A DNA stretch of 64,000 bases from Propionicimonas sp. Its GTDB lineage: Bacteria; Actinomycetota; Actinomycetes; Propionibacteriales; Propionibacteriaceae. Made by a program: the position numbers and the translations under genes. Positions within the stretch are counted from its first letter, which is position 1. The number at the start of each line of letters is the position of its first letter. Where the stretch lies: assembly GCA_013791955.1 (NCBI GenBank), contig VMSW01000007.1, positions 248,001 through 312,000 of the forward strand, given 5' to 3'. The notes under the pieces were generated by a model, which was given only the letters and a program-made list of their open reading frames with translations, made no database searches and had not been told where the DNA came from. Shown here piece by piece: positions 1-64,000 of the stretch.

Positions 1-41
1 GCTGCAGCAGGCTGGTTTCAAGTCCAACCGAAGGAGACGAA

Positions 42-812
42 ATGAACCGGTCCATCCGGACACCCCTCACCGCTTTGGCTGTTCTCGGCGCTGGCATCGG
101 GCTCAGCCTGGGCGCGGTCGTCCCGGCACACGCCGACGATGTGACCACCGATCCGGGCACCCCCACCCCGGTCTACTACTGCCATGGAAAGAAGGCGACA
201 ATCGTTGGCACCGATGCCGCCGAAACCCTGACCGGCACCGGCAAGCGTGACGTGATCGTGGCCCTGGGCGGCGACGACATCATCGACGGGCTGGCTGGCA
301 ACGACATCATCTGCGCCGGTGCTGGCAATGACACCGTCAACGCTGGTGATGGACGTGACTGGGTTTCCGGTGGCCTGGGGGATGACACCATCAATGGCGG
401 CAAGGGCGACGACGAACTGCACGCCCGCGCCGGCAACGACACCGTCCGTGGTGAAGCGGGCTACGACTGGGTCGGCGGCGGCGACGGCAACGACGTCCTC
501 TACGGCGGCACTGGGAATGATCGTCTGCACGGCTATGCCGGTGACGACACCTTGTACGGCGAGGCTGGCGCCGACTGGATGGGCGGCGGCACTGGCAATG
601 ACGTCCTCTACGGCGGCACCGGCAACGACCGGATGCACGGCTATGCCGGGAATGATCATCTGCTCGGCGAGGCTGGTCGCGACCAGCTCTACGGCGACTC
701 CGGTGCTGACCTGCTCGAAGGGGGTGCCGGACGCGACAAGCTGCGCGGCGGCGCCGGTGCCGACCTGGAGTACCAGAACGTGGCTCCGACCCCGACTGGT
801 GCCAGCGTCTGA
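42..812 (+). CDS. Secreted RTX-repeat calcium-binding protein (first of two)
   Basis: A 256-residue protein with a Sec signal peptide (residues 1-31, cleavage after AHA) and a mature part made almost entirely of glycine/aspartate nonapeptides of the GGxGxDxLxG type, which fold into Ca2+-binding beta-rolls. A conserved block before the repeats (C-H-G, then ATIVGT, then DIIC) carries two cysteines that could form a disulfide clasp. Residues of about 145-225 contain an internal duplication of roughly 45 residues (GNDVLYGGTGNDR appears twice). The start follows a strong RBS (AAGGAGACGA). The same architecture recurs at 3258, on the other side of an ABC transporter. No enzymatic domain is visible; a surface or matrix Ca2+-binding role is inferred. 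Confidence 0.85.
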   Translation: MNRSIRTPLTALAVLGAGIGLSLGAVVPAHADDVTTDPGTPTPVYYCHGKKATIVGTDAAETLTGTGKRDVIVALGGDDIIDGLAGNDIICAGAGNDTVNAGDGRDWVSGGLGDDTINGGKGDDELHARAGNDTVRGEAGYDWVGGGDGNDVLYGGTGNDRLHGYAGDDTLYGEAGADWMGGGTGNDVLYGGTGNDRMHGYAGNDHLLGEAGRDQLYGDSGADLLEGGAGRDKLRGGAGADLEYQNVAPTPTGASV

Positions 813-821
813 CGTCCATGC

Positions 822-858
822 CCAAGCGGCCCCACCTGTCCTGGGTGGGGCCGCTTGG
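822..858 (+). terminator. Stem-loop terminator after the first RTX gene
   Basis: Perfect 15-bp inverted repeat (822-836 with 844-858) around a 7-base loop, ten bases after the stop codon. There is no clear T-run, so its efficiency is uncertain. Confidence 0.7.
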
Positions 859-921
859 CGTCGTCCTTGAGGACGATCTACCCCGACCGGGTGGACGACG
901 CGAGCCGAGCTGATCAGTCTC

Positions 922-927
922 TAGGCT
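922..927 (+). promoter_or_regulatory. -10 hexamer, probable leaderless promoter of the ABC ATPase gene
   Basis: TAGGCT lies six bases before the ATG at 934, and no Shine-Dalgarno sequence is present. This spacing would place the transcript start at or next to the start codon. Confidence 0.45.
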
Positions 928-933
928 GACGCC

Positions 934-1896
934 ATGAGCGCAGTGCTGACTGAGGATGCCACTACCGATGCCCCGCCCGTCCCACCAGGAATCGAGGCTC
1001 GCGACTTGAAGCGGGCCTTCGGCGAAGTGCGCGCCGTGGACGGCATCACTTTCACCGCTCCGGCTGGCGCGGTCACAGCCCTGATCGGCCCCAATGGTTC
1101 GGGCAAGACCACCTTGCTATTGCTGCTTTCCGGCCTGCTGGCCGCAGATGAGGGCACGGCCAAGATTGCCGGCTACGACGTGGCGACCCAGAACCTGCAG
1201 GCCCGTTCGCAGATCGGCTGGATGCCCGATGTCTTCGGCACCTGGGATGCGTTGACCTGCACCGAGATTCTCACGACTTTCGCCCACGCCTACCGCCTTG
1301 ATCGGGCCAACACCTCCAACCGGGTGGCCGAGATGCTCGACCTGGTGCACCTCAGTGAGTTCGCCGATCGTCCGGCTCGAGTGCTGAGTCGTGGCCAGAA
1401 GCAGCGCCTTGGTCTGGCCAGGGCACTGGTGCACGATCCGGCAGTGCTGTTGCTCGACGAACCAGCCTCAGGGCTGGACCCGCGCTCCCGAGTTGAGCTT
1501 CGCCACCTGCTGCGAGGCCTGGCTGAGCAGGGTAAGACGGTGCTGGTGTCCTCGCATGTGCTGGCCGAGTTGGAGGAGCTCTACGACCACGCGGTGTTCT
1601 TGTCCAAGGGACGCACCGTCGACCTTGCTGAGGCTGCCCAGCCAGCCGCGGCTGGCCGCGGCTGGCGGATCGAGGCACTTGACCCCACCGAGCTGCGAAG
1701 TTTCCTGGACGGGGCCGGCATCCCTTGGCTGCCTGGTCCTGGCACCGCCGAAGTGACGGTGCCGCTGGCCGGGGTGGAGTCGGCCAGCGAGCTGATCCGG
1801 GCAGCGGTGAGCGCCGGGGTGTCCCTGCACACCGTCGCGCCGCTGTCCGGACGGCTTGAAGAGGCCTACCTGTCGTTGAACGAGGAGCGGGTATGA
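934..1896 (+). CDS. ABC-2 type transporter, ATP-binding protein
   Basis: A 320-residue nucleotide-binding subunit. Walker A is GPNGSGKT (52-59), the signature is LSRGQ (151-155), Walker B is VLLLDE (171-176) and the switch histidine is near 208. The roughly 90 residues after the core form the regulatory tail common in drug and lipid ABC-2 exporters. The stop overlaps the start of the membrane subunit by four bases (ATGA), so the two are translationally coupled. No RBS is visible; a TAGGCT hexamer six bases upstream suggests a leaderless mRNA. The substrate cannot be read from the sequence. The flanking RTX proteins carry Sec signals and so do not need this transporter for secretion. Confidence 0.9.
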   Translation: MSAVLTEDATTDAPPVPPGIEARDLKRAFGEVRAVDGITFTAPAGAVTALIGPNGSGKTTLLLLLSGLLAADEGTAKIAGYDVATQNLQARSQIGWMPDVFGTWDALTCTEILTTFAHAYRLDRANTSNRVAEMLDLVHLSEFADRPARVLSRGQKQRLGLARALVHDPAVLLLDEPASGLDPRSRVELRHLLRGLAEQGKTVLVSSHVLAELEELYDHAVFLSKGRTVDLAEAAQPAAAGRGWRIEALDPTELRSFLDGAGIPWLPGPGTAEVTVPLAGVESASELIRAAVSAGVSLHTVAPLSGRLEEAYLSLNEERV

Positions 1897-3125
1897 ACAC
1901 CTGGGCGATGTCGGTCAGCGGGCTGCGCACCGTGGTGGAGTTGGAGATCAGGCAACGGATCCGCTCCAAGCGCTGGATCTGGGCACTGCTCGGCTGGTTC
2001 CTGCTCACCGGCGGCCTCACCAGCTTGGTGATCTGGAGCGCAACCGAGATGGTGCGGATCAACGGCCAGGGCCCGTCCGCGGGGTTCCAGGCCGGCCCGC
2101 TGGCGTTCGGGCTGATCACCTATCTGGTGCTCGGGCTGGGCTTGATGATCGCTCCGGCTTTCACTGCCACCACCATCAACGGTGATCGCGCTGCTGGCAC
2201 CCTGGCAACCTTGCAGGCCACACGATTGAGTTCGCTGGAGATCGTGCTCGGCAAGTTGATTGCTGCCTGGCTGGCCGCAGCGGTCTTCTTGGTGGTGGCG
2301 CTGCCCTTCATCGCTTGGTCGATGGTGTTGGGCAACATTTCGTTGTGGCAGGTCGCGGTCACATTTGCGGTGGTGTTCGCCGAAGTCGCAGTGGTCTGTG
2401 CGATCGGACTGGGGTTCTCCGCGATGTTCTCCCGGGCTGCCGGGGCAGCGATGCTCACCTACCTGACGGTCGTGGTGTTGAGCGTCATCACGGTGATCGT
2501 GCTGGCGCTGTCTTCGGTGCTGGTGGTGCGCCCGACCACTTACCGCGTTTGGGGCCTCACCCCCGCGGTGCAGCAGCAGTATCAAGACCAAGTCGAACAG
2601 ACCTACAAGGACGATCCAAAAGCCAACCCGCCGGCACCCCCGGTGGACAAGTGCACCTGGTTCGAGCGCACTGACCAAACCACTCGGATGGACCTGGTCT
2701 GGTGGGTGGTGGTGGCCAACCCGTTCGTGGTGGTGGCTGATGCCGCACCGCTGCCGCCAGGGGCTGCCCAGGACCTGACCAAGTACATCGCCCTAAGCTC
2801 CGACCCGCTGGCCGGCGTGCGGTGGGGGGTGCGCAAGCTGAGTCAGCCGCCGCAGACCGAGATCGATGAATGCTCCTATCTCTATGAAAGCCTGCCAGGG
2901 TTCCGAGTCGAATACGACAACGACGGACGTGCCACGGTGACCACCAAGTCGGGCGAGCCGGTAACGGTGAGCCCAGTGAAGGTGGCCCCGGTGAATGTGG
3001 AGAACCCGATCTGGCCCTGGGGCCTGGGCGTGCATGTGCTGTTGGGTGCGGTGTTCTTCTGGGGCGCAGTCACGCGGCTCAAGATTCCCTACGGGGCACT
3101 CCAGCGCGGAACCCGGGTGGCCTGA
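1893..3125 (+). CDS. ABC-2 type transporter, membrane subunit
   Basis: A 410-residue membrane protein with hydrophobic segments near residues 28-50, 70-92, 122-145, 152-178 and 185-212, and a final one near 375-392. Between the last two lies a hydrophilic region of about 160 residues containing two cysteines (KCTW and DECSY), probably extracytoplasmic and possibly disulfide-bonded. It overlaps the ATPase gene by four bases and forms a complete exporter with it. ABC-2 permeases normally have six helices, and the large loop before the last is unusual. The substrate is unknown. Confidence 0.85.
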   Translation: MNTWAMSVSGLRTVVELEIRQRIRSKRWIWALLGWFLLTGGLTSLVIWSATEMVRINGQGPSAGFQAGPLAFGLITYLVLGLGLMIAPAFTATTINGDRAAGTLATLQATRLSSLEIVLGKLIAAWLAAAVFLVVALPFIAWSMVLGNISLWQVAVTFAVVFAEVAVVCAIGLGFSAMFSRAAGAAMLTYLTVVVLSVITVIVLALSSVLVVRPTTYRVWGLTPAVQQQYQDQVEQTYKDDPKANPPAPPVDKCTWFERTDQTTRMDLVWWVVVANPFVVVADAAPLPPGAAQDLTKYIALSSDPLAGVRWGVRKLSQPPQTEIDECSYLYESLPGFRVEYDNDGRATVTTKSGEPVTVSPVKVAPVNVENPIWPWGLGVHVLLGAVFFWGAVTRLKIPYGALQRGTRVA

Positions 3126-3257
3126 CGGCGAATCGGGCGGTATCAGGACTGCGACATCGCTGCGACGTGGCTGCGAAGACCGCTGGCTAGGTTGGCAAAA
3201 GGAGAGGTGTTCTCCACCAACCGCCCAGCGGCGGTCCCAGCGAAAGGTACTGCTCGG

Positions 3258-4109
3258 ATGAGAATCAGAAGGATCCTGCCCCTGACTGTGGTTGGACTGC
3301 TCGTGGCCTCCGGCTTGAGTTTCGCGCCGACCACGGCGTCGGCCGCAGTGACGTGTAACGGCTTGGTCGCCACCATTGTGGGCACCGAAGCTGCCGACTC
3401 CCTATACGGGACTTCTGGCGCAGACGTCATCGTCGGGCTGGGTGGCGGCGACTATATCGATGGTGCGGGTGGTAACGACGTCATTTGTGGTGGCGATGGC
3501 GATGACTCGATCTACACCGATGACGGCAGGAGCGGCGGTAGCGACGCCGACTGGGTAGATGCCGGAGCGGGCGGCAACTTCATTGAAGCTGGCGCGGGCA
3601 GTGACATTTTGGTCGCTGGGGACGGAAATGACAGCATCTATGCCGGTGCTGGCGACGACCGGGTGAATGCGGGCAATGGTGCGAATTATGTCGCTGGCGA
3701 TGCGGGCAGAGACGTCCTGACTGCCGGTAACGGAGCCGACAGCTTCTATGCCGGTGCTGGCGACGACCGGGTGAATGCCGGCAAAGGTGCGAACTATCTT
3801 GCTGGCGGTGAGGGCCGGGACATCTTGATTGCCGGTAGCGGAAACGACAGCCTCTATGGCGGTGCGGGCAATGACCGTTTGAGTGCGGGTGGGGGTGTGG
3901 ACTATCTCTCTGGCGATGCGGGAAACGATCACCTAGACGCCGGCTCAGGCAGGGACAGCCTCTACGGAGGCGAAGGCCGAGACTTGGTTGAGGGTGGCTC
4001 TGGTGCGGACTACATCTCTGGCGGCCCAGGCAAAGACATAACTGCCAAGGGCAGCGTAAAGGCCAAGGTGCAGCGGGACTGGTACAAGAAGGTGGGCAAG
4101 TTCGTCTGA
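3258..4109 (+). CDS. Secreted RTX-repeat calcium-binding protein (second of two)
   Basis: A 283-residue paralogue of the protein at 42. I chose ATG 3258 because it begins a canonical signal peptide (MRIRRILPLTVVGLLVASG, cleavage after ASA) and has GAAAGG upstream; an in-frame TTG at 3192 would only add a polar extension. The mature protein opens with the same block (CNG, ATIVGT, DVIC) and continues with glycine/aspartate nonapeptides to the end. A unit of about 36 residues built on YAGAGDDRVNAG is repeated in the middle. Several repeats are less canonical than in the first protein. A Ca2+-binding beta-roll is expected; the function is unknown. Confidence 0.82.
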   Translation: MRIRRILPLTVVGLLVASGLSFAPTTASAAVTCNGLVATIVGTEAADSLYGTSGADVIVGLGGGDYIDGAGGNDVICGGDGDDSIYTDDGRSGGSDADWVDAGAGGNFIEAGAGSDILVAGDGNDSIYAGAGDDRVNAGNGANYVAGDAGRDVLTAGNGADSFYAGAGDDRVNAGKGANYLAGGEGRDILIAGSGNDSLYGGAGNDRLSAGGGVDYLSGDAGNDHLDAGSGRDSLYGGEGRDLVEGGSGADYISGGPGKDITAKGSVKAKVQRDWYKKVGKFV

Positions 4110-4119
4110 TGCTGATGGG

Positions 4120-4824
4120 TCAGGGGTTGGTTCGGGTTCGAGCCAACCCCGACTCATAGGCGAAGACCACCGCCTGCACCCGATCGCGCAGGCGCAGCTT
4201 CGCCAGCAGGTGGCGCACGTGGGTTTTGACGGTGGTCTCCGACAAATACAGCTGGGCGGAGATCTCGGCATTGGACATGCCTTGGGCAATGAGCTCCAGC
4301 ACTTCGGTTTCGCGCTCGGTCAGGCAGCCCAGCTTGGGGTCAGGCGTCGTCGGCGAACCGTTCGCCACATGGGTGAGCAGCCGCTTAGTTGCTGAGGGTG
4401 CGATCACGGCATCTCCGGAGTGCACGGTGCGGATCGCGCCCAACAGGTCAACGGGCGGGACGTTTTTCAGCAGGAAGCCGGACGCGCCAGCGCTGATGGC
4501 AGTGAGCAGGTATTCGTCGAGGTCGTAGGTGGTCAGCATCACTACCTTCGGCGCATCGCGGCCGGCGGCGTCGGCTTCGGCCAAGATCTGCCGGGTGGCT
4601 TCGATACCGTCCACCCCGGGCATCCGGACGTCCATCAGCACCACATCGCAGGCGAGCCGGGCCAACAGCCTCACCGCGGACGCGCCGTCCTCGGCCTGGC
4701 CAGCCACCACCATGTCGGGCTGGGCGCCGATCACCATCGCCAGACCGGCGGCCACTAGTTGCTGGTCGTCAACCAGCACCACCCTGATCGGAGCAGCGCC
4801 AGCCGCAGTCTGAGTGTTGGTCAC
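4120..4824 (-). CDS. NarL/LuxR-family response regulator
   Basis: A 234-residue two-component regulator. The receiver domain (about 14-130) has the acidic pair DD (19-20), the phospho-acceptor D65 in VLMDVRMPG and the conserved lysine in LLKNV. A LuxR-type helix-turn-helix (about 170-225: LTERETEVLELIAQGMSN, then TTVKTHV) follows. Its start overlaps the stop of the upstream histidine kinase by four bases. The pair is the distal part of a guaB-guaB3-kinase-regulator gene string. The target genes are unknown; the flanking RTX/ABC genes are the nearest candidates on the other strand. Confidence 0.9.
   Translation of the reverse strand: MTNTQTAAGAAPIRVVLVDDQQLVAAGLAMVIGAQPDMVVAGQAEDGASAVRLLARLACDVVLMDVRMPGVDGIEATRQILAEADAAGRDAPKVVMLTTYDLDEYLLTAISAGASGFLLKNVPPVDLLGAIRTVHSGDAVIAPSATKRLLTHVANGSPTTPDPKLGCLTERETEVLELIAQGMSNAEISAQLYLSETTVKTHVRHLLAKLRLRDRVQAVVFAYESGLARTRTNP
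4123..4150. terminator. Hairpin between convergent genes
   Basis: GGGGTTGG (4123-4130) pairs with CCAACCCC (4143-4150). It sits between the stop of the second RTX gene and the 3' end of the response regulator gene, which it overlaps, so it could terminate both transcripts. Confidence 0.45.
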
Positions 4825-5630
4825 GATTCCTCCTCCAACCGGAACGGCAGCTCGGCGCGCACCTGGAACCCGTCCTGGGTGGGGCCGGCCTGCAGGGTGC
4901 CGTCCAATAGTTCAGCACGTTCCCGCATGCCGATCAGGCCCATGCCGCGCCCACCAAGCGCCTCCCCGGTAACTGGGTCAGTCGCTTTCGCCCTGGCCCC
5001 GCCGTTGCTGGTCACAGTGAGGCTAACCGCCTCGGGGCCCCAGTTCTCGGTGATGATCACGTTTGCGCCCGTGCCAGCATGTTTGAGCACATTAGTGAGG
5101 GCCTCCTGGGTGATCCGGTGCAGGGCTGTGCGGGTGCCAGCGGGTAGCCCGCGCGGCTCACCCACCCGAATCAAGGAGACCGCCAACCCGGCATCGCGGT
5201 ACTTGGTGGCCAGCGCGTCCAGTCCGGTATCGGCAGTGGGGGTCAGCTCGGGGACGGTGTTGTCGTTGTGCTTCAGGATGCCCAGGATTCGGCGGGTGTC
5301 GGCCAAGGCCCCACGTCCGGTCTCGGCAATCGTGGTGAAAGCGCGCTTGGCGGACTCGCCATCGGCGCTGACGTAGCTGCCGCCGTCGGCCTGGGCGATC
5401 ATGATGGCCAGCGAATGGGCGATCACATCGTGCATCTCGCGCAGAATCCGCAGTCGCTCGGCGGCGACCGCCAACTCGGCGGTGCGCTGTTGAGATTCCA
5501 CTGCAGAGGCCCGCGAGGCTAGCGCCCACCGACGGGCCAGCTGGGCCCGCCGCAACGCGACCGCTAAAACCGCGATCACGCCGGTGCACATCACCAGCGC
5601 CACCGCCATGGTCAACTCAGCTGTGGTCAT
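4821..5630 (-). CDS. Sensor histidine kinase (HisKA_3 type) with a minimal sensor region
   Basis: A 269-residue kinase. The dimerisation/phospho-acceptor helix contains MHDVIAH (H67), and the HATPase_c domain has an N-box (TQEALTNVLKHA) and a G-box (GRGMGLIGMRERAELL). Only one hydrophobic segment (about 8-27) precedes the kinase core, whereas DesK/NarX-type relatives usually carry four or more helices, so the sensor part is nearly absent. Twelve bases separate it from the guaB3 stop, leaving no room for a longer start in the same operon. It is coupled to the regulator gene at 4120. The signal may come from a partner protein or the membrane itself. Confidence 0.88.
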   Translation of the reverse strand: MTTAELTMAVALVMCTGVIAVLAVALRRAQLARRWALASRASAVESQQRTAELAVAAERLRILREMHDVIAHSLAIMIAQADGGSYVSADGESAKRAFTTIAETGRGALADTRRILGILKHNDNTVPELTPTADTGLDALATKYRDAGLAVSLIRVGEPRGLPAGTRTALHRITQEALTNVLKHAGTGANVIITENWGPEAVSLTVTSNGGARAKATDPVTGEALGGRGMGLIGMRERAELLDGTLQAGPTQDGFQVRAELPFRLEEES

Positions 5631-5642
5631 TCTCGGCTCGGA

Positions 5643-6755
5643 TCAGCGGTGGACGACAACCTCGACGCGCTGGAACTCCTTGACCTCGGTGTAACCCGTA
5701 GTGGCCATGGCTCGACGCAGAGCGCCGACCAGGTTCATGGTGCCGTCGGCGACATGCGAGGGGCCCAACAGGATCTCCTCGAAGGAGCCGACAGTGGAGA
5801 ACTTCACCCGCTCACCGCGCGGCAGCGTGGCGTGCCATGCCTCCGGCCCCCAGTGGTAACCCTGGCCGGGAGCCTCGGCTGCCCGGGCCAGCGGTGAACC
5901 GACCATGACCGCATCAGCGCCGCAGGCGATCGCCTTGGCGATGTCACCGGACTTGCCCAGGGCCCCGTCAGCGATCACATGGACGTAACGGCCACCGGAT
6001 TCGTCCAGGTAGTCGCGGCGGGCTTCGGCCACATCAGCCAGGGCCGAGGCCATCGGCACCTCTACGCCGAGCACATTGCGGGTGCGCTTGGTGGCCCCGC
6101 CGCCGAAGCCGACCAGAACACCAGCCGCGCCAGTGCGCATCAGATGCAAAGCCGACTGGTAGGTGGCGCAACCGCCGACGATTACCGGCACGTCGAGTTC
6201 GTAGATGAACTGCTTCAGGTTCAGCGGCTCGGACACCTTTGATACGTGCTCGGCCGAGACAGTGGTACCGCGAATGACGAAGAAGTCGACCCCGGACTTC
6301 TCGACCACTCCGGCGAACTTGGCGCAGGTTTGTGGGGACAGCGACCCGGCGACCGGCACCCCGGCTTCGCGGATCTGCTTCATCCGTTCGGTGATCAGCT
6401 CGGCTTTGATTGGCTCGGCGTAGATCTGTTGCATCCGCCGGGTGGCGGCGACCTGATCCTCGATGCCAGCCAGTTCGCTCAGCTGCTCAGTGGGGTCGGC
6501 GTAGCGCGTCCACAAGCCTTCGAGGTTGAGCACCCCCAAGCCGCCCAGCTTGCCCATGGCGATCGCCGTCTGGGGGCTCATCACCGAGTCCATCGGCGCG
6601 GCCACGACGGGAAAATCGAAGGTGAGGGCGTCGATCTTCCAGTTCAGGTTGACCTCTTCGATGCCGCGGGTGCGACGGGTGGGCACGATCGCGATGTCGT
6701 CGAAGCCGAACACCGGCAGGGCGCGCTTAGAGCGGCCGATTTCGATCATGGTCAT
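5643..6755 (-). CDS. guaB3: GuaB3 family IMP dehydrogenase-related protein
   Basis: A 370-residue TIM-barrel protein of the IMPDH/GMP reductase family without CBS domains. It aligns with the GuaB barrel (FDDIAIVPTRRTR, PVVAAPMDSVMS, VIADGALGKSGDIAKA). In GuaB the catalytic cysteine sits in GPGSICTTR; the corresponding stretch here reads GFGGGATKRTRN and has no cysteine. Orthologues occur beside guaB in most actinobacteria, and their activity has been unclear. It begins eight bases after the guaB stop, so the two are co-transcribed. Normal IMP dehydrogenation by the cysteine mechanism would not be expected from this active site. Confidence 0.88.
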   Translation of the reverse strand: MTMIEIGRSKRALPVFGFDDIAIVPTRRTRGIEEVNLNWKIDALTFDFPVVAAPMDSVMSPQTAIAMGKLGGLGVLNLEGLWTRYADPTEQLSELAGIEDQVAATRRMQQIYAEPIKAELITERMKQIREAGVPVAGSLSPQTCAKFAGVVEKSGVDFFVIRGTTVSAEHVSKVSEPLNLKQFIYELDVPVIVGGCATYQSALHLMRTGAAGVLVGFGGGATKRTRNVLGVEVPMASALADVAEARRDYLDESGGRYVHVIADGALGKSGDIAKAIACGADAVMVGSPLARAAEAPGQGYHWGPEAWHATLPRGERVKFSTVGSFEEILLGPSHVADGTMNLVGALRRAMATTGYTEVKEFQRVEVVVHR

Positions 6756-6763
6756 CTACTGCC

Positions 6764-8302
<1,539 letters not shown>

Positions 8303-8337
8303 CTAACGAGCGGCCAGTCTATCGCCGGATCAACGGG

Positions 8338-9216
8338 TCAGCCGAGCCCGGCCAACGCCTCGGCCAGCGTCTTGTGGCGGAACTCGAAACCGGCCTCGGT
8401 CAGCCGGGCTGGCTGCACCCGCTGCCCAGACAGCAGCGCTTCGCGGACGAACTCGCGGCCGAAGAGCATGCTGACCGCTGGCAGCGGCATGGGCAGCACC
8501 GCCGGACGATTCAGGTGATCGGCGAAGGTGCGGGTGAACTCGGCATTGGTCACGGGGCGCGGGCCGGTGAGATTCACCGGTCCGGTGATCTCGGAAGTCA
8601 GTAGGTATTCCATCGCCCGGACGTGATCAGCCAGGCTGATCCAGCTGAGGAACTGGCGGCCATCGCCGACGCGACCGCCCAGCCCAGCAGCGAACAGCTT
8701 CCAGATCGCTTCCAGATAGCCGCCGTCGGCGGCCAGCACATGACCGGTACGCAGCACGGCGGTGGAGACCGGCGAGTGACTGGCAGCCGCCTCCCAATCC
8801 TGGACGACCCGGGCCAGGAAGCCGCGGCCAACCGGGGAGAGCTCGTCAACCATCTCGGCGCCGGTGTTGCCGTAGATGCCGATGGCTGAGCCGTTCAGTA
8901 GCCGCTGGCAGCGACCGTTGGGGGACATCGAGGTGACGATCGTCAGCGTTGACGTGGTGCGGGAGCGCCGAATGGCGGCTTTGCGTTCTTTGGTCCAGCG
9001 ACCACCGGCGATTGGGGTGCCGGCCAGGTTCACCACCGCGTCCACATCTTCCAGGCCAGGCCCGGCGATGCGTCCGGCGTCCGGATCCCAGCGACGCTGA
9101 TCAGCGGCTTGCGGAGTGCCGCGTACAAGGCGAACTACTTGATGGCCGTTTCGGGACAGGCGGCGGCTGAGCGCGCTGCCCAGTAGACCCGTCGCACCAC
9201 CGATGGCTACTCGCAT
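8338..9216 (-). CDS. TIGR01777 family NAD-dependent epimerase-like protein
   Basis: A 292-residue short-chain dehydrogenase-like protein. The N-terminus has the nucleotide-binding GGATGLLGS motif, followed by VVNLAGTPIAGGRW, which is typical of the YfcH/TIGR01777 family, and the family C-terminal DUF1731-like region (GREFVREALLSGQRVQPARL). I chose ATG 9216 because the Rossmann strand starts there and AGGATC precedes it; an in-frame extension to 9324 would add 36 unsupported residues. The substrate of this family is unknown. It reads in the same direction as the mannosyltransferase-like gene 31 bases upstream, so the two may be co-transcribed. Confidence 0.85.
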   Translation of the reverse strand: MRVAIGGATGLLGSALSRRLSRNGHQVVRLVRGTPQAADQRRWDPDAGRIAGPGLEDVDAVVNLAGTPIAGGRWTKERKAAIRRSRTTSTLTIVTSMSPNGRCQRLLNGSAIGIYGNTGAEMVDELSPVGRGFLARVVQDWEAAASHSPVSTAVLRTGHVLAADGGYLEAIWKLFAAGLGGRVGDGRQFLSWISLADHVRAMEYLLTSEITGPVNLTGPRPVTNAEFTRTFADHLNRPAVLPMPLPAVSMLFGREFVREALLSGQRVQPARLTEAGFEFRHKTLAEALAGLG

Positions 9217-9247
9217 GCTATTGATCCTGCCATGCCCGCTGACCGGA

Positions 9248-10612
9248 TCAATACGTTCCGTGCCAGATGACGGTTTGGACGGCGTTCCAGATGCAGAAGG
9301 CGATCGCCAATCCGAACACGGCATAGCGTTGTCGGCGGGTCAGTGGAATCAGCCCGAGCAGGGCCAGACTCCAAGGCAGGTACCAGGGGTGCAAAGCCTG
9401 GCCGAGGACGGCGATCGCTAGCGATCCCCAGGCCACCACGGCGAGGGGACGGTCGGAGAAGCGCACCACGATCCAGATCAGCACGATGAGCAGGATTGCG
9501 GTGCCGACCAGCCCGGCCACCACCAGAAAGCCGGTGTAGGAGCCGCCCATTGCGGCTGCGATCATCCCGCCGAGTTTGGCCAGCAGAGAAAGCGGTGCCG
9601 GAGTGGCCGCCAATCCCATCAGGTCGAGCCAGGACGTCCAGCCGAAGCCCAAGCCGCTGGCCAGGCTGACGCCGACGAAGGTGGCCACGGCTACCGCGGT
9701 GACGACAGCGGTGCGCCAGCCCAATAGCCACAGTCGTCGCAACACCGGCAGCTCGGCAAGGGCGGCTGCGACCGGAAGCCCGGCGACCGCGATCACGGTG
9801 AGCCCGCCCTGCTGTTTCAACGCCATCGCCACCCCGACCAGCGCCGGGGCGAGCAGGAAGTGCGACCACCGCTGCGGCCAACGCAGCGTCACCCAGATCG
9901 CAGCCAGCGTGACCGCAACCATCGGGGCGTCGTTGTGGCCGGCACCAATGAAGTGCAGCATCAGCAGGGGATTCAGCACCCCTAGCCAGACCGCGCTGCG
10001 CAAGCTGACGCCGACCAGCGCCGCGATCCGCGGCACCAACCAGAGCATCGCTGCCACCGACAACAGGGCCGGAATCCGGATGGCCACGATCGACCAGTAC
10101 GGGTGGAAGCCGGCCAGCTGCACCATCGCCTGGGCCAGCAGCAGCGTCAGTGGGGGATAGGCCACTCCCGACCCGGCCCACAGTTGATCGACTTGGCTGG
10201 CGAACGGCCCGCCGCTGGTGGCCAGGCCGACGTCGTAGGGGTTGGCGCCAGCGGATAGCGTCCAGCCCAGATCGGCATACAAGGTGGCGTCCGGGCTGAG
10301 CACTGGTGGCACGAGCAGCAGCGGCAGCGTCCACAACAGCAAAGTGGTGGCCGCGTGGACGGGCGACCGGTCAGCGGTGGGACGGATATGCCACCAGCCC
10401 CAGACGAGGGCAACCACTCCGGCCACAATGGTGAATCGATCGAGGTAGAAGCTGGCGCCGACGGCACCGACGGAGTTGATCCAGGCAAGCGGCCAGCCCC
10501 GCGGATCGAAGGAGAACTCGGCATTGCACGAGCCCCACCCGACCAACACCGAGCCAACGAAACCGACCCACACCCCGGGTGAGCGCAGCGCGCTTACCGG
10601 TGTGGTGGACAT
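9248..10612 (-). CDS. MptB-like polyprenol-phosphomannose-dependent mannosyltransferase (GT-C fold)
   Basis: A 454-residue polytopic membrane protein with about a dozen hydrophobic helices. The first extracytoplasmic loop has an acidic motif after [18 protein letters not shown], as in GT-C mannosyltransferases, followed by NPYDVG and [10 protein letters not shown]. The run [18 protein letters not shown] is characteristic of the MptA/MptB family, which elongates alpha-1,6-mannan backbones of lipomannan-type glycolipids. I chose ATG 10612 because AGGGGG precedes it. No other mannan gene is nearby. Family assignment is good; the exact acceptor is inferred. Confidence 0.75.
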
Positions 10613-10711
10613 CGCAACCCCCTGGCGCAGAACGGGACCTCGCCAGTCTAGGGCGCAGCCGAACAGGCTCAGCGCTCTGGTGGCGCCGGGGTGATTTGAG
10701 CGCGGCTTGTA

Positions 10712-10727
10712 GGGTCGATCGCGACCC
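10712..10727. promoter_or_regulatory. Small inverted repeat between divergent genes
   Basis: GGGTCG, four bases, CGACCC: six-base perfect arms in the 183-base region between the divergent mannosyltransferase and lipoprotein genes. It may be an operator or chance; no regulator is encoded beside it. Confidence 0.25.
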
Positions 10728-10795
10728 GTTTCGCGACGCAACACCTCGGGTCAGGGTGCGGCTGATAGCAGGACCGATCTAGCAAGGAGAAGGTC

Positions 10796-11377
10796 ATGGC
10801 AGTTGCAGCGCGCCTACAGCGAACCGCTCGATTCCGGCACCCGGGAATCAGCTCCAGGCCGGTGCAGGCGCTCCTGCTCGCCGGGCTTCTGCTCACCATG
10901 TCGGGCTGTGTCTTCGGCGGCAACACCGGGGGTACTTGGGGTGCCCCCGAACGTCCGGCCACCCCACCGGACGCCCAGGTGGTCGGCAAGTGGATCGCTG
11001 GGACTGGCGCCTCCAGCTGGGTCGATGACGCTGGTAACACCCAGTTCAGTGCTGGCACCGGGCAGATCCTCAACATCACCGCTGAGGGCAGCTTCTCCGA
11101 TTCCAGCCTGATCAATCCCGCGCCCTACATCGACGGATTCTTCTTCCTTGACAACGGGGTGGCCACCACTGACGGCAGCCAGCTCACCTTGGCCGCCACT
11201 GCCCGCTCTGGTCTGGTTCGCCACGCCGGGCAGTCGAACTGGGTGCCCGGCGAGATCAGTGCCTCGCCAGCGACCAGGTCGTACAACTGGCGGTTGCAGG
11301 CGTCCGGGCAGGTCTTCGACCTGTGCCTGACTCCACTGGACGGCTCCACCGAGGAAGCCTGCTACGGGAAGATGTAG
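10796..11377 (+). CDS. Putative lipoprotein of unknown function
   Basis: A 193-residue protein with a lipoprotein signal: a long basic N-region, a hydrophobic core (ALLLAGLLLTM) and the lipobox MSGC with C38 as the acylated cysteine. A glycine/threonine/proline-rich linker follows, then a globular part of about 150 residues with a WIAGTGASSWVDDAGNTQFS stretch and two late cysteines (DLCL, EACYG) that may pair. The RBS AAGGAGAAGG sits just before the ATG. I do not recognise the domain; the pattern suggests a small extracytoplasmic beta-rich domain. It is transcribed divergently from the mannosyltransferase gene. Confidence 0.7.
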   Translation: MAVAARLQRTARFRHPGISSRPVQALLLAGLLLTMSGCVFGGNTGGTWGAPERPATPPDAQVVGKWIAGTGASSWVDDAGNTQFSAGTGQILNITAEGSFSDSSLINPAPYIDGFFFLDNGVATTDGSQLTLAATARSGLVRHAGQSNWVPGEISASPATRSYNWRLQASGQVFDLCLTPLDGSTEEACYGKM

Positions 11378-11449
11378 CTCAGCTGAGGCCCGATTCCCCG
11401 AGGTGGCCGGACCGGTTAGGTTGGCCACAGGAAACGAGGGGAGCGGCCG

Positions 11450-13228
11450 GTGTCGAAGCCAATGGAGGGAATGGGTGCGATCGTCACCCGCGACGGTGTC
11501 GGTTTTCGGGTGTGGGCGCCTCATGCCGAAGCCGTCTCGGTGGTGGGCAGCTTTAACGGCTGGGACGAAGCCGCAGCGCCGCTGGCGGTTGATGGGAATG
11601 GCTACTGGTACGGCTTTGTCGCGGCGGCCAGCGTGGGGCAGGAGTACAAGTTCGTCCTGCGCAATGGCGAGCAGCGCCTCGAACGGGTCGATCCCTACGC
11701 AGCCCAGGTGACCAACTCGGTGGGCAACGGCGTGATCTATGACCATGCGGCCTTCGATTGGGCTGGCGACGACTTCACCGCTCCGTCATTCAATGAGCTG
11801 GTGATCTACGAGCTGCACGCCGGCACCTTCGCCGCGACCAAAGATGGCGAGGTGGCCGACCTTGCCGACCTGGCCGGGCGGCTGGAGCATCTGGTGGCGC
11901 TCGGAGTGAATGCGCTCCAGTTGATGCCGGTGGCCGAGTTCGCTGGCGATGTTTCGTGGGGTTACAACCCGGCCCACATCTTCGCTGTGGAGAGCGCCTA
12001 CGGTGGCCCGGACGCTTTGAAGAGTCTGGTGAAGGCTGCCCACGCGGTCGGGCTCGCGGTGATTCAGGACGTGGTCTACAACCACTTCGGGCCCAGCGAC
12101 CTGAACCTGTGGCAGTTCGATGGCTGGTCAGAAAACGGCAAGGGCGGCAGCTACTTCTTCAACGACTGGCGCTCAGCTACGCCTTGGGGCGACACCCGTC
12201 CCGATTATGGGCGGGGCGAGGTGCGCCAGTTCATTCGCGACAACGCAATGAGTTGGCTGGAGAACTACCACCTCGACGGCCTGCGCTACGACATGACCCC
12301 GTACATGCGCAGCGTGGATGCCGGGGAGACCAACATTCCGGAGGGCTGGAGTCTGTGCCACTGGATCAACTCCGAAGTACGGGCCAAATATCCGCACAAG
12401 ATCCTGATCGCCGAAGACCTGCATTCCGACCCGGCGGTTAGCAGCACTGGGCCTGAGGGTGCGGCCTTCCACGCCCAGTGGGACGCCCAGTTCGTCCATC
12501 CGGTGCGCAGAGCTGTGGTCGCCGCCGACGACGCCTACCGCTCCACGGCCGAGGTGGCTAGGGCGATCACCTACTCCTATGGGGACGCCTTCTCTCGGGT
12601 GATCTACACCGAGAGCCATGACGAGGTGGCCAATGGCAAAGCGCGAGTGCCCCAAGAGATCGACGCCGGCGACCCCACTGGCTATTTCGCCCAGAAGCGC
12701 TCAACTGTCGGGGCGGGCCTGGTGCTGACCAGCCCGGGTATCCCGATGCTGTTCCAGGGTCAGGAGTTCTTGGAGGGTGGCTGGTTCCGCGACACGGTTG
12801 CCCTCGAGTGGGACCAGGACGAGTCCTTCCACGGCATCGTGAAGCTGTATCGCGATCTGATTCGGCTGCGGTTGAACCGCGACGGGCGCTCGGCTGGACT
12901 CACCGGCGGCGGCGTGCGCGTCTTCCACAACAATGACGACGCCAACCTGTTGGCCTTCCAGCGGTGGCGCGACCACGGCATTGGCGATGACGTGGTGGTG
13001 GTGGCGAACCTGACCAACACGGCCCGAGGGATGTATCGGATTGGTTTCCCGGCTCCGGGGAAGTGGCAGTTGCTGTTGAACAGCGATGCCTTGGTCTACT
13101 CCGATGCCTTTTCCGATCATCCGAGCGCTGACGTGGTGGCCAGCCAGGACGACTACGACGGACTGCAGGCCAGTGCGGAGATAACCATTGGGCCCTACTC
13201 GCTACTGATCTACGGCTGGCAGGGCTGA
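11450..13228 (+). CDS. GH13 family alpha-glucan enzyme (branching-enzyme-like)
   Basis: A 592-residue alpha-amylase-superfamily protein. An N-terminal CBM48-like domain (about 8-100, FRVWAPHAEAVSVVGSFNGW) precedes the catalytic barrel. Region I is DVVYNH, region II GLRYDMT (nucleophile D281), region III ILIAEDL (acid E322) and region IV TESHDE (D391). The C-terminal beta domain ends at residue 592. The CBM48 domain and the SHDE form of region IV favour a 1,4-alpha-glucan branching type enzyme over TreZ or a debranching enzyme. GTG start with GAGGGGAG upstream. No glg or tre gene lies nearby, so the pathway is uncertain. Confidence 0.75.
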   Translation: MSKPMEGMGAIVTRDGVGFRVWAPHAEAVSVVGSFNGWDEAAAPLAVDGNGYWYGFVAAASVGQEYKFVLRNGEQRLERVDPYAAQVTNSVGNGVIYDHAAFDWAGDDFTAPSFNELVIYELHAGTFAATKDGEVADLADLAGRLEHLVALGVNALQLMPVAEFAGDVSWGYNPAHIFAVESAYGGPDALKSLVKAAHAVGLAVIQDVVYNHFGPSDLNLWQFDGWSENGKGGSYFFNDWRSATPWGDTRPDYGRGEVRQFIRDNAMSWLENYHLDGLRYDMTPYMRSVDAGETNIPEGWSLCHWINSEVRAKYPHKILIAEDLHSDPAVSSTGPEGAAFHAQWDAQFVHPVRRAVVAADDAYRSTAEVARAITYSYGDAFSRVIYTESHDEVANGKARVPQEIDAGDPTGYFAQKRSTVGAGLVLTSPGIPMLFQGQEFLEGGWFRDTVALEWDQDESFHGIVKLYRDLIRLRLNRDGRSAGLTGGGVRVFHNNDDANLLAFQRWRDHGIGDDVVVVANLTNTARGMYRIGFPAPGKWQLLLNSDALVYSDAFSDHPSADVVASQDDYDGLQASAEITIGPYSLLIYGWQG

Positions 13229-13240
13229 CACCAGTTGGCA

Positions 13241-13364
13241 TCAGTTGGCTGAGCTCGTCGAAGCCTTCGACAAGCTCAGGGATCTGACACCAGTTGGGCT
13301 CAGGGATCTGAACAGCAGTTGGTTGCAGGGATCTGAACACAAGTTGGCTGAGCTCGTCGAAGCC
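13241..13364. repeat. Interspersed repeat cluster, family A (CTTCGACAAGCTCAG)
   Basis: It contains a near-perfect inverted repeat (GAGCTCGTCGAAG at 13251 against CTTCGACAAGCTC at 13265) and three direct units starting CAGGGATCTG at 13277, 13301 and 13326. Both ends carry AGTTGGCTGAGCTCGTCGAA. Related clusters lie at 18757-18931 and 32551-32717. Confidence 0.85.
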
Positions 13365-13381
13365 CCTGTCCGCGGGCGAGT

Positions 13382-13387
13382 TAGGTT
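13382..13387 (+). promoter_or_regulatory. -10 hexamer, probable leaderless promoter of the MATE gene
   Basis: TAGGTT lies six bases before the GTG start at 13394, with no Shine-Dalgarno sequence. Confidence 0.4.
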
Positions 13388-13393
13388 TGGCCA

Positions 13394-14731
13394 GTGCGCG
13401 CCACCAACCAAAGCCGGGAGATTCTGGCGCTGGCCGTCCCGGCCTTCCTGGCATTGGTGGCCGAGCCGCTATTCCTGCTGGCCGACACGGCGATCATCGG
13501 CCACCTTGGCACCGCTCAACTCGCGGGGCTCGGGGTCGCCAGCGCGATCCTGCTGACCGCAGCGAATCTCTTCGTCTTCCTGGCCTACGGCACCACTTCG
13601 ATCGTGGCCCGGCAGGTCGGTGCCGGGTTGCGGCGGTCCGCCGTCGGCGCTGGGCTGGACGGGGTCTGGCTCGCTGTCGGGCTGGGGGCGGTGGTGGCAG
13701 TGGCGGTGTGGGCGGCAGCAGACCCGCTGTGCGCGGTGTTTGGTGCCTCGGAGGCGGCCGCGACTCAGGCAGTCATTTACTTGCGGATCTCGGCGGGTGG
13801 CATCCCGGGGATGCTGGTGGCCTTGGCCGCCACCGGCGCGCTGCGCGGTTTGCAGGACACCCGCACGCCACTGGTCGCAGCAGTGGCCGGTTTCGCGGCG
13901 AATCTGGTGCTCAATCTGGTGTTCGTGTTTGGCCTCGGCTGGGGCATCGCCGGCTCCGCCTGGGGAACGGTGATCGCCCAGTCGGCGATGGCGGCTGGCC
14001 TGGTGGTGGTCCTGGTGCGGCTCGCCCGGCGGGAGGCCGCACCGCTGCGTCCGCACGTGGGTCGGGTGCTACGCGCAGCCGTCGATGGGGTGCCGCTGCT
14101 GGTCCGGACCCTTGCCCTGCGGGCGATTCTGCTGGTCACCACCTGGGTGGCCGCGGGCATGGGTGATGTGCCGTTGGCCGCCTATCAGGTAGCGGCTACC
14201 ATCTGGACGTTCCAGGCTTTCGCCCTGGACGCGCTGGCCATCGCCGCTCAAGCCCTGACCGGCAAGGCGCTCGGGGCCGGCGATGCAGCGGCCGCCCGTT
14301 CTGCCACCTCGATCATGTTGGGTTGGGGCGGCTGGGGCGGGCTCGGATTGGGCCTCGTGCTCGCTGCTTTGAGTCCGGTGCTGCCGCTCCTTTTCACCGC
14401 CGATTCCGCAGTTCAGCAGGCGCTGGCCAGCGCTCTGATCGTGGTGGGCCTGTCCGGCTGGCTGGCCGGGTTGGTGTTCGTGGTGGACGGGGTGCTGATC
14501 GGCGCCGGGGACGGAACCTGGCTGGCTAAGGCGATGGCCGCCACGTTGGCGCTCTATCTGCCGGTGGTGCTGGCGGTGCACTACAACTCAGCTGCCTTGC
14601 TGGCGCTGGGCGCCCCGATTGCGACGGCCGCATTGTGGTGCGCCTTCATCGCCCTCATGGTGATTCGCTGGGCCTTCCTATGGCACCGCGTCCGCGGCGA
14701 TGCCTGGCTAATTCTTGGGTCGGCGCGCTGA
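13394..14731 (+). CDS. MATE family efflux transporter (DinF-like)
   Basis: A 445-residue protein with twelve predicted membrane helices in two homologous halves. The opening (LALAVPAFLALVAEPLFLLADTAIIGHLG) matches the DinF branch of MATE exporters, which couple Na+ or H+ entry to drug or metabolite efflux. ALRGLQDTRTPL and FALDALAIAAQALTGKALGAG are family-typical loops. The GTG start has no RBS, but TAGGTT six bases upstream fits leaderless initiation. It stands alone between a repeat cluster and the FHA-ABC gene. The substrate is unknown. Confidence 0.9.
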   Translation: MRATNQSREILALAVPAFLALVAEPLFLLADTAIIGHLGTAQLAGLGVASAILLTAANLFVFLAYGTTSIVARQVGAGLRRSAVGAGLDGVWLAVGLGAVVAVAVWAAADPLCAVFGASEAAATQAVIYLRISAGGIPGMLVALAATGALRGLQDTRTPLVAAVAGFAANLVLNLVFVFGLGWGIAGSAWGTVIAQSAMAAGLVVVLVRLARREAAPLRPHVGRVLRAAVDGVPLLVRTLALRAILLVTTWVAAGMGDVPLAAYQVAATIWTFQAFALDALAIAAQALTGKALGAGDAAAARSATSIMLGWGGWGGLGLGLVLAALSPVLPLLFTADSAVQQALASALIVVGLSGWLAGLVFVVDGVLIGAGDGTWLAKAMAATLALYLPVVLAVHYNSAALLALGAPIATAALWCAFIALMVIRWAFLWHRVRGDAWLILGSAR

Positions 14732-14770
14732 TCCGGACCGGTCGCCACCGTGGTCAGGGTTGCCACCCTC

Positions 14771-14820
14771 GGTGATCTACAATTCTCCCCGTCGTGATAT
14801 CGCGCCGGGGGGACACCGAT
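14771..14820 (+). promoter_or_regulatory. Promoter/leader of the FHA-ABC gene, duplicated at 17454
   Basis: GGTGATCTACAAT, with a TACAAT -10 hexamer at 14778-14783, is followed by the near-palindrome CGTGATATCGCG (14793-14804) and an unusual RBS, CGGGGGGA, before ATG 14821. The same elements in the same order precede the paralogous FHA gene, so the control region was duplicated with the gene. The palindrome may be an operator. Confidence 0.5.
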
Positions 14821-17379
14821 ATGACTGAACTCGCGGTGCTGTTGCACGGCCGGACGGTGGCGCTGGGCGAATCCGGCCCATTCACGATCGGGCGCGACCC
14901 GGCGGCGAACCTGCGGGTGAATCACCGACTAGTGTCGCGGCAGCATCTGGTCCTCACCGGCGGGGGTGCGCAGTGGTCGGGCTGCGACCTGGGAGCGGCC
15001 AACGGAACCTACGTTGGCGGCAAACGAATCGATGCTGGCAGCTTCTTTGCGCTACGTCCCGGGATGGAACTCATGCTGGGTAACCCGGTCAGCGGGGTTT
15101 CGTTGCGAGTTGTCGAGGCCCCTCCTGCTGGGCGGGCGCGACGAGCGATAATCGAGGAGCGGCCGCTAGCGAGCAGCGAGTGGCAGCCGATCCGTCCAGA
15201 GCCAGAGGCACGCCCCAAACCGAGTGAAGAACCCCGCGGCGACGTGATCAGAGTGGGTCGCACCGCCGACAACGACCTTGTGCTGGATGACTCGGCGGTG
15301 AGTGGGCACCACGCCCTGGTGGTCGAGCTCGGCCCGGGCCGGCTGTTGGTGCAAGACCTGCGCTCCACCAACGGCACCTACATTGATGGCGTCCGGACCC
15401 ACTGCCAGGAAGTCGGCGAAGGCTCGATAGTCAGCTTCGGGAAGTCGTTCTTCATCGTCACCGAGGACGGTCTTGAGTCGGCCCGCCCGCTGGTGCCCGA
15501 ATCTGAAGGCGAGCCCGCCTCTCTCAGCGTTTCGCAGCTCAGCTACCGCATCGCTGATGGCTCTGGGCCGGGTCGCGAGGGCAAGTTGCTGCTCGATGGC
15601 GTCAGCTTCAGCGTCCCGCCGCGCTCGCTGCTGGCGGTGATTGGGCCCTCAGGGGCGGGCAAGTCGACACTGCTGCGCGCGATAACCGGTGCGATCAAGC
15701 CAACCAATGGCCAGGTTCTCTTCAGCGGTCTGGATATGTCGGTCTTCGCCAAGTCGGTTGCCGGACGGGTGGGGGTGGTGCCGCAGGAGGATCTGGTGCA
15801 CCGCCAACTGACCGCACGGCAGGCGCTGGACTACGCCGCCGCACTGCGTTTCCCCGACGACACTTCGCGGGCCGAACGCGCGGAGGCGGTGAACTGGGCC
15901 ATCACTGAGCTGGGTTTGCTCGAGCAGGCCGACGTCAAGGTGCGCAGCCTCTCCGGTGGCCAGCGCAAGCGGGTCAGCGCGGCGATGGAGCTGCTCACCA
16001 AACCCGATCTGCTGCTGCTCGATGAGCCGACATCGGGGCTTGATCCGAACCTGGACCGGGAGATCATGGAACTCCTGGCCGACCTGGCGCACGGCACCAA
16101 GCACAGCCCAGAGGGGCGCACAGTGGTGGTGGTCACCCACTCCACCGACAATCTGGACAAAGCCGACAACGTCCTGCTCCTTGCCCCAGGTGGACGGGTG
16201 GCCTATTTCGGCCCGCCAGCGGCGCTGACTGACTATTTCGGCGAGCGCCAGCAGGATTTGTCCTGGGCGGCCATCTATTCCCGACTGAATTCCGATCCGG
16301 AATTGGTACGGGACGAGTTCGTGGCCAGTTCGCTGTTTCGGCCAGTCGGCCAGCCGGTTGTGGCCAAGCGTCCCGGGCGGAGGCTGCGGCCGCCGCGGCG
16401 CCGCCTGCTGCCCCAGATCGCTACCTTGTTGCGCCGCCAGACCCGGCTGATGCTGAGTGACCGCTACCTGGTGCTGTTCACGATTGGGTTGCCGGTGGCA
16501 GTGGCCTTGCTCACCTTGATCGTGCAGGCCAGCAACGGCTTCCTGCCTGCCGCGATCATCGATGATGTCGGGCAGCCGAAGTCGCTGCTGGTGATTATGG
16601 CCTTCGGCTCGGTCCTGATGGGCTTGGTGCCGAGCGTGCGCCAACTGGTAACGGAGCGGGTGATCTTCGTCCATGAGGCCGGGGTGGGGGTGCGCCCGGG
16701 GGCGTATCTGATGGCCAAGGTGTTGCTGTTGGGGCTGGTTGGTGCGGTGCAGTCAGCGCTGCTGACCTCGGTGATTCTCGCGCTCAATCCACACGCCGCC
16801 AATGGGATCTTCACCTCGCTGTGGGTGGAACTCTTCCTCGCCTCTTGGGCTACCGCGTGGACGTGTGCAGCGTTGGGTCTGTTTCTATCGGGGCTAGTCA
16901 AGACCGTCGAACAGGTAATGCCGTTGATGGTGGTGCTGTTGATGCTGCAACTGGTGCTGGGCGGGGGAGTTCTGATGGTCACCAACCCCGGCATCAATGA
17001 GTTGTCGATGTTGGCGCCCGGACGTTGGGGCCTGGCGGCCGGTGCAGGCTCACTGGACTTCAACCAGAACGTGACCTGTCGGGCCGAGATACTGGTCAAA
17101 CAGACCGAAGACCGCGAAGTGAACAAGAAGGCCGTCGAAGCTACCGACCGGGCCAACCGGGAGGCTGCTGACCGGGCCAAAGACGCCGGTTTACCAAAGC
17201 CCAAAGCGCAAAAGCCGGAGCTTCGAAACACCGTGGTCGACTGCGCCACGGTCAAGGATCTGGATCCGCTCTGGGACCACACCCGGCTGGCCTGGGCCAT
17301 CAACTTGGGCGCCCTGGGTGGCTGGTTCAGTCTCGCGCTGATCGGCACCTGGGTGACGTTGCGCCGCCGGCTTCGATGA
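14821..17379 (+). CDS. ABC transporter with tandem FHA domains (Rv1747-like)
   Basis: An 852-residue fusion. FHA1 (about 19-85: IGRDPAANLRV, VSRQH, NGTYV) and FHA2 (about 142-211: VGRTADNDLVL, VSGHHA, STNGTYI) should bind phosphothreonine. An ABC ATPase follows, with Walker A GPSGAGKS (275-282), the signature LSGGQRKRVS near 377 and Walker B LLLLDEPTSGLD near 397. From about 545 to the end is an ABC-2 membrane domain with six helices. The loop before the last helix is long and charged (about 90 residues) with two cysteines. The layout matches mycobacterial Rv1747, an exporter controlled by Ser/Thr kinases. No kinase gene is in the window. ATG 14821 was chosen over 14794 because of the upstream CGGGGGGA. 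Confidence 0.88.
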   Translation: MTELAVLLHGRTVALGESGPFTIGRDPAANLRVNHRLVSRQHLVLTGGGAQWSGCDLGAANGTYVGGKRIDAGSFFALRPGMELMLGNPVSGVSLRVVEAPPAGRARRAIIEERPLASSEWQPIRPEPEARPKPSEEPRGDVIRVGRTADNDLVLDDSAVSGHHALVVELGPGRLLVQDLRSTNGTYIDGVRTHCQEVGEGSIVSFGKSFFIVTEDGLESARPLVPESEGEPASLSVSQLSYRIADGSGPGREGKLLLDGVSFSVPPRSLLAVIGPSGAGKSTLLRAITGAIKPTNGQVLFSGLDMSVFAKSVAGRVGVVPQEDLVHRQLTARQALDYAAALRFPDDTSRAERAEAVNWAITELGLLEQADVKVRSLSGGQRKRVSAAMELLTKPDLLLLDEPTSGLDPNLDREIMELLADLAHGTKHSPEGRTVVVVTHSTDNLDKADNVLLLAPGGRVAYFGPPAALTDYFGERQQDLSWAAIYSRLNSDPELVRDEFVASSLFRPVGQPVVAKRPGRRLRPPRRRLLPQIATLLRRQTRLMLSDRYLVLFTIGLPVAVALLTLIVQASNGFLPAAIIDDVGQPKSLLVIMAFGSVLMGLVPSVRQLVTERVIFVHEAGVGVRPGAYLMAKVLLLGLVGAVQSALLTSVILALNPHAANGIFTSLWVELFLASWATAWTCAALGLFLSGLVKTVEQVMPLMVVLLMLQLVLGGGVLMVTNPGINELSMLAPGRWGLAAGAGSLDFNQNVTCRAEILVKQTEDREVNKKAVEATDRANREAADRAKDAGLPKPKAQKPELRNTVVDCATVKDLDPLWDHTRLAWAINLGALGGWFSLALIGTWVTLRRRLR

Positions 17380-17453
17380 CTGGGCGCAGCTCATAAAGCC
17401 TCGCTTGAGCTGGCTGTTTCGGGGAATTCACTGTGGGGGTGGGGTAATTACCA

Positions 17454-17505
17454 TTGGTGATCTACACTTCGCGCAATCGTGATATCGCGTCGGGGGGATA
17501 CCGAT
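17454..17505 (+). promoter_or_regulatory. Duplicated promoter/leader of the stand-alone FHA gene
   Basis: It repeats the 14771-14820 leader: TTGGTGATCTACACT (TACACT at 17463-17468), CGTGATATCGCG (17478-17489) and CGGGGGGA before ATG 17506. The palindrome is identical in both copies, while the bases between -10 and palindrome have diverged. That supports selection on the element. Confidence 0.5.
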
Positions 17506-18441
17506 ATGACAGAGCTTGCGGTAGTGCTGGAAGGTCGGACGGTTGTGTTGGGGGCGACCGGGCCGTTCACCATCGGGCGGGACGTGGCGGCGAACCTGCG
17601 GGTGACGCACCGCCTGGTCTCGCGGCAGCATCTCGTCCTTACCGGTGGGGGTGCGCTGTGGTCGGGTTGCGACTTGGGCGCGGCCAACGGAACCTACCTC
17701 GAGGGTCAACGAATTGCTGCTGGCAGTTTCTTCGAGTTGCAGCCCGGGATGGAGCTCATGTTGGGCGATCCGGACGATGGGGTCTTGTTGCGATTCGTGG
17801 AGGCCGGACGGGCGCGTCGAGTGGCGATCGACGAACAGCCGGAACCGGCCAGCGAGTGGCAGCCGAGCCATTTGGACCTGCGAGCTGGGCCAAATGATGG
17901 TGAGGGATCGCGCAGTGAGGTGATCAAGGTGGGCCGCCGGGTCGACAACGACTTGGTGCTCGAAGACTCCTCGGTTAGTGGGTATCACGCGTTGGTGGTG
18001 CCGATGGACACCGGCCGACTGCTGGTGCAAGACCTGGGTTCGACCAACGGCACCTTCATCGACGGCACTCGAGCGACCTGTCAGGAAGTCGGAGTTGGCG
18101 CCATCGTCAGTTTCGGGAAATCCTCCTACCAAGTGACCGACTCCGGTCTGGTTCCGGTTCCCCCAGCGGACCGGTCGCAGCACGAGAGCGTCCCGATTGA
18201 GTCACCGGCTGAACCACCGATCGAACCACCGGTGGCTGAGTCGGCGGCTGAGTCGGCCAAGCTAGCCGAGCTGACGCCCGAACTGGAGCCCAGAGTTGAG
18301 GAGCCGGTGAAGATCGAAGACCTGAATGGCCGCCAGGAACAAGCTCACCGCGAGGGGAGTGGCAGTCTGACCGCCGTTGCCAACAGGCTCAGGACGTCAC
18401 TGCTCAGCACTTGGGAGCAGCTGCGCCACCGGGCACAGTGA
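17506..18441 (+). CDS. Tandem-FHA protein, paralogue of the FHA-ABC N-terminus
   Basis: A 311-residue protein. Its first roughly 205 residues repeat the FHA1-FHA2 region of the upstream transporter very closely (FTIGRDVAANLRVTHRLVSR, then STNGTFIDGTRATCQEVG), but it has no ABC or membrane domain. Instead it has a tail of about 100 residues rich in Glu, Pro and Ala, ending in a basic amphipathic segment (ANRLRTSLLSTWEQLRHR). It arose by tandem duplication that included the leader. Both FHA cores keep the G-R, S-x-x-H and N-G phosphothreonine-binding pattern. It could compete with the transporter for a phosphoprotein or bridge it to one; that is inference. Confidence 0.8.
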   Translation: MTELAVVLEGRTVVLGATGPFTIGRDVAANLRVTHRLVSRQHLVLTGGGALWSGCDLGAANGTYLEGQRIAAGSFFELQPGMELMLGDPDDGVLLRFVEAGRARRVAIDEQPEPASEWQPSHLDLRAGPNDGEGSRSEVIKVGRRVDNDLVLEDSSVSGYHALVVPMDTGRLLVQDLGSTNGTFIDGTRATCQEVGVGAIVSFGKSSYQVTDSGLVPVPPADRSQHESVPIESPAEPPIEPPVAESAAESAKLAELTPELEPRVEEPVKIEDLNGRQEQAHREGSGSLTAVANRLRTSLLSTWEQLRHRAQ

Positions 18442-18450
18442 GCTGGACGC

Positions 18451-18735
18451 CTACTCGGCGGCGATGGCCTCGTGGTGGCGAACCACTTCGGAGACGACGA
18501 AGTTCAACCACTTCTCGGCGAACTCCGGATCGAGATTGGCCGCCTCGGCCAGCCGGCGCAGCCGGGCAATCTGCTGCTCTTCGCGCTCGGGATCGGCCGC
18601 AGCCAGCCCGCGGGTCTTCTTCAGCACCCCAACCTGCTGGGTGATCTTGAAGCGCTCGGCGAGCAGGCAAATAATCGCGGTATCGAGATTGTCGATCGAG
18701 CCGCGTAGCCGCTCCAGGTCCGGATCACTCTGCAC
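18451..18735 (-). CDS. Chorismate mutase, AroQ type
   Basis: A 94-residue all-helical AroQ-fold protein (type II chorismate mutase), converting chorismate to prephenate for phenylalanine and tyrosine synthesis. The pattern LRGSIDNLDTAIICLLAERF, then KKTRGL, then DPEREEQQIARLRRLA matches helix 1 and the catalytic loop region (Arg, Lys, Arg-Glu). There is no signal peptide and no fused prephenate dehydratase. It starts at GTG with no RBS; TAGGCT lies six bases upstream. It converges with the FHA gene, nine bases apart. Confidence 0.85.
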   Translation of the reverse strand: MQSDPDLERLRGSIDNLDTAIICLLAERFKITQQVGVLKKTRGLAAADPEREEQQIARLRRLAEAANLDPEFAEKWLNFVVSEVVRHHEAIAAE

Positions 18736-18741
18736 GCGCTC

Positions 18742-18747
18742 AGCCTA
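18742..18747 (-). promoter_or_regulatory. -10 hexamer, probable leaderless promoter of chorismate mutase
   Basis: TAGGCT on the minus strand is six bases before the GTG start at 18735, with no Shine-Dalgarno sequence. Confidence 0.4.
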
Positions 18748-18756
18748 GAGGACGCC

Positions 18757-18931
18757 GAGCTTCGACGGGCTCAGCCAGCTTGAGGCTTCGACGGGCTCAG
18801 CCAACTTGTTCAGGTCCCTGAGCCTGTCGAAGGGTCTACCTGGAGGCTTCGACAGGCTCAGCCAGCTTGGGTTCGGTTCCCTGAGTCACCTTCACGCAGT
18901 TCCCTGAGCTTGTCGAAGGGTCGAAGGGTCG
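18757..18931. repeat. Interspersed repeat cluster, family A
   Basis: Five degenerate copies in both orientations: CTTCGACGGGCTCAGCCA (twice), CCCTGAGCCTGTCGAAGGG, CTTCGACAGGCTCAGCCA and CCCTGAGCTTGTCGAAGGG. Opposed copies could fold into long hairpins between the chorismate mutase promoter and the 3' end of cysK. Confidence 0.88.
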
Positions 18932-18936
18932 GCCAA

Positions 18937-19869
18937 CTAGACGAGCAGGTCGGCGTACAGCGGGGTCGACAGATACCGCTCACCGAAGGACGGGATGATC
19001 ACCACGATCGTGGCCCCGGCATTCTCGGGTCGGGCAGCTAGCTCACCTGCTGCGGCCAGAGCCGCGCCGGAGGAGATGCCCACCAACAGTCCTTCCTCTT
19101 TCGCGGCCCGGCGAGCCCAGGCGAAGGCGGTCTCCGAAGTCTGCGGCAAAATCTCATCGATCACGGTGGTGTCGAGGATATCGGGAATGAAGTTGGCCCC
19201 GATGCCCTGAATCTTGTGGGGGCCAGGCTGGCCGCCGGAGAGCAGCGGCGACTCAGCTGGTTCCACCGCCACGATCTTTACTCCCGGCTTGCGCTGCTTC
19301 AACGCCTGCCCGACCCCGGTGATCGTGCCGCCGGTACCGACCCCGGCCACCAGGAAGTCCACCTGGCCTTCGGTGTCGTCCCAGATCTCCACCGCGGTGG
19401 TACGGCGATGGATGTCGGGATTGGCCGGGTTGGCGAACTGGCGAGCCAACACCGACCCAGGGGTTTCGGCGGCGATCTGTTCGGCTCGGGTCACCGCCCC
19501 CTTCATCCCCTCGCTGCCAGGAGTGAGCACCAGCTCGGCACCGTAGGCCCGCAGCAGTGCCCGCCGCTCCTTGCTCATGGTTTCGGGCATGGTCAGGATC
19601 ACCCGATATCCGCGGGCGGCGCCGACGAAAGCCAAAGCGATGCCGGTGTTTCCCGAGGTGCCCTCGACGATGGTGCCGCCTGGCTGCAAAGCCCCGGACG
19701 CTTCGGCGGCGTCCACGATGGCCACGCCGATCCGGTCCTTCACTGAGTGGGCCGGGTTGTAGAACTCCAGCTTGGCCAAAACGATGGCACTCGAATCGCC
19801 ATAGAGGCGATTGATCTTCACCAGTGGGGTGCGCCCGGTCAGCTGGGTCGCGTCGGCGTAATAGCTCAT
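18937..19869 (-). CDS. cysK: Cysteine synthase A (O-acetylserine sulfhydrylase)
   Basis: A 310-residue PLP enzyme making cysteine from O-acetylserine and sulfide. The PLP lysine is K44 in [11 protein letters not shown], the substrate loop is [12 protein letters not shown], the phosphate-binding loop is [10 protein letters not shown], and [19 protein letters not shown] is the CysK-specific region. ATG start with AGGAGT upstream. It begins 24 bases after metY on the same strand, so cysteine and homocysteine synthesis from sulfide are probably co-expressed. Confidence 0.96.
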
Positions 19870-19893
19870 CTCGATACTCCTATCGAAGGGTGA

Positions 19894-21177
19894 TCAGAGC
19901 CCGGCTAGGGCCTGATCGAGGTCGGCGATCAGATCATCGACGTTCTCGATGCCGATGCTCAGGCGAACCATTTCCGGGGCCACCCCAGCGGCGGTGAGTT
20001 CTTCGGTGTTCAGCTGGGAGTGGGTGGTGGTGGCATTGTGAATGGCGAGGCTCTTGGCATCGCCGATATTGGCCAGGTGGCTGAACAGCCCCAGGGCTTC
20101 GATGAACTTCGCGCCAGCCTCGCGGCCAGCTTTCAGGCCGAAGGCCAGAATGCCACCGTAGCCGCGTCCGGTGAAGATGCGGTCAGCGATCGCCTTGTCG
20201 GGCGACGATTCCAAGCCGGGGTAGTTCACCCAGGCCACCTTCTCGTGGCCCTGGAGGTAGTTGGCTACCGCCAGCGCATTGGCCGAGTGGCGCTCCAGGC
20301 GCAGGTGCAGGGTCTCCAGGCCCTGCAGGAACAGCCAGGCGTTGAACGGGCTGATCGCAGCGCCGGTGTTGCGCAGCAGCACCGTGCGGGCCCGGATGAT
20401 GTAGGCCAGGTTGCCGGCGGCTTCGGTCCAGACCACGCCGTGGTAGGCCGGGTCGGGGGCGGTGAGGCCGGGGAAGCGCTCGGCGTGGGCGGCCCAATCG
20501 AACTTGCCCGAATCGACGATGATGCCGCCGACGCTGGTGCCATGCCCGCCGATGTACTTGGTGGCCGAGTGGACGGCCACGTCGACGCCATGCTCGAAGA
20601 CCTTGGCCAAGATGGGCGTGGTCACGGTGGCGTCCACGATGAACGGCAGGCCAAGGGCGTGGGCGGCGGCCGACCAGGCGTCCAGGTCGATCACATTGAT
20701 CGCCGGGTTGCCGATGGTTTCGCCGAAGACCAGCTTGGTCTTGTCGTCGACGTAGTTGGCCAGGTCTTCGGGCTTGGTCGGATCAACGAAGCGGGCTTCG
20801 ATGCCGTACTGGGCCAGGGTGTGGGCGAACAGCGCGTAGGTGCCGCCGTACAGGGTGGAGAGCGCCACGATGTTGTCCCCGGCATAGGTCAGGTTCAACA
20901 CGGCATAGGTGATGGCTGCCGCACCCGAGGCGGTGGCCAGCGCGCCAACGCCGCCTTCGAGGGCGGTGAGTCGGGTCTCGAAGACTGACTGGGTCGGGTT
21001 CATGATCCGGGTGTAGATGTTGCCCGGCGTCCGCAAGGCGAACAGGTCGGCAGCGTGCTCGGTGTCGTCGAAGACGTAGCTGGTGGTCTGGTAGATCGGC
21101 ACTGCCCGGGCGTTGGTGGCCGAATCGGCCTCCTCCTGGCCGGCGTGGACGGCGAGGGTGTCGGGATGCAGGGACAT
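19894..21177 (-). CDS. metY: O-acetylhomoserine sulfhydrylase
   Basis: A 427-residue Cys/Met-metabolism PLP enzyme, converting O-acetylhomoserine and sulfide to homocysteine. The PLP lysine is K207 in HSATKYIGGHGTSVGG, and RIMNPTQSVFETRLTALEGG and FNAWLFLQGLETLHLRLERH are signatures of MetY rather than MetB. ATG start with AGGAGA seven bases upstream. It is the first gene of a metY-cysK pair. I examined the leader for SAM-responsive riboswitch motifs and recognised none. Confidence 0.94.
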   Translation of the reverse strand: MSLHPDTLAVHAGQEEADSATNARAVPIYQTTSYVFDDTEHAADLFALRTPGNIYTRIMNPTQSVFETRLTALEGGVGALATASGAAAITYAVLNLTYAGDNIVALSTLYGGTYALFAHTLAQYGIEARFVDPTKPEDLANYVDDKTKLVFGETIGNPAINVIDLDAWSAAAHALGLPFIVDATVTTPILAKVFEHGVDVAVHSATKYIGGHGTSVGGIIVDSGKFDWAAHAERFPGLTAPDPAYHGVVWTEAAGNLAYIIRARTVLLRNTGAAISPFNAWLFLQGLETLHLRLERHSANALAVANYLQGHEKVAWVNYPGLESSPDKAIADRIFTGRGYGGILAFGLKAGREAGAKFIEALGLFSHLANIGDAKSLAIHNATTTHSQLNTEELTAAGVAPEMVRLSIGIENVDDLIADLDQALAGL

Positions 21178-21465
21178 TGTTTCTCCTAGTGAATGCGGTG
21201 TTGCTGCTGCGAAGCTGCCCTAGCTAGGGGCGGTGATGGGTATGGCTGTGCCGAATCCAAACGTGGAGCGGCGGTGGTTTGGTGAAAACCAGGTGGTGGT
21301 GGTGCGAATCGAGGCTGGGTCAGCACATTCGACAACGCGCCATCGACGGCAGGCAGCAGCAACACATGAGTGCGGCGCTCGTCGAGGTCATGGCGGAAGG
21401 CTAGCAGCGGCGTCCAGCCAGTGGTCAAGCTGATCCTGCAATGTGAGCAGTCCTCCCACCCTCCG

Positions 21466-21563
21466 CTGCGCATGGGGACGGTTCCGGTGAGCTGCTCATG
21501 GGGACGGACCTGAGATGCGCTCGTTGGAACCGTCCCCGTGAGCTGCGCGGAGGAACCGTCCCC
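21466..21563. repeat. Interspersed repeat cluster, family B (GGAACCGTCCCC)
   Basis: GGGGACGGTTCC (21474-21485) is inverted relative to two GGAACCGTCCCC copies (21526-21537 and 21552-21563), with GTGAGCTGC extensions. Opposed copies can pair over 12 bp. The same units recur at 56843-56962. Confidence 0.88.
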
Positions 21564-21616
21564 GGGAGTCGTCCGGCGGCCACCGAGCCCTGCAATCTGA
21601 ACGGCCGTTCCACCTC

Positions 21617-21622
21617 TAGAAT
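21617..21622 (+). promoter_or_regulatory. -10 hexamer of the guaA promoter, probably leaderless
   Basis: TAGAAT, eight bases before ATG 21631, with no Shine-Dalgarno sequence between them. The palindrome GAACGGCCGTTC sits six bases upstream, where a regulator could block the promoter. Confidence 0.5.
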
Positions 21623-21630
21623 CGTGCCCC

Positions 21631-23184
21631 ATGAGCGCCGAACACGATTTGGTGCTGGTTGTCGACTATGGCGCCCAGTACGCCCAACTCATCGCCCGCC
21701 GGGTCCGCGAGGCCCAGGTGTATTCCGAGATCGTCTCGCACACGATGAGCGTCGCCGACCTGTTGGCCAAGCAGCCGACAGCGGTGATTCTCTCCGGCGG
21801 TCCGAGCTCGGTCTATGAGCCGGGCGCTCCGCAACTCGACGTCGCACTGCTGCAGGCCGGGGTGCCGGTGTTCGGCATCTGCTACGGCTTCATGGCGATG
21901 GCCCAAGCCCTCGGCGGCACCGTCGCCAAGACCGGACAGCGCGAGTACGGCCGCACCCAGGTTGAGGTGCTGGACGCTGGCATCCTGCTGGACGGCCTAC
22001 CTGAGACCCTCAGCGCCTGGATGTCGCACGGCGACGAAGTGACCGCAGCTCCGGCCGGATTCCGGGTGAATGCGCGCTCACCGCGGGCCACCGTGGCCGC
22101 CTTCGAAAACGCCGAATCGCGGCTGGCTGGCGTCCAATGGCATCCCGAGGTGCTGCACTCCGAGCATGGCCAGCGGGTGCTGGAGCGCTTCTTGTGGGAG
22201 ATCGCGGGGTGTCGGCGCACCTGGAACTCCTCCAACATCGTCGAAGACCAGGTTGCCCGCATCAAAGCTGAAGTGGGGGACGCCCGAGTGCTGTGTGCAC
22301 TGTCGGGCGGCGTCGATTCAGCCGTCGCGGCCGCGTTGGTGCAGAAGGCGATTGGCGAGCAGCTCACCTGCGTCTTCGTCGATCACGGCCTGCTACGCAC
22401 CGGCGAAGCCGAGCGGGTGGAAGAAGATTTCGTCGCCTCCACCGGGGTGAAGCTGGTCGTGGCCGATGAGGTCGACCGCTTCCTCGGCGCGCTGGCTGGG
22501 GTCAGCGACCCCGAAACCAAACGCAAGATCATCGGCCGGGAGTTCATTCGCACCTTCGAAGACGCCGCCCGCCAGATCAACGACGAAGGTCCGATCGACT
22601 ACCTGGTGCAGGGCACTCTCTACCCCGATGTGGTCGAATCTGGTGGTGGTGAGGGTGCGGCCAATATCAAGAGCCACCACAACGTCGGTGGGCTGCCCGA
22701 TGACCTGCAGTTCAAGCTGATTGAACCGCTGCGCACCCTGTTCAAAGACGAAGTGCGCCAAGTTGGCCGCCAACTCGGGCTGCCCGAACACATCGTGGGA
22801 CGGCACCCGTTCCCCGGGCCCGGGCTGGGCATTCGGATTGTCGGTGCGGTGGACGCTGAGCGGCTGCGCATTTTGCGGGCCGCTGATGCGATCGTCCGCG
22901 AAGAGACCACTGCGGCCGGGCTGGACGGCGAAATCTGGCAGTTCCCGGTGGTGCTGCTGGCTGATGTCCGCTCAGTCGGCGTGCAGGGCGATGGCCGCAC
23001 TTACGGGCACCCGATCGTGCTGCGTCCGGTCTCCAGTGAGGACGCGATGACCGCCGACTGGAGCCGACTGCCCTATGAGCTGCTGGAGCGGATCAGTACC
23101 CGGATCACCAATGAGGTGCCCGAGGTGAACCGGGTGGTGCTGGACGTCACCAGCAAGCCACCCGGCACCATCGAGTGGGAATGA
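21631..23184 (+). CDS. guaA: GMP synthase (glutamine-hydrolysing)
   Basis: A 517-residue two-domain amidotransferase converting XMP to GMP. The glutaminase domain has C84 in FGICYGFM and the QWHPEV triad histidine/glutamate. The ATP-pyrophosphatase loop LSGGVDS is near residue 224, and the C-terminal dimerisation domain ends [11 protein letters not shown], as in the family. It completes the guanine pathway begun by guaB. Its stop codon abuts the stop of the convergent PspC gene with no spacer (TGATCA). Confidence 0.97.
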
Positions 23185-23430
23185 TCAGGCCTGCGGCGGC
23201 TTGCTGCTGAACGCGTTCTTCACGTCATCGAAGCCGGTGGGGCCTTCGCCGTCCACGGTCAGAATGAGCCACAGTACGGCGTACAGGACGACCGGGAACA
23301 GGAAGAAGACGCTTAGTACGGCCCAGAGGATCCGGACGATGTTGGCGTCGATACCGAACGAGCGAGCCACACCGCCGCAGACTCCGGCGATCATCTTGTC
23401 GGTGGCTGAGCGAGTGAGTTGTTCCTTCAT
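23185..23430 (-). CDS. Small PspC-domain membrane protein
   Basis: An 81-residue PspC (phage-shock protein C) domain. It opens with TRSATDKMIAGVCGGVARSF, has an amphipathic segment IDANIVRILW and a membrane helix (about 36-58), then a short cytoplasmic tail. AAAGGAAA precedes the ATG. It is the last gene of a minus-strand three-gene unit, 20 bases after a 57-residue membrane protein gene. PspC proteins respond to membrane stress and often signal to histidine kinases; a kinase with the same domain is at 30643. Confidence 0.88.
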   Translation of the reverse strand: MKEQLTRSATDKMIAGVCGGVARSFGIDANIVRILWAVLSVFFLFPVVLYAVLWLILTVDGEGPTGFDDVKNAFSSKPPQA

Positions 23431-23450
23431 TGTTTTTCCTTTCTAGAAAC

Positions 23451-23624
23451 TCAGTTGGGGGTCTTGGTCAGCAGGAGCATGCCGACGCCGATCACAACCA
23501 GGCAGACCGGGGCCAGCAGGCCAGCGATCCGCCAGTCGATCTGGCCGTAGTTCGACCAAAGGGCCAGCCCCGAAAAGGCCAGCGCGACTACCCCGAAGGC
23601 GAACGCGACGCGGTCGGATTTCAT
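23451..23624 (-). CDS. 57-residue two-helix membrane protein in the PspC cluster
   Basis: A short gene starting ATG-AAA-TCC (MKSDRVAFAFG) and ending TKTPN. It has two hydrophobic stretches (VAFAFGVVALAFSGLALW and IAGLLAPVCLVVIGVGMLLL), so two membrane helices with a short external turn (SNYGQIDWR). The RBS is GGAGGTG, inside the end of the upstream gene, and its ATG overlaps that gene's TGA (ATGA at 23621-23624). It lies in a coupled unit with two PspC proteins, so it is probably part of the same envelope-stress module. I do not recognise the family. Confidence 0.75.
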   Translation of the reverse strand: MKSDRVAFAFGVVALAFSGLALWSNYGQIDWRIAGLLAPVCLVVIGVGMLLLTKTPN

Positions 23625-24820
23625 GGCTTCACCTCCAGGTTGCCGGCACCAAGTTTGAGATTGATCGTCAGCACTGGCCCGGCGGTAGCCCCACCCGGGG
23701 TGCTGCGGAGGCTGTCAGTGAGGTTGAACCCCTCCTGGCCCTGACCGAGCAGGTCAGCCTCCCCAGCGCCCACCTGCCAGTTCAGGGTGGTCGGGGTCTG
23801 ATCGGGAAGATTCAGCTGGACGTCGCCAGCGCCGACCTCGATGGTGAGGGTCTGATCGTGGGTGAGGTTGAGGCCACTGAGGTCGAGTTCTACGGTGCCG
23901 GCCGAGAGCTTCACCGCGCCCGGCAGTTGGGCCTCCTCGGTCACGACCTGGGAGTAGTCGGTGACTGGTCCGGTGTTGGGCACCAGTTGGGTTGCGGCCA
24001 GGGCCGCAGCCACGATGATGGCTGGCACCAGCAGCGGTGGACGTCCGTACTTGGCGGCGACCAGGCCGGTGATGCCCAAGGCGGCCAGGATTGCGCCGAA
24101 GTAGCCCAGGGGAGTGGCCGGTAGACCGAAGGCCAGCCCGAGCAGGGCGACCGTTCCGGTGCCGAGGCCGGCCAGTGCCAACGCCAGCCCCCAGAGTCGC
24201 CAGCTTCGCGGCGGCGGGGCCACAGCCGGCAGCAGCGGCTGGCTGTCGGAGACCAAGCGGTCGGTCGGGTCGGTGTAGGGCTGCTCCCAGCGGGGTTCGT
24301 CCACGGCGGTCTCGAAGCCGGGCACCTGCTGTTCGGCCAGCCGGACGCGCCAGGCGTCGGCGGCCCGCTCGAACGGGGTTGGCTCGGCGACTCTGGTCGA
24401 AGCTTGGGCTCGCGGCCGGAACACGCCAAACCAGAGCACCAGGCCAATCACCATCGCCGGCACCAGCGCAGGTCCGCCGCCAGTGCCCCAGGTGATGAGG
24501 ATGCTGGCGATTACCACCAGCGCGATCAGGAGCCCCTTGGGCCAGCGGCGCAGCGCGGGAATGGCCTTCGATAGCGGCCCATACTGCTCGCCCTCTCGAG
24601 GCAGCAACAGGAAGCCGGCAACATACAAAGCGATCCCAAGACCGCCGAGCGCCACGGCGGTGACTACGGCAAGCACCCGAAGCACGATTGGCTGGACGCC
24701 CATGCGGCGGGCGAGCCCGGCGCACACGCCAGCGAACACCGCACCCTCGCGGGGGCGGCTGATCACTGGGAGTTGTTCGGGCACACCACCATTCAATGCG
24801 ACCGCGGTGCGCCAGGCCAT
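23621..24820 (-). CDS. PspC-domain protein with C-terminal LiaF/DUF4097-like beta domain
   Basis: A 399-residue membrane protein. The N-terminal PspC domain (about 18-75: SRPREGAVFAGVCAGLARRM) is followed by further membrane helices (about 90-125 and 205-280) and a C-terminal beta-rich domain of about 110 residues with repeated GAGDVQLNLP, GAGEADLLG and GAGNLEVKP motifs, as in LiaF and adhesin-like stress proteins. It resembles the actinobacterial three-part stress system in which a PspC protein restrains a PspC-containing kinase. Start sites are weakly marked; GTG 24784 is an alternative. It is transcribed divergently from the sugar operon. Confidence 0.8.
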   Translation of the reverse strand: MAWRTAVALNGGVPEQLPVISRPREGAVFAGVCAGLARRMGVQPIVLRVLAVVTAVALGGLGIALYVAGFLLLPREGEQYGPLSKAIPALRRWPKGLLIALVVIASILITWGTGGGPALVPAMVIGLVLWFGVFRPRAQASTRVAEPTPFERAADAWRVRLAEQQVPGFETAVDEPRWEQPYTDPTDRLVSDSQPLLPAVAPPPRSWRLWGLALALAGLGTGTVALLGLAFGLPATPLGYFGAILAALGITGLVAAKYGRPPLLVPAIIVAAALAATQLVPNTGPVTDYSQVVTEEAQLPGAVKLSAGTVELDLSGLNLTHDQTLTIEVGAGDVQLNLPDQTPTTLNWQVGAGEADLLGQGQEGFNLTDSLRSTPGGATAGPVLTINLKLGAGNLEVKP

Positions 24821-24899
24821 CGGGGAAGCCCCTGAGGCGTGCCTGGCTTTCGTCCCCGAGGGGGAGCCAGATAACTATTCAGTAACGCGCCTTGACCAA

Positions 24900-24913
24900 T
24901 GAGAGCGCTTTCA
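24900..24913. promoter_or_regulatory. LacI-family operator 1 of the cellobiose operon
   Basis: TGAGAGCGCTTTCA, an imperfect palindrome centred on AGCGCT. It matches 11 of 14 bases of the CebR/CelR-type consensus TGGGAGCGCTCCCA as I recall it. It begins three bases after a TTGACC -35-like hexamer (24892-24897). Confidence 0.7.
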
Positions 24914-24934
24914 TCTTCAATGGTGCCCAGCCGA

Positions 24935-24948
24935 TAAGAGCGCTCTCA
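24935..24948. promoter_or_regulatory. LacI-family operator 2 of the cellobiose operon
   Basis: TAAGAGCGCTCTCA, with the perfect core palindrome AGAGCGCTCT. It is centred 35 bp downstream of operator 1, so two repressor dimers could bind close together. Confidence 0.7.
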
Positions 24949-25005
24949 TTGCTCGCGGTCAAGTACTGGACGGCATGGCGGCCGTCCACGACGAAGGAGT
25001 CACAT

Positions 25006-26298
25006 ATGCGTTCACCTCTGATGCGTGGGGCTGCCGCTCTGGCTGGCCTGACGCTTCTGGTTACAGGCTGTTCGAGCAACGCCGCACCGTCGGCCAGCTC
25101 GCCAGCAAGCGACGAGAAGATCACTCTCACGGTCGCAACGTTCAATGAGTTTGGGTACGACGACCTGTTCGCGGAGTACACCAAGCTGCATCCGAACATC
25201 ACCATCACTCCGAAGAAGGCGGCCACCTCCAACGAGGCTCGCGAGAACTACTTCAGCAAGTTGGCCGCTGGCTCGGGCCTGAGCGACATCGAAGCCATTG
25301 AGGTCGACTGGCTGCCCGACGTCATGCAGACCTCCGACAAGCTGATGGACCTCACCGGCGATGACGTCAAGGGCCGCTGGCTCGATTGGAAGGCCGGCGC
25401 CGCCACCACTGCCGACGGCAAGCTGGTCGGCTTCGGTACCGACATCGGCCCCGAGGGCGTCTGCTACCGCGCCGACCTGTTCAAGAAGGCCGGGCTGCCA
25501 ACTGACCGCGCCGAGGTTGCCAAGCTGCTGGGCACCACCTGGGCGGACTACTTCAACGTAGGCAAGCAGTTCGTCGCCAAGTCCAATGGTGTGGCCTGGT
25601 TCGACTCTGCCGATGCGATCATGCAGGGCCAGATCAACCAGCTGCCCAACGCCTTCTCCTCCTCTGACACCGAAGAGGTGCTGATCCCGATGGATCAGAA
25701 CCAGCCGGTGAAGGACATGTACACCTCGATTCTGAAGGCCTCGGTGGACGACAAGCTGTCGGCCCACCTGCAGCAGTGGCAGCCGGACTGGACCAATGCG
25801 TTCCAGAAGGGCAAGTTCGCCACCATGCTGTGCCCGGGCTGGATGCTCGGCGTCATTGAGGGCAATGCCAAGGGCGTCGAAGGCTGGGATATCGCCAACA
25901 CCTTCCCCGGTGGCGGCGGCAACTGGGGTGGCTCCTACCTCACCGTCCCGGCACAGGGTGCTCACCAGCAGGCCGCGCGCGACCTGGCAGCCTGGCTGAC
26001 CGCTCCCGATCAGCAGATCAAGGCGTTCAAGGCCAAGGGAACCTTCCCGAGCCAGGTTGAGGCGCTGAACAGTCCCGATCTGTTGGGCGTCACCAACAAG
26101 TTCTTCAACGACGCCCCGACTGGCCAGATCCTGGCCGACCGGGCCAAGGCAGTCACCGTGAACCCGTACAAGGGCCCGCAGTACTTCGCCGTTCGGCAGG
26201 TGCTCTCTGACGCCATGAACCGGGTCGATGTGACCAAGAAGCAGACTGCTGAGGTCTCCTGGGCGCAAGCCGTTAAGGAGTTTGGCGCTCTCAGCTGA
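25006..26298 (+). CDS. cebE: Sugar ABC transporter substrate-binding lipoprotein (cellobiose type)
   Basis: A 430-residue extracellular solute-binding protein of family 1. The signal peptide ends in the lipobox LVTGC, followed by a Ser/Ala linker and the family sequence from ITLTVATFNEFGYDDL onward. I chose ATG 25006 for its GAAGGAG RBS; a longer frame from 24892 would run through both operators. It is the first gene of an operon with two permeases, a GH1 beta-glucosidase and a LacI regulator, which indicates uptake of cellobiose or another beta-glucoside. A strong hairpin follows the gene. The symbol follows the analogous Streptomyces operon and is provisional. Confidence 0.83.
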   Translation: MRSPLMRGAAALAGLTLLVTGCSSNAAPSASSPASDEKITLTVATFNEFGYDDLFAEYTKLHPNITITPKKAATSNEARENYFSKLAAGSGLSDIEAIEVDWLPDVMQTSDKLMDLTGDDVKGRWLDWKAGAATTADGKLVGFGTDIGPEGVCYRADLFKKAGLPTDRAEVAKLLGTTWADYFNVGKQFVAKSNGVAWFDSADAIMQGQINQLPNAFSSSDTEEVLIPMDQNQPVKDMYTSILKASVDDKLSAHLQQWQPDWTNAFQKGKFATMLCPGWMLGVIEGNAKGVEGWDIANTFPGGGGNWGGSYLTVPAQGAHQQAARDLAAWLTAPDQQIKAFKAKGTFPSQVEALNSPDLLGVTNKFFNDAPTGQILADRAKAVTVNPYKGPQYFAVRQVLSDAMNRVDVTKKQTAEVSWAQAVKEFGALS

Positions 26299-26314
26299 TT
26301 GCAGTCCATTAGGT

Positions 26315-26350
26315 CTCGTGGGCGGGGCGAGCGGAAGCCCCGCCCACGAG
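26315..26350 (+). terminator. Intra-operon hairpin after the binding-protein gene
   Basis: Perfect 14-bp stem (CTCGTGGGCGGGGC with its complement) and an 8-base loop, between the binding-protein stop and the permease RBS. There is no T-run. It probably protects the upstream mRNA 3' end or attenuates, giving excess binding protein over permeases. Confidence 0.75.
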
Positions 26351-26373
26351 CTCGACTTAGAAGGGACCCTACG

Positions 26374-27309
26374 ATGCCGTGGCGCCAACGGTTCAGCCGA
26401 TGGGACGTGAAGACCGCTCCCTACCTCTACATCGCTCCGTTCTTCCTGCTTTTCGCTCTAGTCGGGTTGTTCCCGCTCCTCTACACCGGCTGGGTGGCCC
26501 TCAATAAATGGAGCCTCATCACTGGCAACCAGGGCTTCGTCGGCCTGGCCAACTTCCAATATGTACTCGCCCAGCCCCGATTCTGGGACGGGGTGGCCAA
26601 CACCTTCAGCATCTTCCTGCTCTCCTCGGTGCCGCAGCTCATCATGGCGCTGGGAATCGCCGCGGTGCTCAATGCGAACCTGCGAGCCAAGACCTTCTGG
26701 CGGATGGGGGTGCTGGTGCCCTATGTGGTGGCGCCAGTGGCCGTATCGTTGGTGTTCGGACAGCTGTTCGCTGACGAATCCGGCGTCCTGAACGCCATCC
26801 TCACCAGCGTCGGTCTGGACCCGATCGGTTGGCACTCTGATCGCTTCTGGTCACACATCGCGATCGCCACCATGGTCAACTTCCGCTGGACCGGCTACAA
26901 CACCTTGATCTTCCTCGCTGCGATGCAAGCCATTCCGCGCGACGTCACCGAAGCTGCGGTGGTCGACGGGGCCAATCGCTGGCAGACCTTCATCAACGTC
27001 ACCGTCCCGATGCTGCGCCCAACGATCATTTTCGTGGTGATCACCTCAACCATCGGTGGCCTGCAGATCTTTGATGAGCCTCGGCTGTTCGACAACTTCA
27101 GCCTTGGCGGGCCCGACCGCGAATGGATGACCGTCACGATGTACCTCTACGAACTGGGCTGGAACTCCCAGCGCAACCTCGGCCGCTCCGCTGCGGTCGC
27201 CTGGTTGCTGTTCGTGATCATCGTGATCTTCGCCCTACTCAACTACGTGATCACCCGCCGCATCGCCGACAGCGATCATCGGCCGAACCGAAAGGCGCTG
27301 GTCAAATGA
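26374..27309 (+). CDS. cebF: Sugar ABC transporter permease 1
   Basis: A 311-residue permease with six membrane helices and the EAA motif EAAVVDGANRWQTFINVTVP, which contacts the ATPase. I chose ATG 26374 because AGAAGGGA precedes it; an upstream in-frame start would sit inside the hairpin. Its stop overlaps the start of the second permease gene (ATGA). No ATPase gene is in the operon, as is usual for Streptomyces-type oligosaccharide systems that borrow MsiK. Confidence 0.9.
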   Translation: MPWRQRFSRWDVKTAPYLYIAPFFLLFALVGLFPLLYTGWVALNKWSLITGNQGFVGLANFQYVLAQPRFWDGVANTFSIFLLSSVPQLIMALGIAAVLNANLRAKTFWRMGVLVPYVVAPVAVSLVFGQLFADESGVLNAILTSVGLDPIGWHSDRFWSHIAIATMVNFRWTGYNTLIFLAAMQAIPRDVTEAAVVDGANRWQTFINVTVPMLRPTIIFVVITSTIGGLQIFDEPRLFDNFSLGGPDREWMTVTMYLYELGWNSQRNLGRSAAVAWLLFVIIVIFALLNYVITRRIADSDHRPNRKALVK

Positions 27310-28214
27310 CTTCAGTGGCAACCGCCCGGCAATTGGCCGGCCCCGGCGCAGCGCGTGCCGCCGCCCGGCGTCGGCAGCGAATGGAGGGCGGCACGCGCCG
27401 TCCCGGCTGGATCGCCTACACGATCCTTTCGGTGGTGGTTCTGATCTCGGTTACCCCGCTCTACTACGCCTTTCTGCTGTCGGCCTCGACTGCTGGCGAC
27501 ATCGCGCGCAACCCGGTGCCATCACCGATTCCGCAGGCGCACTTTTTCGAGAACCTCGGCCGGGTGCTCAACTCTGGGATCGGGTTCTGGTCGGCGCTTG
27601 GTAACAGCGTGATCGTGAGCCTGGTCACCGCGGTCTCGGTGGTCTTCTTCTCCACGCTGGCTGGCTATTCCTTCGCCAAACTGCGCTTCCGCGGTCGCAA
27701 CTGGATGCTGGCCTTCGTGATCGGCACCATGGCGGTGCCTACCCAACTCGGCGTCATCCCGTTGTTCATTGTGATGTCGAATCTTGGCTGGACCGGCAAG
27801 TTGATTGGCGTGATCGTGCCAGCCATGGTCACCGCCTTCGGCGTGTTCTGGATGACCCAGTATCTGTCGGAGGCCCTGCCCTATGAGCTCATCGAGGCGG
27901 CCCGCGTAGATGGCTGCTCGATGATCCGGACGTTCTGGCATGTGGCCCTGCCAGCCGCGCGACCCGCGGCAGCAATGTTGGCGCTGTTCACCTTTGTGGG
28001 CAGCTGGACGAACTTCTTCTGGCCGTTCATCGTGCTCGGCTCTTCGAACCCGACGCTGCCAGTGGCCCTGCAGTTGTTGCAGGCCTCCTACTTCAAAGAC
28101 ATGTCGTTGATCATGGCCGGAGTAGTGCTAGCCACGCTGCCGCTGCTGGCCCTGTTCGCCTTCGCCGGACGCCACCTGGTATCGGGCATTATGCAAGGAG
28201 CAGTCAAAGGATGA
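27306..28214 (+). CDS. cebG: Sugar ABC transporter permease 2
   Basis: A 302-residue permease with six helices and the EAA motif EAARVDGCSMIRTFWHVALP. Its N-terminal 38 residues are basic and Ala-rich. Start and stop overlap both neighbours by four bases. With the previous permease it forms the heterodimeric channel for the sugar taken up by the lipoprotein at 25006. Confidence 0.9.
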   Translation: MTSVATARQLAGPGAARAAARRRQRMEGGTRRPGWIAYTILSVVVLISVTPLYYAFLLSASTAGDIARNPVPSPIPQAHFFENLGRVLNSGIGFWSALGNSVIVSLVTAVSVVFFSTLAGYSFAKLRFRGRNWMLAFVIGTMAVPTQLGVIPLFIVMSNLGWTGKLIGVIVPAMVTAFGVFWMTQYLSEALPYELIEAARVDGCSMIRTFWHVALPAARPAAAMLALFTFVGSWTNFFWPFIVLGSSNPTLPVALQLLQASYFKDMSLIMAGVVLATLPLLALFAFAGRHLVSGIMQGAVKG

Positions 28215-29614
28215 GCACCATTTCCTTCCCCGAGTCCTTTCGCTGGGGTACGGCCACCTCGGCCTATCAGATCGAAGGGGCCGCGGCGATCGACGGCCGC
28301 ACTCCTTCGATCTGGGACACCTTCTGCCAGGTTCCCGGCGCGATCGCCAACGGCGACGACGGTAGGACGGCCGTAGATCACTATCACCGGTATCGCGAAG
28401 ACGTCGCCCAACTCAGCGAGCTTGGCCTGGACACCTACCGCTTTTCGGTGTCCTGGTCGCGGGTGCTGCAAGCCGATGGCAGCGTGAATCCGTTGGGCAT
28501 GGACTTCTACTCCCGGCTTACCGACGAGCTTCTCGGCGCTGGCATCGAGCCGTGGCTGACCCTCTATCACTGGGACCTGCCGGAGTTCTTGCCGGGCGGC
28601 TGGCTGAACCGCGATACGGCCAGCAAGTTCGCCGACTACGCCGTGGCCATGCAAAAGGTGCTCGGCGATCGGGTGCGGATCTGGACCACGCTCAACGAGC
28701 CGTGGTGTGCGTCCTTCCTCAGCTACGGAGCTGGCGAACATGCGCCCGGACACACCGATCCAACCGAAGCAGTGCGCTCGGCACATCACCTGATGCTTGC
28801 CCACGGACTGGCGACTCAGGCGTTGCGCGCAGCCGACTCTGAGGCCCAACTCGGCATCACCTTGAACTTCACTCCGGTCAGCCCAGCCGACCCGACCTCG
28901 GCGGCGGACGTGGACCTGGCTCGGCGTATCGATGGCACGGCCAACCGTTTCTTCCTTGACGCGATCTTCACCGGTGCCTATCCCGCCGACGTCATCGCCG
29001 ACCTGGGGTCGTGGTGGGAGCCCGGACTGGTCCGCGACGGTGACTTGGCCGCGATCGCAGCCCCGATCGATCTGCTTGGCGTCAACTACTACACCACCGA
29101 CGTTGTGCGGGCGCCCGGTCCAGATGAGGTGGCTACGCCCAAGGTGGTTCGTGGACGTCAACTCGCCAGCCCCCACATCACTGCTCCCCAAGCGCGGGCG
29201 CTGCCTCGCGACCTGCCGGTGACGGCGATGGGCTGGCCGGTTGATCCAGCCGGGCTGCATGGGCTGTTGACCTGGCTGCACCGCGACTACACCGGCCCCG
29301 CCGGGGTCGGGTTGGTGATCACCGAGAACGGTGCCGCCTATGGCGACGAGGTGCTCGACGCGGACGGCCAGATCCAGGACTCCGATCGCATCGATTACTT
29401 GCGGGGCCATATTGCGGCCTGCGGGCAGGCGATTGCCGAAGGGGTAGATCTGCGCGGTTATCTGGTGTGGTCCTTGATCGACAACTTCGAGTGGGCACAC
29501 GGTTATCAGCAGCGCTTCGGTATTCTCGCTGTGGACTCCGAACTTCGCCGACTGCCCAAGGCCAGCGCCCGCTGGTTCAAGGAGTTGGTGCGAGCCGGAG
29601 TGCTACAGCTTTGA
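28211..29614 (+). CDS. Beta-glucosidase, glycoside hydrolase family 1
   Basis: A 467-residue GH1 enzyme. It opens with FPESFRWGTATSAYQIEGA, the acid/base glutamate is in TLNEPW (about residue 163), the nucleophile is in ITENG (about 372) and the signature near the end is WSLIDNFEWAHGY. There is no signal peptide, so it acts in the cytoplasm on imported cellobiose or aryl-glucosides. It is coupled to the permease genes by a four-base overlap. The role fits BglC of the Streptomyces ceb operon. Confidence 0.94.
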   Translation: MSTISFPESFRWGTATSAYQIEGAAAIDGRTPSIWDTFCQVPGAIANGDDGRTAVDHYHRYREDVAQLSELGLDTYRFSVSWSRVLQADGSVNPLGMDFYSRLTDELLGAGIEPWLTLYHWDLPEFLPGGWLNRDTASKFADYAVAMQKVLGDRVRIWTTLNEPWCASFLSYGAGEHAPGHTDPTEAVRSAHHLMLAHGLATQALRAADSEAQLGITLNFTPVSPADPTSAADVDLARRIDGTANRFFLDAIFTGAYPADVIADLGSWWEPGLVRDGDLAAIAAPIDLLGVNYYTTDVVRAPGPDEVATPKVVRGRQLASPHITAPQARALPRDLPVTAMGWPVDPAGLHGLLTWLHRDYTGPAGVGLVITENGAAYGDEVLDADGQIQDSDRIDYLRGHIAACGQAIAEGVDLRGYLVWSLIDNFEWAHGYQQRFGILAVDSELRRLPKASARWFKELVRAGVLQL

Positions 29615-29629
29615 CAAGGGGGCGCCGGA

Positions 29630-30646
29630 GTGGTCAATGAGGTGATCGCGGAGCGCCAACTGCCGACCCTCGAGGATGTCGCGAAGCTGGCGAAGGTCTC
29701 TCGAGCCACGGTTTCGCGCGTGGTGAACGGCGCCACTCTGGTGGCTCCGGAGACGGTTGTTCAGGTGCAGGCGGCCATCTCCAAGCTTGGCTACCGTCCC
29801 AACCGGGCGGCCAGAGCGCTGGTCACTCGACGTACCGGGGTGGTGGCGGTGATGGTGCCCGAAGCAGATGACCGGGTGTTCACTGATCCGTTCTTCCCGC
29901 AGGCCTACCACGGCGCCCTGCAGGGCTTCAGCGATTCCGATGTGCAAGTGCTGCTCGCCATCGCTGGGCCCGGACACCCGGCCGAGCGGATGCTGCGCTA
30001 CCTCGACTCCGGGCACGTCGACGGCGCGATCGTGGTCTCCCACCATGGGCCAGCCCTGGCCAGGGCCTTGGCCGAGTTGAGCACGCCGGTGGTCTTCGTC
30101 GGCGACCCGGAGACCCCCGGTTTGCCCTACGTCGACATCGACCAGGAGGCCGCCTCCCGCGAGGCCACCCAGTACTTGGTTGACGGCGGGAGCAAGCGGA
30201 TCGCCACTATTACCGGCCCGTTGGATATGGCCGCCGGCACCAACCGGCTGGCCGGTTTCCGGTCCGCGCTGGCAGCGGCCGGTTTGAGTCCGGCAGGGGT
30301 CGAGCACGGCGACTTCACCACGGCCGGCGGACGCGACGCGGCCGCACGGCTGCTCGCTGCGGGCGAGCGGTTCGATGGGCTGTTCGTGGCCAATGATCTG
30401 ATGGCGGCCGGCGCACTGCAGGTGCTGGCCGAGGCTGGGCTGCAGATTCCCGAAGATGTCCGGGTGGTCGGCTTCGACAACTCCGAGGTGGCCATGCAGA
30501 CGACACCGACCCTGACCACCATGACCAACCCGGCTTCCGAGCTGTGCCGGGAGGCCACCAAGCTGTTGATCGAACTGTTGGCCGGTGGGCGCCCAGCCTC
30601 GCCGGTGATTCTGGCCAGCCATTTGATCAGGCGTGATTCGGCATGA
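29630..30646 (+). CDS. LacI-family transcriptional regulator (CebR-like)
   Basis: A 338-residue repressor. The N-terminal helix-turn-helix is LEDVAKLAKVSRATVSRVVNG (about 12-32), with a hinge helix (YRPNRAARALVTRRT) and a periplasmic-binding-like effector domain. GTG start with AAGGGGG upstream, 15 bases after the beta-glucosidase stop. It very likely binds the two AGCGCT operators at 24900 and 24935 and is released by a beta-glucoside, so it autoregulates as the last operon gene. Its stop overlaps the start of an unrelated PspC-kinase gene by four bases. Confidence 0.88.
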   Translation: MVNEVIAERQLPTLEDVAKLAKVSRATVSRVVNGATLVAPETVVQVQAAISKLGYRPNRAARALVTRRTGVVAVMVPEADDRVFTDPFFPQAYHGALQGFSDSDVQVLLAIAGPGHPAERMLRYLDSGHVDGAIVVSHHGPALARALAELSTPVVFVGDPETPGLPYVDIDQEAASREATQYLVDGGSKRIATITGPLDMAAGTNRLAGFRSALAAAGLSPAGVEHGDFTTAGGRDAAARLLAAGERFDGLFVANDLMAAGALQVLAEAGLQIPEDVRVVGFDNSEVAMQTTPTLTTMTNPASELCREATKLLIELLAGGRPASPVILASHLIRRDSA

Positions 30647-31887
30647 CCGAAGTGGTCAGCGAGCAGCCTCCTACCCGTCCGCTGAGTTCGGCCTGGGTGG
30701 GCGGGGTGTGCGCTGGCCTGGCAGATCAGCTTGGTTGGCAGCCGCTGGTAGTGCGGGTGATTTTTGTGATCCTGGGCGCGCTCGGCCTGGTTGGGGTGCT
30801 GATCTACCTGGCCCTGTGGCTGGTGATGCCCGGGCAGCGAGAGCGCCGCGACGCCCCTGGCCTGGAATCCCACGCCCGAACCGGCCTGCGTCCACGATCC
30901 GATGGCAAACTGAGCCCGGTAGATCTGGGTGTGGCCGTGGCCCTGGCTCTGGTTGGGGTCGGTCTGCTCTGGCTGGTTCAAATCAGTGGCTGGGGGATGC
31001 GGCAGGACAACCTCGCGGCCGGGCTCCTTGGGGCCAGTGGGCTGGGGTTGATCTGGTGGCAGGCCGATCGGGTCTCCACCAAGGACGTGCGCAGCGGAAC
31101 CGGTTTGCGTCGGCTGGTGGCCCCGCTCATCGCCCATTGGACTTCGCTGGTCGCGATCCTGGCCGGCCTGGTGGCGCTGGCCGCGGCGGAGGCGGTGCTC
31201 TTGGTAAACCAGCCGGGTCTTAGCGAACTGGGTCGGCTGCTGCTGGTGCTCGGCTTGTCGGCGGCTGGTCTGGCGTTGGCCAGCCTGCCGTGGATTCTGC
31301 GGGTGCGCCGCACGCTGGCGCAGGCCCGCCAGGACGCTCTGCTCGCCGACGCCCGGGCCGATATGGCCGCCCATTTGCACGACTCGGTGCTGCAAACGCT
31401 GGCGCTGATCCAGCGCCAAGCGTCCGATCCGAAGAAGGTGACCGCGCTGGCCCGCCGTCAGGAGCGGGAGCTACGGCAATGGCTCTACGGTGAGGCGCCG
31501 GCCTCTGGCAGCCTGGTGGAAGCGCTCACCGAGGAGATGCTGGACGTCGAAGGAGCCCATGGCGTTGACGTCGAGTTGGTCAGCGTCGGTGACACCGAGC
31601 TAACCCCAGAACTGACCGCGGTCGTGCGCGCGGCGCGGGAGGCCATGGTGAATGCCGCTAAGCACTCTGGTTGCGATCGGATCGACTTGTACACCGAGAC
31701 CGATGAGGATCTGGTCAGCGTCTTCATTCGCGACCGCGGCGTCGGTTTCGATCTGGCCGAGGTTGAGGAAGACCGCATGGGGGTGCGCGGTTCGATCACT
31801 GAGCGGGTCAAAAGGGCCGGTGGCCGGGCGATAATCAAGACCGCACCTGGAGAGGGCACTGAAGTGAGACTGGAGTTGCCGCGATGA
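30643..31887 (+). CDS. PspC-domain sensor histidine kinase
   Basis: A 414-residue kinase with an N-terminal PspC domain (about 15-75: SSAWVGGVCAGLADQLGWQP), further membrane helices (about 90-110, 118-140, 165-185 and 195-220), a HisKA_3 helix with H246 in HLHDSVLQTLALIQRQA, and a HATPase_c domain (REAMVNAAKHSG, MGVRGSITERVKRAGG). It overlaps its response-regulator gene by four bases and the LacI gene upstream by four. By domain it belongs with the PspC proteins at 23185-24820, 6 kb away on the opposite strand; together they resemble a LiaFSR-like envelope-stress system. Confidence 0.9.
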   Translation: MTEVVSEQPPTRPLSSAWVGGVCAGLADQLGWQPLVVRVIFVILGALGLVGVLIYLALWLVMPGQRERRDAPGLESHARTGLRPRSDGKLSPVDLGVAVALALVGVGLLWLVQISGWGMRQDNLAAGLLGASGLGLIWWQADRVSTKDVRSGTGLRRLVAPLIAHWTSLVAILAGLVALAAAEAVLLVNQPGLSELGRLLLVLGLSAAGLALASLPWILRVRRTLAQARQDALLADARADMAAHLHDSVLQTLALIQRQASDPKKVTALARRQERELRQWLYGEAPASGSLVEALTEEMLDVEGAHGVDVELVSVGDTELTPELTAVVRAAREAMVNAAKHSGCDRIDLYTETDEDLVSVFIRDRGVGFDLAEVEEDRMGVRGSITERVKRAGGRAIIKTAPGEGTEVRLELPR

Positions 31888-32543
31888 CTGAGAATCAGAG
31901 CCAGGCCGCTTGGCGGGTCGTGGTGGTCGATGACCACGCGATGTTCCGCAGCGGCGTGAAACACGACATCGGCGCCCGCGTCCAACTTGTTGGCGAAGGC
32001 GAGGACGTCCCCACTGCAGTGGCGGCCATCCTGGCTGGCGTCCCAGACGTGGTGCTGTTGGACGTCCATCTGCCCGGCGGCGGCGGTGCCGAAGTGATCA
32101 AGCAGGCCACCGCGGTCGAGCCGGGAGTGAAGTTCGTGGCCCTATCGGTCTCGGACGCCGCTGAAGACGTAATCGGCATCATTCGGGCTGGGGCCAGGGG
32201 ATATGTGACCAAGTCGATCTCGGCCGATGAGTTGGTTGAGGCGATCGGACGGGTGGCCGAAGGCGATGCGGTGTTCTCCCCGCGGCTGGCCGGTTTCGTG
32301 TTGGACGCGTTCTCCGGCGCGATCGATGTCGCCAGCATCGATGAGGATCTGGATCGGCTCAGCCAGCGTGAACGCGAAGTGCTGCGGTTGATCGCTCGCG
32401 GCTACGCCTACAAGGAGATTGCCCGGGAGCTGTTCATCTCGATCAAGACCGTTGAGACTCACGTCTCCAGCGTGCTGCGCAAGTTGCAGCTGTCGAACCG
32501 GCATCAGCTCACCCGCTGGGCCACTGATCGCAAACTGGTCTAA
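31884..32543 (+). CDS. LuxR-family response regulator paired with the PspC kinase
   Basis: A 219-residue regulator. The receiver domain has DD at 16-17, the phospho-acceptor D60 in VVLLDVHLPGGGG and the lysine in YVTKSISAD. A LuxR-type DNA-binding domain (about 150-212: LSQREREVLRLIARGYAYKE, then IKTVETHVSSVLRKL) follows. It is translationally coupled to the kinase. Likely targets are the PspC cluster at 23185-24820 and envelope genes. Confidence 0.92.
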   Translation: MTENQSQAAWRVVVVDDHAMFRSGVKHDIGARVQLVGEGEDVPTAVAAILAGVPDVVLLDVHLPGGGGAEVIKQATAVEPGVKFVALSVSDAAEDVIGIIRAGARGYVTKSISADELVEAIGRVAEGDAVFSPRLAGFVLDAFSGAIDVASIDEDLDRLSQREREVLRLIARGYAYKEIARELFISIKTVETHVSSVLRKLQLSNRHQLTRWATDRKLV

Positions 32544-32550
32544 AGGCAAA

Positions 32551-32717
32551 GGGCTTCGACAAGCTCAGCCAACTGGGGTTGAGCTTGCCGAAGCCAACTT
32601 TCAGTTCCCTGAGGCGCACCACAGTTCCCTGAGCTTGTCGAAGGGTCTGTTGGTTCAGTTCCCTGAGCTTGTCGAAGGGTCTGTTGGTTCAGTTCCCTGA
32701 GCTTGTCGAAGGGTCTG
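32551..32717. repeat. Interspersed repeat cluster, family A, with a 34-bp tandem array
   Basis: It begins with opposed copies (GGCTTCGACAAGCTCAGCCA, then a partly degenerate inverse). It then carries three head-to-tail copies of a 34-bp unit starting CAGTTCCCTGAGCTTGTCGA at 32622, 32656 and 32690. It fills the space between the convergent response-regulator and GlsB genes. Confidence 0.92.
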
Positions 32718-32718
32718 G

Positions 32719-32973
32719 CTAGATCTTCTTCTTCGTGATCAGGTTGTAGAGCCACAGCACCAGCACTGAGCCGCCGATGGCCAGGCCCCAGGACCACAGC
32801 GAGAAGAACTCGCCGACGCCGTGGCCGAGGAAGTTGGCGCCGATCCAGCCGCCGACTACGGCCCCGATCAGGCCAACGATCAAGCTGGAAATCCAGCCGC
32901 CGCTGTTCTTGGTGATCATCTTGGCGATGGCGCCTGCGATCAGGCCCATCACTATCCATGCAATAAATCCCAT
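32719..32973 (-). CDS. GlsB/YeaQ/YmgE family membrane protein
   Basis: An 84-residue glycine-rich protein with three hydrophobic helices (MGFIAWIVMGLIAGAIAK, ISSLIVGLIGAVVGGWIGANF, WGLAIGGSVLVLWLYNLI), typical of the 'transglycosylase-associated' family, a small stress-linked membrane family of unknown biochemistry. I chose ATG 32973 because it is the family's usual start; upstream sequence in the same frame lacks support. TAATCT seven bases before the start suggests leaderless expression. Confidence 0.88.
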   Translation of the reverse strand: MGFIAWIVMGLIAGAIAKMITKNSGGWISSLIVGLIGAVVGGWIGANFLGHGVGEFFSLWSWGLAIGGSVLVLWLYNLITKKKI

Positions 32974-32980
32974 GTCTGCC

Positions 32981-32986
32981 AGATTA
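32981..32986 (-). promoter_or_regulatory. -10 hexamer, probable leaderless promoter of the GlsB-family gene
   Basis: TAATCT on the minus strand, seven bases before ATG 32973, with no Shine-Dalgarno sequence. Confidence 0.4.
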
Positions 32987-33040
32987 CTCACGCCGCTTGC
33001 CCGCCGCCTGACCAAGTGGGCAGTTGTCCTCGCCCGGGAA

Positions 33041-33046
33041 TAGGCT
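33041..33046 (+). promoter_or_regulatory. -10 hexamer, probable near-leaderless promoter of pcrA
   Basis: TAGGCT, nine bases before ATG 33056, with no Shine-Dalgarno sequence. Confidence 0.35.
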
Positions 33047-33055
33047 TGGTCAGCT

Positions 33056-35467
33056 ATGACTGATTCCCTGTTCCCCGACCTGTCGGCGTCCACTCCGCCC
33101 CGGGAGACCCACCCCGGCGAACGCCCGCGAGGAATCAGCGAGGCCGACCTGTTGGCCGGGCTGAATCCGCCCCAGCGCGAAGCGGTGCTGCACAGCGGCA
33201 GCCCGGTGTTAGTGGTTGCTGGCGCCGGTTCGGGCAAGACCCGGGTGCTCACCCGCCGCATCGCCCACCTGGTCAGTGAGCGCGGTATCCACCCCGGCTC
33301 AATTCTGGCCATCACCTTCACCAACAAGGCGGCCGCTGAGATGCGGTCCCGGGTGATCGACTTGGTAGGCAACAGGGCCAAGCTGATGTGGGTCTCGACC
33401 TTCCACTCGGCCTGCGTGCGGATCCTGCGCGCCGAGATCAACCGTTTCGGGCTGTCGCGCAATTTCTCCATCTACGACGACACCGACGCCAAGCGGCTGA
33501 TGCAGCTGGTGTTGCGCGATCAGGAGGTCGATCCGAAGCGCTACCAGGTGCGCACGGTGCTCAACTGGGTTTCGAACTGCAAAAACGAGCTGATCGATCA
33601 CGAGTCGGCCCGCTCGAAGACGTCCGGTCCGAATGAAGAGGTGTACGCCGAGGCCTATGTGGAGTATCAGCGGCGGCTGATCGCGGCCAATGCGCTGGAC
33701 TTCGACGATCTGATCATGACCACGGTGAACCTGTTGCAGGCCTTCCCCGACTTGCGCGAGCAGTACCGGCGCCGCTTCCGGCATGTCTTGGTGGACGAAT
33801 ACCAGGACACCAACCACGCCCAGTACGCCCTGATCCGGGAGCTGTGTGGGGTCATCGCCGATGCGCCAGCTGGCTCGATCGAGCCGCCAGAGTTGATGGT
33901 GGTTGGCGACTCCGACCAGTCGATCTACGCCTTCCGCGGGGCGACTATTCGCAACATCCTCGATTTCGAAACTGACTTCCCGGGCGCGAGCACCATCGTT
34001 TTGGAGCAGAACTATCGCTCCACCCAGAACATCCTGAACGCCGCCAACGCGGTGATCACCCGCAACCCTGGACGTCCGGCCAAACGGCTGTGGTCGGATG
34101 CTGGTGACGGCGAACTCCTGGTCGGCTACGTGGCTGACACCGAGCACGCTGAGGCTCAGTTCGTGGCCACCGAGATCGACAAGCTGGCCGATGACGGGGC
34201 CACCAGGTATGGGGAAGTTGCGGTCTTCTATCGCACCAACGCGCAGTCGCGGGCTTTTGAGGAGCGGTTCATTCGGGTGGGGATGCCCTACCGGGTGGTC
34301 GGCGGGGTGCGGTTCTATGAGCGCAAGGAGATTCGCGACGCCATCTCCTATCTGCGGGCGATCGCCAACCCCGACGACGATGTGTCGGTACGACGGGTGC
34401 TGAACGTGCCCAGGCGTGGCATCGGTGATCGGGCCGAGGCCCTGATCGAGGCCTTCGCCGCCAGTGAGGGGATCTCCTTTGGGGCGGCCCTCGATCGAGC
34501 CGAAGAGGCTCCAGGGTTGGCGTCCCGGTCGCTGAATCAGATCAAGGCCTTCGCTGAACTACTGGCCGAACACCGCCGCCAGGTGGCCGCCGGCGTGCCA
34601 GCCGATCAGGTGCTGGCCAGCATCCTCAAGGGCTCGAGCTACACCGACGAGCTGGCCGCCTCCACCGACCCCCAGGACGAGACCCGGTTGGAGAACCTGG
34701 TCGAGCTGGTGAGCGTCGCTCAGGAGTTCGTCGCTGCTGCCCATGCCGTCGATCTGGGCGAAGCCGAGGGCGAGGACGCTGAGTTGGCGGCCGAGTTGGC
34801 CGCTGCTGCTCCCGAGCCGGACGACTCACTGCCAGCCTTTCTAGAGCGGATCGCGCTGGTGGCCGATTCCGATCGGATCCCCGACCGTGACCCGGATTCG
34901 GCAGGTGTGGTCACGTTGATGACCCTGCACACGGCAAAGGGGCTGGAGTTCGACACGGTCTTTTTGACCGGCTTCGAGGAGGGCATCTTTCCGCACGAGC
35001 GGGCGATGTTCGATACCGCCGAGCTAGAGGAGGAACGTCGGCTGGCCTACGTCGGGATCACTCGGGCCCGCAAACGACTCTTCCTGAGCCGGGCCACCGT
35101 GCGCACCATGTGGGGAGCGCCGAAGTACAACCCGGCCAGCCGGTTTACCGACGAGATTCCCGCTCACTTGATTGATTGGCGCAACCTGGACGCGGGACGT
35201 CCAGCCTTCGTGCAGCGCGGGCCCGGCGCTGAACGGCGGACGGCATCAACCGGCTCGGTCCAAAGCAGGCCGGCCTTTGGCTCCCGGCCGGTGATCAAGA
35301 CAGTGGCCTCGGTTGAGGTGGGGGAGCGAGTGCTGCATACGTCCTTTGGGATGGGCACCGTGATTGCCACCCACGGCACCGGGGACTCGACGAAGGCCGA
35401 TGTCGACTTCGGTTCGGCCGGTATCAAGCGCCTGTCGTTGAAGCACGCCCCGATGGAAAAACTATGA
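33056..35467 (+). CDS. pcrA: ATP-dependent DNA helicase PcrA/UvrD
   Basis: An 803-residue SF1A helicase. The Q-motif is LNPPQREAVLHS, Walker A is VAGAGSGKTRVLTRR, motif II is LVDEYQDTN, motif III is VVGDSDQSIYAFRGA and motif IV is LEQNYRS. Motif V includes LMTLHTAKGLEFDTVFLTG, and motif VI is AYVGITRARKRLFLS. The C-terminal Tudor-like segment (VGERVLHTSFGMGTVIATHG) is the part that contacts RNA polymerase in PcrA/UvrD. It acts in repair and in removing recombinase or stalled polymerase. A hairpin terminator includes its stop codon. Confidence 0.96.
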   Translation: MTDSLFPDLSASTPPRETHPGERPRGISEADLLAGLNPPQREAVLHSGSPVLVVAGAGSGKTRVLTRRIAHLVSERGIHPGSILAITFTNKAAAEMRSRVIDLVGNRAKLMWVSTFHSACVRILRAEINRFGLSRNFSIYDDTDAKRLMQLVLRDQEVDPKRYQVRTVLNWVSNCKNELIDHESARSKTSGPNEEVYAEAYVEYQRRLIAANALDFDDLIMTTVNLLQAFPDLREQYRRRFRHVLVDEYQDTNHAQYALIRELCGVIADAPAGSIEPPELMVVGDSDQSIYAFRGATIRNILDFETDFPGASTIVLEQNYRSTQNILNAANAVITRNPGRPAKRLWSDAGDGELLVGYVADTEHAEAQFVATEIDKLADDGATRYGEVAVFYRTNAQSRAFEERFIRVGMPYRVVGGVRFYERKEIRDAISYLRAIANPDDDVSVRRVLNVPRRGIGDRAEALIEAFAASEGISFGAALDRAEEAPGLASRSLNQIKAFAELLAEHRRQVAAGVPADQVLASILKGSSYTDELAASTDPQDETRLENLVELVSVAQEFVAAAHAVDLGEAEGEDAELAAELAAAAPEPDDSLPAFLERIALVADSDRIPDRDPDSAGVVTLMTLHTAKGLEFDTVFLTGFEEGIFPHERAMFDTAELEEERRLAYVGITRARKRLFLSRATVRTMWGAPKYNPASRFTDEIPAHLIDWRNLDAGRPAFVQRGPGAERRTASTGSVQSRPAFGSRPVIKTVASVEVGERVLHTSFGMGTVIATHGTGDSTKADVDFGSAGIKRLSLKHAPMEKL

Positions 35468-35490
35468 GCCGAGCCATTCGGCTCGGCTCA
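35465..35490 (+). terminator. Hairpin terminator of pcrA
   Basis: Perfect 11-bp stem, TGAGCCGAGCC with its complement, around ATTC. The pcrA stop codon is the first three bases of the stem. Only a weak T-containing tail (ACTTTGATC) follows. Confidence 0.7.
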
Positions 35491-35509
35491 ACTTTGATCA
35501 GCTGATTGC

Positions 35510-36352
35510 TCAGTTGCGGGCGGGGGCTCGCTTGCCCTGCGGGTTCCAGCCGATGAACTTCATCGGGTTGGTGCCCGAGCCGTTCTGGTAAGCCGAGAAG
35601 TGCAGGTGGCAGGAGGTCGAGAGGCCGGTGCTGCCGACGTAACCGATCACATCGCCCTTGTCGACCTTGTCGCCGACCGAGACGGAGTACTTGCTCATGT
35701 GCAGGTAGCCGGTCTGGACGTTGACGCCGTTGATGTCGCCGTGATCGATGCGGACGTTGTTACCTGAACCGCCGTTGTAGCCCATCTCGGCCTTGACCAC
35801 GGTGCCGGACTGCGCGGCCCAGATCGGCTGACCACAGGAGCCGCCAATGTCGTCGCCATCGTGCATCCGCCAGTAGTGCAGGATCGGGTGAAGCCGGGGG
35901 CCGTAAACGGAGCCGACCTCGCCCTCGGTGGGCCACATGAACTTGGTGAGGGTCTTGAGCCGGTCATTTTCCTCATCGAGGAAAGTCGCGTTCTCGCCCA
36001 TCGTCTGGAAGCGCTCGGTGGTGGCTGCGTCAGCTGAGGCGGTGCTGATCTCGGTCACTTCGGCACTAATGGACTGACTGCGCTGTTCGGCTAGCGAGGC
36101 GGCGTCCTGGCTCTTCTCGGCGCCGAAGTCGGTGCCGATGCTCGACAGTCCCAGCGGGGACGGGAGCGCGGCGGCGTTGGCGGGACTGGCTGAAGCGGTG
36201 AAGGTGGCGAGGCCAGCAAGCACGATTCCTGAGACGGCCACCACAGCTGCACCGCGACGCAGCAGCGACTGCAACACTCCGCCGGAGATCCGGCGAGGCT
36301 GAGTCGGAAGCGCGCGCCTTGGCTTGTCAGCCTGCGTTTGCTGGTCGTTCAC
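35510..36352 (-). CDS. Secreted M23-family peptidase (LytM domain)
   Basis: A 280-residue envelope protein. A basic N-terminus and membrane anchor or signal (about 35-60, VVAVSGIVLAGLATFTASA) are followed by a helical linker and an M23 domain. The zinc ligands are visible in YGPRLHPILHYWRMHDGDDI (H and D) and SCHLHFS (HxH), and GYLHMSK carries the catalytic histidine. LytM peptidases cut peptidoglycan cross-links. GTG start preceded by GGGGG. The gene sits between pcrA and sucC. I looked for a c-di-AMP riboswitch in the leader and saw none. Confidence 0.9.
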   Translation of the reverse strand: MNDQQTQADKPRRALPTQPRRISGGVLQSLLRRGAAVVAVSGIVLAGLATFTASASPANAAALPSPLGLSSIGTDFGAEKSQDAASLAEQRSQSISAEVTEISTASADAATTERFQTMGENATFLDEENDRLKTLTKFMWPTEGEVGSVYGPRLHPILHYWRMHDGDDIGGSCGQPIWAAQSGTVVKAEMGYNGGSGNNVRIDHGDINGVNVQTGYLHMSKYSVSVGDKVDKGDVIGYVGSTGLSTSCHLHFSAYQNGSGTNPMKFIGWNPQGKRAPARN

Positions 36353-36549
36353 CTAGCCCCCGTGATGAGTACGTTTTCGCCTGCCCCTAGCGAGCAAGAC
36401 AGAGCTTAGCATTTCTCAGGATATTTCTCAGCTTCGTCTCATGACTTGCCAAATCAACGCTCCCGGGGCGGCCACAGCCCTGGGTTGGGCGCCCTCAGGA
36501 ATAGTCTCGAAGGCGCTCCGGTTCACCCCGGATGAGACTAGGAGTGAGA

Positions 36550-37725
36550 GTGGATCTGTTCGAGTATCAGGCCCGAGACCTGTTCGAAGCCAGCGGGGTG
36601 CCCGTGGTGCCTGGCATCGTGGCCAGCACCCCGGCAGCGGCCGCCGCCGCTGCGGTGAAGCTGGGCACACCGGTAGTGGTGGTCAAAGCGCAGGTGAAGA
36701 CCGGTGGGCGAGGTAAGGCTGGCGGAGTGAAGCTGGCCCGGTCGCCGCAGGAGGCCGCTGAGCGGGCTGCGGAGATCCTTGGGCTGGACATTCGCGGTCA
36801 TCGGGTGCGCAAGGTGATGGTCGCCGCTGGTGCCGACATCGCCGAGGAGTATTACTTCTCGCTGCTGCTGGATCGCTCCACCGGCAAGTACCTGGCCATG
36901 TGCAGCCGCGAGGGCGGGGTGGACATCGAGACCCTGGCCGTGGAGCGCCCGGAGGCGCTGGCCCGGGTGCAGATTGATCCGATTATCGGGCTCGATGCGG
37001 CCATGGCCGCCCAAATCGTTTCCACCGCTGGCTTCCCTGCGGCCGATCACGCCGCCATCGCCGAGGTTCTGGTGGGCCTTGGCCGGCTTTACCGCGACAA
37101 CGACGCCACCTTGGTTGAGGTCAACCCGCTGGTGAAGACCGGGCAGGGAGAAATCATCGCGCTCGACGGCAAGGTGACTCTCGACGACAACGCCGACTTC
37201 CGCCACCCCGAGTGGTCGGCCTACGCCGACACCCACGAGCAGGACCCACTAGAGACCCGAGCCAAGGAGAAGGGCCTCAACTACGTCAAACTCGACGGCA
37301 ACGTTGGCGTCATCGGCAACGGTGCTGGCCTGGTGATGAGCACCCTGGACGTGGTCGCCGCCGCCGGGGCAAACCTGCCCGGCCAACCCCGTCCGGCCAA
37401 CTTCCTCGATATCGGCGGTGGCGCCTCAGCAAGCGTGATGGCCGACGGCTTGGAGATCATCCTGTCCGACCCGCAGGTGAAGGTGGTGCTGGTCAATGTG
37501 TTTGGGGGCATCACGGCCTGCTCCGAAGTGGCCAAGGGCATCCGCGACGCCCTGGCGATGCTGGGGGAGAAGGCGAGTAAGCCGATCGTCGTCCGCTTGG
37601 ACGGAAACGCAGTCGAGATTGGGCGCCACATGTTGATCGAGGCCGCCCATCCACTGGTCGAGCTGTCCGACACGATGGACGCAGCCGCGCGTCGTGCCGC
37701 CGAGCTGGCCGCTAACCAGGAGTAA
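36550..37725 (+). CDS. sucC: Succinate-CoA ligase (ADP-forming), beta subunit
   Basis: A 391-residue ATP-grasp subunit with the family N-terminus [18 protein letters not shown], the ATP-grasp segment [21 protein letters not shown] and the [16 protein letters not shown] motif contacting CoA and phosphate. I chose GTG 36550 because AGGAG is five bases upstream and the family starts exactly there. With SucD it interconverts succinyl-CoA and succinate, which also connects to methylmalonyl-CoA mutase at the right edge. Confidence 0.96.
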
Positions 37726-37730
37726 TGCAA

Positions 37731-38612
37731 ATGTCTGTCTGGCTTGATCTGGGATCAAAAGTAATCGTGCAGGGCATGACCGGTTCGGAGGGGCGAAAAC
37801 ACACCCAGCGGATGATTGCCGCCGGCACCCGCATCGTGGCCGGCGTCACGCCCGGCAAGGGCGGGCAATCGCTGACTTTCGAGGAAGACCCGGTGCCGGT
37901 GTTCAACACCGTTGCTGAGGCCAAGCAGGTCACGGGGGCGAACACTTCAGTGATTTTCGTGCCCGCCGCGCACACCAAACAGGCGGTGCTGGACGCCATC
38001 GATGCCGGCCTGGAGTTGGTCGTGGTGATCACCGAAGGCGTGCCAGTGGCCGACACTGCGGAGTTCGTGGCCTACGCCCAACGCAGCGGGACGACGCGGA
38101 TCATCGGACCCAACTGCCCGGGACTGATCAGCCCCGGAAAGTCGAATGTCGGCATCATTCCGCCGAACATCGCCGGACCGGGCCCGATCGGGCTGGTCTC
38201 GAAGTCGGGCACGCTGACCTATCAGATGATGTTCGAGTTGCGCGATATCGGCTTTGCCAGTGCCGTCGGCATCGGTGGCGACCCGGTGAACGGCACCTCG
38301 CATATTGACGTCCTGGCAGCTTTCGAGGCTGACCCTGAGGTTCAGGCAATCGTGCTGATCGGCGAGATCGGTGGCGATGCTGAGGAGCGGGCTGCCGAGT
38401 ACATCGCCGAGCACGTCACCAAGCCAGTGGTGGCCTATGTGGCTGGCTTCACCGCGCCGGTGGGCAAGACCATGGGCCATGCCGGCGCCATCGTCACCGG
38501 CTCAGCTGGCACCGCAGCAGCCAAGAAGGCCGCGTTTGAAGCGGCTGGGGTCTTGGTGGGACATACACCGAGTGAGACTGCGGCCTTGGTGCGCGCGGCG
38601 CTGGCCGGCTAG
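37731..38612 (+). CDS. sucD: Succinate-CoA ligase (ADP-forming), alpha subunit
   Basis: A 293-residue subunit with the CoA-binding Rossmann domain ([20 protein letters not shown]), [19 protein letters not shown] and the phosphohistidine H250 in [18 protein letters not shown] prefer ATG 37731 (AGGAG eight bases upstream) over ATG 37725, which overlaps the sucC stop. Its last codon overlaps the 3' end of the convergent gene at 38609 by four bases. Confidence 0.96.
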
Positions 38613-40567
38613 GACGCCTGGCTGGTCCGCTGGGCGGCGCGAAGAGTGATCGCGTCCCAGTCGGCATCGGAGAAGTCGAAGGTCTTGCTTGGGTTGGCCA
38701 GCAGATAGGTGACCCGATTGCCAACGGTGACCACGGCCACCCGGAAGACCACCGTGCTGGTGTTGGTCTTGTGGGTGATCGTCCAGGTCTGACCCGAAAT
38801 CGGCACCTCGCCCTGGCCACTGCCCTTGACGCTCTCACCATCGACCACGACAGCGGTGGGCACCCGCTTGGCGCAGTTGGTGATCGACTTGCTGACGCTG
38901 GTGGCCAGCGTTGAGGCTGCCTTGTTGTCGGCGAAGGTGAAGGTGACCTGATCCACCCCGAAGGAAGCAGGCGCCTTGGAGTCGTTGGTCAGGATCAGCG
39001 TGCGCTGCCCCGAAGCGGTGGTGCCGGACACTTTGGTTAGATCGGTGCCCTCGCATTGCGAGCCGGGGGTGTTCACCGGCCAGTCGTGGAGGGTCCATTT
39101 GCCGGTACCAGGAGTGAGCCGAGGCACATCGGCCGGAAGCAGCCAGCCTGCGGGGGTGCCGGAAGCCGGGAGCGCTGAGGCAACCCCGATCGAGGCGGGG
39201 CAGGTGCCGGAGCCGCACTGGCGGGCCAGTGAGATGGCCGCGACCTGAGCGGCGGTGGTAACCGGGATGGTGTTGGCGGTGACGATGTCGAAGGTGTTGA
39301 TCGTCCGCCCGGTGCGAGCCAGCACCAGGAGATGATTCTCGGCCTTCACGGCCTGCACCTTGAGCTGCACGGCCTGGGCGTTATCGGCCAAACCGTTGAT
39401 GGTCGAGGCGCCGACGACCAGGGCTGAGCCGTCGGGGCAGGTGCCGGCCAGAGTCGCCTGAGCCTCATAGGCCTGAATGGCGCTGGCGTCATCGGGGTAG
39501 GTGCCGATGGTCTGCAGCACTGAACTGCCCTGGGCGGTGAAGAGCTTGCGGTTGGTGGTGCGTTCCGGCTGGGGAGTCGCGCCGGTGAGGCAAAGCGGAG
39601 TGCCAGCGGCGGTGGCCACCTGCCAGTCCTCGGCGGCGATGGGGCTGACCTCAGCTGTGGTGAGTAGTGGGTCGATCGCAGCGGTGCTGGTGTCGCTGGC
39701 GGAGCCGAGTGGCTTAGTCGTCATTACCCAGACCACGGCGGCAACCACCAGGGCGAAGGCGAGGACCGCGGCGATCACGATGAACGCCGGCCGGCCGCTG
39801 CGTTGGCGGGGGGTGCTTTCGCCGCGAGCGGGCTGAGTGGGGGTTACTCCGAGGCGAGCGGCTGGATCGATGCCGTTCTTGTCCGCCTTGGGTGCGCGCT
39901 TGGCAGCTTTGGCGTCTGCCTTGGCAGATCTGGCGTCCAGCTTGGCCTGGAGGGCGGCCTCTTTGGTGGCGGCCTTCTCGGCTTCGAGGGCAGCTTTTGC
40001 GTCGACTTTGGCCTGGGCCGCGGCTGCGCGGGCTTCCCGCCTAGTGAGCTTGGGCTCGGGTTCCACGGCTCGCAGGGGTGGGGTTGCCTGGCTACGCGCC
40101 GAGAGCCCCGAACGAGTTGAGGTGGCCGACACCGGCGCCACTGGTACTGCCGGGGCTTCAACCGGCTCGGCAGCGCGTGGGTAACTGACCGTCACCGCTG
40201 GCGGTGCGGTCGGACGGCTGACCGGCGGCAGCAGCGGCGCGTAGACCCGGGGCGGCGAGGACACGCTGACCGCTGAGCGGCGCGGGGCGGCCCAGCCATG
40301 GTCTGTTGGCGCATCGTCGGCGGAGAATCGTCGGCCGGCGGAAGCGGGCTGAGCTTCTGAAACCGGCAACACTGGCCGGGGTGGCGGAATCAGGGTCTGC
40401 AGCGAACCGTCGGAGTTCAGGGCCAACCGCCGCATCATGCCGGTATCGGTCAGTTCGGGGTCGTCAAACAGCGGCCCGGCCGGACTAGCAGAGCTGCTGT
40501 CCGAGGGCTCGCTCCAGTCGTCGGGTACTGGTCCGAGTGCCCGACGCGGTCTTTGTGACCCCTCCAC
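38609..40567 (-). CDS. Single-pass membrane protein with two PknH-like extracytoplasmic domains
   Basis: A 652-residue protein. Residues 1-175 are Pro/Ser-rich and probably disordered. About 175-230 is a Lys/Ala-rich helical stretch ([20 protein letters not shown]). A membrane helix follows (about 260-282, [20 protein letters not shown]). The exterior holds two modules of about 180 residues, each with cysteines (LCLTGAT, GTCPDG, QCGSGTC; then SQCEGTD, TNCAKR), resembling the sensor domain of mycobacterial PknH. There is no kinase domain. GTG start, four-base 3' overlap with sucD. It may be a sensor or receptor working with a separate kinase; the domain assignment is by pattern only. Confidence 0.6.
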
Positions 40568-40665
40568 GTGAAGATCCCGTCTGCGCTTGCGTGACTGAGC
40601 CAGTGTAGTAGGGCTGGCGTGTCCACCCAGCTAGAACAGGGGGCTTGGGTCAGCATGGACTCACC

Positions 40666-41862
40666 ATGGCTTCCCCTAAAACACGCTCTCACGCGCGGTT
40701 TCGCTTCAATGTGGCCTCCGCGAAGGCTGTACCAACCCTTGAGGATCAAGTGAGGATTCCCTGGCCCTTGGCTGCAATCGGCGGTGGCTTTCTAGCGGCC
40801 CTGGTCGGCGCTGTGGTGGTTGGCGGAGTCGTCCTGGCTGGCTGGTTGGGGGTCTCGTCAGTGCCGTTCGCTGCCATGCTCGCCTTTGCCGGGCGGGTGT
40901 GGTTGTTGGCCCATGGCGGAATAGTCAATGGGGACGGGGTAACCATCTCCATGGTCCCGCTCGGTTTGAGCCTGCTATTGGTCGGGCTGGCCGCCTGGGC
41001 CGGGTCGCTGGCCTACCGGCCGCCGTCGGTAGGTGCTGGATCGGTGCGGCGCCAAGTGCTGCTGACCGTCGTCCAGGTTGGCCTCGGCTACACCGCCGCC
41101 ACCCTCGCGATGGGCTGGGCAACCGGAGCAGAGCCGATGCGAGCTGTACCAGGCAGCCTGCTGATCAGCTTGGGCGGAGCCTTCCTCGGTGCTGGTTGGA
41201 AGGCTGGCTACCGCGGTGGCGGACCAGCTTGGCTGCGGTCAACGGCCAAAGGTGGGGCGGCGGGTCTGCTTGGGCTGGTGGTCGTCGCCGCAGCGGCGCT
41301 GGCCACCGCGATGGTGCAGGGGGAGCCCCGGATCGATTCGCTGGAGCAGGCCCTGGGATTCGACACCGGTGGCGTGGTGGTCTGGGTGTTGACCTGCTTG
41401 CTGTACCTACCGAACCTGCTGGCCTGGACCGCGGCCTGGATCCTTGGCGCCGGATTCACTCTTGGCGACGGTTCGCTGGTCGCTCCCTGGGGAACTCGCC
41501 TGGGACTGCTGCCGTCGATTCCGGTTTTCGGGGCGCTGCCGCCGGAAGGGTCCGGCTCGCTGACCGGGTGGCTGCTGGCCGGTGCCGTCCCCGGGCTGCT
41601 GGCCGGGGTTGCTGCGGTGCGCGCCAAAGCCGGACCGGTGGTGGCATCAGTGGGTGCCGGTGCAGCGGCCGGGCTGGTGGCCGGTCTTGGGTACGTGACT
41701 TGGGCGGTCTTGAGTAGAGGGGCCTTGGGGAGCGTGCGTTTCGCTGCGGTCGGCCCGCGGGTGCCGGAGGTGCTGATCGGGGTCCTCATCTTGACCCTGA
41801 CCGCCGCGCTCGGCGCGACCATCGCCTGGTTCGCTGATCGCCGGGCGGGGTCCGCTGACTGA
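40666..41862 (+). CDS. DUF6350 (cell division protein PerM-like) membrane protein
   Basis: A 398-residue polytopic protein with about ten helices and many Gly/Ala residues, with AWAGSLAYRPPSVGAGSVRRQ after helix 3 and GALPPEGSGSLTGWLLAGAVPG near the centre. Its place directly before purN matches a family found there in many actinobacteria. The start is uncertain: ATG 40666 is used; TTG 40645 and GTG 40750 (GAGGA upstream) are alternatives. The function is not established. Confidence 0.7.
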   Translation: MASPKTRSHARFRFNVASAKAVPTLEDQVRIPWPLAAIGGGFLAALVGAVVVGGVVLAGWLGVSSVPFAAMLAFAGRVWLLAHGGIVNGDGVTISMVPLGLSLLLVGLAAWAGSLAYRPPSVGAGSVRRQVLLTVVQVGLGYTAATLAMGWATGAEPMRAVPGSLLISLGGAFLGAGWKAGYRGGGPAWLRSTAKGGAAGLLGLVVVAAAALATAMVQGEPRIDSLEQALGFDTGGVVVWVLTCLLYLPNLLAWTAAWILGAGFTLGDGSLVAPWGTRLGLLPSIPVFGALPPEGSGSLTGWLLAGAVPGLLAGVAAVRAKAGPVVASVGAGAAAGLVAGLGYVTWAVLSRGALGSVRFAAVGPRVPEVLIGVLILTLTAALGATIAWFADRRAGSAD

Positions 41863-41893
41863 GGCCGAGGCAGGAAAAGGCGCCTGGCTTCGG

Positions 41894-41899
41894 TAAGGT
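41894..41899 (+). promoter_or_regulatory. -10 hexamer, probable leaderless promoter of purN
   Basis: TAAGGT, seven bases before ATG 41907; there is no Shine-Dalgarno sequence. Confidence 0.4.
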
Positions 41900-41906
41900 C
41901 TATGCC

Positions 41907-42479
41907 ATGCCGCTGCGCCTGGTTGTTCTGATTTCCGGCTCCGGCACCCTTCTGCAGGCACTGCTGGACGCCTCGGCGGCCGGGCAACTGAATGGTGAGG
42001 TGGTGGCAGTCGGCTGCGACCGCGCCGATGCCTACGGGCTGGTGCGCGCTGAACAGGCCGGGGTGCCGACCTTCGTCCACCCTTTAGCTAAGGGGAGCGA
42101 TCGAGCGGTCTGGGATGCGGAGCTGGCCGAACGGGTCGCAGCATTTAAGCCTGATCTGGTCGTGAGCGCCGGCTTCATGAAGCTGGTCGGTGCCGCCTTC
42201 CTGGCCCGGTTCGGCGGACGGATGATCAACACCCATCCCGCGCTGCTGCCGTCCTTCCCCGGTATCCACGGTGTGCGGGACGCCCTCGCCCATGGGGTGA
42301 AGGTGAGCGGAGCGACCGTCTTCGTGGTCGACGCCGGGGTGGACACCGGCGAGATCCTCGCCCAAGAAGCAGTGCCCGTCCTCCCCGAAGACACCGAGGA
42401 GGTCCTACATGAACGAATCAAAGTGGTCGAACGGCAACTGCTGCTCGACTCGATCAATCACTTCAACTCAAGGGGATAG
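41907..42479 (+). CDS. purN: Phosphoribosylglycinamide formyltransferase
   Basis: A 190-residue enzyme transferring formyl from 10-formyl-THF to GAR in purine synthesis. The opening LVVLISGSGTLLQALLDAS, the catalytic region MINTHPALLPSFPGIHGVRDALAHG and DAGVDTGEILAQEAVPV match the family. It is followed without spacing by purH (TAGATG), then folD, which provides the folate cofactor. The mRNA is probably leaderless. Confidence 0.96.
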   Translation: MPLRLVVLISGSGTLLQALLDASAAGQLNGEVVAVGCDRADAYGLVRAEQAGVPTFVHPLAKGSDRAVWDAELAERVAAFKPDLVVSAGFMKLVGAAFLARFGGRMINTHPALLPSFPGIHGVRDALAHGVKVSGATVFVVDAGVDTGEILAQEAVPVLPEDTEEVLHERIKVVERQLLLDSINHFNSRG

Positions 42480-44039
42480 ATGAACGACGTGCTGCCCATC
42501 CGCCGTGCCCTGGTTTCGGTCTATGACAAGGCCGGGCTGATCGATCTCGGTCGGGCCTTGGTGGCCGCCGGTGTCGAACTGGTCTCAACTGGATCGACCG
42601 CGACCAAGCTGGCTGAGGCCGGGTTGGCAGTGACCCCGGTGGAAGAAGTGACGGGATTCCCCGAATGCCTGGATGGACGGGTGAAGACTTTGCACCCGAT
42701 GATCCACGCCGGCATCCTGGCCGACCGTCGCTTGGCGAGCCATCGCGCCCAACTCGAGGAACTCGGCGTAGCCCCCTTCGACCTGGTGGTTTCGAATCTG
42801 TACCCCTTCACCCAGACGGTGGCCTCCGGGGCCAGCGCGGAGGAGTGTGTGGAGCAGATCGACATCGGCGGCCCGTCGATGGTGCGAGCCGCGGCGAAGA
42901 ACCACCCTTCGGTGGCCATCATCACCTCCCCGACGCAGTACCCGGCCTTGATCGAGGCGCTCGCCGCCGGTGGCTTCAGCCTTGCTCAGCGCAAGGAGTT
43001 GGCTGCGGCCGCGTTTGTGCACACCGCTACCTATGACATTGCGGTGGCCTCCTGGATGGGGTCGGTGCTCACCGACAGTTCCACCGGGGACGGCTTCCCG
43101 GCCTGGGTCGGCGCCAGCTGGGACAAGGTCGGCACGCTGCGCTACGGCGAAAACTCCCATCAGCGAGCCGCGCTCTACCGCAACGGTCACCGTCCGGTGG
43201 GTTTGGCCACCGCCGAACAGCTCAACGGCAAGGAGATGAGCTACAACAACTACACCGACGGGGACGCCGCCTACCGGGCCGCCTATGACTTCGCCGAGCC
43301 GGCAGTGGCGATCATCAAGCATGCCAACCCGTGCGGAATCGCGGTCGGCGCCGACATTGCTGAAGCTCATCGCTTGGCGCACGACTGCGACCCGGTTTCG
43401 GCCTACGGCGGCGTGATCGCGGCCAACCGGGAGATCACCGTTGAAGCGGCCACTCAGATCGCCGAGATCTTCACTGAGGTGCTGATCGCCCCCAGCTATG
43501 CCGACGGCGCTTTGGAGATCCTCACCCGGAAGAAGAACCTGCGAATCCTGGTGGCCCCGGCCTACCCGGTGGCACCAGTGGAGCTGAAGCCGGTCAGCGG
43601 GGGGCTGCTGTTGCAGGCCCCCGACCGGATCGATGCCGCCGGGGACGATCCGACCAACTGGACGCTAATCACCGGTGAGGCCGCCGATGCCGCCACCCTG
43701 GCCGATTTGGCCTTCGCTTGGCGGTCGGTGCGGGCGGTGAAGTCCAACGCAATCCTGCTCGCTGCCGGTGGCGCTTCGGTTGGCGTCGGCATGGGCCAGG
43801 TGAACCGGGTTGACTCCTGCAAACTGGCCGTCGAGCGGGCTGGGGATCGAGCGGTCGGCTCAGTGGCCGCCTCCGATGCCTTCTTCCCGTTCAACGACGG
43901 TCCTAAGATCCTCATTGAGGCTGGCGTGAAGGCGATCGTCCAGCCTGGTGGTTCCATTCACGACGACGAAACGATCGAGGCCGCTAAGGCTGCCGGAATC
44001 ACGATGTACTTCACTGGCACCCGGCACTTCTTCCACTGA
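42480..44039 (+). CDS. purH: Bifunctional AICAR transformylase / IMP cyclohydrolase
   Basis: A 519-residue enzyme of the last two steps to IMP. The N-terminal MGS-like cyclohydrolase (about 1-195, [31 protein letters not shown]) is followed by the AICAR transformylase domain with [18 protein letters not shown] and GTRHFFH at the C-terminus. It starts directly after the purN stop and uses 10-formyl-THF made by FolD, encoded ten bases downstream. Confidence 0.97.
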
Positions 44040-44048
44040 GGCGGACAG

Positions 44049-44897
44049 ATGACTGCGAACAAGCTCGATGGCAAGGCCGTCGCCGCCGCGATCAAGGCCG
44101 AGTTGGGTCTGCGGGTGCGAGCCTTGGCTGACAAGGGCATCCGGCCAGGCCTGGCCACCGTCCTGGTCGGGGACGACCCGGGCAGCCGTGCCTATGTGGG
44201 CATGAAGCATCGCGACTGTGCTGAGGTGGGCATCGAGTCGATTCGGGTGGATCTACCAGCCGATGCACCGGCTGAGATGGTCGCCGAGGCGATCACCGGG
44301 CTGAACGCCGATGACGGCTGCACCGGTTACATCATTCAGCTACCGCTGCCGCGGCACTTGGACGAGAACGCAATGCTGGCCCTGATCGATCCGGACAAGG
44401 ACGCCGACGGTCTGCACCCGATCAACCTGGGCAAGCTGGTGCTCAACGAGCCGGCTCCACTGCCCTGCACCCCGCGCGGCATTGTGGAGCTACTGCGGCG
44501 CCATGACGTGGCCCTGGCCGGCGCCAATGTCTGCGTGATCGGCCGGGGGATTACCGTCGGTCGGCCGCTGGGTCTGATCCTCACCAGACGCAGCGAAAAC
44601 GCCACCGTCACCCTTTGTCACACCGGCACTCGGGATCTGGCCGCGCACACTCGCGCGGCCGACATCGTGGTGGCCGCCGCTGGTGTGCCGCACCTGATCA
44701 CGGCCGATCTGATCGCCGAAGGTGCCGTCGTGCTCGATGTCGGCGTCAGCCGGGTGGACGGTGTGCTCACCGGGGACGTGGCCCCCGATGTTTGGGCCAA
44801 GGCCTCCTGGGTGGCTCCCAATCCGGGCGGGGTCGGTCCGATGACGCGGGCGATGCTGTTGCAGAACGTCGTGGATCGAGCTGAAGTTCTGGCATGA
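44049..44897 (+). CDS. folD: Methylenetetrahydrofolate dehydrogenase/cyclohydrolase
   Basis: A 282-residue Fol[21 protein letters not shown] contains the catalytic Tyr and Lys, [14 protein letters not shown] the folate loop, and [14 protein letters not shown] the NADP site; [19 protein letters not shown] closes the protein. It supplies 10-formyl-THF to PurN and PurH upstream. It overlaps the next gene by four bases. Confidence 0.97.
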
Positions 44898-45202
44898 CCG
44901 ATCAAGTTCCGGACACCCGTCCGCCGAAGAACTGGCTCCAACAGATCCTGGGCCAGTGGCCGCTGGCTGCGGTGCTGCTGGGCGTGTTCGTCGGTCTGGT
45001 GATCGCGGTGCCGTTCGGGCATTGGCGGATTGGTTGCACCCTCATTGGCGCCTCCGCTACGGCTGGCGGCCTGTTGCGGCTGATGCCGCAACAGCGGGTT
45101 GGCCTGTTGGCCGTCCGGAGCCGACTGATCGACACCACGCTGCTGCTTGGAACTGGGCTGGGCATTCTGGTGCTGGCATGGGTGATTCCACCTAGTCGCT
45201 GA
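44894..45202 (+). CDS. DUF3017 membrane protein
   Basis: A 102-residue protein with three hydrophobic helices ([51 protein letters not shown]) and the basic [14 protein letters not shown] motif typical of DUF3017, a family that follows folD in actinobacteria. It is translationally coupled to folD. The function is unknown. Confidence 0.85.
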
Positions 45203-45323
45203 CACCGGAGCGTCATCCCAGGCGGGCCGCGGACCCACTAGGCTGGCGCTGCCCGCTACGCCAGGCCGGTTGCGGCGCAGTCTTCACGGATCACGGTGCC
45301 AGGCCGACCGGAGGCGGTGAATC

Positions 45324-46706
45324 ATGACAGCAAATGCAAAGCCCATCGATCGGGCCCGGATCGCTGAACTGACCAAGATCGAGCAGCAGCGACTCGACGA
45401 GCGCACCCAGGCCTCGCGGGCCATGTATGCCAAGGCCAACGAGCACCTTTCCGGTGGCGTGGCGTCCTCCTATCAGGGCCGGGACCCGTGGCCGATTTAC
45501 ATCGATCGCGGCGAGGGCCCCAAGATTTGGGACGTCGACGGTACCGAGTACTACGACTTCCATAACGGCTTCGGCTCGATGGTTCAGGGCCACGCCCACC
45601 CGGCGATCGGCGAGGCCGTGGTGGCCCGCTACCCGCTGGGCACGCACTTTGGTTGTGCGGTGCCCGACAGCTTCGTGGTGGCCGATGAGCTGGCCAAGCG
45701 TTGGGGCCTGCCCAAGTGGCGTTTCACCAACTCGGGCTCGGAATCGACGATGGACGCGATCCGCATCGCCCGCGCCTTCACCGGCCGCGATGTGGTGATG
45801 AAGATCTTCGGCTCCTATCACGGGCATCACGACACCGTGATGGTTTCGATCGGCGTTCCCTACGATTCGATCGGTGACCGGGAGGACTACGCCTCGCTGC
45901 CCTACGGCGGCGGTATCCCGCAGTCGGTGGTCGACATGACCATCGCGGTGCCGTTCAACGATGCCGGGGCAATGGAGCGGCGCATTCAGCGGCTGGAGGC
46001 CGAAGGCCGCCTGCCAGCCTGCGTGATCATGGAGGCCGCCATGATGAACCTGGGCGTGGTGCTGCCAGCACCGGGCTACCTGGAAGCGGTGCGGGAGATC
46101 ACCACCCGCTATGGCATCGTGCTCATCTTCGACGAGGTGAAGACCGGTCTTTGTGTCGCTCCGGGTGGGGCAACCGAGCGTTTCGGGGTCACCCCTGATC
46201 TGGTCACCTTGGCCAAGTCACTTGGTGGCGGCCTGCCTTCGGGTGCGATCGGCGGCAGCGAAGAGGTCATGGCCATCGTCGAGAGCGGCAAGGTTTACCA
46301 GGTAGGCACCTACAACGGGAATCCGCTGTCGATGGCCGCCGCGCGAGCCTCGCTTGAGCAGGTATTGACTCCGGCCGGGTACGCGCATCTGGATCATCTC
46401 AATGAGCGGATTCTGGCTGGGGCCCGCGACATCATCGAGCGCTACAGTCTGCCCGGTTACGCGGTTGGCATTGGCTCGAAGGGTTGCGTCACCTTCTCCG
46501 AGGTTCCGGTTACTGACTACGAGAGCTACAAGGAGAATCAGGACGTCCCGCTCACCGAGCTCACTTGGTTGTGGAACATGAACCGCGGCATCTTCGCCAC
46601 CCCCGGTCGCGAGGAGGAGTGGACGTTGTCAGTGACGCATACCGACGAGGCGATCGACCATTACCTGGCGGTCTTCGATGAGTTGGCGGCCGCGCTGCGC
46701 GCCTGA
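45324..46706 (+). CDS. Class III aminotransferase, glutamate-1-semialdehyde aminomutase-like
   Basis: A 460-residue PLP enzyme. FTNSGSESTMDAIRIARAFT, SYHGHHD, LIFDEVKTG and the PLP lysine in LAKSLGGGLPSGAIGG match the GSAM/HemL group, but a 45-residue N-terminal extension and a modified C-terminus (NMNRGIFATPGREEEW) set it apart from housekeeping HemL. No haem gene is near. An aminotransferase for another beta-amino or semialdehyde substrate is possible. RBS GGAGGCGG; a strong terminator follows. Confidence 0.8.
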   Translation: MTANAKPIDRARIAELTKIEQQRLDERTQASRAMYAKANEHLSGGVASSYQGRDPWPIYIDRGEGPKIWDVDGTEYYDFHNGFGSMVQGHAHPAIGEAVVARYPLGTHFGCAVPDSFVVADELAKRWGLPKWRFTNSGSESTMDAIRIARAFTGRDVVMKIFGSYHGHHDTVMVSIGVPYDSIGDREDYASLPYGGGIPQSVVDMTIAVPFNDAGAMERRIQRLEAEGRLPACVIMEAAMMNLGVVLPAPGYLEAVREITTRYGIVLIFDEVKTGLCVAPGGATERFGVTPDLVTLAKSLGGGLPSGAIGGSEEVMAIVESGKVYQVGTYNGNPLSMAAARASLEQVLTPAGYAHLDHLNERILAGARDIIERYSLPGYAVGIGSKGCVTFSEVPVTDYESYKENQDVPLTELTWLWNMNRGIFATPGREEEWTLSVTHTDEAIDHYLAVFDELAAALRA

Positions 46707-46715
46707 ACAACTTGC

Positions 46716-46766
46716 GGAATCGGCCGGTGGCAGCGGGGAAACCCGCCCACCGGCCGATTCCTTTTC
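46716..46766 (+). terminator. Rho-independent terminator after the aminotransferase gene
   Basis: Perfect 15-bp stem (46716-46730 with 46747-46761), whose loop contains a second small GC stem, followed by CTTTTCC. Confidence 0.85.
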
Positions 46767-46844
46767 CCGGTGCTGGATCGTCAGGTCTCGGCGCTCGGCA
46801 GGTGGATTGTCTGCTGGGCGTTGGCGCGGCTTGGTTGGCATAGA

Positions 46845-46850
46845 TACGCT
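46845..46850 (+). promoter_or_regulatory. -10 hexamer, probable leaderless promoter of the W-repeat gene
   Basis: TACGCT, eight bases before ATG 46859; an overlapping TAGATA lies at 46841-46846. There is no Shine-Dalgarno sequence. Confidence 0.35.
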
Positions 46851-46858
46851 TCGGTCTC

Positions 46859-48322
46859 ATGAGCCAGACGCCACAAGAGCCTCAGGTGGGCCAGATTTCC
46901 AACGGCTACCAATGGAACGGCACCCAATGGGTGCCACTGAATCAGCAGCAGGCCCAACCGGCGCAAAATGCGCCGCAGGTGGGCCAGATCGCTAACGGTC
47001 ATCGTTGGGATGGCACCCAGTGGGTGCCGCTGGCCCAGCAGGCTCAGCAGGCGCCCCAGGTGGGCCAGATCGCGAATGGCTATCAGTGGAATGGCACCCA
47101 GTGGGTGCCGCTGGCTCAGCAGGCACCGCAGGTGGGTCAGGTCGCGAATGGCTATCAGTGGAATGGCACCCAGTGGGTGCCGTTGGCCCAACAAGCTCAG
47201 GCGCCGCAGGTGGGTCAGGTCGCCAACGGTCATCGTTGGGACGGGACCCGTTGGGTGCCGTTGGCCCAGCAGCAGGCACCGCAGGTGGGCCAGATCGCTA
47301 ATGGTCATCAATGGAATGGCACGGCCTGGGTGCCCTTGGCTCAACAAGCTCAGGCGCCGCAGGTGGGTCAGGTCGCCAACGGTCATCGTTGGGACGGGAC
47401 CCGTTGGGTGCCGTTGGCTCAGCAGGCCCAGGCCCCAGCTCAGCAGGCGCCGCAGGTGGGCCAGGTGGTGAATGGCTACATGTGGAATGGCACTCAGTGG
47501 GTGCCACCGGTTCAGCAGGGCCAGGCCCAGGCCCAGCAGGCCCAGGCCCAGGCTCAGCAGGCGCCGCAGGTGGGCCAGGTGGTGAATGGCTACATGTGGA
47601 GCGGCACTCAGTGGGTGTCACCGGTTCAGCAGGGCCAGGCTCAGGCCCAGGCCGCGCAAGCCCCAGCTCAGCAGGCACAGGCTCAGCAGGCGCCGCAGGT
47701 AGGTCAGGTCGTGAATGGCTACCAGTGGAATGGCACCCAGTGGGTGCCGTCCGCGCAAGCCCAGAACGCTCCCCAGGTGGGCCAAGAAGTCAACGGCCAT
47801 CGGTGGGACGGCACCCAATGGGTCCCGCTCGCCCAGGCCGCAGCGCCCGCAACCGGGCCGGTTGCCGCCGCTGACGGCGCGGCCGTGGCCGTGGCCGGGG
47901 AGTCAGCGTTGACCGGCCAGCTCAAGGAGCTGTCCGATTCCCTCCAGCTGACCTGGAGCCAGAAGCACGACGTGACCACGGTGGAGAAGGTGATTGCCCA
48001 GCGCACCGCGTTCATGGCCACCGCCAAGCTGGAATACCAGGCGAAGATCAGGATCAACGACGCCAGCCGAGAAGTCACTTTCCGTGAGCTGCTCAAAGAG
48101 ACCGGCGCAGGTATGTCAGGCGGCGACGACTCCGATGGCATCGGCTTCGGCTTCCAGGGTGGTTCCTATCATTCCGGTGGCGGGATGGCCGACGACATCG
48201 CCGAGCAGGCCGGTCGGTACGGCAAGCTCTACAGCTTCGACTTTGACTACGCCGCCTGGCGCGACCAGGTCAAGGCTCTGGTCGAGGCCGCCGGTTACCA
48301 GTTCAAGTACGGCGCCAAGTAG
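46859..48322 (+). CDS. Tandem W-repeat protein (11 x PQVGQxxNGxxWxGTxWVPL) with unknown C-terminal domain
   Basis: A 487-residue cytoplasmic-looking protein without signal peptide or membrane helix. Residues 8-324 hold eleven copies of a 20-residue unit, PQVGQ(I/V)ANG(Y/H)xW(N/D)GTxWVPL, joined by Gln/Ala linkers of 4-23 residues. The first seven vary between YQWNG, HQWNG and HRWDG forms; units 8 and 9 read YMW. The W-x-G-T-x-W core resembles the C-terminal half of DUF2510. A linker (325-350) leads to a domain of about 135 residues (ELSDSLQLTWSQKHDVTTVE, then ASREVTFRELLKETGAGMSG, then YSFDFDYAAWRDQVKALVEA) that I do not recognise. The gene lies alone between two terminators. Confidence 0.8.
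   Translation: MSQTPQEPQVGQISNGYQWNGTQWVPLNQQQAQPAQNAPQVGQIANGHRWDGTQWVPLAQQAQQAPQVGQIANGYQWNGTQWVPLAQQAPQVGQVANGYQWNGTQWVPLAQQAQAPQVGQVANGHRWDGTRWVPLAQQQAPQVGQIANGHQWNGTAWVPLAQQAQAPQVGQVANGHRWDGTRWVPLAQQAQAPAQQAPQVGQVVNGYMWNGTQWVPPVQQGQAQAQQAQAQAQQAPQVGQVVNGYMWSGTQWVSPVQQGQAQAQAAQAPAQQAQAQQAPQVGQVVNGYQWNGTQWVPSAQAQNAPQVGQEVNGHRWDGTQWVPLAQAAAPATGPVAAADGAAVAVAGESALTGQLKELSDSLQLTWSQKHDVTTVEKVIAQRTAFMATAKLEYQAKIRINDASREVTFRELLKETGAGMSGGDDSDGIGFGFQGGSYHSGGGMADDIAEQAGRYGKLYSFDFDYAAWRDQVKALVEAAGYQFKYGAK
46880..47830 (+). repeat. Coding tandem repeat, eleven 60-base units with variable spacers
   Basis: DNA encoding the eleven W-repeats. Two 77-base stretches (47189-47265 and 47342-47418) are identical, showing recent duplication or gene conversion inside the array. 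Confidence 0.9.
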
Positions 48323-48340
48323 GCCGTTCACCAAGCGCTA

Positions 48341-48378
48341 GGTCGCTCTGGGCTCAGCTTGGGCTGCCCAGAGCGACC
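48341..48378. terminator. Bidirectional terminator between W-repeat and lipase genes
   Basis: GGTCGCTCTGGGC (48341-48353) pairs perfectly with 48366-48378 across a 12-base loop. It lies after the W-repeat stop and overlaps the last codons of the convergent gene. Confidence 0.65.
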
Positions 48379-49247
48379 AGTACCGTCTTCAGCACTGCTG
48401 GGTCCCAGGTGAGGGCTTGTTCCCAGGGCAGCTCGAACTGGTCGGCAAAGAAGATCGAGTGGGCATCACCGAAGACGTGGCGCGCGGCATTCTTCAGCAC
48501 ATCAGCCTCGATCCCTTCGGCCAGCGCGCTCGGCAAGGTGACCAATCCGTCGTTGGGCCACATGCTGCCGGATCCGGTGAAGACATCACCGCCGATCAGC
48601 GTGACCCGGAGCCCCTCAAAGGCGCCCAGCTGGGTTGGCAGCCACTCGTCCACTGCTCGGCCAGCGACTTGTTGGCCCGCGTTGGGCGTGGGCAGGCTGG
48701 AAACCTCGTCGGCGAAAGCGGTGAGTACGTTCTCGAAGCGGGTGTCACCATTGGCTGCGCCCAGCGGCAGATCGCCAGCGGCGTAGTCGGCAGCGAAGCC
48801 GCCCCGCCAAGGCGTGCCGAGGGTGGTCAGCGACTTGATGTGGAGTTCAGATCCGGCCAGTTGGCTGATAGCAGCAGTGCTGAACAGCCCGCCCATGGAA
48901 TGGGCAACCAGCTGGAAGCTGCTGTGGCCGTACTGATTGCGGAGATAGTGCAGGAATGCGGCCAGGTTGGTGCCGGCAGCGTCGATGGTGCCGACCGAGT
49001 TCACCGTCAGCTCCGCATCGAGCACCACCGGCGGGTCGCTGAAGCCGGCGAATCCGTCGTCGGCGGTGGCCGTCCCTGGGCCAGCGAAGGCTGGTGAGGT
49101 GTAAACCGCATGCCCTGCCTGTTGCAGGCCGTCGCGGAGGTAGGTGTCGGTGCTACCGGCAGCCTGGCCGGTAGCACAGCCAGCCGCCGGTGTGGTGAAA
49201 GGACTGATCGCCGATCCACCAGAAACGATCACAATTGCCTCAGTCAT
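48354..49247 (-). CDS. Alpha/beta hydrolase, lipase-like
   Basis: A 297-residue hydrolase with the nucleophile elbow VAHSMGG after FLHYLRNQYGHSSFQ, the usual PGAP1/lipase arrangement. An acidic residue in WPNDGLVTLPSA and a histidine in FGDAHSIFF complete a plausible triad. I chose ATG 49247 because GGAGG is seven bases upstream. There is no signal peptide, so an intracellular esterase or lipase is likely; the substrate is unknown. Confidence 0.75.
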   Translation of the reverse strand: MTEAIVIVSGGSAISPFTTPAAGCATGQAAGSTDTYLRDGLQQAGHAVYTSPAFAGPGTATADDGFAGFSDPPVVLDAELTVNSVGTIDAAGTNLAAFLHYLRNQYGHSSFQLVAHSMGGLFSTAAISQLAGSELHIKSLTTLGTPWRGGFAADYAAGDLPLGAANGDTRFENVLTAFADEVSSLPTPNAGQQVAGRAVDEWLPTQLGAFEGLRVTLIGGDVFTGSGSMWPNDGLVTLPSALAEGIEADVLKNAARHVFGDAHSIFFADQFELPWEQALTWDPAVLKTVLVALGSPS

Positions 49248-49352
49248 GGCCACCTCCGGGGGGTTGAAACTCAGCCCAGGCTAGCCCCGGTGAAGTTGGC
49301 CCGCGCGGCTTCCGCGCCGATTGGGGCGAGCGGGTTCGTCCAACCAAGGCGG

Positions 49353-51065
49353 TTAGCGGAAGTCGCGCTCCAGGAACTGGTTGGCCGCATCTTCGGCGGC
49401 CACTCGCTCAGCTTCGCGCTCGCGCAGTTCCACCCGGCGGATCTTGCCTGAGATCGTCTTGGGCAGGTCGGTCACGAACTCCAGAATCTTCACTCGCTGG
49501 TAGGCCGAAAGCCGGTTGCGGGCGTGCTCGAAGATCTCCCGAGCCGCGTGGTGCGGCTCGATGGTCTCCTCGGTAACCAGGCACACGAAAGCTTTGGGTA
49601 CTGCCGCTCGGAGCGGGTCGGGGCTGGGCACGATCGCCACCTCAGTGACGTAGGGGTGTTCGAGCAGGATGGATTCAAGCTCGAAGGGCGAGATCTTGTA
49701 GTCCGACGCCTTGAACACATCATCGGCGCGCCCGACGTAGGTCAGGTAGCCGTCGGCGTCCACTGAGGCGATGTCGCCGGTGTGGTAGTAGCCGTCCCGG
49801 CAGGACTGGGCGGTCATTTCCGCATCGTTGTGGTAGCCGTCCATCAGGCCCAGGATCGGCTTGGCCAGGTTCAGGCAGATCTCGCCTTCGTCGTGGCGCT
49901 CCTCGCCGGTAACCGGATCCAGCAGCACCACCGGATAGCCGGGCATCGGGCGTCCCATTGAGCCATCCTTGACCAGCTGCCCCGGCGAGTTGCCGACGCA
50001 ACAGGTCATCTCGGTCTGGCCGAACCCGTCGCGAATGGTGCCGCCCCAGGCCTCGCGTACCCGGGTGATCACCTCTGGGTTGAGCGGCTCGCCGGCCCCC
50101 AGCAGTTCGCGGGGCGGGTTGGACAGCTGGGTCAGGTCGGCCTGGATCAGCATTCGCCACACGGTGGGCGGGGCGCAGAAGGTAGTCACCTGGTGGGCGT
50201 CCATCACCTTCATCAGAGTCGCGGCGTCGAAGCGGTCGTAGTTGAACACGAACACCGTCGCCTGGGCCAGGAAGGGCGCGAAGAAGTTGCTCCAGGCGTG
50301 CTTACCCCAGCCGGGGGAGGAGATGTTCAGGTGCACATCACCGGGCTGAACCCCGAGCCACCACATCGTCGACAGGTGGCCCACCGGGTAGGAGACGTGA
50401 GTGTGTCGCACCAGCTTCGGCCGCGAGGTGGTGCCGGAGGTGAAGTAGAGCAGGCTCAGGTCGCCGGCCGGGGTGGGGCCGTCGGGGACGAACTTGTCGG
50501 AGGCCCGTTTTGCCTGTGACATCGAGATCCAACCGGGGGGATTGTCCGCTCCCACCCCGATTCGCAGCACCGAGGTCGGCAACACGTCCAGTCGGGCGCG
50601 CAGCGAAGTCGGTGCCACCACCGCGCTGGCCTCGCCGTGCTCGACCCGGTAGGCGAGATCGGTGGCCGACAATAAGGTGGAAGTCGGGATCGCCACGGCG
50701 CCGATCTTGTAGATCGCCAGCAGGATCTCCCAGATCTCGATGGAGTTGTTGAGCATCACGATCAGCTTCGATCCGCGGCCCAGACCGAGCATTCGCAGCC
50801 AGTTGGCCACCTGATCGGAGCGTCGAGCCAACTCTGCGTAGCTCCAGGATTGGGCGACCAGATCGGCCGAGACGATAGTGACTGCCGGCCGGTAGGGGTG
50901 CTCGGCGGCGACCACGTCGAACCACTCAAGGGCGAAGTTGAACTCGTCCAGCTGCGGCCAGGCGAAGTCGGCGATCGTAGTGTCGTAGTCGAGGCGGTGC
51001 TCGAGCAGGAAGTCGCGGACTTTGCGGATAGCCCTGGTCGCTTCGGTTTCAGGACGGCCGGTCAT
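49353..51065 (-). CDS. Acyl-CoA synthetase, medium-chain (ACSM-like) AMP-binding enzyme
   Basis: A 570-residue adenylate-forming enzyme. The P-loop is LLYFTSGTTSRPKLVRHTH, the adenine site is DGFGQTEMTCC, the hinge aspartate lies in YHTGDIASVDADGYLTYVGR and the C-terminal catalytic lysine in TISGKIRRVEL. The pattern GAGEPLNPEV and SPGWGKHAWSNFFAPF favour the medium-chain/acetyl-CoA synthetase-like branch. I chose ATG 51065; upstream in-frame sequence is antisense to the GNAT gene. A palindrome upstream (51111-51128) may be its operator. The carboxylate substrate is unknown. Confidence 0.85.
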   Translation of the reverse strand: MTGRPETEATRAIRKVRDFLLEHRLDYDTTIADFAWPQLDEFNFALEWFDVVAAEHPYRPAVTIVSADLVAQSWSYAELARRSDQVANWLRMLGLGRGSKLIVMLNNSIEIWEILLAIYKIGAVAIPTSTLLSATDLAYRVEHGEASAVVAPTSLRARLDVLPTSVLRIGVGADNPPGWISMSQAKRASDKFVPDGPTPAGDLSLLYFTSGTTSRPKLVRHTHVSYPVGHLSTMWWLGVQPGDVHLNISSPGWGKHAWSNFFAPFLAQATVFVFNYDRFDAATLMKVMDAHQVTTFCAPPTVWRMLIQADLTQLSNPPRELLGAGEPLNPEVITRVREAWGGTIRDGFGQTEMTCCVGNSPGQLVKDGSMGRPMPGYPVVLLDPVTGEERHDEGEICLNLAKPILGLMDGYHNDAEMTAQSCRDGYYHTGDIASVDADGYLTYVGRADDVFKASDYKISPFELESILLEHPYVTEVAIVPSPDPLRAAVPKAFVCLVTEETIEPHHAAREIFEHARNRLSAYQRVKILEFVTDLPKTISGKIRRVELREREAERVAAEDAANQFLERDFR

Positions 51066-51110
51066 GGCTTCAACTCTCGTGGGGGAGTAGGGACTCCAGG
51101 ATCTTACCGA

Positions 51111-51128
51111 TACGGCTACGGAGCCGTA
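51111..51128. promoter_or_regulatory. TetR-type palindrome upstream of the acyl-CoA synthetase gene
   Basis: TACGGCT, four bases, AGCCGTA: perfect seven-base arms, 45 bases before the start codon. TACGG/CCGTA half-sites are typical of TetR-family regulators of fatty-acid genes; no such regulator is encoded in the window. Confidence 0.45.
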
Positions 51129-51135
51129 AGTTAGC

Positions 51136-51666
51136 TCAGTTCGCGGTCTGCGGCGCCAGCCGTTGGAATAGCAGGTGGTCTTGGTATCGGCCAGCGATCT
51201 GCAGGTAGGACGGTGCGTAGCCGAACTGCTCGAAGGCATTCCTGCGCAGGACGGCTTGGGAGCGAAGGTTTTCTGGAATGGTGCCAGCTTCGAGGCGGTG
51301 CAGGCCGAGATTGGTGAAGGCGATGCGAACCATTTCGGCCACCGCCGCCGTGGCCCGACCCTGCCCGCCGGCCGATGCTGAGAGCCAATAGCCCATGCTG
51401 GCTGACTGAAACGGGCCGCGCACAATGTTGTTCAAGTTGATCCGGCCGGCTAGCGCCCCGGTCTCATCCATTATCACCAGGCAGTGCATGGTGCCTGCCT
51501 CTTGGCGGTTGAGGTTGTCGGCGACGACCGCCTCCTGGCCAGCCGGGGTGAAGAACGACTCCGGACGCAGCGGCTCCCAGGGAGTCAGGAAGTCGCGGTT
51601 GCGGGTCAGTAACTCAGCCAACTCGGCGGCATCGCCGGATCGGAGCGGGCGTAGGAGGGGAGTCAT
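51136..51666 (-). CDS. GNAT acetyltransferase, RimJ/RimL-like
   Basis: A 176-residue N-acetyltransferase. It opens LLRPLRSGDAAELAELLTRN; the acetyl-CoA loop is ASAGGQGRATAAVAEMVRIAF and the C-terminal part is LHRLEAGTIPENLRSQAVLRRNAFEQ(F)G, as in ribosomal-protein or peptide acetyltransferases. No RBS is visible; CACAAT six bases before the ATG could be a leaderless -10. The substrate is unknown. Confidence 0.87.
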   Translation of the reverse strand: MTPLLRPLRSGDAAELAELLTRNRDFLTPWEPLRPESFFTPAGQEAVVADNLNRQEAGTMHCLVIMDETGALAGRINLNNIVRGPFQSASMGYWLSASAGGQGRATAAVAEMVRIAFTNLGLHRLEAGTIPENLRSQAVLRRNAFEQFGYAPSYLQIAGRYQDHLLFQRLAPQTAN

Positions 51667-51709
51667 CCCCGGATTGTGCCATCTGGGGGCGTCACTACCC
51701 CCAACACGC

Positions 51710-51743
51710 AGCGGTGCCCCGAGGCGAACCTCGGGGCACCGCT
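51710..51743 (-). terminator. Terminator of mdh
   Basis: Perfect 15-bp stem AGCGGTGCCCCGAGG with its complement and a four-base loop, directly after the mdh stop on the minus strand. There is no long T-run. Confidence 0.75.
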
Positions 51744-51756
51744 GGTTAACGACTGA

Positions 51757-52746
51757 TCAGATCAGGCCGAGTTCGGTGACCGCAGCCCGCTCTTCGACCA
51801 GCTCGGCAACCGAGGCGTCGATCTTGGACTGCGAGAACGCGTCGATTTCCAGGCCCTGAACGATCGAGACCTTGCCGTCGGCGATCGTCACCGGGAAAGA
51901 GGAGATGACACCCTCAGGAACGCCGTAGGAGCCGTCGGAGGGGATCGCCATCGAGGTCCACTGGCCGGCCGGGGTACCGAGTGCCCAGTCGTGCATACAC
52001 TCAACCGTGGCATTGGCTGCCGAGGCGGCCGAAGACGAACCGCGGGCCTCGATGATGGCCGCGCCACGCTTGGCGACGGTCGGGATGAAGGTGTTGGCCA
52101 CCCAATCCTGATCGTTGATGACCTCGGCGGCGTTCTTGCCATCGATCTGAGCGTGGAACACATCGGGGTACTGGGTGGCTGAATGGTTGCCCCAGATGGT
52201 CATGTGGCTGACCGAGGTGACCGCGACGCCAGCCTTCTGCGCTACCTGGGTGATCGCCCGGTTGTGGTCGAGGCGGGTCAGAGCCGCGAAGCGCTCCTTG
52301 GGGATGTCCTGGGCATTCGACATCGCGATCAAGGCGTTGGTGTTGGCCGGGTTGCCGGTCACCAGCACCTTGATGTCATCAGCCGCCACTGCGTTGAGGG
52401 CCTTGCCCTGGGCGGTGAAAATGGCGCCATTAGCGCTCAGCAGGTCGCCGCGCTCCATGCCAGCGGTGCGGGGGCGGGCGCCGACCAGCATGGCCAGGTT
52501 CACTCCGTCGAACACCTTGTTGGCGTCATCGCCGATCTCAACCTTGCTCAACAGCGGGAAGGCGCAATCGTCCAGCTCCATGACAACGCCTTGAAGCGCC
52601 TTCAGAGCCGGGGTGATCTCCAGCAGCCGCAGTTCAACTGGCTGGTCGGGGCCGAGCAGCGCGCCACTGGCGATCCGGAAAAGCAGGCTGTAGCAAATCT
52701 GCCCGGCTGCCCCGGTGACCGCTACCTTCACAGGAGTCTTGCTCAC
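51757..52746 (-). CDS. mdh: Malate dehydrogenase
   Basis: A 329-residue NAD-dependent enzyme with the dinucleotide loop [18 protein letters not shown], substrate arginines in [25 protein letters not shown] and the catalytic histidine in [13 protein letters not shown]. These mark the cytosolic-type bacterial MDH. I chose GTG 52746 for its GAGGAGA RBS. It interconverts malate and oxaloacetate in the TCA cycle and, in propionate-forming bacteria, in the succinate branch. Confidence 0.96.
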
Positions 52747-52918
52747 GTCTGTCTCCTCAACGAGTTTGGATGGATCCACTTCCGACGCTAGCAGGCCCAA
52801 CTGCGCGGTGGGCACCGGTAACGACATAGCCCACCCTGCGACACGGGGATGATTGCGGATCGGATATCGCCTAGGGGTGAGCTGCGGGTGGCGGTTCGCC
52901 GTCGGAGGCGCAGCGTTT

Positions 52919-52924
52919 TATGCT
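52919..52924 (+). promoter_or_regulatory. -10 hexamer, probable leaderless promoter of the phosphatase gene
   Basis: TATGCT, six bases before ATG 52931, with no good Shine-Dalgarno sequence. Confidence 0.4.
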
Positions 52925-52930
52925 CAGGTC

Positions 52931-53569
52931 ATGCGTTTGATCTTGGTGCGTCACGGCCAAACCAGCTCCAATGTGAGGCTCCTGTTGGATACGGCTGCTC
53001 CTGGCGCGGATCTCGATGACACCGGACGACAACAAGCCCTCGGCTTGGTCTCTCGGCTGGAGCATGAGGTGATCGACGCGGTGTACGCCTCAAATCTGGT
53101 GCGCACCCAACAGACTGTCGCCCCGCTGGCCGAAGTGCGAGCGCTGGACGTCCAGGTGCTGCCGGGACTCCGGGAGATTCCAGCTGGCCACGCGGAGATG
53201 GGTAATGATGCCTCCAGCTACGTGACCACCATGCTGAGGTGGGGCAATGGCGAGCTGACGGCTCGGATCCCCGGCGGCGAGAACGCCCTGGAGTTCATGG
53301 AGCGCTACGACCAGGCCATCGCCGAGATCGCCACCGGTGGGCACGCCACCGCGCTGGCGGTCAGCCATGGGGCAGCCCTGCGGGTGTGGGCGGCCGCGCG
53401 GGTGCCCGGTTTTCTGGACGCCATCGGCACCGCGCACTTCGCCAACACCGGCTGGGTCATTGCCGAAGGCTCAACCGAGGACGGGTGGGAGTTGGTCGAG
53501 GCGGTCGGCTTCATCCACTACGGCAACGATCCGACCCAGTTGCGCATTGCAGTCGACCCGATCAACTGA
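52931..53569 (+). CDS. Histidine phosphatase (phosphoglycerate mutase-like)
   Basis: A 212-residue histidine-phosphatase fold protein with the catalytic motif LILVRHGQTSSN, the phosphate-binding SNLVRTQQTVAPLAE and the second histidine in ALAVSHGAALRVW. These broad-specificity phosphatases act on sugar phosphates or nucleotides; true glycolytic mutases are longer with a different loop. It is divergent from mdh. I chose ATG 52931 because the family begins at this strand. Confidence 0.86.
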   Translation: MRLILVRHGQTSSNVRLLLDTAAPGADLDDTGRQQALGLVSRLEHEVIDAVYASNLVRTQQTVAPLAEVRALDVQVLPGLREIPAGHAEMGNDASSYVTTMLRWGNGELTARIPGGENALEFMERYDQAIAEIATGGHATALAVSHGAALRVWAAARVPGFLDAIGTAHFANTGWVIAEGSTEDGWELVEAVGFIHYGNDPTQLRIAVDPIN

Positions 53570-53629
53570 CTCGGGCCGGCTGCAAGCCGACTTCGGGAGT
53601 CGTCCAGTAGCCCCGGGGTGAGCGCGGAA

Positions 53630-54610
53630 TCAGTTGTAGCCCGTGGCCTTTTTGACGGCCCGCCCGTCGGCGAAGCCCACCGCCACCACCTTGGCCGTCG
53701 AGCACATGTCGTAGACCCGGACCTCGATGGTGTGGCCGTTGATCCGCTCGAAGGCGTACCGGCTACCTTTGCTGAACAGCCGCTTGGCAACCTTCTTGAC
53801 TGAGTCGCCGCGTCCCAGCCGGAGGGACGCCTTCACCTTCTTGTAGTCGGCCTTGGTGGCGCAGTCCTTGCGCCCGGCTTTGACGGTCAGGCTCTGGGCC
53901 TGAGTGATGGTCACGCTCGGCCCGTACACCTTTTCGGTGACCGGCTTGGTGAGGCTCGTCAATGCCTGGAGTCTGCCGTACGGGTTGAACTCGAACCCGG
54001 CGTCGCCATCGTGGACCCCGGCGTACACGTCTTCACCAACGCTGTTGTAGAGGTGGAGGTAGACGTCTTCCAGCTGCCAGGTACCTGCCACCTTCACCGT
54101 GCCGGGGATGTGGGCCTGTGGGACGTCGCAGGTCCCCGTCCAGGTGCCGGTGGTGTCGGTCGTCGAAGTCCTCGAGGTGAGGTTGCAGGTGGCGGCGTAC
54201 GGGGTGGTGGCGTAATCCGCAAACCAGGTCCCGACCGCCACGACTTCTTCCTGACGAGTCTGGTAGTCGAAGGGGCGGTAGCGGACCTTTTGGGTGACGG
54301 TGTACGTGCCCGCAGCGAGACTGACGGAGGTGGCGTCCCTGGCCACGGTCTTGTTGCCCTTCGTCACGGTGATGGTGGCCGAGTCCACCACGGCATCTCC
54401 CCTCTTGGTGTAACTGGGTGAGACGCGGTACTTGCCGTGATAGGGGGCGGTCTTGGTGCCGATGGGGTTGACCGTGATAGAACCGGCCTCAGCGTGGGCC
54501 GCCGGAATCGGTACCCCGGTCAACAAACCGACCAGGAGGGTAAGGGCGGCGGCGAGAATGAAGGAGCGGAACATCCTGCTTTGCCGAGGGAGGGAGAACA
54601 CGGTTTCCAT
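53630..54610 (-). CDS. Secreted protein of unknown function
   Basis: A 326-residue protein with a signal peptide (FRSFILAAALTLLVGLLTG, cleavage after AHA). The mature part looks beta-rich and repeats Thr/Val/Lys strands (VVDSATITVTKGNKTVARDA, YTVTQKVRYRPFDYQTRQEE), then TCNLTSRTSTTDTTGTWTGT, with a basic C-terminal region (KASLRLGRGDSVKKVAKRLF). It has few cysteines (CNL, TCD, DCA, DMC) that may pair. I do not recognise the family. ATG 54574 is an alternative start. Confidence 0.65.
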   Translation of the reverse strand: METVFSLPRQSRMFRSFILAAALTLLVGLLTGVPIPAAHAEAGSITVNPIGTKTAPYHGKYRVSPSYTKRGDAVVDSATITVTKGNKTVARDATSVSLAAGTYTVTQKVRYRPFDYQTRQEEVVAVGTWFADYATTPYAATCNLTSRTSTTDTTGTWTGTCDVPQAHIPGTVKVAGTWQLEDVYLHLYNSVGEDVYAGVHDGDAGFEFNPYGRLQALTSLTKPVTEKVYGPSVTITQAQSLTVKAGRKDCATKADYKKVKASLRLGRGDSVKKVAKRLFSKGSRYAFERINGHTIEVRVYDMCSTAKVVAVGFADGRAVKKATGYN

Positions 54611-54664
54611 TGGCGCAGCGTAGAAACCCGCCCAGCAGGCTCACAAGTCCCCTTTTGGGGTCAA

Positions 54665-55516
54665 CTAACTAAAGATCACCGTGCGGGAGCCGTCGAGCAA
54701 TACTCGGTGTTCGGCGAACAGCTTGACCGCTGCGGTGAGCGTCCGGCTCTCCTGTTCCTGGCCAACGCCGATCAGTTCCGGCACGTCCATGGAGTGGTCC
54801 ACCCGGCGCACGTTCTGCTCGATGATCGGGCCTTCGTCCAGGTCGGAGGTCACGAAATGGGCCGTGGCCCCGATCAGCTTCACCCCGCGGGAATGAGCTT
54901 GGCGGTACGGGTTGGCGCCTTTGAATCCGGGCAGGAATGAGTGATGGATGTTGATCGCTCGCCCGGCCAATTCGGCGCAAAGTTCGGGGGAGAGGATCTG
55001 CATGTAGCGGGCTAACACCACCAATTCGATGTCGTGCTCGGCGACAACGTCCAGGATGCGCCGTTCGACGGCAGCTTTGGTGTCGGCGGCGACGGTGTGC
55101 ACTTCGAACGGCACACCGTAGAAGCTGGCCAGATCGGCCAGATCAGGGTGGTTGGCGATGATTAGCGGCATCGAAATCGGCAGGTAACCCGACCGCTGCC
55201 GGAATAACAGATCGTTGAGGCAGTGCCCCTCTTTGGAGGCCAGAACCAGGGTGCGGCGGCGGCGTCCCACGTAGTCGAGTACCCAGATGGCGTCCAGTTC
55301 GGCGGCGACGGCGGCGAAATTGCGCTCAAACTCGGAGCGGTCGAAACCGGACTGCACCTGCACCCGCATGAAGAAGCGACCCGATTCGGTGGAGCTGAAC
55401 TGCTGCAGTTCGGTGATGTTGCCGTTGGCAGTGGCGATCACGCCGGCGACCTGATGGACGATCCCGGGACGGTCCGCGCACGACAGGGTCAGCAACCAGT
55501 GAGTGGAGTCGATCAC
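54665..55516 (-). CDS. purU: Formyltetrahydrofolate deformylase
   Basis: A 283-residue enzyme with an N-terminal ACT domain (LTLSCADRPGIVHQVAGVIA) and a formyltransferase-like hydrolase domain containing ARYMQILSPELCAEL and INIHHSFLPGFKGANPYRQA, with the catalytic Asp in TSDLDEGPIIEQNV. It releases formate from 10-formyl-THF and balances the one-carbon pool used by PurN and PurH. I chose GTG 55516; TAACGT seven bases upstream suggests a leaderless mRNA. Confidence 0.94.
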   Translation of the reverse strand: MIDSTHWLLTLSCADRPGIVHQVAGVIATANGNITELQQFSSTESGRFFMRVQVQSGFDRSEFERNFAAVAAELDAIWVLDYVGRRRRTLVLASKEGHCLNDLLFRQRSGYLPISMPLIIANHPDLADLASFYGVPFEVHTVAADTKAAVERRILDVVAEHDIELVVLARYMQILSPELCAELAGRAINIHHSFLPGFKGANPYRQAHSRGVKLIGATAHFVTSDLDEGPIIEQNVRRVDHSMDVPELIGVGQEQESRTLTAAVKLFAEHRVLLDGSRTVIFS

Positions 55517-55523
55517 GCCCCAT

Positions 55524-55529
55524 ACGTTA
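55524..55529 (-). promoter_or_regulatory. -10 hexamer, probable leaderless promoter of purU
   Basis: TAACGT on the minus strand, seven bases before GTG 55516. Confidence 0.35.
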
Positions 55530-55603
55530 GCGCTGCGCGGCGCCGTCCCCGCTCGTTGGCCGGAGTGGCGGCCCGGCGTCGTCATGGACGAGACTGTGGT
55601 GCG

Positions 55604-56845
55604 ATGAACGACACCGAGCCGGCAATCTCCCCAACGCAGGGGAGTCGGCTGCTCGTTCTCACCTCGCGTTTCCCCTACCCGGTGGTGGGCGGGGATCGGC
55701 TGCGGCTCTACCGGCTGTGCGTCGAACTGGCCAAAGACCACCAGCTGACCTTGCTCAGTCTGTGCGACGATCCAAGCGAGCTCACCGCTGAAGTGCCAGC
55801 TGATGGCGTCTTCGTTCACGTTGAGCGGTTCTACCTGCCGAAGTGGCGCTCTTGGCTGAACTCGCTGCTGGCCATTCCGGGACGGACGCCGTTGCAGGTG
55901 GCCTATTACCGCTCAGCGCCGTTCATCGCTCGGGCTCGTGAACTGGCCGCCGAGCACGACGGGGTATTGGCGCATCTGATCCGGACCGGGGCTGGGATCG
56001 CCGATCTGCCGGGGCCGAAGTTCCTCGAACTCACCGACGCGATCTCGCTGAACTATGAGCGGGCCAAGTCGGCCTCGGCTCGGCATTGGCTTGACCCACG
56101 CACGATCGCCTACCGGCTGGAAACCGGCCGACTGAAGCCGTACGAGCAACAGATCGTGACCAAATTCGATCACTCGTTCCTGGTGTCCGGGATCGACCTG
56201 GAGCACCTCTTCGCCGCAGATGACCCGCGGCGGGAGCAGGTGCTGGTGTGCGGCAACGGTGCCGACCTGGACGCCCTGGCCTACCAGTTTGCCGCTGGTG
56301 GCACTGACGCGGCGTTCATCGGCAACCTGAAGAGCCTGCAGAACTTCGACGCCGCGCTGCATTTCGCCGCCGACATCCTGCCGCTGGTGCGGGCGCAGCG
56401 TCCGCAGGTGCGCTTTCGGGTGGTGGGCCGCATCGATGAGGCTGGGGCAGCCACTTTGGCCGCCTACGACGGTGTGGATGTGGTCGGCGAAGTGGACGAT
56501 GTCGCCGCCGCGGTCGCTGGTGCAGGCATCGGGGTGGCGCCGCTGCGCATCGGTGCCGGGGTGCAGAACAAGGTGCTGGAGTATTTCGCCCTCGGCCTGC
56601 CGTGCATCAGCACCCCCCTGGCGCTGGAAGGTTTTGGCGCGGTGGACGGCCAGGAGCTGCTGGTGGCCGAAGCTCCGGCCGATTTCGCTGCCGCAGTGAT
56701 TCGATTGCTGGATGATCGCGTCGCCGCTGAGTTGATGGCCCAAGCCGCCCGCGGCTACGTCGAACGTCACCACTCCTGGGCCCAAGTGCTGGCCCCGCTA
56801 CGCCAAGTGGTCGCCGACGGCCTAGCCGTCCGCCGCTCCTCCTAG
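55604..56845 (+). CDS. Glycosyltransferase, GT4-like (TIGR03087-related)
   Basis: A 413-residue GT-B glycosyltransferase. TSRFPYPVVGGDRLRLYRLC at the N-terminus and FIGNLKSLQNFDAALHFAAD, RVVGRIDEA and GVAPLRIGAGVQNKVLEYFALGLP in the C-terminal half match the sugar transferase family found with surface polysaccharide genes. No membrane helix. Its stop codon lies at the start of a family B repeat cluster, which separates it from a convergent CDP-glycerol-type transferase gene. Donor and acceptor are unknown. Confidence 0.82.
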   Translation: MNDTEPAISPTQGSRLLVLTSRFPYPVVGGDRLRLYRLCVELAKDHQLTLLSLCDDPSELTAEVPADGVFVHVERFYLPKWRSWLNSLLAIPGRTPLQVAYYRSAPFIARARELAAEHDGVLAHLIRTGAGIADLPGPKFLELTDAISLNYERAKSASARHWLDPRTIAYRLETGRLKPYEQQIVTKFDHSFLVSGIDLEHLFAADDPRREQVLVCGNGADLDALAYQFAAGGTDAAFIGNLKSLQNFDAALHFAADILPLVRAQRPQVRFRVVGRIDEAGAATLAAYDGVDVVGEVDDVAAAVAGAGIGVAPLRIGAGVQNKVLEYFALGLPCISTPLALEGFGAVDGQELLVAEAPADFAAAVIRLLDDRVAAELMAQAARGYVERHHSWAQVLAPLRQVVADGLAVRRSS

Positions 56846-56962
56846 GAACCGTCCCCGTGAGCTGCTCATAGGAACCGTCCCCGTGAGCTGCTCATAGGAA
56901 CCGTCCCCGTGAGCTGCGCGTGGGGACGGTTCCGGTGCGCAGCTCACGGGGACAGTCCCCAA
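56843..56962. repeat. Interspersed repeat cluster, family B, with competing hairpins
   Basis: Three tandem 26-bp units starting TAGGAACCGTCCCCGTGAGC (56843, 56869, 56895), then inverted copies. A 12-bp perfect stem (56897-56908 with 56922-56933) and a 17-bp perfect stem (56903-56919 with 56937-56953) overlap and exclude each other. It fills the gap between convergent genes and may terminate both. Confidence 0.92.
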
Positions 56963-56969
56963 GAGGTGG

Positions 56970-58232
56970 TTAGCGGGCGAGGAGCTCTAGGACGCGGGCG
57001 ACGGTGCGCTCGGAGTTGAGGCCGTCGCGATGGGTGATGAACCGGTCGAAGGTCGCTCTCGTCTGTGCCTTCTCGACGGCTTGGGCGGCGGGATCGGTCC
57101 AGCCGTCCATCCGGGCGATCACTTCGTCCCAGGTGCGCAGGAGGCCGTCGGGGCCACAGATGTCGGTGTAGTCGATGTAGAGCCCGCGGGTCGCCTCGTA
57201 GTGCTCCAAGTCGGGGGCCAAATAGAGGATCGGATGTTCGGTCACTGAGTAGTCGAACAGAATCGAGCTGTAGTCGGTGACCAATACATCCACCCCCCAC
57301 AGCAACGGCATGATCTCGGGCTGGCGGCTACCGTCGATCACGTGCACCCGAGCCGAGGAGTAGTGGTAATCGCCGACGCTCTTGGGATGCGGACGGATCA
57401 CCAACACCGAATCGGTGCGCTCGCAGAACGCTTCCAGGCGGGCCCAGTCGGCCTCGCTCGGTATGGTCGGGTCCACCTCGCCATCGCGCCAGGTTGGGGC
57501 CTGCAGAATCAGCCGCCGATCACCCAGATCAGCAATGGTCTGCTCCCACAACGCCCGGGACCGGGCGCGTAGCTCGGCGGGGGTGCCGGTGAAGAGCTGA
57601 TCCCCGCGGGGCTCACCGATGGACAGCACCTGCTTGGGGCTGAGGGCGAAAGCGGTGCACATGCTGGTGACGAACTCCGGACAAGCCACCGGGAACACCG
57701 AGATCGACTTGGTGCCGGCCTTGTACATCGCCCGCATCAACGCCGCCAGGCCCGGAATGCGTCCGGCCGCCCCAAGGTTCAGCACGCTGGGGGAGTCCAA
57801 GTTCAACTTCTTCAGCGGCGAACCGTGCCACAACTGGACGATGAGCGCCCCGCGCTGCGCGTAGCGATTCACGTCCCCCAAACCGTGGGTCACCGCGATC
57901 ACGCCAGCGCGCAGGGCGAGCTCGAAACCCTCATTGGATTCCCGATCCACCCAGGCCACTCCTGCCGCGATCGCCTGGGCCCGTTGCCTTTCGCCGTTGA
58001 CCTGCCAAACCAGGCGAGGTGCGGGGTCGAGCCGGGAGGCCGCTTGGTAGAAGGCCCAGCCGCCGTCGCTTAGGCCGAAATCGCTGCCGATCACCCACAG
58101 CATTGGGTCGCGGCGCACTCCCGAAGATCGAAAGGCTCCCCACAAGTAGTGCGGCACTGAGGCCAGCTTGGCCAGATTGGCCGATGCGAACGAGTAGGCC
58201 GAGCCGTCAACGGGAGTTCGCATGGTGTACAT
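56970..58232 (-). CDS. CDP-glycerol glycerophosphotransferase family protein
   Basis: A 420-residue TagF/TagB-like transferase, with LIVQLWHGSPLKKLNLDSPS, RGDQLFTGTPAE, LQAPTWRDGEVDP, VIRPHP and VLVTDYSSILFDYSVTEHPI, the sequence pattern of teichoic-acid-type polymerases moving glycerol- or ribitol-phosphate from CDP donors. No membrane helix. The start is uncertain: ATG 58232 and ATG 58223 are close, neither with a strong RBS. Together with the GT4 gene it suggests a phosphate-containing surface glycan. Confidence 0.8.
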   Translation of the reverse strand: MYTMRTPVDGSAYSFASANLAKLASVPHYLWGAFRSSGVRRDPMLWVIGSDFGLSDGGWAFYQAASRLDPAPRLVWQVNGERQRAQAIAAGVAWVDRESNEGFELALRAGVIAVTHGLGDVNRYAQRGALIVQLWHGSPLKKLNLDSPSVLNLGAAGRIPGLAALMRAMYKAGTKSISVFPVACPEFVTSMCTAFALSPKQVLSIGEPRGDQLFTGTPAELRARSRALWEQTIADLGDRRLILQAPTWRDGEVDPTIPSEADWARLEAFCERTDSVLVIRPHPKSVGDYHYSSARVHVIDGSRQPEIMPLLWGVDVLVTDYSSILFDYSVTEHPILYLAPDLEHYEATRGLYIDYTDICGPDGLLRTWDEVIARMDGWTDPAAQAVEKAQTRATFDRFITHRDGLNSERTVARVLELLAR

Positions 58233-58356
58233 GGTAGTCAGCCAGCTGGGCCTCGGTTCGCCGCGCCGACGGTAGGATTCGAGACCTACTTGCCCCGCTG
58301 CCGGACACCGGTTCGGCGTTTGTCTGTGGGGCTTTGACGGAACGGACTGACCACAG

Positions 58357-59673
58357 ATGAACCCGACGGTGCGCGATGCCGCACTGATTGCGCTGTTCGT
58401 GATCATTGGCGGCGTCTTCGCCGCAGCCGAGATGGCGCTGGTCTCCCTGCGCGATTCCCAGGTCAAGCAACTGTCCGGACGGGGCCGCCGCGGCCAGTTG
58501 GTCGCCGAGCTGAGCGCCTCACCCAACCGGTTCCTTTCCGCGGTGCAAATCGGTGTCACGCTGGCCGGGTTCCTGTCGGCGGCCTACGGCGGCGCGACCC
58601 TGGCCGAGCCCTTGGCTGCGGCGATGATCGGCTGGGGAGTGCCGCCGGATTGGGCCTCAGGCCTGAGCCTGGTTGCCGTCACTGCGGTGATCTCCTATTT
58701 CTCGATCGTTATCGGCGAACTGGCCGCCAAGCGCCTGGCGATGCAGCGGGCCGAAACCTTCGCCCTGGCCCTGGCGCCGCTGGTGAGCTTCATCGCCTGG
58801 CTGGCCACGCCGGTCATCTGGTTCCTGGGCAAATCGACCAACGTGGTGGTGCGACTGCTCGGCGGTGACCCGAACGCCTCCCGCGAAGAGGTGTCCGATG
58901 CTGAACTGCGGGCGATGGTGGGTTCCTCGATGACTCTGGGCGATGAAGAGCGCCGGATCGTTGATGAGGTCTTCGCCGCCGGTGAGGTGAGCCTGCGCGA
59001 GACCATGGTGCCGCGCACCGAGGTCGACTTCCTCGACGGCGAAATCACCGCTGTGGAGGCTTTCCGGCAGGTGCGCGGGGGCAGCCACAGCCGCTATCCG
59101 GTGGTGGGCGAGGACGCAGATGACGTGCTCGGCTTCGTCCACATTCGCGATTTGGCGGCGCTCAACCTTGAGGGCGGATCCGAGCTGGTGAGCAAGCTGG
59201 TGCGCCCGGTGCTGTCGCTGCCGCAGTCGATGCGGATCTTGCGGGCGCTGACCCAGATGCGCCAGTCCGGTCAGCATCTGGCCATCGTCTCCGATGAATA
59301 CGGCGGCACTGCCGGTATCGTCACCATCGAAGACCTGGTCGAGGAACTCATCGGCGATATTACCGACGAGTTTGACGACGAAGAGCCCGCCGGCGGCGAT
59401 CAGGCCGACATCGACGGCCTGGTCACCCTGGAAGACTTCGCCTCTGACTACGGCTATGTGCTCCCCGAGGGGCCTTATGACACCGTGGCCGGTTTCGTGA
59501 TGGCCCAGCTTGGCTCGTTGCCGACTCTTGGTGACACCTGTACGGTCACCCTCGAATCGACCGACGAGCAACAACCTGCCGCGCATCTGGAGCTGCGGGT
59601 TACCGAGTTGGACGGACGGCGGGCTGCCCGGCTACGACTTACCAAACTCGGATCTGATGCTCCAGCCCAGTAA
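58357..59673 (+). CDS. CNNM/HlyC-CorC family membrane protein with CBS domains
   Basis: A 438-residue protein. The N-terminal DUF21/CNNM domain (about 1-190) has three to four helices (GGVFAAAEMALVSLRDSQVK is the signature); a CBS pair (about 215-330) contains MVPRTEVDFLDG and SDEYGGTAGIVTIEDLVEEL, and a CorC_HlyC domain (about 345-430) follows. This family exports or senses Mg2+/Co2+; it is not a haemolysin. It is divergent from the transferase gene. Confidence 0.92.
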   Translation: MNPTVRDAALIALFVIIGGVFAAAEMALVSLRDSQVKQLSGRGRRGQLVAELSASPNRFLSAVQIGVTLAGFLSAAYGGATLAEPLAAAMIGWGVPPDWASGLSLVAVTAVISYFSIVIGELAAKRLAMQRAETFALALAPLVSFIAWLATPVIWFLGKSTNVVVRLLGGDPNASREEVSDAELRAMVGSSMTLGDEERRIVDEVFAAGEVSLRETMVPRTEVDFLDGEITAVEAFRQVRGGSHSRYPVVGEDADDVLGFVHIRDLAALNLEGGSELVSKLVRPVLSLPQSMRILRALTQMRQSGQHLAIVSDEYGGTAGIVTIEDLVEELIGDITDEFDDEEPAGGDQADIDGLVTLEDFASDYGYVLPEGPYDTVAGFVMAQLGSLPTLGDTCTVTLESTDEQQPAAHLELRVTELDGRRAARLRLTKLGSDAPAQ

Positions 59674-59704
59674 TCTGCTGCCACAGCCCCGACAGGAGTA
59701 AGAC

Positions 59705-60919
59705 GTGCCTAAATCCGACCCCGACGGTTCGGCGCTGCTCACCTCTCCTGATGTGGGCGCGCTGCTGACCGCTGCGGTGCAGCATGCTGGCGGCACGCTG
59801 GTTACCTGGACGCTGGATCACATCGATGCCAACCCGGCCCAGTCGACCACCGCTACCTACTCCGCCATCATCGACTGGGCCTACGGGCGCCGCGAGGAAC
59901 TGCTGGGGGTCAGCGCGCGGGCGTCCGGGCCGATTGACACCGACACTTCCGCTGAGATCTTTGCCGACGGCCAGCGTGAGGTTGCGGTCTGGATCTATCC
60001 CAACGATCCGGACCTGCCCGGCTTGGCTCGCGCCGCATTTGCCGAGTCGATGGCGGAGGTCTGCAACGCCAACAAGGTGTTCGCCGTTCCGGTCACCCCC
60101 GATCAGCTCAGCCTGGAAATGATCGGCTACCGGCCTCGGCGGCGGGCGGTGCTCAAGGTCAGCTGTGGCACCGAGGTGGCCTACGCGAAGGTGCTGCGCG
60201 GGCGGCTGTTCGACGACGTGATCACCCGTCATCTGGTGCTGGCCAATGCCGGTGTACCGGTGGCGCCGATCCTGGCCACCACCGATGACCACATGCTGAT
60301 CCTGCGGGAGTTGCCCGGGCAATCGCTGGCAAAGGCCGTCTTCGATGTCGCCGACCCGTGCTCGGCCGAAGCCCTGATCAATCTGCTGGATTCGATGCCA
60401 GCCAGGGTCACTGAGCTGCCCCGCCGTCCGCCGTGGTCGGACGCGTTGGGGCACTACTCCCGGATGGTGGCCCAGGCGGTGCCGTCCCTGGAGCCGCGGT
60501 TGGAATGGCTGATCGAGCAGATCGACGGTGGGCTGTACTCGATTCCGCAGGGCAACGAGCCAACCCATGGCGATTTCCACGAGGGCCAGGTGCATGTGGC
60601 CGATGGTCGGATCTGTGGGCTGCTCGACACCGACACTCTTGGCCCGGGTCGTCGAGCCGACGATCTGGCCTGCCTGATCGCCCATCTGTCGACCATTCAG
60701 CGGATGAACGTCGCCCAGGAGGCCAGGGTGCACCAGCTGATCCGCAAGTGGGTGCCGGTATTCGACGAGCGGGTAGATCCGACCGAACTGCGGCTGCGGG
60801 CTGCAGCGGTGATCATCTCTTTGGCCACGGGCCCCTTCCGTAGCCAGGAGCCGGATTGGGAGCGGGAGACCGCGCTAATGGTGGGTTCGGCAGAGGCACT
60901 TGTCCGACAGGTGATCTAA
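59705..60919 (+). CDS. Aminoglycoside phosphotransferase-like kinase
   Basis: A 404-residue protein with a C-terminal APH/choline-kinase-type fold. The catalytic loop THGDFHEGQVHV (about 287-298; the last residue of the usual HGDxHxxN is Gln) and the metal motif GLLDTDTLGPGRRADDLAC (DxD) are present, with a lysine in AYAKVLRG for ATP. The N-terminal 150 residues look unlike the APH kinases and may carry a separate domain. GTG start with a GACAGGAG RBS. The substrate is unknown; resistance is not implied. Confidence 0.78.
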   Translation: MPKSDPDGSALLTSPDVGALLTAAVQHAGGTLVTWTLDHIDANPAQSTTATYSAIIDWAYGRREELLGVSARASGPIDTDTSAEIFADGQREVAVWIYPNDPDLPGLARAAFAESMAEVCNANKVFAVPVTPDQLSLEMIGYRPRRRAVLKVSCGTEVAYAKVLRGRLFDDVITRHLVLANAGVPVAPILATTDDHMLILRELPGQSLAKAVFDVADPCSAEALINLLDSMPARVTELPRRPPWSDALGHYSRMVAQAVPSLEPRLEWLIEQIDGGLYSIPQGNEPTHGDFHEGQVHVADGRICGLLDTDTLGPGRRADDLACLIAHLSTIQRMNVAQEARVHQLIRKWVPVFDERVDPTELRLRAAAVIISLATGPFRSQEPDWERETALMVGSAEALVRQVI

Positions 60920-60966
60920 CCCGTTTCGTTTGGTTGCACCTGGAATTGGGATCGGGTAGGCCGGGC

Positions 60967-60972
60967 TATGGT
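60967..60972 (+). promoter_or_regulatory. -10 hexamer, probable leaderless promoter of mutA
   Basis: TATGGT, six bases before ATG 60979. GTGAGG overlaps this spacing and could act as a weak RBS instead. Confidence 0.35.
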
Positions 60973-60978
60973 GAGGCT

Positions 60979-62819
60979 ATGACCGAGACGCCGCTGCTCC
61001 TTGCCGGCGATTTCGCTGCTCCCACCACCGCAGACTGGGAGATTGAGGTCCTGAAGGTCCTCAACCGGCGGCGGCCCGTTGGCAAGGAACTCACTATTGA
61101 CCAGGCGATGGCCAGGCTCCGCTCCACCACGGTGGACGGCTTGGAAATCGAGCCCTTGTATACCGAAGCCGAAGGCCCATTGGGTCATCCCGGGGTGACC
61201 CCGTTCACCAGGGGAACCTCAATCAAAACCGGTGCCCTCTCGGCCTGGGACGTCCAGCAGTTGCACGAGGACCCAGACCGTAGTTTCACCAATCGCGAAG
61301 TGCTCGCCGATCTGGCGCGTGGGGCCACCTCGGTGTGGCTGCGCACTGGCAGTGACGCCATCACGGTCGCCGATTTGGCTGCAGTGCTGGCCGGCGTTGA
61401 TCCCACCGTGGCTGGCATCAGCGTCAGCAGTGTCGAAGACCAGGTGTCGGCAGCGGCCGGGCTGGCCGAGTTCTTCAAGGGCTTCGATACCGCCAAGGTG
61501 CAAGGCAATCTGGGGCTGGACGCGCTGGCTTTGGCGGCCCGCACCGGGGCTGCCCCCGATCTCAGCCCGCAGGCCGCCTGGGTGGCGGCCACCATGGCTG
61601 ATCTGCCCGGAGTGCGCGCGCTCACCGTCGACGTGACGCCCTATGACGACGCCGGCGCCGGCGATATTGACCAGTTGGCATTTGCCCTGGCCACTGGGGT
61701 GGCCTACCTGCGCGATTTGGAGGCCGCCGGGATCTCACCGGCGCAGGCCTTTGGTCAGATCACCTTCCGGGTGGCCGTCAATACCGACCAGTTCACCTCG
61801 ATTGCCCGCTTGCGGGCGCTGCGCCGAGCCTGGGCGCGAGTGGGCGAGGCTAGTGGGGTGCCAGCGGCTCAGCGGGGCGCGCTCCAGCAGGCCGTAACCA
61901 GTTGGCGGATGATCACTCGGGACGACCCGTGGGTGAATCTGCTGCGCACCACGATCGCGACCTTCGCTGCCGCTGTCGGCGGCGCGGATTCCATCACCAC
62001 CTTGCCGTTCGACACTGCTCTTGGGCTGCCGGACGAGTTCAGCCGCCGCATGGCCCGCAACATCCAACTGCTGGCCGGCGAAGAATCCAACATCGGCCGG
62101 GTCAACGATCCAGCCGGTGGCTCCTGGTACGTGGAGAACCTGACAGATCAGTTGGCTACCAAGGCTTGGGCGGCCTTCGGCGAGATCGAGGCGGCCGGGG
62201 GCATGGTCACCGCGCTCACCTCGGGTCAGATTGCTGATCGGATCGGCACCACCAATGCCGCCCGGGTCAAGCGCCTGGCCACTCGGGCCCAACCCCTGAC
62301 CGGGGTGAGCATGTTCCCCAAGCCCGACGAGGAGCCGCGCGTGGTGCGTCCGCGTCCGGCAGCCCCGGCAAGGTCGGGGTTGGTGCCGCTGCGCGATTCG
62401 GCAGTCTTCGAGGCCTTGCGCGACCGCTCCGCTGCGGCCGCCAGCGTTCCGGAGGTATTCCTGGCTTGCCTGGGAGCACGGCGCGATTTCGGTGGCCGAG
62501 AGATGTTCACCAAGGCGCTGTTTGGGGTGGCCGGTATCGCTACGCCGTCCAGCGAAGGGGGCAGTGCCGCCGAGATTGCCGCTAAAGCAGCTGGCGCCAA
62601 GGTCGCCGTCCTGTGTTCCTCGGCTGGGGTGTATGCCACCAGTGCCATCGAGGTAGCCACCGCGTTGAAACAGGCCGGAGTGGAGACGGTCTACCTGGCC
62701 GGGCGAAAGACCGAGACCGGTGCCGAAGACGTCGAGGCCGTCATCGACGGCGAAGTATTCGACGGTATGGACGTGGTCGCCTTCCTCAACGCGACCCTGG
62801 ACCGGATCGGAGTGGCGAA

Positions 62820-62823
<4 letters not shown>
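60979..62823 (+). CDS. mutA: Methylmalonyl-CoA mutase small subunit
   Basis: A 614-residue subunit of the heterodimeric, B12-dependent mutase interconverting succinyl-CoA and methylmalonyl-CoA, the key step of propionate formation. It has the mutase barrel ([40 protein letters not shown]) and a C-terminal cobalamin-domain remnant, but no DxHxxG B12-ligand motif, as expected for the structural subunit. It overlaps mutB by four bases (ATGA). I chose ATG 60979 because the family starts there. Confidence 0.94.

Positions 62824-64000
<1,177 letters not shown>

Follow-up and report, generated by a model that had tools for sequence, protein, structure and literature searches.

Here we describe a gene that encodes a string of eleven short tryptophan-containing units followed by a C-terminal domain (Table 1), located in a window of 64,000 nucleotides (the whole stretch of DNA analysed, positions 248001-312000 of contig 1). 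The gene gives a single match in its own genome, which comprises 3.1 Mb in 11 contigs. The preliminary description had reported an open reading frame with eleven tandem units, and both a loose pattern (W.G..W) and a tighter one recover this number. The units of the window protein follow the consensus VGQ[VI]xNG[YH]xW[ND]GTxWVP(L). In this consensus the invariance of V, G, Q, N, G, W, G and W holds by construction, since the tighter pattern imposed these residues; at the positions left free by that pattern, T and V are present in 11/11 units, P in 10/11 and the last L in 8/11, so that the consensus first proposed was nearly exact. The units are separated by Gln/Ala-rich linkers of 6-25 residues, and the array region as a whole, at the N-terminal side, contains 25.5% Q, 15.7% A and 6.5% W, with a net charge of about 0. 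At the DNA level the array is evident to Tandem Repeats Finder, in which the rows with a period above 70 score 438 to 602 against a threshold of 50. The C-terminal domain (hereafter C-domain), anticipated at about 135 residues, is present and measures about 142.

Table 1. Features of the W-repeat gene and its flanks, in window coordinates.
Feature	Coordinates	Strand	Remarks
Whole gene	46859..48322	+	ATG start, 487 aa, 52.4 kDa, without strongly hydrophobic segment
Array of 11 W-units, 18 residues each (VGQ..NG..W.G..WVP.)	46886..47830	+	Pattern search, repeat finding and model
W-unit starts	46886, 46979, 47060, 47132, 47210, 47285, 47363, 47456, 47570, 47699, 47777	+	
C-terminal domain, residues 346-487	47894..48319	+	Predicted alpha-beta4-alpha-alpha-beta; unnamed family
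Gly-rich loop of C-domain, about residues 417-444	48107..48190	+	Low model confidence
Perfect 15-nt inverted repeat, terminator-like	46716..46761	.	3' of upstream aminotransferase-like gene
Perfect 13-nt inverted repeat	48341..48378	.	Between W-repeat gene and convergent ORF 48354-49253, overlapping the end of that ORF

The gene is flanked by a perfect inverted repeat on each side (15 nt upstream, 13 nt downstream), but a terminator scan called no terminator, so that its description as lying between two terminators is plausible only. Its placement in an accessory block does not fit the neighbours, which include purH, folD and malate dehydrogenase, as well as two genes that score under the cut-offs of their models, one hemL-like (aminotransferase) and one acyl-CoA ligase-like. 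Parts of the local gene order are common to related genomes, and other array genes adjoin different genes. The acyl-CoA ligase-like gene lies two genes downstream of the window gene and is convergent; the array gene of genome G015 adjoins a dehydratase-like gene, a 3-oxoacyl reductase and a thiolase, again in convergent orientation. Since these neighbours are convergent and not co-directional, a function in lipid metabolism was set aside. Rfam gave nothing at its gathering threshold on 40000-56000. The collections searched gave no sign of phage or plasmid cargo: neither the window C-domain nor one stand-alone relative of it has a match in plasmids or phages, and viral contigs gave no match either with the stand-alone relative or with a 10-row C-domain alignment (A1).

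Other features of the window were observed in passing. Two proteins encoded on the + strand at 42-812 and 3192-4109 resemble RTX calcium-binding proteins by eye, as each begins with a hydrophobic segment and contains numerous repeats of the GGxGxD type, and ABC-transporter-like genes lie between them. A direct repeat containing AGGAACCGTCCCCGT occurs at 56835-56960 and 21525-21565 (5 matches in the window with at most 1 mismatch, against 0.03 expected). A palindrome-like element, CCTGAGCTTGTCGAAGGG, occurs at 32622-32717, 18817-18920 and 13263-13280 (6 matches with at most 2 mismatches, against 0.01 expected), and at one of its sites 2.8 copies of a 34-base unit are repeated in perfect tandem.

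The W-repeat was found in 15 of 197 sampled genomes of the taxonomic family (E 0.001 or better) and, among 396 genomes sampled across the phylum, in the window's own genome alone. The one scan that also covered other phyla, which sought close relatives of a single query, gave three loci, titled Propionibacteriaceae or Actinobacteria, and the nearest named relative found is the Propionibacteriaceae metagenome assembly UBA6122. The linkage of the array to the C-domain is complete among the sampled genomes of the taxonomic family: the C-domain is present in 14 of the 197 genomes, all 14 carry the W-repeat in the same open frame, and no C-domain without the repeat was found among them. In the fifteenth genome with the repeat, G022, three units are followed by the end of the contig. 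Eight genes are uninterrupted, and their unit numbers are 11 (window), 11 (G007), 10 (G025), 7 (G011), 3 (G015), 3 (G002), 3 (G508) and 2 (G027); the remaining array genes are interrupted by contig ends or masked bases, several draft genomes breaking within the array. Since G027 has a complete gene with two units only, a long array is not needed. No characterised protein was found among the uninterrupted relatives, which have 2 to 11 copies; a characterised one with one or two copies would have spoken against the preliminary description. Taken together, the 15 genomes provide 77 units, in which the W's, the G's and the N/D-G pair are invariant by construction, the search pattern having imposed them, and in which the pattern-free positions hold Y or H in 77/77, P in 76/77 and Q in 71/77. 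A separate observation concerns the residues around the first W, which are coupled: among 56 distinct units there are 27 with Q-W-N, 20 with R-W-D, 3 with Q-W-D and 1 with R-W-N, the other 5 having M. This coupling may go back to common ancestry within each of two kinds of unit.

As had been anticipated, sequence searches did not assign the C-domain to a known family. It has no match in Pfam, NCBIfam or the PDB beyond chance-level Pfam rows (E of at least 0.096) in a few members, and four stand-alone or fused relatives gave no Pfam match beyond one at E 0.068. Searches of PADLOC and PHROGs with the C-domain yielded no credible family, the best result being one PHROG at E 0.0016 in 1/17 members. 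The protein as a whole appears undescribed: NCBIfam gave no name for it, and among the papers listed on DUF2510, on W-repeat and tandem-repeat proteins and on repeat proteins of the Propionibacteriaceae, none deals with it as judged by title or opening lines of the abstract.

The C-domain is not, however, the orphan it had been called, since it forms a family whose members outside the taxonomic family mostly stand alone. Profile searches recovered it from 11 of 30 sampled genomes at the level of the genus, from 3 of 296 at that of the class (the window's own and two with short stand-alone forms) and from 17 of 396 at that of the phylum, the window's own included; the other 16 (of 395) lack the repeat. 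In 13 of those 16, among them G203, where a stop falls within the match, the open frame that holds the C-domain has 147 to 242 residues and no W-array, and most stand-alone proteins have about 145 residues. In the other three the arrangement differs: in G244 and G190 the C-domain follows another N-terminal stretch, of which a 180-residue frame in G223 keeps only the tail. By profile search the stand-alone proteins (L018-L030, L034, L114 and L115) have the same domain as the window protein, from which they differ in the absence of a W-array, as judged in the phylum sample, and in their neighbours where these were read. A glycine-rich loop is shared by many members, with GFGF in 9 of 17 rows and G[FLW]G[FV] in 13 of 17 rows of a C-domain alignment (A2). 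A weak match in G057 (E 3e-5) was left out of account. The best explanation is that the C-domain folds independently and belongs to an ancient actinobacterial family, as yet without a name, whose members are mostly single-domain proteins.

No common neighbour of the stand-alone genes that would point to a partner emerged from the neighbourhoods read by eye, which contained a flavodoxin-ferredoxin-like gene twice, a rubrerythrin-like gene twice, a fibronectin-like secreted gene twice, a DUF2779-like gene once, and single others. In both L116 (5293-6783) and L117 (7336-8912), the gene for a remote stand-alone C-domain follows, at distances of 3 and 8 bases, a gene whose product looks secreted and fibronectin-like by eye. 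A different N-terminal stretch, of ~100 residues and with a TADGxTKxVMW-like motif, precedes the C-domain in related genomes of another lineage (L031 and L033; L032 has only its tail), apparently a second, separate fusion.

In a tree of 27 C-domains, from which G425, G203, G174, G152, G190 and a second copy in G399 (6 of the 17 other phylum matches) were left out, a branch supported at 100/100 separates the 14 array-bearing C-domains from all the others. If the root is assumed to lie outside the array-bearing rows, one fusion of array and C-domain therefore suffices, and we infer a single such event. Within the array-bearing group, the 7-unit gene of G011 groups with a 3-unit gene and a partial gene, apart from the genes with 10 and 11 units. 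This position, on a long branch and of unsure placement, suggests that the number of units changed separately after the fusion.

Many wall-binding proteins contain repeats of some 20 residues that are rich in tryptophan, glycine and asparagine, and the window protein could on that ground be secreted or wall-bound, its units binding glycan or teichoic acid in the manner of choline-binding repeats; in the one remote group of relatives mentioned above, moreover, the product of the fibronectin-like gene close to the stand-alone C-domain gene has a hydrophobic N-terminus by eye. The window protein itself argues otherwise. Its N-terminus reads MSQTPQEPQVGQ, neither a signal peptide nor a membrane anchor was seen from hydropathy and N-terminus, and the mean hydropathy over 19 residues peaks at 1.18, near residue 327, where the sequence is rich in Ala. 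Nor did the stand-alone relatives examined have an evident signal sequence by eye. The lack of a strongly hydrophobic segment suggests a cytosolic protein, and we regard wall binding as unlikely.

The likeness of the W-core to half of DUF2510 (PF10708), a domain usually present once per protein, had raised the prospect of an expanded DUF2510 array, in which the units would be true DUF2510 domains and carry whatever function DUF2510 has. The likeness itself is borne out. The array has the core W-[DN]-G-x-x-W, the same as in the source genome's own DUF2510 proteins; in each of the seven members with a match, among the eight tested, the best DUF2510 stretch starts at profile position 17 and lies within positions 17-34 of 35. 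These positions describe the best stretch of each member; those members that pass do so by summing several stretches. As whole proteins, three of the eight exceed the cut-off of 24 bits, namely the window protein (28.2 bits, 11 units), L014 (30.3, 11 units) and G011 (33.0, 7 units). Against an array of true DUF2510 domains stands, first, the constant restriction of the best stretch to the back half of the profile, the front half (PGWYPDP) being absent from the array. Furthermore, five of the eight members fall under the cut-off, including L015, which reaches 15.8 bits with 10 units, as well as the 3-unit members (22.2, 12.3 and 7.5 bits) and the 2-unit G027, which has no match; two single units likewise gave no match to the profile. 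A DUF2510 scan of the genome (E 0.001) returned three nearly full matches elsewhere and did not return the window gene. The array further differs from DUF2510 proteins in having 2-11 copies instead of one and in showing no membrane segment.

Other profiles behave similarly with the same proteins. The window protein, L014 and L015 pass the 27-bit cut-off of DUF2502 (PF10697) with 39.8, 39.2 and 36.2 bits, summed from 9, 9 and 6 stretches, while five of the eight members fail it (22.6, 11.0, 8.7 and two without a match), and L015 alone passes DUF5874 (PF19202, cut-off 27.1 bits) with 29.3 bits, the others having 13.3 to 23 or no match. The stretches that match these profiles carry the same short motif, as would be expected if a shared motif were the cause, and we read the DUF2510 match, and the array's profile matches in general, as most simply reflecting a shared W-[DN]-G-x-x-W motif. 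Descent of the array from half of a DUF2510 is possible; that the units are expanded, functional DUF2510 domains we consider rather improbable.

Both the array and the C-domain are under purifying selection. Comparison of the window gene with L014, its nearest relative, gives dN 0.026 and dS 0.226 for the repeats (334 codons), a dN/dS of about 0.11, and dN 0.003 and dS 0.200 for the C-domain (142 codons, with one amino-acid change), a dN/dS of 0.016. In the comparison with the next relative, L015, the ratio is about 0.15 for the repeats, with dS at 1.18 and thus near saturation, and about 0.42 for the C-domain (dN 0.30, dS 0.71), so that the order of constraint on the two parts reverses between the two comparisons. 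Among the window's own units dN/dS is about 0.14, from pooled pairs that are mutually non-independent. These values bear on the idea that the array is neutral filler, produced by replication slippage in Gln and Ala codons ahead of a working C-domain. Copy number and linker length do vary strongly and several draft genomes break inside the array, as slippage would predict, but the low dN/dS of the units, the retention of Y/H, P and Q through 77 units and the presence of the array in 14/14 genomes of the taxonomic family with the C-domain all argue against neutrality, and there is little chance that the array is filler.

The full-length AlphaFold model (mean pLDDT 57, pTM 0.31) contains a short strand-turn-strand for each unit, although units 8 and 9 keep only two residues of the last strand; the units have pLDDT of about 50-70, and all ten linkers contain stretches below 50. 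The units may fold as small hairpins on flexible connections. The C-domain, modelled from a four-row alignment (mean pLDDT 75, pTM 0.65), is predicted to consist of a helix, four strands, a low-confidence loop (domain residues 73-99), two helices and a strand. Foldseek searches with C-domain models returned nothing at E 0.001, either from the PDB or from viral models. The top PDB match of both models searched, which are not independent, being built from the same four source sequences, is Crl (6omf chain J, 127 residues; PF07417; PMC6917491), at E 0.012 and 0.0078 with probability 0.99, with TM-scores by target of 0.50 and 0.51 over 138 and 137 alignment columns, gaps included, and identities of 6-7%; KA1-like and BamC domains appear at lower ranks. 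Crl is similar in size to the C-domain, but shares no sequence match with it, and the structural match is below significance, so the predicted likeness is treated here as a lead only. A Crl-like factor that assembles sigma factor and RNA polymerase, tethered to the transcription machinery by the array, is very improbable, for although Crl ranks first with both models, the rmsd values are 9.2 and 7.8, a single Crl chain is found among the 50 matches listed per search, the source genome has no match to the Crl Pfam profile at E 10 whereas E. coli does, and none of the 10 rows of alignment A1 matches that profile.

The reading that we prefer, and to which we give about an even chance, is that the array makes the protein a multivalent tether or scaffold in the cytosol and lends avidity to a C-domain of an old, uncharacterised kind. 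The reading draws on the conserved mini-hairpins, on the flexible links between them, and on a unit number that varies while the unit sequence is held. On this reading, the C-domain would have been joined once, in an ancestor within the taxonomic family, behind a string of tryptophan mini-hairpins. Each 18-residue hairpin, on flexible Gln/Ala/Pro linkers, would provide a weak site of binding or of self-association, repeated along the chain as "stickers" on "spacers", and the avidity that keeps the C-domain at a partner, or collects it into clusters, would depend on the number of units. The activity of the protein would reside in the C-domain, since it exists alone in distant relatives. The array resembles the class of sticker-and-spacer low-complexity regions in its spaced aromatic units, its polar Q/A/P linkers and its near-neutral charge; it differs from them in its units, which are not single residues but conserved 18-mers that are predicted to fold. 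A bolder form of the tether-or-scaffold reading, which we put forward tentatively and think doubtful, is that the single fusion created a tunable scaffold, in which 2 to 11 mini-hairpins drive clustering of the C-domain in the cytosol, the number of units sets the strength of clustering, and the C-domain represents a new fold family.

The array-bearing proteins provide a natural series, from 2 to 11 W-units joined to the same folded domain, that would be useful for testing how valence relates to clustering or avidity in bacteria. They also bring to light a family of proteins of ~145 residues, spread across distant Actinomycetota, for which the libraries searched gave no model.
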